This document shows, piece by piece, positions 1 through 43,031 of a stretch of 43,031 nucleotides of DNA. The notes beneath the pieces are model-generated. The model saw nothing but the letters and a program-made list of their open reading frames with translations, was not told the origin of the DNA and made no database searches. The DNA lies in assembly GCA_017435425.1 (NCBI GenBank), contig JAFSFC010000010.1, positions 1 through 43,031 on the forward strand, given 5' to 3'. The first letter of the stretch is position 1. Each line of letters begins with the position of its first letter. The stretch is from Ruminiclostridium sp. Lineage in GTDB: Bacteria; Bacillota; Clostridia; Oscillospirales; Oscillospiraceae. Both the position numbers and the translations under genes were made by a program.

Positions 1-49
1 CAGCCCCATAGGGGCATATTTCCCGCTTAGCCTAAAGGCCCTTGAACAG

Positions 50-603
50 TCTGCCAACCGCTGACATTCTCGGGCCCCCGCTAAAGCGGGATTTTTTTAT
101 GCCTTATCTACCTGCGCACCCGTAAACGGGTCAAAGTATTCTCGCAACCCAATCTGGTCACTCAGTGCATCTTCCTGCAACTGGTTGCGTACATATTCCG
201 CTATCTTCTTCTCGTTTTTGCCTACGGTATCCACATAGTACCCTCTGCACCAAAAGTGCCGGTTTCCATACTTGTACTTCAGATTTGCATGCCTATCAAA
301 TATCATCAGGCTACTCTTACCTTTCAGATAGCCTACTACATCCGACACTGCGTACTTCGGCGGTATCTCCACATACATATGGATGTGATCTTTGCATGCT
401 GTTGCTTCAATGATCGTTATACCTTTTCGCTTGCATAACTCTCGCAGGATTGCTCCTACATCTTGTTTTATCTGTCCATAAATGATTTGCCGACGATACT
501 TCGGGGTAAACACGATGTGGTACTTGCAATTTGCTCGGGTATGTGTTAGTGTCAATTTGTCCATTGAGACAACCTCCTTTTGCTGTTTGGTGCGGTTGGC
601 AGA
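50..603. repeat. 12-bp inverted repeat bracketing tnpA
   Basis: TCTGCCAACCGC at 50-61 is repeated exactly in reverse complement at 592-603, one copy on each side of the transposase gene. IS200-type elements do not normally rely on terminal inverted repeats, so this may be a long-range fold of the mRNA or single-stranded DNA that contributes to control of tnpA. The match is seen directly; its role is inferred. Confidence 0.5.
97..564 (-). CDS. tnpA: IS200/IS605-family transposase TnpA (Y1 HUH)
   Basis: This is a 155-residue Y1 transposase, the usual length for IS200 TnpA. The HUH metal-binding motif is visible as HIH in KDHIHMYVE, and the catalytic tyrosine is expected in the EYVRNQ helix near the C-terminus. 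The N-terminal YHIVFTPKYRR stretch is typical of the family. The enzyme cuts and rejoins single-stranded DNA at subterminal hairpins. The start is supported by an AAAGGAGG-type ribosome binding site just upstream (near 570-580). The frame is intact, so the gene could be active. Nothing links it functionally to its neighbours; it is a passenger next to the phage-like helicase. Confidence 0.95.
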   Translation of the reverse strand: MDKLTLTHTRANCKYHIVFTPKYRRQIIYGQIKQDVGAILRELCKRKGITIIEATACKDHIHMYVEIPPKYAVSDVVGYLKGKSSLMIFDRHANLKYKYGNRHFWCRGYYVDTVGKNEKKIAEYVRNQLQEDALSDQIGLREYFDPFTGAQVDKA

Positions 604-697
604 CCTACACTTAGCTTAGCATGGGAGGTTTTTCTCTGCATAGCCATTGGCTTTCCTGAACCACTCGCATAGCGAGTGGGTTTTTTACACCAAGAAA

Positions 698-727
698 AAG
701 TGTCCCCTCTTGTAGGGGACACTTCTT
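698..727 (-). terminator. Rho-independent terminator of the helicase gene
   Basis: AAGTGTCCCC at 698-707 pairs with GGGGACACTT at 715-724. Read on the minus strand, the hairpin follows the helicase stop codon by about ten bases and leads into a T-rich run (complement of the A run at 693-699). Confidence 0.75.
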
Positions 728-734
728 CCACATA

Positions 735-2507
735 TTAGATCTGTTTAGCCACGCACCAAGATGCATTTTTGGTGCCACCAACCAAGGTATAACCAAGGTT
801 AAACTCTCCAACCATTTCTCTTGCGGTAGGCATCTTGATGCCCTCCTTTTTTTCACGGCTGTCGTTTTTTCCACTGGGACCAAAAAGGGCCTCGTGGAAC
901 TCCTTGAGTCTACCGGTAAAGTCGTCTTTTTCCTCATCGCTTATTTCTTTTCCCAGCTGAGCCTCAAGGAACTCATTTACCTGTTCGAGAAGTTCCTCCT
1001 CACTGACAGGGCTCTGGGGAACAGGCACGTTCAGCCAACCGGCAACCTTGCTCACGAAAGGCGCCTTGACTCCATTTGCAAAGTCGGAACGAAGGTCTTC
1101 AAAAAAGTTACTCCTACGCTCGACATACTTCTCTGCAAACTCGTTTACGACAAGTTCACCACTTCCGAAATTCAGGTCCACCAAGTGACGTTCCTGAACA
1201 TCACCTGCATACCAAAGCCTCTGACGAATCATGTGCTGACGCTGATAATCACCCTTCGCACTATCGACCTGATTCACTAAGTTCACAAGCTTCTTATTGG
1301 CATTTTCCATTCTCGCCATCTGCTGAAGAGACAAGTCAGGAACATAGACAAAAATCTCTTCTCCGTCAGCCAACCGTTTCCGACCAACTTCTTGAATGAA
1401 TCGAGTACGCTCTGTGCTCATAATGACCAGATGCTTCACCGCAGGATCCCAAACATTGACACCACAATCGGCAACAGCTGTAGCGATAAGAACCCTGGTT
1501 TCAAACCGTTCGTTTAGAATCAGATTTTTCCAGGCAGGGCTATCTTTCATATCTGCATCAACATAAGAGACAAGGTTCTCTCCGTCCAACGCTTCTTCAA
1601 GCGCAGTTCTCAAGTCCTTTCCTTTCTCTTTTGATTCAACGAATATCACCCACTTTTCCTCATCAGGAGATTTTTTCACCACATCAATGATAGGCTCATA
1701 ATCCCTGTCTCTGACACTGTGAGGAAGAGGCACAAGCTTGATTCTCTTTTCTTTGCGGGAAAACTCGTAAATGCTAAACTCGCCAGGCTTTGCATATCGA
1801 GTCTTTTCTAACGAGCCAAAGGTATCCAATACAGGATACTGACTAAATAACGTCCCTAATTCAATGAATCTGCCTTTCAAAAGGGCGGTTTCAAGATCAG
1901 AAATCTTATCCCAAACTCCCCATTTGGTTGCAGTCATATAGATTCTGGTAACATCTTTAAACGCTCTGATTGCTCTTTTAAGGAGAGAATAAGTATTATC
2001 CGCGAACAAAGAATCAGAGAAAAAATAGTGGCATTCGTCAAAAACGACATACCCTATATTCATCTCTTTTACTTTATTCAAGCATGAATAAAGCCCTTGG
2101 TAGTTACAGAAATTAACATTGCCGATTCGATTGATATTCTGCATATCCAAGTAGTCAAAATCGATTCCCGACTTTCCACCGTGCATCTCAATCATGCTGC
2201 TTTTGAACTGATTTGCCAATCCTACACGATTGGTAACCACGAGAACATTTACTCCTCTTTCTTTCGCCAGCGGACAAACATGCCGCTTTACAAAAGTAGA
2301 TTTACCTGCACCGGTATCCGCATCAATTAACACCGGAGTATACATTGACCAGTACGGAAGCACTTCTGACAGCGCATCACATACATTAGAGTCCTTCATT
2401 ATTATAGGCCACTTCGGACTATCATCACGTTTCTTGCCTTTACCTCCGATGAGTACAACCCCTTGAGGGTTTTCAATGTTAGATTTATCCTTGTTTAAAT
2501 CACTCAT
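735..2507 (-). CDS. Superfamily 2 DEAD/DEAH-type helicase-like ATPase, phage/ICE type
   Basis: The protein has 590 residues from the preferred start. That start is preceded by GGAGG seven bases upstream; a start nine codons earlier has no such site. Superfamily 2 motifs appear in order: Walker A (DTGAGKST, near residues 64-71), motif II as VVFDECH, motif III as YMTATKWG, and motif VI as QEVGRKR. Proteins of this type use ATP hydrolysis to move along or unwind nucleic acid. Similar stand-alone helicases occur on phages and integrative elements of Firmicutes, which fits the nearby integrase. The C-terminal ~150 residues are charged and have no motif I recognise. It is transcribed away from the integrase. 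The specific role (element replication or defence) is not shown by the sequence. Confidence 0.8.
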   Translation of the reverse strand: MSDLNKDKSNIENPQGVVLIGGKGKKRDDSPKWPIIMKDSNVCDALSEVLPYWSMYTPVLIDADTGAGKSTFVKRHVCPLAKERGVNVLVVTNRVGLANQFKSSMIEMHGGKSGIDFDYLDMQNINRIGNVNFCNYQGLYSCLNKVKEMNIGYVVFDECHYFFSDSLFADNTYSLLKRAIRAFKDVTRIYMTATKWGVWDKISDLETALLKGRFIELGTLFSQYPVLDTFGSLEKTRYAKPGEFSIYEFSRKEKRIKLVPLPHSVRDRDYEPIIDVVKKSPDEEKWVIFVESKEKGKDLRTALEEALDGENLVSYVDADMKDSPAWKNLILNERFETRVLIATAVADCGVNVWDPAVKHLVIMSTERTRFIQEVGRKRLADGEEIFVYVPDLSLQQMARMENANKKLVNLVNQVDSAKGDYQRQHMIRQRLWYAGDVQERHLVDLNFGSGELVVNEFAEKYVERRSNFFEDLRSDFANGVKAPFVSKVAGWLNVPVPQSPVSEEELLEQVNEFLEAQLGKEISDEEKDDFTGRLKEFHEALFGPSGKNDSREKKEGIKMPTAREMVGEFNLGYTLVGGTKNASWCVAKQI

Positions 2508-3262
2508 AAGAAACCTCCAATCGTCTGATATCAATGTACGCTATACGTACAGTTGTATCTAACGGATTTATATTTACTAATATTTACTCTTTTAAATCTA
2601 AACCAATCGATCTATCAAATCGCCATATTATTCAATCTCAATTTGAATCGATTCATTTTTACGAAGCCCATCCTAGAACTGCGAGAGATGCAGATATTGC
2701 AATCCATTCAGTGGGACTCCTGCCTCATTGTATAGGTCTTGCACACTACTACAGTTTTGCAAATGCCATTTCATCACCTCCATTTTTCTTTTTATTTACT
2801 CATCAGCATTCCTCTTTGTCTCTCATCCTTACGACACCATGATAACAAGAGACTATAAAATAATAAACACCAAGTACAAAGAAATAGCATCATTAATTTT
2901 TGTTTTATCAGAAAAATAGGCACATCTTTTTTGCGCGCTAAACAAAATCAAGGACATAACAGCAATACAACCCACCAGCTATGTTATTTCGAACGGCACA
3001 TCACTCTTTTATTAAACCAGCATACGACTCAAACAACTGCACCAAACGGAGTCCTGTCCGTTTTGAATTAGATATTATAGATGTGAAGCTTACCAAGGAG
3101 TACACCTCGAAACCTTATCCCGACAAACGGACACCTATTGCAGGTGTCCGTTTCTTTGTTTCACTGGAGAATCTTTGAAACCTTTGGGTAAAAGCCAAAA
3201 CCATTCAGAACATCTTAATAAGCACATGCAACGTTGCACAATGCAACAGAAAGGAGTTTACC
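2508..3262. other. AT-rich intergenic region between helicase and integrase
   Basis: No convincing full gene is seen in about 750 bases. The minus strand at 2673-2774 could encode a 33-residue peptide (start MKWHLQN, end LHLSQF) beside a strong GGAGGTGATGAA site near 2775-2785. The spacing to that start is too short, while the well-spaced ATG gives only six codons. A hairpin with the stem AAACGGACACCT/AGGTGTCCGTTT lies at 3125-3153, followed by a T-rich run. The area probably holds the helicase promoter and perhaps integrase binding arms, but no repeat of the tRNA sequence found at 23.7 and 31.2 kb is present here. Confidence 0.5.
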
Positions 3263-4441
3263 ATGACAGGCAGTTTACAAGTAAAAAACAACAAGTACTA
3301 TGCCGTATTGAACTTCAGAGACGCCGACAAAAAGCGTGTCCAGAAATGGATCAACCTGAATCTCCCCGAAAAAGGAAACAAACGCAAAGCAGAGGCTAAG
3401 CTCAACGAACTGATCCAGCAGTACCAGGGCTACGAGGATATCGGCCCCACAAACATGCTCTTCTCCAAACATGTGGCCTCTTGGATTGAGACCAACAAAC
3501 CCCATGTGGTCAGGACCACCTACGACCAGTACGTCAACATGCTGAACAACCACATCGCACCATATTTTGATGCCAAGAGGATCACACTGAGTAAGCTGAC
3601 CCCAGGTGACCTGGAGGACTACTACTCCGTCAAGATCCAGTCCGGCCTCAGCCCCAACACCGTCATCAAGCATCACGCCGTGATACGTTCTGCGCTGCAG
3701 TGGGCCGTCAAGCATCGCTTCATCCGAGAGAACGTAGCTGACCTGGCGGATAGACCCACCAAGGTGAAATATCATGGTCCAGCCCCTTACTCCATCGAGG
3801 AAGTGGCTCAACTGCTCAATCTGACACAGAATGACCCGATCGCTGTCCCGATCTTCCTGGCCAGCTTCTACGGTCTTCGTCGGTCTGAACTTCTTGGTCT
3901 GAGATGGTCTGCCATCGATTTCGACACGGGGACCATCACCATCTCCACTACGGTGGTAAAGGAAAGTCATGGAACGAACACGCTGGTGGTGGTTCGCGAC
4001 AACATGACCAAGACAGAGACCAGCATGAGAACCCTTCCTCTCTGCCAGTACACCTACCATTATTTCCATACCTTGAAACAGCAGCAGATGCACAACCATG
4101 AGATCATGGGCTATGACTACGATACCCGCTACCTGGACTTCGTCTGTGTTGACTACCGGGGTACCCTCATCCAGCCCGACTATGTCACCCAGAAATTCCA
4201 AAAGCTTCTGAACCAGTATGGTCTTCGTCGTATCCGCTTCCATGACCTCAGACACAGCTGCGCCACCATCATGCTTTACCTGGGTTATACCATGAAGGAT
4301 ATCCAGACCTGGCTGGGACACAGCAATTACAACTTCACAGCAGACACCTACGTCCACTCCTCCCCTCAGTCCCATGTTGAGATGGCAGACACCTTATCTC
4401 AGAAGCTGAATGACCTGGCACCTATCTACCTTCCCGAATAA
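3263..4441 (+). CDS. int: Tyrosine recombinase/integrase
   Basis: This 392-residue site-specific recombinase belongs to the phage/Tn916-like integrase class and has the usual length. It shows an N-terminal arm-binding type segment, a SAM-like core-binding domain (about residues 65-165) and a C-terminal catalytic domain. The catalytic set is complete: R206 in GLRRSE, H327 and R330 in HDLRHSC, H353 in GHSNY, and nucleophile Y363 in TADTYVH. The start follows AGAAAGGAG with good spacing. The gene ends at a strong terminator. It would integrate and excise an element by strand exchange at short att sites. No att copies are recognisable next to it, so its own element may be decayed. The initiator-tRNA repeats at 23.7 and 31.2 kb are one possible target, but nothing in the sequence proves that. 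Confidence 0.93.
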   Translation: MTGSLQVKNNKYYAVLNFRDADKKRVQKWINLNLPEKGNKRKAEAKLNELIQQYQGYEDIGPTNMLFSKHVASWIETNKPHVVRTTYDQYVNMLNNHIAPYFDAKRITLSKLTPGDLEDYYSVKIQSGLSPNTVIKHHAVIRSALQWAVKHRFIRENVADLADRPTKVKYHGPAPYSIEEVAQLLNLTQNDPIAVPIFLASFYGLRRSELLGLRWSAIDFDTGTITISTTVVKESHGTNTLVVVRDNMTKTETSMRTLPLCQYTYHYFHTLKQQQMHNHEIMGYDYDTRYLDFVCVDYRGTLIQPDYVTQKFQKLLNQYGLRRIRFHDLRHSCATIMLYLGYTMKDIQTWLGHSNYNFTADTYVHSSPQSHVEMADTLSQKLNDLAPIYLPE

Positions 4442-4449
4442 ACAAAAAA

Positions 4450-4488
4450 GCTCTCGTGCACCCAACTGTGCACGAGAGCAAATTTTTA
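4450..4488 (+). terminator. Terminator after the integrase gene
   Basis: GCTCTCGTGCAC at 4450-4461 pairs perfectly with GTGCACGAGAGC at 4468-4479 and is followed by AAATTTTTAT. A preceding A run makes it usable in both directions. Confidence 0.9.
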
Positions 4489-4519
4489 TATAACTGGGTT
4501 ACTGCCGTTTGTTTTTTGG

Positions 4520-4548
4520 TTTACATGCTGTTCCAGGAACGGTAAAAT
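4520..4548 (+). promoter_or_regulatory. Predicted sigma-A promoter for the nitroreductase-like gene
   Basis: TTTACA at 4520-4525 and TAAAAT at 4543-4548 are separated by 17 bases, about 40 bases before the gene at 4589. It sits directly after the integrase terminator. Confidence 0.6.
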
Positions 4549-4588
4549 AGAGGTAGTATACTGATCTGCAGCCAAAGGAGGCATCCCA

Positions 4589-5278
4589 ATGACCTTAACC
4601 GAAATGATCTATCATCGAAAGTCCTGCCGCAGCTTTTCCGGTGTTCCAGTAGATGAGGCAACCATCGAAGCCATCAAGACGTTTCCTTTGAATCCTCTGT
4701 ATCCGGAGTTAAAAGTCCATTGGGATATTGTCAGCCGGGACAAGGTCAAGTGCATCTGTCCATGGACCACACCCCAGCTGATCACCATTTATGCCGAGGA
4801 AGCCGAGGGATATCTGGAAAACATCGGTTTCCTATTCCAGCAGATGGACCTGTATCTGCAGACTCTGGGCCTTGGTGTCTGCTGGCTTGGCATGGGTCGG
4901 ATGAATCCCAAGACCACCACCCAGGTAGAGGGTATGAAGTTTGTCATCATGCTGGCCTTCGGCCATCCCAAGCGTGACCACCTTCGCCATGACCCGAAGG
5001 AATTCAAGCGCAAACCCATGGACAAAATCACAGACAGGGCTGATCCGAAACTGGAGCCTGCCCGTCTGGCTCCTTCGGCGGTCAACGGTCAGCCCTGGTA
5101 CTTCACCCATGAAGGTGATACCATCCATGTCTATTGTAAACATAAGAGCAGTCCCCTGGATGCTGGGATTGCCTTGGCACACTTATACATAGCAAACCAG
5201 AACACCTTCCGCTTCTTCAAGGTTGAAGGTTCAAAAAACGTTCCGGGCTATACCTACATCGGAAGCCTTTCCATCTGA
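4589..5278 (+). CDS. Nitroreductase-family protein (TM1586-like)
   Basis: The product has 229 residues and a nitroreductase-type N-terminus (YHRKSCRSF), where basic residues normally contact FMN phosphate. It also has the GLGVCWLGMG segment and the late APSAVNGQPW segment typical of the TM1586-like branch. Members are FMN proteins that use NAD(P)H to reduce various small molecules; the substrate is not predictable here. A clear AAAGGAGG site precedes the ATG. The gene is followed after 16 bases by the PLP-enzyme gene and the two probably form an operon. Alternative calls such as a dehalogenase-like nitroreductase cannot be excluded. Confidence 0.8.
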   Translation: MTLTEMIYHRKSCRSFSGVPVDEATIEAIKTFPLNPLYPELKVHWDIVSRDKVKCICPWTTPQLITIYAEEAEGYLENIGFLFQQMDLYLQTLGLGVCWLGMGRMNPKTTTQVEGMKFVIMLAFGHPKRDHLRHDPKEFKRKPMDKITDRADPKLEPARLAPSAVNGQPWYFTHEGDTIHVYCKHKSSPLDAGIALAHLYIANQNTFRFFKVEGSKNVPGYTYIGSLSI

Positions 5279-5294
5279 CAGAAGGAGGATCATG

Positions 5295-6236
5295 ATGAAT
5301 CATATTGAAAAGCAGGCCCTGGGTCTCTTCCCCACCCCTATGTACCGCCTTCCCAACATCAGCCGAGAGTTGGGCACCAACGTTTGGATCAAGCGGGATG
5401 ATCTGTGCGGTGTGGCCCTGGGCGGCAACAAGGTCAGAAAGCTGGAATATCTCCTGCACGATGCCAAAAGCAAAGGGTATGACCTTGTCATGACCACCGG
5501 ACAGGCCCAGAGCAATCATGCTATGCTGACGGCCGCCTGTGCCCTGCGAATAGGTTTGGACTGCATTTTGCTTCTAAAGGAGCGGGGTATCACCGCACGA
5601 AAGGGAAACCAGATCCTGAACCATCTGATGGGCGTAGAGGTCCGTTATATGGATACGGACAGCTTCGAGGACATTTATGAGGAGATGGATCGAATCGGGG
5701 AAGAACTGGGCCGCAAGGTCTACAAGATCCCCTGCGGCGGCTCCAATACCCTGGGCACTCTGGGCTATATCGATTGTATGAAGGAAGTAGCAGATTCCGG
5801 CATCCAATTCGACCATCTGGTCTGTGCCTGCGGCTCTGGCGGAACCGCAGCGGGGTGCACGCTGGGTGCGAAGCTCTATCTTCCTGGAACCAAGGTCATG
5901 TGCTCCATGGTGGATGACGAACCCTTTGACGTCGTCGTTCCCCGGCTGATGCAGGAAGCTGCTGATCTGCTGGAAGTATCCACTGAGATACCTGTACCCG
6001 AGCTGCTGCCAATGTGGGGACCCGGGTACTCCATCCCCTCCTCCGAAGGTAATGAAGCCGTTTCTATGATGATGAAGCTGGAAGGCATCGTACTGGATAC
6101 CTGCTACACCGGCAAAGCATTTGCCGGACTGGTACGCCGTGCCAGAGAGGGTTTCTACCAGCCTGACGACAACGTTCTTTTCATCCACACCGGCGGTGCC
6201 GGCGGCTTGTTCGCCCAGGATTGGGAGACTGAATAA
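5295..6236 (+). CDS. PLP-dependent D-cysteine desulfhydrase / ACC deaminase family protein
   Basis: This 313-residue enzyme belongs to the fold-type II PLP family containing D-cysteine desulfhydrase (DcyD) and 1-aminocyclopropane-1-carboxylate deaminase. Evidence is the N-terminal FPTPMYRLPN and IKRDDL motifs, the PLP lysine in GGNKVRK (K46 from this start), the substrate loop TGQAQSNHA, and the phosphate-binding glycine run ACGSGGTAAG. Of two adjacent ATG codons (5292 and 5295), the second has better spacing to AGGAGG at 5283-5288. Family members release ammonia plus pyruvate/H2S or 2-oxobutyrate. D-cysteine desulfhydrase activity is more plausible in a gut anaerobe than ACC deaminase, but motifs alone do not separate them. 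It shares an operon with the nitroreductase-like gene. Confidence 0.85.
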   Translation: MNHIEKQALGLFPTPMYRLPNISRELGTNVWIKRDDLCGVALGGNKVRKLEYLLHDAKSKGYDLVMTTGQAQSNHAMLTAACALRIGLDCILLLKERGITARKGNQILNHLMGVEVRYMDTDSFEDIYEEMDRIGEELGRKVYKIPCGGSNTLGTLGYIDCMKEVADSGIQFDHLVCACGSGGTAAGCTLGAKLYLPGTKVMCSMVDDEPFDVVVPRLMQEAADLLEVSTEIPVPELLPMWGPGYSIPSSEGNEAVSMMMKLEGIVLDTCYTGKAFAGLVRRAREGFYQPDDNVLFIHTGGAGGLFAQDWETE

Positions 6237-6287
6237 TATCCCCGCGCAAAGATTCATTGATAATAAGTAGTGTCATAATAACAAAAG

Positions 6288-6326
6288 GAAAGGACTGTAA
6301 GCAATGCTTGCAGTCCTTTCTATGTC
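6288..6326 (+). terminator. Terminator between the PLP gene and the convergent GntR gene
   Basis: GAAAGGACTGTAAG at 6288-6301 pairs with CTTGCAGTCCTTTC at 6307-6320 with one G-U type mismatch. It lies about 50 bases after the PLP gene stop and before the end of the convergent regulator, so it may serve both strands. Confidence 0.7.
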
Positions 6327-6358
6327 CGTTTCAAGTATTTTTATAAATTGCAGACACC

Positions 6359-7837
6359 CTATACTTTGGTTATCTCCAGAGACTTCCAAAGCTCAACCTT
6401 TCGTAGCATTACTTCCGGGATGTCATCCGCTCTGTATTCCTTCAGCAGTTCGGCTTCCTCAAGATACGAATGAATTACTTCTTTTTGTCTTCCATATTCA
6501 ATCGCTCTGTCAATAAACAAATATCTGGATTCCGTTGCGATCCCAGCCACAGCTTCGTTCACACTTTGAAGAATGGGATTTCTACACATCCGGGACAGTT
6601 GTGCATTGACGTTGTCTAATGCATGATAACACAACCTTGGCTCAATTTCTGGTGAGGATAATACATCTGCAAAATGCTCACATACTTCGCAATATTGAGT
6701 ACGCTCTTCCTTTGATGCGTTACAATTTGCCATATAAAGCACTGCATCCCTGATTTGTATCTTAAAATTCAAAAAGGAACTTGCATCCTGTGCAGATAGA
6801 ATCCGTCCATAGGCACGCAAATTAATAAACGGAGCAGGAATATTCGGTTCGGAACAAAGAAATGTCCCTTCCGGACGACGAATCTCTAAAAGGCCCAGAG
6901 CCTCAAGACACTTTGTAGCTTCGCGGATCACATTTCGACTCACATGATAGCGATCTATCATTTCTGGTTCCGTTGGGAACCTGGATCCCGGTTCATACTC
7001 TCCGTTAAATATAGCCAGTAATAACTCCCACATTATCCGTTTGGAAGAAGTACTACCTATAGTCTCCCAGAAATAACTGTTTCTTTGTGGTGTTGTAATC
7101 ATACGGCCATAAATCTCGATTTCTTCCTTAAATAGCTCCAATCGACTATATAAATAGTCTCCAAACCGTGCTTTCGCTCCAGAAGATACCGCAATCGCTT
7201 CCATTAATAGAACATCAGTCACTTTTTGAAGCAGCTGCGGAGAATAATCTTTCAATTCAACACAAAGAAAATATTGCGAAAAGATCAAATGGGAGAAAGA
7301 AATGATTCGTGCCAGAGGCAGTTGCCCAGACAATGAATCTCTCTGACGATCCAATCGGTCCATTCGTTTGTATAGTTCATTAGGGTCACAAATTGCTGGT
7401 GTTTCTAATTCTCTAGATATAGCACGGAGATCCCTAGAAAACTCTAAAACAGCATCAGAGTCAGCTTTGCTGGTGTTGAATACCATTTGTGCATGACGAA
7501 GAGCAAGAAAGTATTCTGCAGTGTGCATCACATCTGGCTGAAGGCGGTATAAATGCATAAACAAGGGAGCCAGAAGTTCAAATGTGCAGCTGTCCTGAAT
7601 GTAGGTTCCTTCTCCTCGTCGGATAACTACAAAACCATATGCTTCCAATACTTTGATTGCTTCACGCAAAGCATTACGCCCAACACCAAATTGCATAGTC
7701 AGCTCGGCCTCAGGCGGCAATTTAGAGCCCGGAAGCAGTCTTCCTTCTGCAATCGCTGTTGTAATTTGATGCACAATCGTAAAGGGAACGCGATCCCTAT
7801 TTAATGACGAAAAAAGAGGTGTCGTTTGACCTGCCAT
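6359..7837 (-). CDS. Tandem GntR-type transcriptional regulator (two winged-helix domains)
   Basis: The protein has 492 residues from an ATG preceded by GGAG. A longer reading frame upstream lacks a ribosome site and covers the operator-like sequence at 7857. It contains two GntR/FadR-like DNA-binding domains. The first is near residues 12-80 (LPPEAELTMQFGVGRNALRE, then RRGEGTYI). The second is near 262-325 (FPTEPEMIDRYHVSRNVIRE, then RRPEGTFL). Each is followed by a mostly helical region resembling an FCD-type effector domain. Ordinary GntR regulators have one such unit and about 240 residues, so this looks like a fused duplication. It is divergent to the DUF3237-reductase operon, and a perfect palindrome in that operon's promoter region is the likely binding site. 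Whether it represses or activates is unknown. Confidence 0.85.
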   Translation of the reverse strand: MAGQTTPLFSSLNRDRVPFTIVHQITTAIAEGRLLPGSKLPPEAELTMQFGVGRNALREAIKVLEAYGFVVIRRGEGTYIQDSCTFELLAPLFMHLYRLQPDVMHTAEYFLALRHAQMVFNTSKADSDAVLEFSRDLRAISRELETPAICDPNELYKRMDRLDRQRDSLSGQLPLARIISFSHLIFSQYFLCVELKDYSPQLLQKVTDVLLMEAIAVSSGAKARFGDYLYSRLELFKEEIEIYGRMITTPQRNSYFWETIGSTSSKRIMWELLLAIFNGEYEPGSRFPTEPEMIDRYHVSRNVIREATKCLEALGLLEIRRPEGTFLCSEPNIPAPFINLRAYGRILSAQDASSFLNFKIQIRDAVLYMANCNASKEERTQYCEVCEHFADVLSSPEIEPRLCYHALDNVNAQLSRMCRNPILQSVNEAVAGIATESRYLFIDRAIEYGRQKEVIHSYLEEAELLKEYRADDIPEVMLRKVELWKSLEITKV

Positions 7838-7856
7838 AAATACTCCATTCATTCTT

Positions 7857-7865
7857 ACGTAGGAT
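7857..7865. promoter_or_regulatory. Operator-like half-site upstream of the GntR gene
   Basis: ACGTAGGAT at 7857-7865 repeats the left arm of the palindrome at 8037-8054. It lies about 20 bases before the regulator's start codon, where binding would allow autoregulation. The match is short, so this is suggestive only. Confidence 0.4.
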
Positions 7866-7993
7866 GTGAAGATACATATTACTGTGTCTAAATCTTTATT
7901 ATATTTTACTATACAGATATCATTTTCGCAACTGTATTTCAGCAACAGCCTTTCCATTTTCACTGAATCGCAGAATAACAACTTCAAAAAGAC

Positions 7994-8022
7994 TTGACAA
8001 TTATTTCCCTCTGTGATATTAA
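7994..8022 (+). promoter_or_regulatory. Sigma-A promoter of the DUF3237-reductase operon
   Basis: A consensus TTGACA at 7994-7999 is followed after exactly 17 bases by TATTAA at 8017-8022. The predicted transcription start is near 8029, immediately before the palindromic operator. Confidence 0.75.
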
Positions 8023-8036
8023 TTAACCATGCTCCA

Positions 8037-8054
8037 ACGTAGGACATCCTACGT
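8037..8054. promoter_or_regulatory. Palindromic operator, likely GntR binding site
   Basis: ACGTAGGAcaTCCTACGT is a perfect inverted repeat with 8-base arms and a 2-base centre. It lies just downstream of the predicted transcription start and 35 bases before the DUF3237 start codon. Binding here would block transcription, so repression by the divergent GntR protein is the simplest model. The palindrome is seen; the pairing with this regulator is inferred from position and the half-site at 7857. Confidence 0.7.
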
Positions 8055-8088
8055 AATAGCCCAACCAAAAATGAAAGGATTTGAAATC

Positions 8089-8577
8089 ATGAGTGTTTCC
8101 TTAAAAAAGCAGTTTGAGGTTCGGTTAACCAATGTTCAGAGCGTTGTTTGTGGTCAGGATTATGATCATAATGGCCGCAGACAGCTGGTATACTGCCCTG
8201 AGGGTGAAATCATTGGTCCTGATTTTCATGGACACATCATGCCCGCTGGTATCGATCATCAGATCATTCGTCCCGATGGCACCTGCGAAGCAAGCATTGC
8301 TTATGGTTTCAAGCTGGATGATGGTCGTTCTATTTACATTCGAGCCGAGGGCATGAGACGCGTTCCCCCCGAGCTTGCTGAAACCGTTAAGTCTGGTGGA
8401 CCCGTGGATCCTAAGCTGTTCTATTTTGTTACCGTTCCTAAATTTGAAGTATATGACGAATCCCTGCGCTGGATGACGGAAAAGGTTTTCATCTGCGACG
8501 GAACTCGTTTACCTGATTCCGTCTTATTGACTTACTACTCCGTAGAACAAGTCAATGACCATCCTGCCTTAGGGTAA
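8089..8577 (+). CDS. DUF3237 family protein
   Basis: The product has 162 residues from the ATG following AAAGGA. An upstream in-frame ATG would lie before the operator and has no ribosome site. The sequence resembles DUF3237, a family of small, mostly beta-strand proteins of about 150 residues without an established reaction. The middle part (GPDFHGHIMPAGIDHQIIRPDG) is the typical conserved stretch of the family and is rich in His and Asp. There is no signal peptide or membrane segment, so it should be cytoplasmic. It is first in an operon with the flavin reductase (17-base gap), which suggests that it acts on the same substrate, for example by isomerising or binding it. That role is inference. 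Confidence 0.75.
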   Translation: MSVSLKKQFEVRLTNVQSVVCGQDYDHNGRRQLVYCPEGEIIGPDFHGHIMPAGIDHQIIRPDGTCEASIAYGFKLDDGRSIYIRAEGMRRVPPELAETVKSGGPVDPKLFYFVTVPKFEVYDESLRWMTEKVFICDGTRLPDSVLLTYYSVEQVNDHPALG

Positions 8578-8594
8578 AAGGAAGTGCTTCCACT

Positions 8595-10574
8595 TTGAGT
8601 CAAAAGTATAATTATCTCTTCACACCACTAAAAATCGGTAGTGTCACTGTAAAAAATCGATTTTGTGCCGGCCCTTTAACCCTTCCTTCCGTTTTTGGAC
8701 CTTTCGGAGAATTCAGTCCTAACGGGATTGAGTATTTTGAAGCACGCGCCAGAGGCGGATTTGGTCTGATTTTTACCGGAGCAATGCATCCGGATGTACA
8801 TGTTGATCCCATCCATCCCTACGACAGCAAGCAGCCACTAAAATCTCCTGCTGCATTCAAACGTTCTGCAATAGAGCTTCTGGAAAGAACTGAGGCATAT
8901 GGATGCAAGATTTTTCCTCAAGTATCTATGGGATATGGCAGAAATTCCATTGGATGTTTTGCTCCATCTGAAATCCCGTATTATTATGACCCTAGCCGTA
9001 AGGCTCCCGCTTTAACAAAAAGTCAAATTAAAATCAAGATCCACCAGATGGTTTCCACAGCGTCTCTGCTAAAGCAGTGTGGTTTCCCCGGTATGGAAGT
9101 TCATGCCATGCATTGGGGATATCTCATTGATCAATTTGCCATGTCCTTTATGAATTCCAGAAATGATGAATACGGCGGAGAACTAGAAAATCGACTCCGT
9201 GTATCTAGAGAAATCATAGAAGGAATCAAACAGGAATGCGGACAGGACTTTGCTGTTTCTATGCGTTTGGCACTGAAATCTTACATCAAGGATTATAATA
9301 CGCCTTCCCTTTCCGGCCAGGAAGAAGCTGGACGGACCCTTGCAGAAGGCCTCGCTATTGCAAAAAGACTGGAAGAGTACGGCTATGACTGTCTGAGTGT
9401 AGACTTCGGCCAATATGACTCTTTCTATTATGCCGCCCCTCCCTGTTACATGGAAAAAGGTCGCATACTTACATTAGCAGAAAAGGCTAAGAAGGTCGTC
9501 AATATTCCTATCCTGTGCGGAGGCCGTATGAATGACCCTGATTTGGCTTCTGATGCTGTTTCCAGCGGAAAGATCGACGCTATCGTCCTCGCACGCCCCT
9601 CTTTAGCTGACCCTGATTACCCAATAAAGGTACAAACAGGCTGCCCCGAAGAAATTCGCCCCTGTATTGCCTGTAATCAAGGCTGTATCGGTGCCCTCAA
9701 GCAGGGCAAGCGGGCAGGATGTGCAGTAAACGCCCAGGCTGCACGAGAGGGTACGTTTGGATTGACCCCAGCACTAAAAAAGAAGAGTATTTTAATTATC
9801 GGGGGTGGTGTTGCCGGAATGGAAGCTGCAAGAGTTTCTGCCCTGCGCGGTCATTCTGTTTCCTTGTGGGAGAAATCCGATGTTTTGGGCGGCAGTTTAC
9901 GTCCTGCTGGCGCTCATGAATTTAAGCAGGAGATGAACGACCTAAATAACTGGTATATCAGACAGTTAAAGAAATTAGAGGTCACCGTTCATCTCCAGAA
10001 GAATGCCTCTTCCAAGGATATTCTGGAAGCCAAGCCCGATACCGTTATTATGGCAGTTGGTGCCGAGCCTACCCTTCCCCCTATTCCCGGTATCGACCAT
10101 TCCAACGTGTTTGACTGTGTAACTGCTCTCTCTGGAAACAGTATTCCCGGCCAAACTGTTGTTGTCATCGGCGGCGGACTGGTAGGATGTGAAATTGCAC
10201 TTGGCCTTGCTCAAGAAGGAAAACAGGTCACAATTATCGAATTCCTGCCAGATATTCTCTCTGGTAGCGGTTTTGTGCCCGAACAAAACGAACAGATGAT
10301 GCGTGACCTACTGAATGATTTGGATGTGAGGCTAAAGACCGGATATCGAGTGAAGGAAATTTTTGATCAGGCAGTTGTCTGCAGCAAAGATTCTCTGGAT
10401 ATCCAGATACCAGCAGAAAGTGTGATCATCGCTGCTGGTTTTCATCCCAGGAACTCTATGTCTGCTGAAATTATCGAACACGGTATCCCTGTCTATGAAA
10501 TTGGAGATGGAAAAAGAGTCAGCAATGTCATGACTGCAATCAGCGATGCATACACTGTAGCAAGATCAATTTGA
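8595..10574 (+). CDS. Old-yellow-enzyme family NADH:flavin oxidoreductase (dienoyl-CoA reductase/BaiCD-like)
   Basis: This 659-residue enzyme uses a TTG start preceded by AGGAAG. The N-terminal half (about 1-370) is an FMN-binding TIM barrel of the old-yellow-enzyme type. Its active-site histidines lie in HAMHWGYLIDQF (H170 and H173), followed by NSRNDEYGGELENR. Four cysteines in CIACNQGC and the later GCAVN hold a [4Fe-4S] cluster. The C-terminal half has two Rossmann glycine motifs (IIGGGVAGMEAA for FAD, VIGGGLVGCEIA for NADH). The architecture matches 2,4-dienoyl-CoA reductase, enoate reductase and BaiCD, which pass electrons from NADH through FAD and Fe-S to FMN to reduce or form an activated C=C bond. 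The spacing HxxHWGY differs from the commoner HxxHGY and resembles the BaiCD branch. The substrate is unknown. The gene is the last of its operon, before a strong terminator. Confidence 0.9.
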   Translation: MSQKYNYLFTPLKIGSVTVKNRFCAGPLTLPSVFGPFGEFSPNGIEYFEARARGGFGLIFTGAMHPDVHVDPIHPYDSKQPLKSPAAFKRSAIELLERTEAYGCKIFPQVSMGYGRNSIGCFAPSEIPYYYDPSRKAPALTKSQIKIKIHQMVSTASLLKQCGFPGMEVHAMHWGYLIDQFAMSFMNSRNDEYGGELENRLRVSREIIEGIKQECGQDFAVSMRLALKSYIKDYNTPSLSGQEEAGRTLAEGLAIAKRLEEYGYDCLSVDFGQYDSFYYAAPPCYMEKGRILTLAEKAKKVVNIPILCGGRMNDPDLASDAVSSGKIDAIVLARPSLADPDYPIKVQTGCPEEIRPCIACNQGCIGALKQGKRAGCAVNAQAAREGTFGLTPALKKKSILIIGGGVAGMEAARVSALRGHSVSLWEKSDVLGGSLRPAGAHEFKQEMNDLNNWYIRQLKKLEVTVHLQKNASSKDILEAKPDTVIMAVGAEPTLPPIPGIDHSNVFDCVTALSGNSIPGQTVVVIGGGLVGCEIALGLAQEGKQVTIIEFLPDILSGSGFVPEQNEQMMRDLLNDLDVRLKTGYRVKEIFDQAVVCSKDSLDIQIPAESVIIAAGFHPRNSMSAEIIEHGIPVYEIGDGKRVSNVMTAISDAYTVARSI

Positions 10575-10616
10575 TACATACGGTTCAGTAAACCCTATTC
10601 CTCCCATATCCACATG

Positions 10617-10662
10617 GTCCCCTGGCGCAGGAAATCGTTCTCCTGCGCCAGGGGACTTTTTC
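10617..10662 (+). terminator. Strong terminator after the flavin reductase gene
   Basis: GTCCCCTGGCGCAGGA at 10617-10632 pairs perfectly with the reverse complement at 10641-10656, giving a 16-bp stem followed by TTTTT. It ends the DUF3237-reductase transcript. Confidence 0.92.
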
Positions 10663-10719
10663 ATATCAAACAAATGATTTGAGGAAATTTCACACGCCAA
10701 ACAATCGAAAGGATGTAGA

Positions 10720-10748
10720 TTGACTTTGCTGGAAAACTATAATAATAT
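10720..10748 (+). promoter_or_regulatory. Sigma-A promoter of the PucR-like regulator
   Basis: TTGACT at 10720-10725 and TAATAT at 10743-10748 are separated by 17 bases, about 40 bases before the start codon. No terminator is visible between this regulator and the first GRE gene, so the promoter may drive both. Confidence 0.65.
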
Positions 10749-10787
10749 TAATTATAAGATAAAACTGGAGGGGAGGGAACGCGGAAT

Positions 10788-11993
10788 ATGAACTGCCGAG
10801 ATATCCTGACACTTCAATATGCAAACCAGTTTCGTTTACGTGCCGGAGACAAGGGTCTTGGAAACGAAATCAGTTGGGTACACTTTCTCGAGTCTGTCGA
10901 ATATATTGACTGGCTCAGAGGCAGTGAACTCATTATCACAACGGGACTATGCACGGGGTCTAATCCAGAAGCACTATGTAAAATGGCTGAAAAGCTAATG
11001 GAGAAAGGAGCCTCTGGTTTTGTTGTTACCCTCAATAAGGACCTCCCCGAGATTCCCGAAAAACTCATTGCATATTGTAACAGTATGGATTTTCCCCTGT
11101 ACGAAGCTCCTTATAGCACACGAATCGTAGATGTCAGCAAGAGTATCTGCACCTCCATTGTTCACCAGCAAAAGCGCTCGGACGAGCGGGAAAGCCTGTT
11201 ATTGGAACTCATCCACGGCGTTAGATTGTCTGATAAACGTCTCCAAAAACTAAATGCAATTGGCTTTACCTCAGATAAAACATGGCGGCTCATCTGTATT
11301 CAGATTCATTTCCAAGAAAAAGGCCAGAAAATCACGGAACCAGATACTCCTTTTTATCATGAAAAATTATCTGATGATTACGTGATTCGAGTCAAAAAAT
11401 TCATCCAAAGATTTCTCCAGCGAAAAGGTCGTACTGAAATTCTCTTCACAGAGGAAGAAAACATCTTCTGGCTGACAGAGGAACTACCCGATTCAAATCT
11501 TTCCGACTACTTGAATGATGCCCTATATAACGTTAAAGTCAGTTATCCCGGCATTGCAATCCATGCGGGCGTCAGTGGTACATTTTCAGACGTGAAAAAT
11601 CTTCGCACTGCAGTGAACCACGCCATCGACACTCTAAGAATGAGCAATCAGAAACACGAAAAAATATCCGTGTGCTATTATGATGATATGTTGGAGTTCC
11701 GACTGTTTCGCAGTGTCTCCTCTTCTAAAACATTGGAAGAAATGTCGTCGCGTATGCTCAAAGAACTTCTACTTCCGGAAAATTCCGAACTTTTAACAAC
11801 TCTGACGGTATATCTGGATTGTGACTGCAGCGCCAAACGGACTGCAGAAGCTATGTTCCTACACAGCAATACTCTCCACTACCGTATTCATAAAATTGAA
11901 AATATCCTGCATCGCAGTCTGAAGAAAAATGAAGATCTATTTAGTGTAATGCTTGCGGTACGAATGTACAACTATCTTCAGAATCAATCATAA
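10788..11993 (+). CDS. PucR-family transcriptional regulator
   Basis: The product has 401 residues and starts after a GGAGG-type site. The N-terminal ~120 residues match the PucR sensory domain (EISWVHFLESVEYIDWLRGSELIITTG). A middle region of the GGDEF-like/CdaR type follows. The C-terminal ~65 residues form the HTH_30 domain (CSAKRTAEAMFLHSNTLHYRIHKIENI). PucR/CdaR proteins are usually activators of a neighbouring catabolic operon that respond to a pathway metabolite. Only 64 bases without a terminator separate this gene from the first split GRE gene, so it most likely controls the GRE locus and may be cotranscribed with it. The ligand is not predictable. Confidence 0.88.
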   Translation: MNCRDILTLQYANQFRLRAGDKGLGNEISWVHFLESVEYIDWLRGSELIITTGLCTGSNPEALCKMAEKLMEKGASGFVVTLNKDLPEIPEKLIAYCNSMDFPLYEAPYSTRIVDVSKSICTSIVHQQKRSDERESLLLELIHGVRLSDKRLQKLNAIGFTSDKTWRLICIQIHFQEKGQKITEPDTPFYHEKLSDDYVIRVKKFIQRFLQRKGRTEILFTEEENIFWLTEELPDSNLSDYLNDALYNVKVSYPGIAIHAGVSGTFSDVKNLRTAVNHAIDTLRMSNQKHEKISVCYYDDMLEFRLFRSVSSSKTLEEMSSRMLKELLLPENSELLTTLTVYLDCDCSAKRTAEAMFLHSNTLHYRIHKIENILHRSLKKNEDLFSVMLAVRMYNYLQNQS

Positions 11994-12057
11994 CTCCTTG
12001 ATTGACTCTCAATAATCAGAACCTACATTCCTTGAATTGAAAGGGGCACCATAATAA

Positions 12058-14313
12058 ATGTCTTCTAGCATGATGGGTACCACGGCTTTGGGCCAGAACT
12101 TACGAGCTGGCACAATTGCCAAATTAGGAAGTACAAAACGAATTCAAGAACTGAACGGTATGCTTCACGGCAACCGGCCAAATATTGATATTACCCGCGC
12201 AAGGGTATACACTCAGGTTTATCGGGAAACTGAAGGTATGCCCAACATTACTCGGCGTTACCGTGCTGCCGCTGCAGTCTACCGGGCAATGAGTGATACA
12301 ATCTACGACCACGAGCAGTTGGTCGGTTGGCCCACGAAGCGAATTCGTGGAGCAAGTTTTGCCATCGAAATGCATGCTCATTGGATGGCAGAAGATCTTC
12401 CCGAGGTACGCAACCGCGTGTACGCACCGTTTGAAATAACTGATGAAGATTACGAAGAACTGGAAACAGACCTAATCCCTTACTGGAAAAATAAAACCAT
12501 GGCCGTACAGTGGGGCTATCACGTCAGCAATTATGAATGGAACCGTGCACAATTCGGTGGTATCTCTGATGTCTCCAATTATCTTTGCACCAATGGTTCT
12601 CATTTCATTCCCCGCTGGACTGACCTGCTTGAACATGGCTTCGTAAAGTATTACGAAGAAGCCAAATCTCTATTGGCTGCTTTGGATCCTAACGATCCTG
12701 CTTCCATCGACAAGCGCATTTTTTACAACGGTATTATTGAAGTTTTGGAAGGAATCCGCAACTGGGGAGAGCGTCTCTCCGCCTCCTGCAGCCGTAAGGC
12801 AGCCGTCGAAAAAGATTCTGTCCGCAAGCAGGAACTGGAAAACATGGCTGATATGATGAAACGAGTTCCTTGGGGACCTGCTACCTCCTTCTATGATGCC
12901 ATGGAAACCGTGTGGGCAGCCTGTTTCTTCCTGTTTGTGGAAGGCGCAGGACCCTCTGTCACATGGGGCCGCATGGATCAGTACCTGTATCCATACTATA
13001 AAGCAGATATTGAAAAGGGTATCTTAACCCCTGAAGGTGCTCTGGAACTCATTGAAGAGTTATATATCCGAGTCAATACCAACGAATGGTTCCAGTCTTC
13101 TCAAATGGCGTATATTTTTGGCGGCTACTATCGCTATCCTCATAACGATGTCGGCGGTTTGGATGAAAACGGCCAGGATGCAACCAATGAACTGTCCTAC
13201 CTTTTCCTGCGCGCTATGCGCTATGTTCGTACTACAGCCCCTAACCTGTCTGTGCTGATCCATCAGAAAACACCGGATTCTCTGTTACGCGAAGCCTGTG
13301 AACTTGCAGCAGAAGGCATGGGACACCCTTCCTTCTTCAATGTAGAGGGTCTATATGCCATGCTGAAGCACCGTGCTGCTGGGCCTGATGGATATTCCAA
13401 TTATACTCGGAAGGAAATAATGAAGTTTGGTTCTCCTATTGGCTGTGTTGAACCAGGTGTTGAGGGCAAACAGTACGGCCATACGGATGCCGGTATCATC
13501 AACGTTGCTGGCGCCGCCCTTATGGCTGTAACAAATGGTGTCATGCCAATCGAATCCGACAATATCTTTTCCGGTAAAGTAATTACTTTTGAATCCGGAG
13601 TGCCTAACTCATTCAAAACGTTTGAACAATTCTATGATGCTGTAAAATCTCAGATCAAGTATGCTGTAGAAGAGTGTCATTCTAACCTGATCATCTGCGA
13701 AAAATTACTTGCCGAGCAGTTTAACCTTCCCACATTTACCATTTTGCTGGATGGAGCACTAGAAAAAGCCGTCGATGCAACAGCCGGAAGTGCCAAAGTA
13801 AATATCGGCCCTACAATTCAGATGGTTGGTTTTGCTACCATGGCAGATTCCGTGGCCGCAGTCAAAAAGGTTGTTTTTGATGATCAAGAAGCATCCCTAC
13901 AGGATGTCTGTGATGCCTGTATGAATAACTTCAAAGGATATGAAGTGCTTCGTGCAAAACTAATTGCTGCTCCCAAATTTGGAAACGATGATGACTATGT
14001 TGATACCATCGCTTCCGACCTTTGGAACTGGTTCTCCAAATGCGTTACAAAACTCAAAATGTACCGCGGAAACTACTGTGACGCCGCCATTCAAATGGTT
14101 GCAAACGTAGGATACGGCTCCCTGCTTGGTGCGACACCAGACGGTCGACTGTCTGGCATGCCCGTCTCTGACACTATGTCCGCAAGTCCCAACGCAGATC
14201 GCAGCGGACCCGCCGCTGCAGCACGCAGCTACAGCAAACTGGACTATGGTGCCTATGCAAATGGTACTATGCTGAATATGTGGATCACCCAGAGCGAAAT
14301 GGTAACCGTTTGA
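12058..14313 (+). CDS. Glycyl radical enzyme large subunit, copy A, lacking the glycyl-radical domain
   Basis: This 751-residue protein matches the PFL-like ten-strand barrel of glycyl radical enzymes. The active-site loop is intact at GSPIGCVEPGVEG, with thiyl-forming C463 and E465. The C-x-E pattern occurs in GREs that eliminate water or another leaving group, or that decarboxylate, rather than in pyruvate formate-lyase (CC). The protein ends at NGTMLNMWITQSEMVTV, exactly where a normal GRE would continue into the C-terminal glycyl loop. RVAGY is absent, so it cannot hold the stable radical itself. That domain is encoded 33 bases downstream in the same frame, behind two in-frame stops (TGA, TAA) and a new ribosome site. 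It is roughly 85% identical by eye to copy B, but its codons are more AT-rich and less biased. The specific reaction is unknown. Confidence 0.92.
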   Translation: MSSSMMGTTALGQNLRAGTIAKLGSTKRIQELNGMLHGNRPNIDITRARVYTQVYRETEGMPNITRRYRAAAAVYRAMSDTIYDHEQLVGWPTKRIRGASFAIEMHAHWMAEDLPEVRNRVYAPFEITDEDYEELETDLIPYWKNKTMAVQWGYHVSNYEWNRAQFGGISDVSNYLCTNGSHFIPRWTDLLEHGFVKYYEEAKSLLAALDPNDPASIDKRIFYNGIIEVLEGIRNWGERLSASCSRKAAVEKDSVRKQELENMADMMKRVPWGPATSFYDAMETVWAACFFLFVEGAGPSVTWGRMDQYLYPYYKADIEKGILTPEGALELIEELYIRVNTNEWFQSSQMAYIFGGYYRYPHNDVGGLDENGQDATNELSYLFLRAMRYVRTTAPNLSVLIHQKTPDSLLREACELAAEGMGHPSFFNVEGLYAMLKHRAAGPDGYSNYTRKEIMKFGSPIGCVEPGVEGKQYGHTDAGIINVAGAALMAVTNGVMPIESDNIFSGKVITFESGVPNSFKTFEQFYDAVKSQIKYAVEECHSNLIICEKLLAEQFNLPTFTILLDGALEKAVDATAGSAKVNIGPTIQMVGFATMADSVAAVKKVVFDDQEASLQDVCDACMNNFKGYEVLRAKLIAAPKFGNDDDYVDTIASDLWNWFSKCVTKLKMYRGNYCDAAIQMVANVGYGSLLGATPDGRLSGMPVSDTMSASPNADRSGPAAAARSYSKLDYGAYANGTMLNMWITQSEMVTV

Positions 14314-14346
14314 TCTTTTGATTTATGTCTCAGAAAGGAGTAAACT

Positions 14347-14652
14347 ATGGCTGATATAATTACAATTCGTGACATCCCTCTCAATTGCCCTGATGCTACC
14401 TATGTTCAGCCCGAGTATAAGGAAGCTGGCATGAATAACTTCACAAACTTAGTCCGTACTATGCTGAATGACTATGGTGTATACCACGTTCAGTTCAATA
14501 CGATCAGCAAGGATACCCTGATTGACGCAAAAGCTCATCCGGAAAAGTATCCCACTTTGATTGTGCGTGTCGCTGGCTACAGCGTTTATTGGACTGACCT
14601 GGCCGAGCGCGTTCAGGACGATATTATCAGCCGTACGGAACATGTTTTCTGA
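14347..14652 (+). CDS. Stand-alone glycyl-radical subunit, copy A
   Basis: This 101-residue protein corresponds to the C-terminal glycyl-radical domain of GREs. It has the VYHVQFNTIS and HPEKYP segments, then IVRVAGYSVYWTDL with radical-bearing G77, and the terminal DDIISRTEH. It starts at its own ATG after AGAAAGGAG. The first ~25 residues (IRDIPLNCPDATYVQPEY) do not correspond to the usual GRE linker and may dock the domain to the large subunit. The closest known concept is the E. coli GrcA (YfiD) spare part for damaged pyruvate formate-lyase. Here, however, the partner lacks the domain altogether, so the small protein should be obligatory. It would be activated by the radical-SAM enzyme at 19138 and would then form the thiyl radical on C463 of the large subunit. 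Confidence 0.92.
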   Translation: MADIITIRDIPLNCPDATYVQPEYKEAGMNNFTNLVRTMLNDYGVYHVQFNTISKDTLIDAKAHPEKYPTLIVRVAGYSVYWTDLAERVQDDIISRTEHVF

Positions 14653-14692
14653 CCCCATTCCTATTCTATATTCTTAAATACCGTTTTAGCTC

Positions 14693-14732
14693 AAAGGAGT
14701 CATTCTTTTCCAGAATGACTCCTTTTCCTTTT
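14693..14732 (+). terminator. Terminator after split GRE unit A
   Basis: AAAGGAGTCATTCT at 14693-14706 pairs with AGAATGACTCCTTT at 14712-14725, followed by a T-rich tract. It separates unit A from the flavodoxin/GRE-B transcript. Confidence 0.88.
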
Positions 14733-15189
14733 ATTCCCCCAAAACAATCTGCCTATATTCGCTCTATGCCATATCCTCTAAGACCACAAAAAAAGACATT
14801 CTACGTTGTGTGCGAATCATAAAAGGTCTTATTCGGTTTCGTGTTGAATATAATTGACCTGATGAATCCGCAAACAAAAAATTGCCTACCATTTTGTTTC
14901 TGTATAACAACGGAATGAATAGACGACCCTGTTTCTCACGAAAAAAACAACCAAAAAGTTCAGAATCCGTCTATTTTCCTAATTAATTTGATCAAATAAC
15001 ACTTATCATCTTGATACATAGGAAAAAATACTCAAAACAGCGAAAATGGCAAAAACACTTTAAGTTTTCTTATTTTTTTGTGCTGTTTGACAGTCTGATA
15101 CACGCATGATAGACTTCAGTCATAAGATATCCAGTGTCTCAGAAACAAATACATTCTACGAAGTATCTCGCAAAATGAGGTGAGCTAAA
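14733..15189 (+). promoter_or_regulatory. AT-rich regulatory region before the flavodoxin/GRE-B unit
   Basis: No gene is seen in this ~450-base region. A promoter is predicted from TTGACA at 15087-15092 and TAGACT at 15110-15115 (17-base spacer), about 75 bases before the flavodoxin start. The ten-base word ACATTCTACG occurs twice, at 14796-14805 and 15151-15160, the second copy inside the leader. These could be regulator sites (for PucR or GntR), but two copies of a 10-mer are weak evidence. The length of the region suggests regulated expression of the second GRE unit. Confidence 0.5.
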
Positions 15190-15711
15190 TTGAAACGAGT
15201 AGTTGTGTACGAATCTCAGACAGGATCTACAAAGCAATATGCAGAATGGATTGCACGCCAAATAGACGCTCAATTGATTGCTTTGAACGAGTGTACAGCT
15301 TCCATATTGCAGCAAGCTGATTTGATTGTCTTTGGTGGCAGTGTTCATGGCGGCAGCATCAATGGAAAACGCAAGTTCTCCAAGATTGCAAAGAAAGCAA
15401 CCGCCAACAATTTGATTTACTTCGGTGTTGGAATTCGTCCCTCAACCCCCAGAACTCTCGAATTGATTAGAAACAGTAACTTTGATTCTAATTCGAATGT
15501 TCCCCTTTTTTACTTCCGAGGAAAATTCGATCCTGATGCCCTCAATCAAAGTGATAAAACTATGATCCGAATCTATCAATCTATGCTAAAGCGCCGCAGA
15601 GATATTCACCAGGAAGATGTTGAGCTTCTGGATACCATGCGTTATCCCTGCGACTTTATATCAGAGGAGCAAATCGATCCTTTGGTTCAAGAAATCAGAA
15701 ACCGCATCTAA
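15190..15711 (+). CDS. Flavodoxin-domain protein
   Basis: The product has 173 residues from a TTG start behind GAGGTGAG. The N-terminus VVVYESQTGSTKQYAEWIA is the FMN phosphate-binding loop of flavodoxin-like folds. The GGSVHGGSINGKRKFSK stretch resembles the HemG-like or 'flavodoxin domain' branch and not classical long-chain flavodoxins. The protein is cytoplasmic. In E. coli, reduced flavodoxin supplies the electron that lets a radical-SAM activase cleave SAM and activate pyruvate formate-lyase. A flavodoxin-like gene inside a GRE/activase locus could do the same job here; this is inferred from context. An alternative is general electron transfer to the flavin reductase upstream. It is probably the first gene of the unit running through DUF1097 and GRE copy B. 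Confidence 0.8.
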   Translation: MKRVVVYESQTGSTKQYAEWIARQIDAQLIALNECTASILQQADLIVFGGSVHGGSINGKRKFSKIAKKATANNLIYFGVGIRPSTPRTLELIRNSNFDSNSNVPLFYFRGKFDPDALNQSDKTMIRIYQSMLKRRRDIHQEDVELLDTMRYPCDFISEEQIDPLVQEIRNRI

Positions 15712-15788
15712 CTCTTAGGTGACAACAAGGAATGGGCCCTCCTTGTTATCATAAGCAACAAGAAATCAAGAATGAAAGTGAGGTTACT

Positions 15789-16391
15789 ATGAATAAGAGA
15801 GGTTTGGTAAACTGGTCCATCTGGATCGGTGTTGTCTCTGGCATATACTGTGCCATCTATCTTTTAACAATCGGCGATCTAACGAGCACCCGCTTCCTTC
15901 CTGGGTACCAAATTGTTTACGCGACCTTCACGGCACTGCCCATCTACTTTACTGCAGGCGCTAAACGAGAAGAATTCTTCCAGTACATTGGTAGTTACCT
16001 GGTCGGCGTCGTATGGGCAATGATCTACCTGGTTCTGATGGATCGTCTGGCTCTAACCGGCATACCCGCCTGGGCCAATATCGCAATCATTGTGGCCATC
16101 GTGTGTATTGTGGAATGTGCTATTCATTTCTGTCTCCCCGCATCTCTTCCCTTCAACAAAGTCCCTGCCCACTTCGGTGCTATCTCCAACTGCTTCTGGT
16201 GCTCCAACATGACCATCGCCATTCTGGGTACCGCAGGTGCATCCTCTGTTGGTGGTTTCTACAACTTTACTGCTTTCCCCATCCTCGCACTTACCCTGTG
16301 CACTGGCACTCTGCTTGGCCTGATCTGCAATGAAGGTCTGAACTTCATCGATGCAGAAACCGGAAAGTGGAAACTGCCTGGCAAAAAGTAA
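15789..16391 (+). CDS. DUF1097 family inner-membrane protein
   Basis: The product has 200 residues from the ATG after a GTGAGG site. A longer reading frame begins 19 codons earlier but lacks a ribosome site. Five or six hydrophobic helices are visible, beginning with WSIWIGVVSGIYCAIYLLTI and including IAIIVAIVCIVECAIHF. The sequence fits DUF1097, a family of small membrane proteins of unknown function that includes E. coli YcdZ. Its place between the flavodoxin and GRE copy B suggests a role in moving a substrate or product across the membrane, but no transport motif proves this. Codon usage is GC-richer than in the flavodoxin and similar to GRE copy B. Confidence 0.7.
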   Translation: MNKRGLVNWSIWIGVVSGIYCAIYLLTIGDLTSTRFLPGYQIVYATFTALPIYFTAGAKREEFFQYIGSYLVGVVWAMIYLVLMDRLALTGIPAWANIAIIVAIVCIVECAIHFCLPASLPFNKVPAHFGAISNCFWCSNMTIAILGTAGASSVGGFYNFTAFPILALTLCTGTLLGLICNEGLNFIDAETGKWKLPGKK

Positions 16392-16446
16392 TTTCCTCTT
16401 TTCCTCCCTTTTCACCCTTTAAGTTTTCATCAGAAAGGAGTACACT

Positions 16447-18705
16447 ATGTCTAACGCAACTTGTTCTACTGCAACTTTAGGCCAGAACCTCAGAGCTGGC
16501 ACTGTCGCAAAGGTGGGCAGCACCAAGCGTATCCAGGAGCTGAACGGTATGCTCCACGGCAATCGTCCCAACGTTGATATCACCCGTGCAAAGGTGTACA
16601 CCCAGGTCTATCGCGAAACGGAAGGAATGCCTGCTATCATGCGTCGTTATAAGGCATCTGCTGCTGTGTATCGCGCACTGAGCGACACCATCTACGACCA
16701 CGAGCAGCTGGTAGGCTGGCCCACCAAGCGTATCCGTGGTGCAAACTTCGCCATCGAGCTGCACGCTCACTGGCTGGCAGACGACCTGGTCAACCTGCGT
16801 AATCGCGAGTATGATCCCTTTGAAATCACCGACGAAGACTACGAAGCCCTGGAAAAGGATTTGCTCCCTTACTGGAAGAACAAGACCATGGCCGTCCAGT
16901 GGGGCAACTATGTATCCGAACATGAATGGAACCGCGCTCAGTTTGGCGGTGTTTCCGACGTTTCCAACTATCTGTGTGCAAATGGTTCTCACTTTATCCC
17001 CGCTTGGACTGATGTCATCGCACACGGCTTTGTGAAATATTATGAAGAAGCAAAAGCGCTTTTAGCAGCTCTGGATCCCAATGATCCTGCCTCCATTGAC
17101 AAGCGCATCTTCTACAACGGCATTATCGAAGTTCTGGAAGCAATCCGCGACTGGGGCGAAAGACTTTCCGCTAGCTGCAGCCGCAAAGCAGCAGAAGAAA
17201 AGGATCCCGTCCGTAAGCAGGAACTGGAAAAGATGGCTGACATGATGAAGCGTGTTCCCTGGGGTCCTGCCACCTCTTTCTATGATGCTATCGAGACCGC
17301 ATGGGCCGTTTGCTTCTTCCTGTTCGTCGAAGGTGCAGGTCCTTCCATTACCTGGGGCCGTATTGATCAGTATCTGTATCCTTACTATAAGGCAGATATT
17401 GAAAAGGGCATTCTGACTCCCGAGTCTGCAATGGAACTGATTGAAGAACTGTACATCCGTGTTAACACCAATGTTTGGTTCCAGTCTTCCCAGATGGCAT
17501 ACATTTTCGGCGGTTATTATCGTTATCCCCATCTGGATCTGGGTGGCCTGGACGAAAACGGCAAGGATGCAACCAACGAGCTGTCCTACCTGTTCCTGCG
17601 TGCTATGCGATATGCACGTACTACTGCTCCCACCGTTTCTCTGATGCTTCATCAGAAGACCCCCGATTCTCTGCTGCGTGAAGGCTGTGAGCTGGCAGCA
17701 GAAGGTATGGGCCATCCCTCCTTCTTCAACGTCGACACCCTTTACACCATGCTGGAACACCGTGCAGCCGGTCCTGACGGGTATTCCAATTATACCCGCA
17801 AGGAAATCATGAAGTACGGCTCCCCCATCGGCTGTGTTGAACCCGGTGTGGAAGGCCGTCAGTATGGTCATACCGACTCCGGCATCATCAATGTTGCCGG
17901 TGCAGCACTGATGGCCGTCACCAATGGTGTGATGCCCATTGAATCCGACAATATGTTCGCAGGCAAACTGGTTACCTTCGAGACCGGTGCTCCCGATTCC
18001 TTCAAAACCTTCGATGAGTTCTATGCAGCTGTCAAAGCTCAGGTTAAGTATGCTATCGAAGAGTGCCACTCCAACCTGGTCATTTGCGAAAAGCTGCTGG
18101 CTGAGCAGTTTAACCTTCCTACTTTTACCGTTCTGCTTGACGGTGCTCTGGCAAAGGCAAAGGATGCAACTGCAGGTGGTGCAAAGGTAAACATCGGTCC
18201 CACCATGCAGATGGTTGGCTTCGCTACCATGGCTGACTCCGTAGCAGCTGTTAAGAAGGTTGTCTTTGATGATAAGGAGGCTACTCTGCAGGAAGTCTGT
18301 GATGCTTGCATGAATAACTTCAAGGGCTATGAAGCTCTGCGCGCAAAGCTCCTTGCCGCACCTAAGTTCGGCAACGACGATGACTATGTCGATACCATCG
18401 CTGCAGATCTGTGGAAGTGGTTTGCAGACTGCACCGTTCCTCTGAAGATGTACCGTGGCCATCACTGCGATGCAGCAATCCAGATGGTTCAGTCCAACGT
18501 TGGTTATGGCGCTATGACTGGTGCTACTCCCAACGGACGCCTTGCAGGTATGCCCATCTCCGATACCATGTCCGCTACTCAGCAGGCCGACACGAATGGT
18601 CCCACCGCTGCTGCTCGCAGCTACGGCAAGCTGGACTTCGGTGCATACACCAACGGCACTCTGCTGAATATGTGGATCAGCCAGACCGAAATGGTTGAGC
18701 AGTAA
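16447..18705 (+). CDS. Glycyl radical enzyme large subunit, copy B, lacking the glycyl-radical domain
   Basis: This 752-residue paralogue of the gene at 12058 has the same barrel, the same active-site loop (GSPIGCVEPGVEG, C463 and E465) and the same ending at NGTLLNMWISQTEMVEQ, before the glycyl-radical domain. The start follows AGAAAGGAG. The separate glycyl domain gene lies 52 bases downstream in a different frame, so neither stop read-through nor a point mutation would join them. Codon usage is strongly biased (CTG for Leu, CGT/CGC for Arg, AAC for Asn) compared with copy A, a sign of high expression. Family knowledge places it among C-x-E GREs such as the diol, hydroxyproline and choline enzymes. 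The substrate could be a diol, an amine, a carboxylate or a ring compound, and the sequence does not decide. Confidence 0.92.
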   Translation: MSNATCSTATLGQNLRAGTVAKVGSTKRIQELNGMLHGNRPNVDITRAKVYTQVYRETEGMPAIMRRYKASAAVYRALSDTIYDHEQLVGWPTKRIRGANFAIELHAHWLADDLVNLRNREYDPFEITDEDYEALEKDLLPYWKNKTMAVQWGNYVSEHEWNRAQFGGVSDVSNYLCANGSHFIPAWTDVIAHGFVKYYEEAKALLAALDPNDPASIDKRIFYNGIIEVLEAIRDWGERLSASCSRKAAEEKDPVRKQELEKMADMMKRVPWGPATSFYDAIETAWAVCFFLFVEGAGPSITWGRIDQYLYPYYKADIEKGILTPESAMELIEELYIRVNTNVWFQSSQMAYIFGGYYRYPHLDLGGLDENGKDATNELSYLFLRAMRYARTTAPTVSLMLHQKTPDSLLREGCELAAEGMGHPSFFNVDTLYTMLEHRAAGPDGYSNYTRKEIMKYGSPIGCVEPGVEGRQYGHTDSGIINVAGAALMAVTNGVMPIESDNMFAGKLVTFETGAPDSFKTFDEFYAAVKAQVKYAIEECHSNLVICEKLLAEQFNLPTFTVLLDGALAKAKDATAGGAKVNIGPTMQMVGFATMADSVAAVKKVVFDDKEATLQEVCDACMNNFKGYEALRAKLLAAPKFGNDDDYVDTIAADLWKWFADCTVPLKMYRGHHCDAAIQMVQSNVGYGAMTGATPNGRLAGMPISDTMSATQQADTNGPTAAARSYGKLDFGAYTNGTLLNMWISQTEMVEQ

Positions 18706-18757
18706 GTCAATATCTGTTCTATGATTTCCAAATCGCTATAGAAAGGAGCATATTACT

Positions 18758-19054
18758 ATGACTACCATCCGTGACATTCCTCTGAATTGCCCCGACGCAA
18801 CCTATGTTCAGCCCGAATACAAGGAAGCTGGCATGAACAACTTTACCAATCTGGTTCGGACCATGCTGAACGATTATGGCGTATACCACGTCCAGTTCAA
18901 CACCATCAGCAAGGATACCTTGATTGATGCCAAAGCTCATCCGGAAAATTATCCCACTCTGATCGTCCGTGTCGCTGGCTACAGCGTTTATTGGACCGAC
19001 CTTGCCGAGCGTGTCCAGGACGATATCATTAGCCGTACTGAGCACACCTTCTAA
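18758..19054 (+). CDS. Stand-alone glycyl-radical subunit, copy B
   Basis: This 98-residue protein is almost identical to the copy A subunit. Apart from a three-residue shorter N-terminus (MTTIRD against MADIITIRD), the only visible changes are K to N in the HPEK segment and V to T before the last residue. The radical glycine is G74 in RVAGYS. Its DNA differs from copy A at many third codon positions, so the protein sequence has been held constant by selection. That would suit a subunit that must fit one activase and two similar large subunits. It has its own AGAAAGGAG ribosome site and ends 15 bases before a terminator. Confidence 0.93.
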   Translation: MTTIRDIPLNCPDATYVQPEYKEAGMNNFTNLVRTMLNDYGVYHVQFNTISKDTLIDAKAHPENYPTLIVRVAGYSVYWTDLAERVQDDIISRTEHTF

Positions 19055-19069
19055 TTCAATTACTCAAAT

Positions 19070-19109
19070 AAAGGAGGCGTTCCTTTGTCCGGAGCGCCTC
19101 CTTTTCCCC
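19070..19109 (+). terminator. Terminator between GRE unit B and the activase gene
   Basis: AAAGGAGGCGTTCC at 19070-19083 pairs with GGAGCGCCTCCTTT at 19091-19104 (one wobble pair), followed by TTCCCCC. No promoter is obvious before the activase at 19138, so partial read-through here would give less activase than enzyme. Confidence 0.8.
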
Positions 19110-19137
19110 CACAATCGCCAGAAAGGAGGAACCAAAC

Positions 19138-20100
19138 ATGAAAGATAAAAAGGCCGTTATATTTGACATTGGACGTTATCGCAACGCAGACGGCCCTGGT
19201 ATCCGTACTATCATTTTTTTCAAAGGCTGTCCCCTGCGTTGCAAGTGGTGCTGTAACCCCTTTGGTCTGTCGAAGAGGAAACAACTCATTGTAAACCCAT
19301 ATAAGTGCACGGGATGCGGTGCCTGTGTGGATCTTTGTGAGCAAGAATGCAATTCCATCTCAATGGATACCAATCGGGTCGTTGTTGATTTTACCAAATG
19401 CTCTCTCTGTGGCAAATGTATCATTCCGTGCCAAGTTAAAGCAAGAAGTATCTCCGGCGACGAGTATACTGCGCATCAGCTTTACCGAGAAGCCTCAAAG
19501 GATCGCGCGTTTTATCGCAGAGGCGGCGGCGGTGTCACCCTGTCCGGCGGCGAAGTACTTTTACAATGGGAGGTTGCCTCCGAAACCCTCAGGTTGTGTC
19601 GCCAGGACGGCTTAAATTGCTGCATTGAAACCTCAGGCTTTGCCCCTTGGGAGCATCTTTGGGCCGTAGCAAAATACTGTAACACTGTGTTCATAGATCT
19701 AAAGCACATTAACAGTCAAAAGCACGAAGAACTGACCGGGGTTCCTAATGATATCATCCTAGATAATATGGATCGTCTCTGCAAAGAACTTCCTAAACTG
19801 GGTGGGCGTGTTATTGTTCGTCTTCCGATGGTTCCCGGTTATAACGACGATGATGACTCAGTTCGAAAGGCCGCTGAATTTGTGGCTGATCTTGACCGCC
19901 ATCCAGAACTAAACATTCTTCCTTATCATAATCTAGGTGAGACAAAGTACGAGATGATTGGCCAGGAATACTCTCTAAATGATGTAGAAAGCAGAAAGAA
20001 GATGGATCCTCGCCTGCAGGAGTTATATGCTCTATGTAAGGAAAGCGCTCCAAATAACCGTATCAGTCTAGGCGGCGATGCCATTGACCAGAAAGGGTAA
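19138..20100 (+). CDS. Glycyl radical enzyme activating enzyme (radical SAM)
   Basis: The product has 320 residues and follows GAAAGGAGG. The radical-SAM motif CxxxCxxC is C31, C35 and C38 in GCPLRCKWC, followed by a ferredoxin-like insert with two four-cysteine sets (C57/C60/C63/C67 and C88/C91/C94/C98). This is the layout of activases for GREs other than pyruvate formate-lyase. The SAM-binding glycine run is seen as GGGVTLSGGE. The enzyme reduces SAM to a 5'-deoxyadenosyl radical and abstracts hydrogen from the target glycine. As the only activase in the locus, it most likely serves both small subunits (G77 and G74). The electron donor may be the flavodoxin at 15190. Confidence 0.95.
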   Translation: MKDKKAVIFDIGRYRNADGPGIRTIIFFKGCPLRCKWCCNPFGLSKRKQLIVNPYKCTGCGACVDLCEQECNSISMDTNRVVVDFTKCSLCGKCIIPCQVKARSISGDEYTAHQLYREASKDRAFYRRGGGGVTLSGGEVLLQWEVASETLRLCRQDGLNCCIETSGFAPWEHLWAVAKYCNTVFIDLKHINSQKHEELTGVPNDIILDNMDRLCKELPKLGGRVIVRLPMVPGYNDDDDSVRKAAEFVADLDRHPELNILPYHNLGETKYEMIGQEYSLNDVESRKKMDPRLQELYALCKESAPNNRISLGGDAIDQKG

Positions 20101-20591
20101 TTGTCCCCCTTCTCTATTTACCAATAATCTTAAAAAAGCATTTGTACTCATGCCCCAAAGCCCGATATCTACTCGACCTGCACTCTGATTGTTATACGGA
20201 AAAATCTGTGGAGATGTACTATACTCGGTCTTACCGTTCGAGCAAGATCACGCAAGTGGACAGGTACCTAACGTAGTATGACGATCTTACATAAATTGAC
20301 CAACGACAAACAACCCCAAAACAGAGCAGGAGTATTTCACCGAATCAAATCGGAGTATACTCCTGCTTCTTCATACAAAACAGACAGCCCCCTATCGGGA
20401 GCTGTCTGTTTTGTGCGTGTAATTGCCAAATGTTCCGTGTCCCTGTTCGGGCAGTCAAAGACAATAGGCCCAGATAAGTCTTGGTCTAGCACCGATTTAG
20501 CCGGTGGTTTTGAGTCGTCTAACTTTTATTGTATCCAGAGCAAAAGTTTCTTGCTGACGTAAATAGACATCTTCTTTGGCCCCAATGATGT
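20101..20591. other. Intergenic region with hairpins after the activase
   Basis: No gene is recognised in this ~490-base region. It contains a hairpin at 20326-20366, a terminator-like hairpin at 20377-20412 (AAAACAGACAGC/GCTGTCTGTTTT), and a block near 20505-20572 that partly matches the 411-bp repeat at 23.4 and 30.9 kb (shared words include TATCCAG and AGACATC). The segment marks the change from the GRE locus to the rearranged region. Confidence 0.6.
20326..20366. repeat. Hairpin repeat, copy 1 (CACCGAATCAAATC core)
   Basis: GCAGGAGTAT at 20326-20335 pairs with ATACTCCTGC at 20357-20366 around a loop containing CACCGAATCAAATC. A related hairpin with the same 14-base loop core and similar arms is at 23276-23320, in the same orientation. 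Confidence 0.6.
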
Positions 20592-21002
20592 TCATCCCTG
20601 AGTGGGGACCCCGGTGAAGATCATCTTCGCAGCAATCTTGTCACTGCCCGCATTGAAGGCTTCCACCTCTACCACAACCAGCTGTTGGCCTCGCTTGAGG
20701 ACCCTTGCCACCGCAACGGCCTTCTCCTCTGTGATAGCCCGAAGGAGGTTGATCTTATACTCCACACCGATGACCGACTGTCCTTCGGGCAGGACGGTCA
20801 GGGCGGCATAGCCGGCAGCCGCCTCACAGAGTGCTCCGGTGACACCCCCATGGAGCAGATCGGTCTGCTGGAGCAGGTCTGGCCGCTTCCGGCAGGAGAT
20901 GACCACCCGGCCCTCCTCGGCCTCTTCCACCTGGAGTCCCAGCAGCCGGGCAAAGCTCTGCTTCTGAATGCCAGCCCGGACCTTTTCCATCCAGTCTTCC
21001 AT
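20592..21002 (-). CDS. PaaI-type hotdog thioesterase
   Basis: The product has 136 residues with the PaaI-like hotdog signature (LLHGGVTGALCEAAAGYAAL, then VGVEYKINLLRA-like segments). Such enzymes hydrolyse acyl-CoA thioesters, often aromatic or short-chain. The length is normal and the frame intact. The start lies eight bases after the stop of the truncated aminotransferase on the same strand, so the two were once an operon. The promoter of that operon must have been lost with the upstream part, so current expression is uncertain. GC content is higher than in the GRE locus. Confidence 0.85.
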   Translation of the reverse strand: MEDWMEKVRAGIQKQSFARLLGLQVEEAEEGRVVISCRKRPDLLQQTDLLHGGVTGALCEAAAGYAALTVLPEGQSVIGVEYKINLLRAITEEKAVAVARVLKRGQQLVVVEVEAFNAGSDKIAAKMIFTGVPTQG

Positions 21003-21010
21003 GTCTATCT

Positions 21011-21243
21011 TTATCCTTTCAGGCAGACCTGCAGGGCCTCCTCGAAGATCTCAAAGCCCTTCTCCAGCTGCTCGTCGGTGATGACCAGAGGAGTCAAGAA
21101 GCGGACCACCTGATTCCAGCGACCAGCAGGCTCGATCATCAGGCCTCGCTTCACGCACTCCTGGACCATAGCGGGAACGATGGTCTTGTGGGGAGCCTTG
21201 GTGTCCTGGTCCTCCACGAACTCAATACCGATCATGGCACCCA
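21011..21243 (-). pseudogene. Class III aminotransferase, C-terminal fragment
   Basis: About 75 codons match the C-terminus of class III (4-aminobutyrate-type) aminotransferases. Recognisable parts are GLGAMIGIEFVED, then VQECVKRGLMIEPAG, VRFLTPLVITDEQL and the closing IFEEAL segment. The PLP-binding lysine and everything before it are missing. The similarity stops abruptly near 21243, where sequence of a sigma-54 gene on the opposite strand begins. Reading on into that sequence gives a nonsense N-terminus. This is a gene cut by a rearrangement. Confidence 0.8.
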
Positions 21244-21507
21244 GGCCACAAGTACATCCAGTGCCGACAGGGGCTCTTCCCCACGTCCTACTTCTTCTCC
21301 CACAGGACTGGTGGCAATCACTCGGAGCAGGCGTTGAAAGCAATGATCGCCCGATTGATCAAAGACGAGGACCCTCACCACCCTCTCAGCGACCAGGACA
21401 TCGTGGACATCCTGCGCTCTGAGGGGATCAATCTGGCCCGCCGAACCGCAGCCAAATACCGGCAGGCTTTGAAGCTTCCACCCAGCTATCAACGCAGACA
21501 TCCTTGA
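21244..21507 (+). pseudogene. rpoN: RNA polymerase sigma-54 factor (RpoN), C-terminal fragment
   Basis: About 87 codons on the plus strand read as the end of sigma-54. They run KYIQCRQGLFPTSYFFSHR, then a DEDPHHPLSDQDIVDIL segment, and finish with the RpoN box ARRTAAKYR, which normally contacts the -24 promoter element. The stop is TGA at 21505-21507. The activator-binding, core-binding and most DNA-binding parts are absent. No start codon or ribosome site suits this fragment. A terminator follows it. It abuts the aminotransferase stump head to head near 21243. Confidence 0.8.
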
Positions 21508-21528
21508 ATGTCAGAATTCAATACTATA

Positions 21529-21720
21529 TTATGAATGCAGCAAGGCTGTGTCACAGGTCATCTGTGACACAGCCCTTTTCATTTTATTTCTATTGTAGAC
21601 TTTACCGCTGGGGACCGTGCGGGTCACCGGTGAAAGGCCATACCAGGATCCTCTCTGCTTTTTATGATACTCTCGTTGAGCCTTCTTGCTCTGCTTGCTT
21701 AAGGGGATCACTTGCTTCAT
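21529..21720 (-). CDS. Small basic protein of unknown function
   Basis: The product is 63 residues or fewer, rich in Lys and Arg, with an ATG preceded by GGAAGGAGA. The segment SKKAQREYHKKQRGSWYGL followed by PVTRTVPSGKVYNR resembles short conserved proteins I associate with clostridial integrative elements, but I know no function for them. The last ~16 codons overlap the terminator hairpin of the rpoN fragment, so the natural C-terminus may have been replaced. The basic character suggests nucleic acid binding; this is inference. Confidence 0.5.
   Translation of the reverse strand: MKQVIPLSKQSKKAQREYHKKQRGSWYGLSPVTRTVPSGKVYNRNKMKRAVSQMTCDTALLHS
21543..21585 (+). terminator. Terminator after the rpoN fragment
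   Basis: GGCTGTGTCACAG and CTGTGACACAGCC form a 13-bp stem with a five-base loop at about 21544-21574, followed by TTTTCATTTT. It also lies inside the 3' end of the small gene on the other strand. Confidence 0.85.
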
Positions 21721-21846
21721 CGTATTCTCTCCTTCCTATTTTACATTTCCATTACAATCCTCTCTATGTTCTTGCATTTGGGCCCTACTGGGTTTATTCT
21801 GTAGTACTCCCTTTCCGGGAAATCTATCCAACAGGAGGCCATTGTT

Positions 21847-22197
21847 ATGGTGAACAAACCTTTCCGGGTCATTGATCCCATCGCCACCGGCGCAAACATC
21901 CTGCGTCTCCGCAAAGAGCGCGGGCTGACTGTCCGGGACCTGCAAAACTACTTTGGCTTTGAAGAACCTCAGGCCATTTACAAATGGCAGAGAGGTCAGA
22001 GCCTTCCTACCGTCGACAACCTGTACGCTCTCGCAGCCCTGCTGGACGTATCCATGGACGAGATCCTGGTGCCCTCAAGGCCAAAACTGAATATCGTATA
22101 TTGCGAGCAGCAGGCCCAAGCAGCCTGCTGCTCTTCGCTTTTCTTTGGAGCAAACCGTCAGCCATCGGAGATGCGACAGAAAACGTTAGCCGCTTAG
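21847..22197 (+). CDS. XRE-family helix-turn-helix protein
   Basis: The product has 116 residues after an AGGAGG ribosome site. Residues 12-75 form an XRE/Cro-like domain (NILRLRKERGLTVRDLQNYFGF, then AIYKWQRGQSLPTVDNLYALA and LDVSMDEIL). The C-terminal ~40 residues are Cys/Ala-rich and without a known domain. Such small regulators are common on integrative elements and prophages. It stands alone between short genes on the opposite strand, and its target is unknown. Confidence 0.82.
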   Translation: MVNKPFRVIDPIATGANILRLRKERGLTVRDLQNYFGFEEPQAIYKWQRGQSLPTVDNLYALAALLDVSMDEILVPSRPKLNIVYCEQQAQAACCSSLFFGANRQPSEMRQKTLAA

Positions 22198-22524
22198 ACC
22201 ATTTTGCCTCAAAGGTTCTCCCCTGCCCAGGCAGGGGAGAGACTCTCTTTGGCTGCAACACAAAACTCGTTCCCATTGGAACCAATGTATTTACGATGGA
22301 GATGTCAGGGTGCCAGAGAGACAGGATGTCGTTTGATTGGGCAAATGACGAGACAACGCAGAGCGCAGCGCGGAATGCAGGGTGCTCCTTAGCAATCACG
22401 CAGTTTTCAAGACTGCAATGTCTCATTTTCATTAGATGTGCAGCACTATAGTTCGTCTGCACCTGAACCGATCGCCGCGTCCTCCGTCTCCGCCGCATCT
22501 CCGATGGCTGAGAGTTCCTCCTAC
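22198..22524. other. Gene-free segment with palindromes, possible dispersed repeat
   Basis: There is no convincing gene. A perfect hairpin CTCCCCTGCC/GGCAGGGGAG (2-base loop) lies at 22218-22239, and CATTGG/CCAATG at about 22274-22287. One minus-strand reading frame through 22207-22440 looks like a type of predicted peptide that I recall seeing repeatedly in related genomes. That suggests a repeated, possibly structured non-coding element and not a gene. This recollection is weak evidence. Confidence 0.35.
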
Positions 22525-23172
22525 TCAAGCGGGAAGCTTCCCCTCCAGGTAGTCTTCAAAGAGTTCGGTAAAGGTGTCGTTCACATCGAAAGGCGACGTA
22601 TACTCCACACGAGCATTGACCAGGGCCGCATCCAGGGCGTTGGAGGTCTCATCGGCCTTTCTGCTCAAATCCCTGCACAGCTTTCGAATCTTGTTGCGAT
22701 CGAAGTTGATAGTGACGCCCCGCTTCACATCACATCGATACGCAACCTGATTCCCCTCATTGTTGAATCGATACCCAGTCCCACCGTTAGGGATGAGAGT
22801 CTCAGATGCTCGCACCCCCACCATACGCCGGAACAGAGTTGCGATATCTTGCCGCTTACTGTTGAGACCTATCTCTCCATCCAGGCCGGCAGCCAAGTCG
22901 AGCTCGGACTTGGTCTTTTGGATGGCTCCGCTCAGCTTTTCCCGCTCGTCCAACAGATACAACAGGAAGACGGCCATCTCGGTGATCCGCTCGCTGTACT
23001 CAGTGGAAGGCTGTTCCATGGTGGTCTCGTCCTCAGCCTCAGCCATGACCTTTTTCCGCAGATAGGTATTCTGTACTTTGGTAATGTTTTGCTCACTGCG
23101 CAGGATGGACTGCGCCTCATCCATCATAGACAGAAGCTTGTTCTGAAAGCGGAACGCTTCTTTCAAATTCAT
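22525..23172 (-). CDS. Hypothetical protein, probably phage/element-associated
   Basis: The 215-residue product is intact, with an ATG preceded by a GGGAG-type site. It is mainly charged helix in the first 100 residues (FRFQNKLLSMMDEAQSIL, later LLYLLDEREKLSGAIQKTKSELDLA), consistent with a coiled coil. A less helical middle follows (GGTGYRFNNEGNQVAYRCDV), then a helical end rich in acidic residues. There is no signal peptide, membrane segment or catalytic motif that I recognise. Its neighbours are small mobile-element-type genes. I cannot assign a function. Confidence 0.65.
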   Translation of the reverse strand: MNLKEAFRFQNKLLSMMDEAQSILRSEQNITKVQNTYLRKKVMAEAEDETTMEQPSTEYSERITEMAVFLLYLLDEREKLSGAIQKTKSELDLAAGLDGEIGLNSKRQDIATLFRRMVGVRASETLIPNGGTGYRFNNEGNQVAYRCDVKRGVTINFDRNKIRKLCRDLSRKADETSNALDAALVNARVEYTSPFDVNDTFTELFEDYLEGKLPA

Positions 23173-23275
23173 GATTCGTCACTCCCTTATTTTGTTTCGT
23201 TGATTCTATGATACGGGATGGGACGTGGGTTGTCATTGAACTGCTGGTTTAATCTATCTATATCAAAAAGCAAAA

Positions 23276-23320
23276 CAGGAGCATATCCACCGAATCAAAT
23301 CCTCGGAAGATATACTCCTG
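23276..23320. repeat. Hairpin repeat, copy 2 (CACCGAATCAAATC core)
   Basis: CAGGAG at 23276-23281 pairs with CTCCTG at 23315-23320 with partial extension of the stem. The interior holds CACCGAATCAAATC at 23288-23301, identical to the loop core of the hairpin at 20326-20366. It ends about 30 bases before the first 411-bp repeat. Confidence 0.6.
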
Positions 23321-23350
23321 TTCCTACATCTTTATTTACCAATTGTAATT

Positions 23351-23761
23351 TATGACGGTTAGATGCGCAAACAAAATACGGCTGTACAAGCATGCACAGC
23401 CATCTTTGGGTTCGTTCAGATTCAATTTTATCCAGGGAAATTTTTTTGTAGACGCAACCAGACATCCAGGTGCCCGCCGCCTCACCTCTGCAATTTCACT
23501 CGATTTTTCGACTTTTTTAGATTCTTAAGGAAAATATATAGTTATTTTACTCATTTTGGACGATTTTTCATCTGCCAGACCGGTTTTTTCTGGGTTCTAA
23601 CAGCAAAAAAGCCTTGATTTTATTGGATTGTTAGAAAAGTGTTAGAATTCTGGTTTTCCGGCCTTTCCGAAAACAAAGGAAAAACCCTTGAAACCGTTGA
23701 GTTTCAAGGGTTTTTTTGGTTGCGGAGGAAGGACTTGAACCTTCGGCCTCCGGGTTATGAG
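23351..23761. repeat. 411-bp direct repeat, left copy
   Basis: This segment matches 30861-31271 over 411 bases with roughly 20 differences by eye, in the same orientation and exactly 7510 bases apart. It contains a GGCTGT/ACAGCC hairpin (23380-23401), an AT-rich middle, a terminator hairpin (about 23682-23717) and 45 bases of the 3' part of an initiator tRNA gene. The match stops inside the tRNA anticodon loop. Flanks on both sides are unrelated to those of the right copy. Confidence 0.9.
23717..23761 (-). pseudogene. Truncated initiator tRNA-Met (3' part only)
   Basis: The sequence equals nucleotides 32-76 (anticodon CAT to the encoded CCA) of the complete tRNA at 31227-31302. The 5' half is missing: beyond 23761 the sequence is unrelated. 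Ending in the anticodon loop is typical of att-site copies left by tyrosine integrases. Confidence 0.85.
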
Positions 23762-24292
23762 AAATCGCTTGATATAGGTACTCATCCAAATCGACCAAAA
23801 TCTGTGCCATTGGAATTTGTTTTTTCCTTTTGGAACAGTATATTCGTTTTAACACCCCGTCTTAGACGCAATCCTAGTTGGGGTCAAATTGGGGGCAATA
23901 TGTAGCCACTTTCATACATAAACAATTGTAATCTCTGTTTCGAATTCCTCTCCCATCGAAATCGGACTAAAGTCAAACTTCGATTCCTTACTGCAATGTT
24001 ACGTTAACAGCATACAAAACGAAGTAGATATTGTTCCACAACTCCCAGAATCTACTCTTGAGCCCCTTGTTCCCCAAAAAACATTCGAATTATTGGATTC
24101 TCTGCATCGGTAAAAATTCACCACAAAGCAAAAATTGCCTCGTCCATTGGAAATATCTCCATGGATGAGGCTTTCTTTTTTCGCCAACGTTTTATTCTTG
24201 TTCCATATGGACATCTCACATACAATGTGCTAAACTTATGTCAATACATTCCGGTAATATTCGGCATCTTGCACAGAATAGGAGGAGATCAC
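23762..24292. other. Region before the RHS/SLH gene, with possible gene remnant and terminator
   Basis: The plus strand at 23922-24113 is open for 63 codons ending in TAA (visible parts include NFDSLLQCYVNSIQNEVDI and KTFELLDSLHR). It reads like the end of a protein gene but has no start or ribosome site, so it may be a remnant. A hairpin GCCTCGTCCAT/ATGGATGAGGC at 24137-24171 with a T-rich tail follows, as a terminator would. The word GAAATCGCTTGATA occurs both at 23761-23774, right at the repeat junction, and at 24297-24310, inside the start of the RHS/SLH gene. No promoter is clear. Confidence 0.4.
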
Positions 24293-27200
24293 ATGCGAAA
24301 TCGCTTGATAGCCACGTTGCTTACCCTATCCATGCTTCTATCCATCCTTCCACCTACAGCTTTTGCCGCAGAGGAAGGCCCCAACATCACCATCGATGAT
24401 AAACTGGTGGTAGAGGATGGCAAGGCCATCGAATCACTTCCCGCTGGTGTTGATTACACCAGAGGCACTCTAACCTTGGACAAAGCCTCCCTGATCAATC
24501 TACATATTCACGGAGGCGATGACGTGACCATCGTCCTGCGGGGTGAGTCCACCGTCCAGGATGACGGAACCATTGTAGACGAAGACGGCAACCTACGGGA
24601 GCCCGTTATGCTGGGCAACACCACCGTCACCATTAAGGGTCCAGGCAGTCTGATTGCCACTGCTTCTTCTTCCGAGGGCCGAGCCTTTGTGGCAGACTAC
24701 ACCGACCTGACTATCACCGATGGCGCCACGGTCACTGCCCAGGTCATCGAAGATAAAGCGGAACACCACGGATCCTTCGAGTCTGTCTCCGGCAGCCTGA
24801 CCGTGGAGGGTGGCGCCACCCTGAACGTCCTCGGACTGGGTGGCCTTGGACTGACCGAAAACGGCACCGGATCCGGCTCCCTGGCCTATAGCTTCAAGGA
24901 CTGCACCATCAATGCAAACTGTCTCTGGATGACCTCTGACCTGGAAGACAAAACACACCAGGTCACCGTTGGACCGGATGCAGTGTTAAACTTATCTGCA
25001 AAGAAAAACATCGACGCTGACACCGCTGGCAATGTTCTGCAAATTTTGGACGGCAGCCACTTCATTCTGGATGGTGGTCAAGTGACCATTGATACCACTG
25101 AAGCCTCCAACGGGGATCAGGCTGCAGTTTTGATCCAGGGTAAAAACTCTCTGCTTGATCTACGCAGCGGCTCCTTTGATGCCGATATTGCCGGTTCCCA
25201 CAGTATCCAACTCGATGACAACGCCGCTCTCATTCAGACCGGCGGTACTTTGTCTGCCCAAGTAAGTGGAAGCAGCTATGCTCTGCTGGTAAGCAACGGC
25301 AATGTCACCCTGAAGGGCGGTTCTACCGGTTTTACCGGAGGCTATGGTGTGCTGCTGGAATCCCGCCTTGATTCCAGTTCCATGACTATCAACGGAGGCT
25401 TCGCCAACATCACCAGCACCAAGGGTGATACTCTGTCCATCCGATCCGGCGGCAAGTTTACGATGTTAGACGGCTCTGTCACGCTGGAAAGTTCTTCCGG
25501 ACTGCCTCTGTATTGCGAGGGCGGTTCCACCAATCTGTTGGGCGGTGCTGTCTATCTGGAAAATGCCAACGGGCATATCGCATTGTCTGCCAAGAGCAAA
25601 GACCAAGTCATCATCGGCAGCGGAATGTATGTTCTGGACAATAATACCGGCAAGGAAATTACCATGACCGGCAACAAGGAAGGCCAATTCCTCAGCCCCT
25701 CTGTCACCATATCCGGTGAGAAGAGCCTTGGGGCATACGATTGCGACCTGAGCATCCCCAGTGGTCAGATCACCCAGGGTGCTCGGTTTACCGTTCGTGC
25801 CATCGTGTCTCTGGGCGCACCCAAAGGCGAGGTTACCTTTGCCCTGCCTGCCGGTGTCTCCTATGTGCCGGGAAGTCTGACCGTGGATAGCCGCTCGGTC
25901 TCTCCCACCAGCACAGATCCTCTCACCGTTCCTCTCCAGGAAGGTGGAACCATCCGTTTCAGCGCCATTGCCCGTGACTCCGGCGGAAAGGACCTGACCG
26001 CTGTCACCACCGCAGGAAACCAGAAGTATCAGGAGAAACTGAACTTTGATGTCAGCGCCTTCAACCTGTCTCTGCCCAGCCGTACCTGCCGACTGGAACT
26101 CCCCGTGTCCGGTTCCGCTGTCCCCAACGGCTCTATCGTCTTCTATGAAGGCACTCGTTCCCTAGGCAGAGCATCGGTCAACGCCCTGGGCACCTGGTCC
26201 GGAACCGTCACCCTGCCCGAAGTGGAAGGAGAGCACACCGTTCACGCTGTTCTTACCCTGATGGATGGCTCCACCATCCGCAGTGAGGATCATATCGTCA
26301 CCTACGAGCCCGAAGCCGACGAAGTAAAGACCCTCACCATCACCAACTATATCCATGGACGTACCGACCTGGATCCCCCCATCGAAGAGACCCTGGTCAT
26401 TGACTATGTAAACGGCGAGGACAGCTCTGATTATTATTCCTTCTGGCCTGACCTTCCTACCCTCTCTTTCCGGGTTGACTTTGTAAAGGATTCCTCTGCC
26501 CAAAGTCAGGTCACCGTGGTCACCACCAACCGGAATGGCCAGGAGACCAAGGTTCCCCTCCGCTACAAGGCCGCTGAAGATGCCTGGTTCGGCTCTTACG
26601 ATTTTGATGACGAGAGTGTGCCCTACAAGTTCCGGGTGGAATATGTCTCCGGCACGCCCTCTGAAGGAATCGAACTGGAAGGTGAATTTGCCTATGATGA
26701 AAACGGCAATCTCATTCGAGGCGTTTATGACGATGGCGTTGTTTACTTTTATACCTATGACTCCAACAACAAACTGAAGCAGGCTTCCAGCGGTGACTTT
26801 ACATATTACTATGATAAGCAGTCCCGCATTGCAAAAGCTGAAAACTCTAACGGCATTATTGCTACTTTAGACTATGACAACAGCGGGAACATCAAAAAAA
26901 TCTCCTTCAACGAGGAAGATCCTCTAATTTACACCTACAACAAAGACGGAAAGACCACAAAAGTAACCCAAGGTAAAAATACATATCACTTCAATGACAA
27001 TCAGCAAGTCATTTCTATCATTAATAAAGACGGGACAACGACAATTTCGTACAATGCGGATGGATGTATCTCCAAGGTCACTTACCCTGATGGCACCTAT
27101 TCTCAGTATTCCTATGACAGCAACAGACAGATGAGTAGCGTAACCGACGGTACAAACACCTATTATTTCCGTTATAATGGAGATATGACTTTCATGCGGG

Positions 27201-30200
27201 ATGACGAAGGTACAGAAATATCCTGGAGTCCCTCCTCTATTCCCGTTGAACAATACTTTGATTTAAAAGACGCCTATACCACAGGTGAACTCCATGTTAG
27301 AACTCAGGATGGTGACTCCATATCCTATATCATCGACAAAGAAAGCCTGACCATTACAAGTACCACTCCCAAAGAACAGACTTACATCTATGTATACAAT
27401 AAAAATGGCGATTTAATCTCCGTTACAGAAAACAACCAGACTACTAAGTTTTCTTATGATAATGCAGGAAATCTGACCAAAATAACCTATCCAGACGGTA
27501 AATCTATTACGTATCAATATGACAAGAAAAATCAACTTGTTCAGGTCATTGACAATGAAGGCTATCAAACTGGGTATGTCTATGATTCCAGGGGCCGCAT
27601 CACCGGTTTAACTGATGGTTCCAATGAATGCGTCACCTACCAATATAATTCTGACGATACCCTTGCCCGAGTTGACAATGCAAACGGTACTTATACGACT
27701 TATGCCTACACTGGAGGAAATGTATCATCAATCAAACATCATGATAAAGATGACAATTTACTCTCTTCCTTTGTATACACCTATGACCGGGCAGGAAACG
27801 TCACTTCCATGACTGATACCGAAGGTACCTGGACTTACGCCTACGACAAGGACGGGCAACTCATCAAAGCCACTACCCCTGATGGTAGAATCACTACCTA
27901 TGCCTACGATGCCGCCGGCAATCGTACTCAGGTAAGCTACAACGGTCAGACGGTTTCTTACACATCCAATATAGACAATCAGTATACCACTTACGGTAAC
28001 ACTACCCGCACCTATGATGCCACTGGCAATCTGCTCACTGAGACCTGCGAAGGAAAGACTGCACGGTATACCTGGAATGACAACGGGCAGCTTATTGCTT
28101 ATGTAGACTTCAGTGGCACAAAGTATGAATATGGATATGACCTCTTTGGTTTGCGAAATAAGGTAACCGTCAACGGAAAGACCACATCCTTTCTCAATGA
28201 TCCCCTCGGATACGGCATGCCCATCGCCTCCTACAACAGTTCCGGAGACCTTCACTATATGCTTACCAGTACTATTGCTGCAACTAGAAGCGGAAACTCC
28301 ACGTATTATTACAACGCCAATTTGATCGGCTCTGTTACAGAAATCACTGGTGATTCAGGATCTGTTGTTAATCGATATACTTATGATCAGGAGGGAAATG
28401 TTGTTACCAAAACCGAAGGCATCAACAATCTTTTCAGCTATGCTGGCCTCTTTGGTCTAGTTAATGATGAAAATGGTTTAATTTACAACCGCTCCCGATA
28501 CGTCTCTATAGATTCTGACAGTTTCATTAGTAAAGATCCTGCTGGAGATTTGTATGATGACAACCTGTACCGATATGTTGGAAACAATCCAGTCAACATT
28601 CTTGATGTTAATGGTATGATGTCGATAGGAATTGGCAGACTAAAAAACATTGTATTAAAAAATCAGGTTCCCGTAAAGGTAAATCTCACCCCTAATATAG
28701 CTGAGAACGTAAATCACATGAATAATGCAGCAATGCAAGGATGGCTTTTTGGCCTGAGTGATATCCTTTCTGAAAAAGCAAAAAAATACTGGATTGGTAG
28801 TTTACTCGCAGTTTTGTTCGTTAGAGGTTCCCTCCCTGGGTATTCGTCCCCTCTGGAAGATCTACCACCACCGCCAGACACTCCCTCTCGTCCACCAGAC
28901 ACTCCCCTCGATTCGGATGATAACCTTCCACCTTTCATGCGTGCATTAGAGAATCCTGTCGCGGAAGCATTTAGCTGGAGTCCTTATCCATGGATGTATC
29001 CTCCTGTGCTAGCCGCAGCTTATGTAGCTGAAAAATGGCCTTCTAACCCCCTTACAAAGTTGGGAGGCTCGATCGGAAATATAGTTGGAGGGTTGCTCTA
29101 TCCTGAACCTGAAATTGATCCTAAGCTATATCCCTATCTAATCGCACCCTACGATCCTTTTGACCCCGAGTCCAATCCCCAACTTAAGGGCAGTACTCCC
29201 GACCGGCCCATTACGGTCAACCTGGACCCCTCCGGCTACGTCTACGAAGGCATCGAATCCAACCGTCTGTCAGGAGTCACCACCACCCTTTACTACAGCA
29301 ACAGCACCACGCAGCCCACCGGCAACGCTTCGGAATCCCAGAAGTGGGATGCTTCCAAGTTTGAGCAGTCCAATCCCCTTACCACCGATGCCATGGGCCA
29401 ATATCTGTGGATGGTACCCGATGGTTGGTGGCAGGTGAAGTACCAGAAGAACGGTTACTCCACTGTCTATAGTGACTGGCTCCCTGTTCCCCCCATCCAG
29501 ACTGACGTAAATGTTGGCCTGATCTCCAAAGAACCTGCCCAGCTGACCTTGTCCGGAGAAGCCGGCGACAAAGTCATTGTCCTGCGCTTTGATCGTCCCG
29601 TTCGTTTGGACTCCGTCTCTGCGCAAACTATCCAACTCAGCCACAGCGGAACTACTCTCTCCGGTACATTTATCCCCGTAGATCCCGCTGAAGCTGACGA
29701 CGGCCAGCAGTGTGCCACCACCTTCTCTTTCCAGTTGTCCGGCGGACAGACCCTGAAGGACGGCTCTAATCTGACCGCCAAGTACAACAACATCATCACT
29801 TACGCAGGTGCATCCAGCAATGGCAGCGCATCGGCCACTGTAGTGGACCTGATGCCCTTCTCTGATGTGGGTAAGGGAGATTATTTCTATGACTCCATCT
29901 TCTGGGCCATCAACGCAGAGCCTCAAATCACCAATGGCACAGGAAAGACTACCTTCTCCCCCAACCAGGGCTGTACCAGAGGCCAGGCAGTTACCTTCCT
30001 CTGGCGCGCTATGGGAGAACCGGAACCGGAATCCACCACCAATCCCTTCACCGATGTGAGCGCAGGTTCCTACTACTACAAGGCCGTCTTGTGGGCCGTA
30101 GAGAACGGTATCACCAATGGCACCAGCAAGACCACCTTCTCCCCCAATGCCACCTGTACCCGCGGACAGATCGTCACCTTCCTCCATCGAACGGAAAACT

Positions 30201-30385
30201 CCCCGGAACCCCTTAGTGAAACCAATCCCTTCCGGGATGTCCGCACCTCGGACTACTTCTTTGATGCCGTCCTGTGGGCCGGTGATTGGGGTATTACCAA
30301 AGGCACCAGTGCCACCGCCTTCTCCCCCAACGCAACCTGTACCCGCGGTCAAATCGTTACTTTCCTCTATCGCGACATGAAATAA
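24293..30385 (+). CDS. Secreted S-layer-anchored RHS/YD-repeat protein
   Basis: The 2030-residue product starts after AGGAGG and has a signal peptide (MRNRLIATLL, cleavage after PPTAFA). Residues ~30-450 are repetitive and Gly/Thr-rich, with a beta-helix look. Residues ~500-800 look like Ig-type beta domains. Residues ~800-1445 contain many YD repeats (YDNAGNLTKITYPDG and similar) and end in an RHS core motif (GLIYNRSRYVSIDSDSF, then LYRYVGNNPVNILDVNGM). Residues ~1446-1640 are a unique part with a Pro-rich stretch. Another beta domain follows, and three SLH domains (each beginning F-S/T/R-DV) occupy 1855-2030 and anchor the protein to the cell wall. RHS proteins usually end in a toxin; here the post-core segment is followed by anchoring domains, so display or adhesion is as plausible as toxicity. 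The YD part is visibly more AT-rich than both ends, indicating mosaic origin. Confidence 0.88.
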   Translation: MRNRLIATLLTLSMLLSILPPTAFAAEEGPNITIDDKLVVEDGKAIESLPAGVDYTRGTLTLDKASLINLHIHGGDDVTIVLRGESTVQDDGTIVDEDGNLREPVMLGNTTVTIKGPGSLIATASSSEGRAFVADYTDLTITDGATVTAQVIEDKAEHHGSFESVSGSLTVEGGATLNVLGLGGLGLTENGTGSGSLAYSFKDCTINANCLWMTSDLEDKTHQVTVGPDAVLNLSAKKNIDADTAGNVLQILDGSHFILDGGQVTIDTTEASNGDQAAVLIQGKNSLLDLRSGSFDADIAGSHSIQLDDNAALIQTGGTLSAQVSGSSYALLVSNGNVTLKGGSTGFTGGYGVLLESRLDSSSMTINGGFANITSTKGDTLSIRSGGKFTMLDGSVTLESSSGLPLYCEGGSTNLLGGAVYLENANGHIALSAKSKDQVIIGSGMYVLDNNTGKEITMTGNKEGQFLSPSVTISGEKSLGAYDCDLSIPSGQITQGARFTVRAIVSLGAPKGEVTFALPAGVSYVPGSLTVDSRSVSPTSTDPLTVPLQEGGTIRFSAIARDSGGKDLTAVTTAGNQKYQEKLNFDVSAFNLSLPSRTCRLELPVSGSAVPNGSIVFYEGTRSLGRASVNALGTWSGTVTLPEVEGEHTVHAVLTLMDGSTIRSEDHIVTYEPEADEVKTLTITNYIHGRTDLDPPIEETLVIDYVNGEDSSDYYSFWPDLPTLSFRVDFVKDSSAQSQVTVVTTNRNGQETKVPLRYKAAEDAWFGSYDFDDESVPYKFRVEYVSGTPSEGIELEGEFAYDENGNLIRGVYDDGVVYFYTYDSNNKLKQASSGDFTYYYDKQSRIAKAENSNGIIATLDYDNSGNIKKISFNEEDPLIYTYNKDGKTTKVTQGKNTYHFNDNQQVISIINKDGTTTISYNADGCISKVTYPDGTYSQYSYDSNRQMSSVTDGTNTYYFRYNGDMTFMRDDEGTEISWSPSSIPVEQYFDLKDAYTTGELHVRTQDGDSISYIIDKESLTITSTTPKEQTYIYVYNKNGDLISVTENNQTTKFSYDNAGNLTKITYPDGKSITYQYDKKNQLVQVIDNEGYQTGYVYDSRGRITGLTDGSNECVTYQYNSDDTLARVDNANGTYTTYAYTGGNVSSIKHHDKDDNLLSSFVYTYDRAGNVTSMTDTEGTWTYAYDKDGQLIKATTPDGRITTYAYDAAGNRTQVSYNGQTVSYTSNIDNQYTTYGNTTRTYDATGNLLTETCEGKTARYTWNDNGQLIAYVDFSGTKYEYGYDLFGLRNKVTVNGKTTSFLNDPLGYGMPIASYNSSGDLHYMLTSTIAATRSGNSTYYYNANLIGSVTEITGDSGSVVNRYTYDQEGNVVTKTEGINNLFSYAGLFGLVNDENGLIYNRSRYVSIDSDSFISKDPAGDLYDDNLYRYVGNNPVNILDVNGMMSIGIGRLKNIVLKNQVPVKVNLTPNIAENVNHMNNAAMQGWLFGLSDILSEKAKKYWIGSLLAVLFVRGSLPGYSSPLEDLPPPPDTPSRPPDTPLDSDDNLPPFMRALENPVAEAFSWSPYPWMYPPVLAAAYVAEKWPSNPLTKLGGSIGNIVGGLLYPEPEIDPKLYPYLIAPYDPFDPESNPQLKGSTPDRPITVNLDPSGYVYEGIESNRLSGVTTTLYYSNSTTQPTGNASESQKWDASKFEQSNPLTTDAMGQYLWMVPDGWWQVKYQKNGYSTVYSDWLPVPPIQTDVNVGLISKEPAQLTLSGEAGDKVIVLRFDRPVRLDSVSAQTIQLSHSGTTLSGTFIPVDPAEADDGQQCATTFSFQLSGGQTLKDGSNLTAKYNNIITYAGASSNGSASATVVDLMPFSDVGKGDYFYDSIFWAINAEPQITNGTGKTTFSPNQGCTRGQAVTFLWRAMGEPEPESTTNPFTDVSAGSYYYKAVLWAVENGITNGTSKTTFSPNATCTRGQIVTFLHRTENSPEPLSETNPFRDVRTSDYFFDAVLWAGDWGITKGTSATAFSPNATCTRGQIVTFLYRDMK

Positions 30386-30403
30386 TACTCAGTTCGGCAC
30401 AAA

Positions 30404-30436
30404 GCCTCCGCCAACAGCGGGGGCTTTTGTCTTTCT
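30404..30436 (+). terminator. Terminator after the RHS/SLH gene
   Basis: GCCTCCGC and GCGGGGGC form a GC-rich hairpin with a five-base loop at about 30406-30427, followed by TTTTGTCTTTCTT, about 20 bases after the stop codon. Confidence 0.85.
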
Positions 30437-30860
30437 TCAGCATTCGTTAGCCAACTCTTTTAGCCTCATGTGATTAATACTGCAAATACAAAAAACGTCA
30501 TATCGGTATTGAACAAGTAACATGGTATTCATTTGTGAAGGCAATAAGTTAAGTTTCTTTCGTGTTCATACTTTATGTGCTGTCTCGCTAGAGTACCCAT
30601 CCTTACTGGCACGTTCCAAAGAATATTATTCAACTCTAACGGAACACTTTTCTTCTATGCCATTAGGGTACAGCCTAATGGTACGTCCCACTCCTTTAAC
30701 ATCTATTCCGCTCTAGCGCATAGGAGATGTAGTTCTCCCACCAATAGATTGAAAAAGTTGAAGAGGAATGTGTAAATACACATTCCTCTTCTAATCGTTT
30801 CATTATTTCCAAAGCCGTCAGTTTCGATCATATATAGTACACAGAAAGTATCTCTTCCCC
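30437..30860. other. Intergenic region with two perfect hairpins
   Basis: No gene is seen in about 420 bases. CCATTAGG at 30660-30667 pairs with CCTAATGG at 30674-30681. GAAGAGGAATGTGTA at 30760-30774 pairs perfectly with its reverse complement at 30777-30791 (15-bp stem, 2-base loop). The second hairpin has no T run, so it may be a structured RNA, a protein site or a transposon end. It precedes the right 411-bp repeat by 70 bases, much as the hairpin at 23276-23320 precedes the left copy. Confidence 0.5.
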
Positions 30861-31271
30861 TATTACGGTTAGATGCGCAAACAAAAAACGGCTGTGCAAG
30901 CATGCACAGCCATCTTTGGGTTCGTTTAGATTTCATTGTATCCAGGGAAAATTTTTTTGTAGCCGTAACCAGACATCCAGGTGCCCGCCGCCTCACCCCT
31001 GTAATTTACTCGATTTTTTGACTTTTTTAGATTCTTAAGAAAAATATATAGTTATTTTACTCATTTTGGCCGATTTTTCATCTGCCAGACCGGTTTTTCC
31101 TGGGTTCAAACAGCAAAAAATCCTTGATTTTATTGAATTGTTAGAAAAGTGTTAGAATTCTGGTTTTCCGGCCTTTTCGAAAACAAAGGAAAAACCCTTG
31201 AAACCGTTGAGTTTCAAGGGTTTTTTTGGTTGCGGAGGAAGGACTTGAACCTTCGGCCTCCGGGTTATGAG
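30861..31271. repeat. 411-bp direct repeat, right copy
   Basis: This is the right partner of 23351-23761. It includes the hairpin GGCTGTGCA/TGCACAGCC near 30890-30911 (perfect here, one mismatch in the left copy), the tRNA terminator and the 3' part of the complete initiator tRNA gene. Recombination between the two copies would remove 7510 bases, including the whole RHS/SLH gene, and would leave the tRNA intact. Confidence 0.9.
31190..31227 (-). terminator. Terminator of the tRNA transcript
   Basis: AAACCCTTGAAAC and GTTTCAAGGGTTT form a 13-bp stem with a six-base loop (about 31193-31224). On the minus strand it follows the tRNA CCA end directly and leads to a T run (complement of AAAGGAAAAA). 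Confidence 0.8.
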
Positions 31272-31302
31272 CCCGACGAGCTACCAACTGCTCTACTCCG
31301 CG
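31227..31302 (-). tRNA. Initiator tRNA-Met (CAT)
   Basis: This is a 76-nt tRNA with encoded CCA (31227-31229). Anticodon CAT is at 31267-31269. Two hallmarks identify the initiator: an unpaired C1-A72 at the top of the acceptor stem, and three G-C pairs in the anticodon stem (GGG/CCC around the loop). The T arm (GGTTCAAGTCC) is intact. It is transcribed with tRNA-Leu from a promoter upstream on the minus strand. Its 3' part is duplicated at 23717-23761. Confidence 0.95.
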
Positions 31303-31305
31303 ATA

Positions 31306-31392
31306 TGGTGCCGGAGACCGGGGTCGAACCGGCACGGGATCACTCCCACGGGATTTTAAGTCCCGGGCGTCTGCCAATTCCGCCACTCCGGC
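31306..31392 (-). tRNA. tRNA-Leu (TAA)
   Basis: This is an 87-nt class II tRNA with a long variable arm and encoded CCA. The acceptor stem is GCCGGAG/CTCCGGC, and the anticodon is TAA within GGGACTTAAAATCCC. Three bases separate it from the initiator tRNA, so both come from one transcript. Confidence 0.95.
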
Positions 31393-31427
31393 ATATCCAG
31401 CGGTCTCGCACTCCTTAGTGCTCAATT

Positions 31428-31456
31428 AATATAACATGACGCCTCTGATTTGTCAA
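31428..31456 (-). promoter_or_regulatory. Promoter of the tRNA-Leu/tRNA-Met transcript
   Basis: On the minus strand TTGACA (31456-31451) is followed after 17 bases by TATATT (31433-31428). The tRNA-Leu 5' end is 36 bases further on. Confidence 0.8.
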
Positions 31457-31485
31457 GCACTATTTTCAATTCTTTTCAAGTTTTC

Positions 31486-32178
31486 TTATCGCTGGTCTCT
31501 TCTGCCGACGATCAGGATCAGCCGCAGCATCTGCAGGATGGAAGAAAACAGGGATGCCACATAGGTCAGGGCAGCTGCGGTGAGAACCTTTCGAGCCCCT
31601 CTCATCTCCTCTTCCCAAAGGATATTGTTGCCGGAAAGAATGGCCAGGGCTCTGCGGGAGGCATTAAACTCCACAGGCAGGGTGACCAGCTGGAAGAAGA
31701 CAACAACTGCAAACAGCAGGATACCGATCTGCGCCAGCTGCATATACCCCATGAGCAGGCCGATCAGAATGATGGGCCAATAGAGCTTGGAGCCAAAGTT
31801 GGCAATGGGAACGGACGCAGAGCGAAGCTTTAAGGGTGCATAGCCAACATGATGCTGGATGGCATGACCGCATTCATGGGCGGCCACGCCGATGGCAGCC
31901 ACCGAGGTGGAACCATAGACGTTGTCAGACAAACGCAAGACCTTTTCATGGGGAGAGTAGTGGTCGGTAAGATTGCCCCGTACCCGCTCGATCCGCACGT
32001 CATAGATCCCGGACCGCTGGAGGATCTGGGCGGCGACATCCTGCGCAGCCACTCCTCTGCCGTTCATGACCCGGCTGAATCGTCGATAGGTACTGCTGAC
32101 ATTCCAGGAGGCTATGGCACAGAGAGCAACCCCCAGAAGCACCAGATAATAGGTCGAGTCCCAATAGAATCCGTACAT
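31486..32178 (-). CDS. YugP-type membrane zinc metallopeptidase
   Basis: The 230-residue product has an N-terminal membrane helix (YYLVLLGVALCAIASW), a zincin motif HECGH (H101, E102, H105), and two further hydrophobic segments (WPIILIGLLMGYM, IGILLFAVVVFFQLV). This is the layout and length of the neutral zinc metallopeptidase family of Bacillus YugP (Zn_peptidase_2). The active site probably faces the cytoplasm or membrane surface, and natural substrates are not established. The start follows GAGAGGAAG. It is next to the tRNA genes with its own transcript and no functional link to them is visible. Confidence 0.9.
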   Translation of the reverse strand: MYGFYWDSTYYLVLLGVALCAIASWNVSSTYRRFSRVMNGRGVAAQDVAAQILQRSGIYDVRIERVRGNLTDHYSPHEKVLRLSDNVYGSTSVAAIGVAAHECGHAIQHHVGYAPLKLRSASVPIANFGSKLYWPIILIGLLMGYMQLAQIGILLFAVVVFFQLVTLPVEFNASRRALAILSGNNILWEEEMRGARKVLTAAALTYVASLFSSILQMLRLILIVGRRDQR

Positions 32179-32343
32179 AATATCTTCCTCTCATACAATT
32201 AAGACATGATCTTATCAGTATTATATCCAGAAAAGCAGCCTTGTTCAAGAACTCTTTTCTCCCCATTTTTTACTGCCCAAAAGGATTCAAAAGTATTCCA
32301 AGAATGGTATAAAGAAAAAGAAGAAAAATGCCGGTTTTTCGCA

Positions 32344-32372
32344 TTGACAAACAAAATATGGGGACATATACT
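32344..32372 (+). promoter_or_regulatory. Sigma-A promoter of the 2-oxoacid oxidoreductase operon
   Basis: Consensus TTGACA at 32344-32349 and TATACT at 32367-32372 are separated by 17 bases. The predicted leader before the first gene is about 95 bases and has no obvious terminator or riboswitch fold. Confidence 0.8.
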
Positions 32373-32474
32373 GTTTTTGTATGCACATTTATCCATTTTA
32401 CATTTTTAATTACAATACATGACACGTTTGGTACCATGCTTTGCAGGGGCCGCGTTTGAAAGGTGAGATAACAT

Positions 32475-32690
32475 ATGGCAAAGGTAATACTGGATATGAG
32501 CCGGTGCAAGGGCTGCTTTCTCTGCGCCAGCGTGTGTCCCAAAGAGGTCCTGACCCCCTCTCAGGAGCTGAGCTCCAAGGGTTTTGGCCTCATCCATCTG
32601 AACGAAGACAAAGAGTGCATCGGCTGCGGCGCCTGCTACAAGATGTGCCCGGACTACTGCATCGAGATCATCGATGAGAAAAAGGCTTAA
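32475..32690 (+). CDS. 2-oxoacid:ferredoxin oxidoreductase, delta (ferredoxin) subunit
   Basis: The 71-residue protein has two four-cysteine [4Fe-4S] motifs, CKGCFLCASVCP and CIGCGACYKMCP. It is the electron-carrying delta subunit of the four-subunit keto-acid:ferredoxin oxidoreductase type (KorD/VorD). It starts after AAAGGTGAG and lies 13 bases before the alpha subunit gene, with an AGGAGG site between. It would collect the electrons released on oxidation of the 2-oxoacid and pass them to ferredoxin. Confidence 0.92.
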   Translation: MAKVILDMSRCKGCFLCASVCPKEVLTPSQELSSKGFGLIHLNEDKECIGCGACYKMCPDYCIEIIDEKKA

Positions 32691-32703
32691 GGAGGGAGAA
32701 ACC

Positions 32704-33777
32704 ATGGCAAAAGAACTGATCAAAGGCAACGAGGCCCTGGCAGAATCCTGCCTGCGTGCCGGCTGCAGATTTTTCAGCGGCTACCCCATCACTCCCCAGT
32801 CCGATATCCTGGAGTATCTGAGCTGGCGTATGGATGAACTGGGCGGCAGCTGCGTCCAGACCGAGTCCGAGCTGGCCGGCATCAACATGCTCTTCGGCGC
32901 AGCCTCCGCTGGCGCCCGTGCACTGACCACCACCTCCGGCCCCGGCTTCTCCCTGAAGCAGGAGGGCATCTCCTACCTGTGCGCCAGCGACGTGCCCGCT
33001 GTCATCGCCAACGTTCAGCGCATCGGCGCCGGTCTGGGCGATATCTTCGTGGGCCAGGGCGACTACTGGCAGATCACCCGCGGCGGCGGTCACGGTGACT
33101 ACCGCACCCTGGTCCTGGCACCCGCCAGCGTCCAGGAGACCGCTGACCTGGCTTACATCTCCTTCGACCTGGCAGAGAAGTACCGCCACCCCGTCATCAT
33201 CGCCACCGACGGCACCATCGGCGAGATGATGGAGAGCGTAGAGCTGCCCCCCATGAAGGAGCACGACATCGACAAGTATGACTGGGCCATCCGTCCCCGT
33301 CAGGAGGGGGAGAAGCAGAGAGTCATCTGGAACCGCTTCTGGGACCTGGGCAATGACGAGTACCCCATCTACCTGGTCAACAAGTACAAGGAGATGGAGG
33401 AAAACGAGCAGCGCTGGGAATGTGTCCAGACCGAGGACGCCGAGATCGTCCTGGTGGCCTACGGCATCAGCTCCCGTGTCTGCAAGTCCGCCGTCATCCG
33501 TGCCCGCAAGGAGGGCATCAAGCTGGGTCTGCTGCGCCCCATCACCCTGTGGCCCTACCCCAAGAAGGCCTTTGAGGCCCTGGGCCCCCAGGTGAAGGCA
33601 TTCCTGGACGTGGAAATGAACATCCTGGGCCAGATGACCGACGACATCATCCTGGCTGACGGCAACCGCCATCCCGTGGAATTCTACGGCGAGTACTGGC
33701 ACACCATTGACGAGAACAAGATCCTGGCCAAGGTCAAGGAAATGTTAGAAAAGTATGAAGGAGGCGGTAAAGCATGA
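32704..33777 (+). CDS. 2-oxoacid:ferredoxin oxidoreductase, alpha subunit
   Basis: The 357-residue product starts at the ATG after AAGGAGG. It matches the pyrimidine-binding/transketolase-like alpha subunit (KorA/VorB type). Signature segments are GNEALAESCLRAGCRFFSGYPITPQSDILEYL, the glutamate-bearing TESELAGINM that contacts thiamine diphosphate, and TTTSGPGFSL. It overlaps the beta gene by four bases (ATGA), showing translational coupling. With the other subunits it oxidatively decarboxylates a 2-oxoacid to acyl-CoA and CO2. The neighbouring aminotransferase and CoA-transferase favour amino-acid-derived 2-oxoacids over 2-oxoglutarate, by inference. Confidence 0.92.
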   Translation: MAKELIKGNEALAESCLRAGCRFFSGYPITPQSDILEYLSWRMDELGGSCVQTESELAGINMLFGAASAGARALTTTSGPGFSLKQEGISYLCASDVPAVIANVQRIGAGLGDIFVGQGDYWQITRGGGHGDYRTLVLAPASVQETADLAYISFDLAEKYRHPVIIATDGTIGEMMESVELPPMKEHDIDKYDWAIRPRQEGEKQRVIWNRFWDLGNDEYPIYLVNKYKEMEENEQRWECVQTEDAEIVLVAYGISSRVCKSAVIRARKEGIKLGLLRPITLWPYPKKAFEALGPQVKAFLDVEMNILGQMTDDIILADGNRHPVEFYGEYWHTIDENKILAKVKEMLEKYEGGGKA

Positions 33778-34517
33778 ATTTTAAAGCATCCAAGCACATC
33801 GATTTAAACCAGCAGGCCTCCTGGTGCCCCGGCTGCGGCCACGGCATCATCTGCCGCATCATCACCGACGCAGCTGACAAGCTGGGGGTGGGTGACCGCA
33901 TCGTCACCGTGGACGACGTGGCCTGCGGCCAGTTTGGCCAGTACGCCATGGACTACAACTCCATCATGGGTGCCCACGGCCGTGTTGTCGCTACTGCGGC
34001 AGGCGTGAAGCGGGCCCGCCCCGACGCCCTGCTCATCGCCCGTCCCGGCGATGGCTCCGCCTACAGCATCGGCATCGAGTCCACCATCTCCTGCGCCATG
34101 CGCAACGAAAATATCCTGACCATCGTCATCAACAACTCCGTCTTCGGCATGACCGGCGGCCAGATGTCCCCTGCTACCCTCTACGGCATGAAGACCTCCA
34201 CCTCTCCCTTCGGCCGCACCGCCGAGCGGAACGGCAGCATGATGGACATCACCAAGCTGCTGGGTCAGACCGATATCGCCTACCTGGCACGCTGCTCTGT
34301 AGACAGCATCGCCAACATCAACAAGACCCAGAAATGCATCGAAAAGGCACTGAAGAAGCAGATGAACGGCGAGGGTTTCTGCCTGGTGGAGATCCTGAGC
34401 CCCTGCCCCACCAACTGGAAGCTCACCCCCGAGCAGTCCATGGAGTTCATCCGCAACACCCAGAGCAAGGCTCTGCCCCTGGGCGAATTCATTGACAAGG
34501 GAGGCAACGAAGCATGA
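33774..34517 (+). CDS. 2-oxoacid:ferredoxin oxidoreductase, beta (TPP) subunit
   Basis: The 247-residue product holds the thiamine diphosphate site: CPGCGHG at the N-terminus, GDGSAYSIG and the paired NNSVFGMTGGQ. The beta subunit of these enzymes binds TPP and magnesium and carries out the decarboxylation. It overlaps alpha upstream and gamma downstream by four bases each. The GDGS sequence replaces the commoner GDGD; this variant still keeps the first metal-binding aspartate. Confidence 0.92.
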   Translation: MNFKASKHIDLNQQASWCPGCGHGIICRIITDAADKLGVGDRIVTVDDVACGQFGQYAMDYNSIMGAHGRVVATAAGVKRARPDALLIARPGDGSAYSIGIESTISCAMRNENILTIVINNSVFGMTGGQMSPATLYGMKTSTSPFGRTAERNGSMMDITKLLGQTDIAYLARCSVDSIANINKTQKCIEKALKKQMNGEGFCLVEILSPCPTNWKLTPEQSMEFIRNTQSKALPLGEFIDKGGNEA

Positions 34518-35056
34518 TTGAAGTCATCTGTTCCGGTTTCGGCGGCCAGGGCGTCCTGGTGGCCGGCATGATCCTGGCTGATGCAGGCATGGAGGCCGGC
34601 AAGAACGTCTCCTGGTACCCCTCCTACGGCTTTGAAATGCGCGGCGGCGCTGCCAACTGCGACGTGAAGATCAGCGACGAGGAGATCCCCAGCCCCTACT
34701 GCCTGGAACCCGACGTGGTCTACACCCTGAACGAGCAGGCCATCGACACCTATGAGAGCCGCCTGAAGCCCGGCGGTGTCCTGCTGGTCAACAGCTCTCT
34801 GGTCTCCGAGGGCCGCACCTACCGTGACGACATCATCGTCATTAAGGTCCCCGCCACCGACATCGCCACCGAGCTGAAGAACCCCAAGGGCACCAACATC
34901 GTCATGCTGGGCGCCCTGGCCTGCGCCTCCAATAAGTATGACGAGGACGAGATGCGGGCCGCTGTGGAGCACTACTTTGGTAAGAAGGGCAAGAACAACC
35001 CCAAGAATACCGAGTGCTTCAACCGGGGCGCTGAGGCAGCAAGGAGCCAGTTATAA
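34514..35056 (+). CDS. 2-oxoacid:ferredoxin oxidoreductase, gamma subunit
   Basis: The 180-residue product shows the gamma-subunit signature GFGGQGVLVAGMILADA near the N-terminus and YPSYGFEMRGGAANCDV. This subunit helps to bind CoA in related enzymes. Its stop overlaps the CoA-transferase start by one base (TAATG), which ties that gene into the same operon. Confidence 0.92.
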   Translation: MIEVICSGFGGQGVLVAGMILADAGMEAGKNVSWYPSYGFEMRGGAANCDVKISDEEIPSPYCLEPDVVYTLNEQAIDTYESRLKPGGVLLVNSSLVSEGRTYRDDIIVIKVPATDIATELKNPKGTNIVMLGALACASNKYDEDEMRAAVEHYFGKKGKNNPKNTECFNRGAEAARSQL

Positions 35057-36288
35057 TGGAAGAAAAAAAGATGAGACTGCCCCTGGAGGGCGTCAAGGTC
35101 GTGGAAATGGGCACCGTGGTGGCAGCCCCCACCACCGCCCGTGTCCTGGCCTCCTATGGCGCCGACGTCATCAAGGTGGAGACCCTGGACGGCGACGTGA
35201 TGCGTCAGGCCGGCACCCACGAGTTCACCCCCTATGAAGATGACCTGAACCCCCTGTTCACCGTCCATAACAGCGGCAAGAAGTTCATCTCCCTGAACTT
35301 CAAGACCGCTGAGGGCAAGAAGGTCCTGCTGGACCTGCTGAAGGATGCTGACGTGTTCATCACCAACGTCCGGGAGCAGTCCCTGGTCCGCAATGGCCTG
35401 GACTACGAGACCATGAAGGAACACAACCCCGGCCTGATCTACGCCCACTTCCTGGGCTACGGTGAGACCGGCCCCGCCGCTAACAACCCCGGCTTCGACA
35501 TCAGCGCCTTCTGGCTGCGCTCCGGCCCTCTGGCCGACTGGTCCACCGAGGGCTCCTTCCCCTTCCTGCCCACCTACGCCTTCGGCGACATGGCCACCAG
35601 CTCTGCCTTCCTGTCCGGCATCCTGATGGCCCTGTATGCCAAGAAGGAGACCGGCCTGGGCACCAAGGTGGGCACCTCCCTCTTCGCCAGCGGCATCTGG
35701 TGCAACGCCATCGGCGTGGTCCAGACCCAGTTCGAGCGGAAGGACCTGAACCCCGAACCCCTGCGCCCCACTGACCCCTTCAACCAGACCTACCTGTGCA
35801 AGGACGGCCGCTGGATCGGCGTCTACTGCAACGAGTACGTCATGGACAAGGAGAAGATCTCCAAGCTCTTCGGCATCGAGTGGATCTGTGACGATCCCCG
35901 CTGTGCCACCATCGACACCCTCCAGAAGACCAACGCCATCGAGGAGGTCATCACCCAGTGCAACGAGATCTTCCTGACCAAGACCGCCGCTGAGTGGAGA
36001 GAGATCTTCTCCACCAACAATGTGGCCTGCGAGATCATGAAGAAGTCCCACGAGGTCAGCAAGGACCCCCAGGCCATCGAAAACGGCTACGTGGTCCCCG
36101 TGGAATTCCCCGACGCCGACAAGACCACCGTGATGCTCCCCAATCCCCCCGTCTGGTTCAGCGACTACGGCCGCAAGGAGTACAAGCCCACCGGCCCCCT
36201 GGGAGAGGACACCGACGAGATCCTGACCTCTATGGGCTACACCCCCGAGCAGATCGCCGCCATGAAGGAAGCCGGCGCTGTTCACTAA
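35056..36288 (+). CDS. Class III (CaiB/BaiF) CoA-transferase
   Basis: The 410-residue product has the N-terminal LEGVKVVEMGTVVAAPTTAR and GADVIKVE motifs and the catalytic aspartate in the YAFGDMATSS loop (D178, matching Asp169 of formyl-CoA transferase). Class III enzymes move CoA between carboxylic acids through an aspartyl anhydride. Together with the oxidoreductase it could recycle CoA from the acyl-CoA product to the next acid or load CoA on a substrate, as in reductive amino acid fermentation. The choice is open. Length is normal. A GGAGG site and ten bases separate it from the aminotransferase. Confidence 0.92.
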   Translation: MEEKKMRLPLEGVKVVEMGTVVAAPTTARVLASYGADVIKVETLDGDVMRQAGTHEFTPYEDDLNPLFTVHNSGKKFISLNFKTAEGKKVLLDLLKDADVFITNVREQSLVRNGLDYETMKEHNPGLIYAHFLGYGETGPAANNPGFDISAFWLRSGPLADWSTEGSFPFLPTYAFGDMATSSAFLSGILMALYAKKETGLGTKVGTSLFASGIWCNAIGVVQTQFERKDLNPEPLRPTDPFNQTYLCKDGRWIGVYCNEYVMDKEKISKLFGIEWICDDPRCATIDTLQKTNAIEEVITQCNEIFLTKTAAEWREIFSTNNVACEIMKKSHEVSKDPQAIENGYVVPVEFPDADKTTVMLPNPPVWFSDYGRKEYKPTGPLGEDTDEILTSMGYTPEQIAAMKEAGAVH

Positions 36289-36298
36289 GGAGGACCAC

Positions 36299-37456
36299 AT
36301 GAAGCACAAGTTTATCGCCAAGCGGTACTGGAAGGACCAGAGCACCGCCATGGGCCAGTCCGACGTGCTGGCCAAGTCCTTTGACGATGTCATCAACCTG
36401 AGCCTGGGTGACCCCGACCTCATCACCCACGAGCTCATCATCGACAAGGCCTTTGCCGATGCCAAGGCCGGTCACACCAAGTACACCGACTTCCGGGGTG
36501 ACCCCGAGCTCCGCCAGGAGATCGTGAAGTTCTATAAGGAAGAGTACAACATGGAGGTTGCCGACGAGGAGGTCTTCGTCTCCACCTCTGCCTGCATGGG
36601 CATGTACCTGGCCCTGGAGGCCATCCTGGACGACGGGGACGAGGTCATCATCCAGGCCCCCTACTTCACCCCCTACCCCCAGCAGGTGGAGCTGGCCCGG
36701 GGCATCCCCGTGGAACTGCCCACCTATGAGGAGGAGGACTTCCAGATCAGCACCGAGCGCATGGAGAGCCTCATCACCGAGCGCACCAAGGCCCTGGTCA
36801 TCAATTCCCCCTCCAACCCCACTGGCAACTGCCTGACCATGGAGACCATGGAGAAGATCGCCGCCATCGCAGAGAAGTACGACCTGGTGGTCATTGCGGA
36901 CGACATCTACACCGCCTTCAGCTACCAGAACCCCTTCGTGCCCTTTGCCTCCCTGCCCGGTATGCGGGAGCGGACCATCATCCTGAACTCCTTCTCCAAG
37001 AACTTCACCATGACCGGCTGGCGCCTGGGCAACATCATTGCCCCCGACTACATCATCAAGACCATCCAACAGATCAATGAGAACATGGTCTTCACCGCCC
37101 CCTCCGTCTCCCAGCGTGCGGGCATCTATGCCCTCCGCCACCGGAAGGAGATCCAGCCCGACATGGTGGAGGAGTACCGCAAGCGTATGTTCTACGCCGC
37201 CGAGCGGATCAACCAGATCCCCAAGCTCAGCGTGCTCTATCCCCCCAAGGGCGCCTTCTACCTCTTCGTGAACATCAAGAAGACCGGCCTGTCCAGCGTG
37301 GAGGCCTCCGACATGATCCTGCGGGAGGCCCATGTTCTCACCCTGCCCGGCAACGCCTTCGGCGCCTGCGGCGAGGGTTACGTCCGGATCGCCTGCACCT
37401 GCGGGGTGGACGTGCTGAAGGAGGCCTTTGACCGGATCGAGAAGGCCCTGAGCTGA
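36299..37456 (+). CDS. PLP-dependent class I/II aminotransferase
   Basis: The 385-residue fold-type I aminotransferase has NSPSNPTG (substrate/PLP contact), VIADDIYTAFSY (the aspartate that contacts PLP nitrogen) and the Schiff-base lysine K234 in NSFSKNFTMTGWRLG. The C-terminus GYVRIACTCGVDVL carries the conserved arginine for the substrate carboxylate. It is likely the first catabolic step, turning an amino acid into the 2-oxoacid used by the oxidoreductase in the same operon. Aromatic, branched-chain or aspartate-type substrates are all possible. It is the last gene before the transporter's own promoter. Confidence 0.92.
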   Translation: MKHKFIAKRYWKDQSTAMGQSDVLAKSFDDVINLSLGDPDLITHELIIDKAFADAKAGHTKYTDFRGDPELRQEIVKFYKEEYNMEVADEEVFVSTSACMGMYLALEAILDDGDEVIIQAPYFTPYPQQVELARGIPVELPTYEEEDFQISTERMESLITERTKALVINSPSNPTGNCLTMETMEKIAAIAEKYDLVVIADDIYTAFSYQNPFVPFASLPGMRERTIILNSFSKNFTMTGWRLGNIIAPDYIIKTIQQINENMVFTAPSVSQRAGIYALRHRKEIQPDMVEEYRKRMFYAAERINQIPKLSVLYPPKGAFYLFVNIKKTGLSSVEASDMILREAHVLTLPGNAFGACGEGYVRIACTCGVDVLKEAFDRIEKALS

Positions 37457-37517
37457 CTGCACCCGACAGACGAATGTATGCACCCCCAATATTCATGAAT
37501 ATTTATTCATTTATCTC

Positions 37518-37546
37518 TTGACTTTTGTGGACGGGGGTCGTATAAT
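37518..37546 (+). promoter_or_regulatory. Sigma-A promoter of the amino acid ABC transporter
   Basis: TTGACT at 37518-37523 and a perfect TATAAT at 37541-37546 are separated by 17 bases, about 45 bases before the binding-protein start. Confidence 0.88.
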
Positions 37547-37590
37547 CATACCATCAACAAGCCGCTGAACGGCGAAAACGAGGTATTCTT

Positions 37591-38439
37591 ATGAAAAACA
37601 TGAAAAAAATCCTTTGCGCTGTCCTCTCTCTCGTGATGGTGCTGTGCATGGCCGCCTGCGGCGGCGACACTTCCGCAGAGACCGAGACCCCCAGTGATTC
37701 CGCCGCTTCCGGTAAGATCGCTGAGATCCAGGAGAAGGGCCAGCTGGTGCTGGGTACCGCCTCCGGTTATCCTCCCTTTGAGTTCGTCAGCATGGAAAAC
37801 AACGGCGAAGTCATCGGCATCGACGTAGAACTGGCTCAGGCCATCGCCGACAAGCTGGGCGTTGAACTGGTGGTCCAGGACATGCCCTTTGGCGAGCTGA
37901 TCATGAACCTCAACAGCGGTGTCTGTGATATCGTCATCGCAGGTCTGCCCGAGACCCCTGAACGTGCCGAGATGGCCGACTTCTCCATGATCTACGTCAA
38001 TGACGAGCAGACCATCATCGTCCGTGCCGAGGATGCCGACAAGTACACCTCTCTGGAAGACTTCGAAGGCAAGACCGTGGATGTTGAGCTGGGCGCTTCC
38101 TCTGAGACCGTGGCAAGAGAAGAACTCCCCGGCGCCACTGTCAACGCCCTGTCTCTCATCGCTGACTGCTTCACCGAGCTCAGCCAGGGCAAGTGCGATG
38201 CCGTGGTCACCGGCATGGTGGTTGGCAAGCAGTACGTGGTCAACAACAGCGCTTATGCCGAACTGGCCGACATCGACTTTGTGAACAAGGATAAGCCCAC
38301 CCAGGCCTGCATCGCAAAGGGTGCCCCCGAGTTCCTGGAGCTGGTGAACGAAGTCATCAAGGAAAACCAGGACAACGGCAACTTCGACAAGTGGATCGAC
38401 CAGTACAGCGCACAGGCCAGCAAGGAAGCCCAGAGCTGA
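37591..38439 (+). CDS. Amino acid ABC transporter substrate-binding lipoprotein
   Basis: The 282-residue product has a lipoprotein signal peptide with the lipobox CMAAC (lipid anchor at C23). Next come a short Ser/Thr-rich linker and a bacterial extracellular solute-binding family 3 domain (KGQLVLGTASGYPPFEFVS, IDVELAQAIADKLGV, ADFSMIYVND). It captures a polar amino acid or related compound outside the membrane and delivers it to the permease encoded downstream. A hairpin after the gene may lower expression of the ATPase and permease relative to this protein. Confidence 0.93.
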   Translation: MKNMKKILCAVLSLVMVLCMAACGGDTSAETETPSDSAASGKIAEIQEKGQLVLGTASGYPPFEFVSMENNGEVIGIDVELAQAIADKLGVELVVQDMPFGELIMNLNSGVCDIVIAGLPETPERAEMADFSMIYVNDEQTIIVRAEDADKYTSLEDFEGKTVDVELGASSETVAREELPGATVNALSLIADCFTELSQGKCDAVVTGMVVGKQYVVNNSAYAELADIDFVNKDKPTQACIAKGAPEFLELVNEVIKENQDNGNFDKWIDQYSAQASKEAQS

Positions 38440-38471
38440 CCTATCCGCTGACATCCAGCAACATAAAAAGC

Positions 38472-38510
38472 ACTGGAAACGTGGTTTTCCCGCGTTTCCA
38501 GTTCTTTGCG
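38472..38510 (+). terminator. Attenuating hairpin between binding protein and ATPase genes
   Basis: ACTGGAAACG at 38472-38481 pairs with CGTTTCCAGT at 38493-38502, followed by TCTTTGCGTTT. The poor T run suggests partial termination, giving more binding protein than ATPase, or protection of the upstream mRNA. Confidence 0.65.
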
Positions 38511-38565
38511 TTTATCCCGCCCCTCCTTCCCCGGGGGGAATCTGAATAACAAGGTGATCACACAC

Positions 38566-39303
<738 letters not shown>

Positions 39304-39313
39304 GGAGGACACT

Positions 39314-40030
39314 ATGGGAATCATCAATGCTCTGACTTCTGTCGTTAACGTATTTGCAAAATACGACGACCTCTTTCTCCACGCCCTGCTGATGACGGTG
39401 ATGCTCTCTCTGGCCACCGTGCTTATCAGTAGTGTGCTGGGCAGCCTTATGGCCCTCATGAAGATCTCCGGCAACCCCATCCTCCGGGGCATCGCCACCG
39501 CCTACGTCTCCTTCATCCGGGGCACCCCCCTGATGGTGCAGATCTTTATGGTCTTCTACGGCCTGCCCCTGCTGGGCATCAACCTGCCCACCTTTGAGTT
39601 CATGGGCTCGGACTTCAGCCGCTTCTTCTCCGGTCTGCTGGCCCTGGTCATCAACAGTGTCGCCTACGTCTGCGAGATCGTCCGCGGCGGTATCCAGTCT
39701 ATCGACGAAGGCCAGATGGAGGCCGCCCGCAGCCTGGGCTTCAACAAGCGGCAGTCCATGACCTTCATCATTTTCCCCCAGGCCCTGAAGAACATCCTGC
39801 CCGCCCTGGGCAACGAGTTCGTCAGCGTCATCAAGGAGTCCTCTCAGGTCTCCATCATTGGCCTGGCCGAGCTGATGTACATCACCACCACCGTGCGCTC
39901 CATCAGCTTCCGCTCCTTCGAGCCCCTGCTCATCGTTTCCATCCTCTACTTCATCCTGACCTCGGTATGCTCCCTTCTTATCAAGAAGATGGAAAAGAAG
40001 CTGTCGGTCAGCAACCGCTCCTCCAACTAA
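39314..40030 (+). CDS. Amino acid ABC transporter permease (HisM/GlnP-like)
   Basis: The 238-residue membrane protein has five or more helices and the EAA loop typical of polar amino acid permeases (EAARSLGFNKRQSMTFIIFPQAL). The N-terminal part contains YVSFIRGTPLMVQIF, a hallmark of the HisM/GlnP family. It starts after AAGGAGG. One permease gene implies a homodimer. It completes the three-gene importer. Confidence 0.93.
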   Translation: MGIINALTSVVNVFAKYDDLFLHALLMTVMLSLATVLISSVLGSLMALMKISGNPILRGIATAYVSFIRGTPLMVQIFMVFYGLPLLGINLPTFEFMGSDFSRFFSGLLALVINSVAYVCEIVRGGIQSIDEGQMEAARSLGFNKRQSMTFIIFPQALKNILPALGNEFVSVIKESSQVSIIGLAELMYITTTVRSISFRSFEPLLIVSILYFILTSVCSLLIKKMEKKLSVSNRSSN

Positions 40031-40046
40031 GATATCCAAACATGAA

Positions 40047-40088
40047 AACAGGCTCGTATGCAGATGCATACGAGCCTGTTATATTTTT
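40047..40088. terminator. Bidirectional terminator between convergent operons
   Basis: AACAGGCTCGTATGCA at 40047-40062 pairs with TGCATACGAGCCTGTT at 40065-40080. T-rich runs lie on both outer sides, so it can end the transporter operon on the plus strand and the YfcC operon on the minus strand. Confidence 0.9.
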
Positions 40089-41490
40089 AATATCCGATGG
40101 CCAGACCAACGAGAAGCAGGCCGCTGGTGAGGATCAGATTCAGAATCTGGAACTTCCAGCTCCACTTGAACCAATCTCCATAGCTCACGTCCGCCAGGCC
40201 CAGGCTGATGAGCAGGACCGGGTTGGTGGGGTACAAGACATTGGAGAAGCCGTCGCCGAAGGCAAAGGCCAGGATACACAGCTGGGTGGAGATCCCAAAG
40301 ATCTGGGCCATGGGGACGATCAGAGGGATCAGCATGAAGGCCTTGGCAGAGCCGGAGGAGATGAAGAAGTTCATCACCAGAACGATCAGGTAGATGAACA
40401 GGATCACCGCCCACTCGGGCATGGTACCGGCCAGGTCCACCGCCCCGTGGAGGATGGTGTCCAGGACGTTGGCCTCCTCCAGGGTGAACTTGATGGAGGA
40501 GGCCATAAGGATCATGATGACCGCCGGGAAGATGCTCACCACGCCATCCCAGAAGGTCTTGGCCAGGGCCTTGCCTCCCATGCCGGAGACCAGGATGGAC
40601 ACGATACCCGCCGCCAGGAAGATAACTGCCACGATGATCATGGTGTAATCCTGGAGGGCTGGGATGAAGCCGGAGCAGAGGATCAGGGCGATGCCCACAC
40701 CCAGGATACCGGCAAAGCAGACCAGGCTTCTATCCATTCTGGGGTCTTTATGGAAGGTCTCCCCTGCCTGGACAAATTCGATAGGCTTTTCAATCTTTTT
40801 TGCATAGCTCCGGACAAAGGCCAGCAGAAGACCATAGATCAGTGCAAAGGCCAGAATGCGCATAGAGGGTCCGGAGAACATAGGAAGCCCCGCCAGCTGC
40901 TGGGCCACACCCACGGTGAAGGGGTTGCAGATGCCCGCCGCAAAACCACAGCCCACCGCCAGCAGGCTCATGCCCAGGCCGGTGAGGGCGTCCCAGCCCA
41001 ACTGAATGGCCAGAGCCACCACGATGGGGACCAGGGGCACGCACTCCTCAAAGGAGCCGATCATGGAACCCATGGCCATGAAAAACAGGATGATGATGGC
41101 CATGAGCTGATAGCGGACTCCGCTGAAGCGATGGGTGATCCTGTCCAGCATGTACTTCATCAGGCCGCAGTGGTCCAGGCTGTTGAACACACCGCCGATG
41201 ACCAGCAGAAAGGCAATGACTGCCAAAATGGTGGCGTTTCCCGGTGCCCCCAGCACCAGGAGGGGAGAGAGCAGCCACTTCCAGAAGGGGATGCCGCCCT
41301 CCACCGGGCTAAACCCGCTGGAGGTATCGATGATAAGGTTGCCGTTTTCATCGGGAATCCGGGCATAGGCACCACCAGGGACCACCAAGGTCAAGATGTA
41401 AGCGGCCACCATCAGCACAAAGATGACCACAATGGCCGTGAGAAAGGACCGGGTGCTGATATTCAGGCCCTTTTGTTTCTGTTCACTCAT
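40087..41490 (-). CDS. YfcC/DcuC-like anaerobic carrier protein
   Basis: The 467-residue integral membrane protein has about 12 hydrophobic helices. It belongs to the YfcC family (C4-dicarboxylate anaerobic carrier/ArcD-like superfamily). Visible marks are the N-terminal AYILTLVVPGGAYARIPDENG and the glycine-rich MAMGSMIGSFEECVPLVPI. Relatives include transporters proposed to carry C4-dicarboxylates, amino acids or short acids; the substrate is not settled by sequence. It overlaps the M20 peptidase gene by four bases (ATGA) and lies behind an AAGGAGG site inside that gene's end. This suggests import of a peptide or amidated compound that the peptidase then cuts. Confidence 0.85.
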   Translation of the reverse strand: MSEQKQKGLNISTRSFLTAIVVIFVLMVAAYILTLVVPGGAYARIPDENGNLIIDTSSGFSPVEGGIPFWKWLLSPLLVLGAPGNATILAVIAFLLVIGGVFNSLDHCGLMKYMLDRITHRFSGVRYQLMAIIILFFMAMGSMIGSFEECVPLVPIVVALAIQLGWDALTGLGMSLLAVGCGFAAGICNPFTVGVAQQLAGLPMFSGPSMRILAFALIYGLLLAFVRSYAKKIEKPIEFVQAGETFHKDPRMDRSLVCFAGILGVGIALILCSGFIPALQDYTMIIVAVIFLAAGIVSILVSGMGGKALAKTFWDGVVSIFPAVIMILMASSIKFTLEEANVLDTILHGAVDLAGTMPEWAVILFIYLIVLVMNFFISSGSAKAFMLIPLIVPMAQIFGISTQLCILAFAFGDGFSNVLYPTNPVLLISLGLADVSYGDWFKWSWKFQILNLILTSGLLLVGLAIGY

Positions 41491-42812
41491 AAAGAGGCCT
41501 CCTTGATCACATAGCGGTAGAAGTCCACAGCAGGGGCCAGAGCAGAGAGATCCACGTTCTCGTCGATGCCGTGGATGCTGTCCAGCTGCTGGTCACTGAT
41601 GAGGAAGGGGGTAAACCGCAGGCAGTGGTCGCAGACCCGACCGAAGAACCGGCTGTCGCTGGCCCCGGTCATCACATAGGGGGAGGTCTTTACCCCGGGA
41701 AACACTTCCGTCACCGCCCGTTCCACCAGGCGGAAGGCGTCGCTGGTATGGTCGGACAAGGGAGACGGGAAGCCCGGGTCCAAAACCTGGGTCTCGATGT
41801 CAAACTGTTTGGCCAGGTCAGAAATGACTTTGATGCTGTCCGGCCCTCCCTGATGGTGGGAGTAGCGCATATTGCCGATGACCCAGGCCTCCTGGGGCAG
41901 AACGTTGGTCCCCTGGGAGCCGGAGGCCATGGTGAAGGCGATGGTGGTTTTCAGCATGGCGTTGGCCGTGCCGGACACCAGGGGCATCACCTTCAGGAGC
42001 AGACCCCGGAACAGCCGGGAGTGACCCAAAACCAGCTTCATAGGGCCGGACATGGAGGTGGACAGACAGGAGAACATGGCGTGGATGGTGGGAGAGATCT
42101 CCGCCTGGAACAGGTTGGCCTTCTCCACCGCCACCATGAACTTGCCCAGGCGGACTAAAGGCGTGTTCTTTCCAGGGGTGGATGCGTGTCCCCCGGAGGA
42201 GCGGGCGATGAACTTCAGGTCAGCACAGCCCTTCTCCCCCACGCCCACCATGGCGAAGGTCCCCTTGGCTCCACCGATTGGCTCGGTTAGGATCATCCCT
42301 CCCTCGTCCAGGACCATGGCAAAACGGATGCCCCGGTCCTGAAGGACCTGGGAGATCCGGTCGCCGCCGGAGCCTGTCTGCTCCTCGGTACAGGTGGACA
42401 GGAAATAAATGTCCTGGTTGGGAACGAACCCCTCCCCTGCCAGGTCATCAGCCGCCCGGAGCATGGCCCACAGACCGCCCTTGGTGTCCAGGGTGCCACG
42501 ACCCCAGAGCTTGCCGTCGGCAACGGTACCGGAAAAGGGCGGGTGGGTCCACTGACCGGGAGCCTCTACCACATCATGGTGGTTCATGAGCAGGATGGGC
42601 AGGCCATCCCCATTTCCCTTCCAGCGAAGGAGAAAACTGCCGTCGAAGTCCTCATAGGTGCAGACGGCAAAGAGATGGGGAAAGAGTTCCCCCAGCAGAG
42701 TATGAAATTGATAGAATTTGGTCTTGTTCGGCTGCTCCGGGGTAGAGATGGTCTCCATTTGGATCATCCGGGCCAGCTCAGCTGCGTATGGTTCGGTGCG
42801 TGGGTCCAGCAT
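41487..42812 (-). CDS. M20 family zinc metallopeptidase (CPS1-like)
   Basis: The 441-residue product has the M20 metal and catalytic motifs in order: LMNHHDVVEAPG (first zinc ligand and catalytic Asp), GRGTLDTKGG (bridging Asp), CTEEQTGSGG (catalytic Glu and zinc ligand), and a late histidine region (GIDENVDLSAL). It is longer than small dipeptidases and resembles the carboxypeptidase S/aminoacylase-like branch. No signal peptide is seen, so it acts in the cytoplasm, releasing amino acids from dipeptides or N-acyl amino acids. It heads the operon with the YfcC-like carrier; GAGGG precedes the ATG. Confidence 0.9.
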   Translation of the reverse strand: MLDPRTEPYAAELARMIQMETISTPEQPNKTKFYQFHTLLGELFPHLFAVCTYEDFDGSFLLRWKGNGDGLPILLMNHHDVVEAPGQWTHPPFSGTVADGKLWGRGTLDTKGGLWAMLRAADDLAGEGFVPNQDIYFLSTCTEEQTGSGGDRISQVLQDRGIRFAMVLDEGGMILTEPIGGAKGTFAMVGVGEKGCADLKFIARSSGGHASTPGKNTPLVRLGKFMVAVEKANLFQAEISPTIHAMFSCLSTSMSGPMKLVLGHSRLFRGLLLKVMPLVSGTANAMLKTTIAFTMASGSQGTNVLPQEAWVIGNMRYSHHQGGPDSIKVISDLAKQFDIETQVLDPGFPSPLSDHTSDAFRLVERAVTEVFPGVKTSPYVMTGASDSRFFGRVCDHCLRFTPFLISDQQLDSIHGIDENVDLSALAPAVDFYRYVIKEASL

Positions 42813-42845
42813 GGGGATCCCTCATTTCTTATGTATAGTCGAATT

Positions 42846-42874
42846 ATTATACCGTGTAGTATATAGATAGTCAA
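42846..42874 (-). promoter_or_regulatory. Sigma-A promoter of the M20/YfcC operon
   Basis: On the minus strand TTGACT (42874-42869) is followed after 17 bases by a perfect TATAAT (42851-42846), about 35 bases before the start codon. Confidence 0.9.
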
Positions 42875-42941
42875 TGAGATCCCCTCGGCGTTTGCTTATG
42901 TGTGATAAAGAAGCAATAGAAGTGCAAAAAATTTTGCCGTT

Positions 42942-42974
42942 CCTATCCGACACTTGGCCATTGTGTCGGATAGG
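42942..42974. repeat. Perfect 12-bp hairpin/palindrome at the window edge
   Basis: CCTATCCGACAC at 42942-42953 pairs with GTGTCGGATAGG at 42963-42974 around nine bases. There is no T run, so it is not an obvious terminator. It could be an operator upstream of the M20 operon, a transposon end or part of a gene beyond the window. Confidence 0.5.
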
Positions 42975-43031
42975 TCGGGCGGTTATTCGGGCAAGTCAAT
43001 CTTGCCGACAAAGCTGTAATAAATCTCAATG

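What the first reader, a model, noticed from the sequence alone, without database searches (positions are those of the whole stretch)
12058..14652. Glycyl radical enzyme split into a catalytic subunit and a separate glycyl-radical subunit
Seen: the large protein has the active-site loop GCVEP (C463) but ends at the NGTMLNMW segment. The RVAGYS radical loop is on a separate 101-residue protein with its own ATG and AGAAAGGAG site. Known: characterised GREs carry both on one chain, and GrcA/YfiD is a repair part for pyruvate formate-lyase, not an obligatory subunit. Inferred: this is a true two-component GRE in which the radical is made on a small exchangeable protein and transferred across a protein interface. 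I am not aware of a characterised enzyme with this design, though I cannot search the literature here.
Basis: partly seen in the sequence, partly recalled or inferred. Interest (0 to 1): 0.93.

Follow-up and report, generated by a model that had tools for sequence, protein, structure and literature searches.

The report
Glycyl radical enzyme in two pieces
A bacterium encodes, twice over, a radical enzyme of a kind that normally sits on one protein chain as two separate proteins, one with the catalytic cysteine and one with the glycine expected to hold the radical, and the two are predicted to lock together into one working enzyme whose radical part would be made, and perhaps replaced, on its own.

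Summary
The window has two tandem pairs of a large chain (751/752 aa, GCVEP cysteine, no radical loop) and a small chain (101/98 aa, RVAGYS), then one radical-SAM activase. The cut runs through the Pfam Gly_radical domain. The same gene pair was found in 15 of 16 public loci, four of them isolates. Small genes have their own ribosome-binding sites, are out of frame in 7 of 16 pairs, and are under purifying selection. In 5 of 15 genomes no other PFL-like protein was found, which argues against a GrcA spare part. A read-through model (pLDDT 90, pTM 0.92) superposes on whole choline lyase over 787 of 791 residues. Fused sisters exist. A distant enzyme in genome G495 is split at the same junction. 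Active-site residues match B12-independent glycerol dehydratase; the substrate is unknown. Ten paper searches found no description. No radical, complex or activity was measured. I rate it a new two-subunit variant of a known enzyme class.

The parts
12058..14313 (+). Large (catalytic) subunit, copy 1, 751 aa, PFL-like barrel without the last strand and glycyl loop
   Evidence: PF02901 5.6e-157; GCVEP, no RVAGY
13444..13446 (+). Codon of catalytic Cys463 (GCVEP)
   Evidence: sequence; aligns with Cys433 of glycerol dehydratase 1r8w
14332..14340 (+). Ribosome-binding site AGAAAGGAG of the small gene
   Evidence: sequence; GGAG-type sites in the other pairs
14347..14652 (+). Small (glycyl radical) subunit, copy 1, 101 aa
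   Evidence: PF01228 positions 48-105/106, 4.7e-19
14575..14577 (+). Codon of predicted radical Gly77 (RVAGYS)
   Evidence: sequence; aligns with the RVAGY glycine of solved enzymes
15190..15711 (+). Flavodoxin-domain protein, possible electron donor of the activase (role inferred); same cluster also in L016
   Evidence: PF12724 7.8e-17
15789..16391 (+). Membrane protein with weak DUF1097 match, possible transporter (inferred); also next to the pair in L016 and L018
16447..18705 (+). Large subunit, copy 2, 752 aa, 84% identical to copy 1
18758..19054 (+). Small subunit, copy 2, 98 aa, 96% identical to copy 1
19138..20100 (+). Radical-SAM glycyl-radical-enzyme activase, 320 aa; the only one seen in the cluster, presumed to serve both pairs
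   Evidence: TIGR02494 302 bits over cut-off 174
8595..10574 (+). Old-yellow-enzyme/BaiCD-like flavoenzyme, recurrent neighbour (L013, L016, L018); role in the pathway unknown
8089..8577 (+). DUF3237 protein, recurrent neighbour (same cluster in L004, L016)
10788..11993 (+). PucR-family regulator upstream of the first pair, possible regulator (inferred)

Best explanation
Two neighbouring genes encode a large chain that carries the catalytic cysteine and a separate chain of about 100 residues that carries the radical-loop glycine, and the two are predicted to assemble into one two-subunit glycyl radical enzyme. Inferred mechanism: the small subunit supplies the last barrel strand, the glycyl loop and the C-terminal helix, with its conserved N-terminal arm (TYxxPxYKEAG) docking it on the large chain. 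The neighbouring radical-SAM activase would abstract H from Gly77 of the small subunit. The loop would then swing into the barrel, Gly77 would oxidise Cys463 across the protein interface, and the thiyl radical would start a dehydratase-type elimination helped by H182, E465 and D477. Shown: gene order, split domain, conservation, selection, residue equivalence. Predicted: complex and loop position. Untested: the radical, the reaction and the substrate (a diol-like compound at about 0.45).
Against: No protein data. The model is one read-through chain with a short artificial linker, not a multimer prediction; AlphaFold2 has seen fused relatives; no coordinates were available, so the Gly-Cys distance was not measured. 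Fused sisters exist, so separation is not needed for the chemistry. tPFL bound YfiD too weakly for ITC and was activated 32-fold less than cPFL, so a working split needs extra docking, here only predicted. 12 of 120 listed small homologues lack the canonical loop; most look truncated or chimeric. The first large copy evolves faster than the second (end branch 0.17-0.19 against 0.015-0.017), so it may differ in function.
Confidence: 0.87

Rival explanations
1. The small protein is a GrcA/YfiD-type spare part that repairs an oxygen-cut enzyme, and the large chain is unrelated to it or is a degraded enzyme.
For: GrcA proteins are stand-alone glycyl radical proteins; the small protein hits GrcA3, GrcA2 and GrcA models (74, 63 and 48 bits). 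GrcA works in trans on PFL (PMC8683613, passages).
Against: All three hits are far below the cut-offs (158, 145, 170). The large chain has no own glycyl loop to be repaired. In 5 of 15 genomes no other PFL-like protein was found (completeness of these assemblies not given). Adjacency in 15 of 16 loci.
Confidence: 0.05
2. The split is a recent gene break (frameshift, insertion or stop) or assembly error, with no function.
For: Breaks at this junction do occur: the split in G495 is known here from one genome only and its nearest relative found, G707, is fused. Copy 1 is in frame with its small gene.
Against: For the family of the window: 16 pairs examined, with own ribosome-binding sites, three different stop codons and three relative frames; purifying selection on the small gene (dN/dS about 0.013 between the window copies); 134 small homologues at E<=0.001 in a search limited to proteins of about 55-177 aa (one of the listed, P0224, is a piece of a fused protein).
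Confidence: 0.01
3. The two chains are made as one polypeptide by stop-codon read-through or frameshifting.
For: In 9 of 16 pairs the small gene is in frame with the large one; fused relatives exist.
Against: 7 of 16 pairs are out of frame, in both other frames; stop codons are TAA, TGA and TAG; copy 1 has two in-frame stops; each small gene examined has its own start and ribosome-binding site.
Confidence: 0.02
4. A two-subunit enzyme whose substrate is not a diol but a quaternary amine, hydroxy acid or other compound eliminated by a GCVEP-type enzyme. (This rival concerns the substrate only and is compatible with the two-subunit reading.)
For: Best equivalog score is CutC (466 bits) although below its cut-off of 1050; neighbours include BaiCD-like flavoenzyme, lactonase-like and nitroreductase-like proteins that do not fit a simple diol pathway.
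Against: N174, H182, S300, C463, E465, D477 match glycerol dehydratase N156, H164, S282, C433, E435, D447, whereas CutC has Ser at the D477 position; phosphobutyryltransferase (L016, same cluster in L017), butyrate kinase (L016, same cluster in L018) and an acylating-type aldehyde dehydrogenase (L017) fit diol to aldehyde to acyl phosphate.
Confidence: 0.45

Closest known systems
B12-independent glycerol / 1,2-propanediol dehydratases (1r8w, 5i2g, 9rco)
   Same: Same fold; catalytic Cys, Glu, Asp, His, Asn and Ser conserved at equivalent positions.
   Different: Those are single chains with the glycyl domain attached; 33.5% identity to their relative L102; H281 is Pro here; separate clade.
Choline trimethylamine-lyase CutC
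   Same: Closest PDB sequence match and among the closest structure matches.
   Different: Single chain; score far below the CutC cut-off (466 against 1050); residues after the Cys loop differ.
GrcA/YfiD spare part with oxygen-cleaved or truncated PFL (6owr; PMC8683613, passages)
   Same: A small glycyl radical protein acts in trans and supplies barrel strand beta-10, glycyl loop and C-terminal helix.
   Different: There the large enzyme is made whole and the small protein is a repair part; here the large chain is encoded without that part and the small gene sits beside it. The N-terminus of YfiD is disordered; here it is a conserved arm, modelled with block pLDDT 80-91.
Multisubunit glycyl radical enzymes (benzylsuccinate synthase, MasD complex, HPAD)
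   Same: Extra small subunits beside the catalytic chain.
   Different: Their catalytic chain is matched by both our large and our small chain, so it holds both parts; small subunits are FeS or accessory parts (recalled).

Membership tests
Glycyl radical enzyme superfamily | PFL-like ten-stranded barrel (PF02901) | tested here: met
Glycyl radical enzyme superfamily | Catalytic cysteine in the central loop | tested here: met
   C463 in GCVEP, aligned with C433 of 1r8w
Glycyl radical enzyme superfamily | Radical glycine in RVxGY loop with C-terminal helix | tested here: met
   On the small chain, G77; PF01228 4.7e-19
Glycyl radical enzyme superfamily | Dedicated radical-SAM activase nearby | tested here: met
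   19138-20100, TIGR02494 over cut-off
Glycyl radical enzyme superfamily | Stable glycyl radical and activity | not testable with these tools
   needs EPR and assay
GrcA/YfiD autonomous glycyl radical cofactor | Score above family cut-off | tested here: not met
   74/158, 63/145, 48/170 bits
GrcA/YfiD autonomous glycyl radical cofactor | Partner enzyme has its own glycyl domain | tested here: not met
   adjacent large chain lacks the loop; 5 of 15 genomes had no other PFL-like protein
Glycerol/1,2-propanediol dehydratase (GRE type) | Active-site residues of 1r8w | tested here: met
   6 of the 7 compared positions kept, H281 to Pro (choice and roles of residues recalled)
Glycerol/1,2-propanediol dehydratase (GRE type) | Falls in their clade or over the family cut-off | tested here: not met
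   own clade 100/100, L102 outside (L102 in 43); TIGR01774 438 bits, cut-off 678
Glycerol/1,2-propanediol dehydratase (GRE type) | Dehydrates a 1,2-diol | not testable with these tools
   needs assay
Choline trimethylamine-lyase CutC | Score above TIGR04394 cut-off | tested here: not met
   466 bits, cut-off 1050

The most novel reading that the evidence does not exclude
A natural, obligate two-subunit glycyl radical enzyme in which the radical lives on a small, separately made, replaceable cartridge: after oxygen cuts the radical loop only the 11-kDa part is lost and a fresh one is activated and swapped in, and two different catalytic subunits in one operon can share the same cartridge. The same junction has been split independently in another branch (G495), so a detachable radical domain is a recurrent design.
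Probability: 0.35. Interest if true: 0.9.

Novelty: new variant of a known kind. Interest (0 to 1): 0.8.

Why it matters
Glycyl radical enzymes are destroyed by oxygen at the radical glycine, which normally wastes a whole large chain. A natural enzyme that keeps the radical on its own small subunit would let activase and enzyme be studied apart, allow mixing of wild-type and mutant radical subunits, and give a ready-made scaffold for repairable radical catalysts. A family found in Bacillota and in Collinsella has an unassigned substrate.

Tried and rejected
Spare-part (GrcA), pseudogene and read-through readings were tested and set aside (see rivals). I first took the two frames of L120 (G495) for a frameshifted fused enzyme (after); reading the DNA showed a new tail on the large chain, a spacer of about 90 bases and a purine-rich site before the small ATG, so that reading was dropped: it is an independent split in one genome, function unproven. 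Single origin of the split against later re-fusion could not be decided: trees of the large part place the fused P0242/P0243 near subclade B or in an unresolved fork, and holding the split rows together is not rejected (p-AU 0.132; small domain p-AU 0.238). Trimming of the C-terminus worked for 5 of 14 fused rows by motif; the other 9 entered whole, with columns filled under 30% dropped. Substrate assignment by neighbours failed to single out one pathway. The gene calls are longest-ORF calls, and many antisense ORFs there look spurious. The first structure model was poor at 674-768 and was used only as a control. Distribution of this family: in the order survey only the own genome gave split-type matches among 295 genomes (limits 1e-60 and 1e-10, at most three candidates scored per genome); in the phylum survey the own genome and G537 among 398 (limits 1e-110 and 1e-22), and the G537 genes look the same as those of Vagococcus L012. 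No split enzyme was seen among solved structures (a missing match is no proof). Paper searches: (10 of 10). They cover open-licence PMC only, so a subscription or preprint report cannot be excluded. Papers: passages only of PMC8683613, PMC11528403, PMC8473912, PMC11574389, PMC6325248; others as search listings.

Full report
Observation. The window encodes a 751-aa PFL-like protein at 12058-14313 and a 101-aa Gly_radical protein at 14347-14652. The large chain holds GCVEP (Cys463) and stops nine residues after NGTMLNMW; the small chain holds RVAGYS (Gly77) and has its own ATG and AGAAAGGAG. The large copies are 84% and the small copies 96% identical.

The cut runs through a known domain. In Pfam the small protein matches Gly_radical positions 48-105 of 106. 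In 15 genomes reached through the related loci, the matches fall into halves: position 2 to 46-60 at the end of the large frame (found in 13 of the 15, weak, 20.7-26.4 bits, three of them under the cut-off) and 48/49 to 105/106 in the small frame (found in all 15). I counted 17 split-type large frames and 17 small half-domains. One large frame (G697) is a 337-aa piece at a contig edge.

Conservation. A scan of public genomes with the small protein gave 16 loci; 15 have a stand-alone small ORF directly behind a split-type large ORF (one of these large ORFs, L014, is cut by the contig end); the sixteenth, L019, is a distant fused enzyme. By record titles these are Evtepia, Ruminiclostridium, Clostridium viride, a Lachnospiraceae MAG, Vagococcus acidifermentans, unclassified Bacillota/Clostridiales/Eubacteriales MAGs and Collinsella ihumii (the last in another phylum; recalled); four are isolates. 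Protein search with the small chain: 134 proteins at E<=0.001, the 120 listed 67-159 aa long; the search only admits proteins of about 55-177 aa. With the large chain: 120 listed of 616, 717-755 aa, none with a precomputed Gly_radical domain. Of these 120, 119 have GCVEP and 0 a radical loop; of the 120 small ones, 108 have R[VI]AGYS, and the remaining 12 are mostly truncated or chimeric, with P0179 (RVAGHS) and P0199 (RVAGDS) still keeping the glycine.

Not a break, not read-through. In 16 pairs (two of the window, 14 of loci; L014 and the second pair of L013 were not measured) the gap is 17-60 bases, a GGAG-type site precedes the small ATG, the stop codon is TAA, TGA or TAG, and the small gene is in frame 0 in 9, frame 1 in 3 and frame 2 in 4. 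Between the two copies of the window the small gene has dN 0.018 and dS 1.35 (98 codons, so imprecise; dS of the large pair was saturated and not computable).

A second, independent split. In the phylum survey G495 showed a 110-aa Gly_radical frame. Its large frame (765 aa, GCAEAG) ends a little after LYNLKFNPKDL; a spacer of about 90 bases and a purine-rich site follow, then an 86-aa small protein with RVAGYS. The genome is listed as 100% complete, and its only Gly_radical matches are the two halves, 2-49 and 42-106. The large chain is only 28.5% identical to that of the window and 66% to a fused relative, G707 (G707 over 505 aligned residues, its locus being partial); among 38 genomes of its order the 6 that matched its small protein were G495 itself and 5 fused ones. 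So the junction was cut there separately. It is seen in one genome and has no conserved arm, so its function is open.

Not a spare part. GrcA-family scores are well below cut-off. In 5 of the 15 genomes (those of L004, L006, L008, L009, L016) the split chain was the only PFL-like match; completeness of these assemblies was not given. The window's own genome has one further, fused PFL-like enzyme (C3, 800-aa frame).

Family history. The split chains form one clade (100/100) together with two naturally fused proteins, P0242 and P0243, in which a linker of about 20 residues joins the large end to the same N-terminal arm (TPxxTYxxPxYK) and radical domain. The next fused group (P0244, P0246, P0247, P0248; 773-820 aa) has a short junction and no arm. 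Whether the gene split once and re-fused, or split more than once, is not resolved (p-AU 0.132 and 0.238 for holding the split rows together). The other fused enzymes tested, among them L102 (glycerol dehydratase-like), lie outside. A second subclade exists: L013 carries pairs of both subclades, the second with loop RTSGYS.

Chemistry. Aligned through L102, which matches 1r8w at 1196 bits, residues N156, H164, S282, C433, E435 and D447 of glycerol dehydratase correspond to N174, H182, S300, C463, E465 and D477, while H281 is Pro299; all seven columns are invariant in the 17 aligned split chains. In the fused sisters P0242 and P0243 the D477 position is Glu. The choice of these residues as active-site residues is recalled. 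This points to a dehydratase-type elimination. Neighbours vary: phosphobutyryltransferase (L016, L017), butyrate kinase (L016, L018), an acylating-type aldehyde dehydrogenase (L017), a BaiCD-like flavoenzyme (window, L013, L016, L018), DUF3237, flavodoxin, lactonase-like proteins (L008, L009, L011) (one member of each cluster was scanned as a rule). A diol to aldehyde to acyl phosphate route would fit some of them; I hold it at about 0.45.

Novelty. Ten paper searches listed no split glycyl radical enzyme; the library is open-licence PMC only. The enzyme belongs to a known superfamily by fold and residues; what is new is that the radical subunit is a separate, conserved gene product. The family is rare and patchy: 1 of 295 genomes of the order sample and 2 of 398 of the phylum sample, own genome included.

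Noticed in passing
L128 / L120 (G495): A distant glycyl radical enzyme (large 765 aa, GCAEAG; small 86 aa, RVAGYS) is split at the same junction, with an activase and ABC-transporter-like genes beside it; nearest relative found (G707) is fused.
   Followed up: partly
window 97-4441: Left flank looks mobile: IS200-like transposase (97-564, -), helicase/ResIII protein (735-2534, -) and a tyrosine integrase (3263-4441, +); with the patchy distribution this suggests horizontal transfer.
   Followed up: partly
window 6359-8068 (-): One ORF carries two GntR-type winged-helix matches, an unusual tandem regulator.
   Followed up: no
window 24161-30385: 2074-aa protein with RHS/YD repeats and three S-layer homology domains.
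   Followed up: no
window 32674-41490: Likely amino-acid fermentation cluster: 2-oxoacid:ferredoxin oxidoreductase, CoA-transferase III, aminotransferase, DcuC-family carrier and an amino-acid ABC transporter (by reading the ORFs).
   Followed up: no
L013:9024-9308: Second small subunit of L013 has the loop RTSGYS instead of RVAGYS; the locus carries two different split pairs and one activase between them.
   Followed up: partly
for example G106:C86, G080:C51, G020:C14: 18 listed rows of the order survey are other Gly_radical matches in open frames of 81-99 aa, possibly GrcA2/GrcA3-type; their neighbours were not examined and could hide further split enzymes.
   Followed up: no
P0135, P0176: Two small-subunit homologues with internal duplications of a short stretch.
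   Followed up: no
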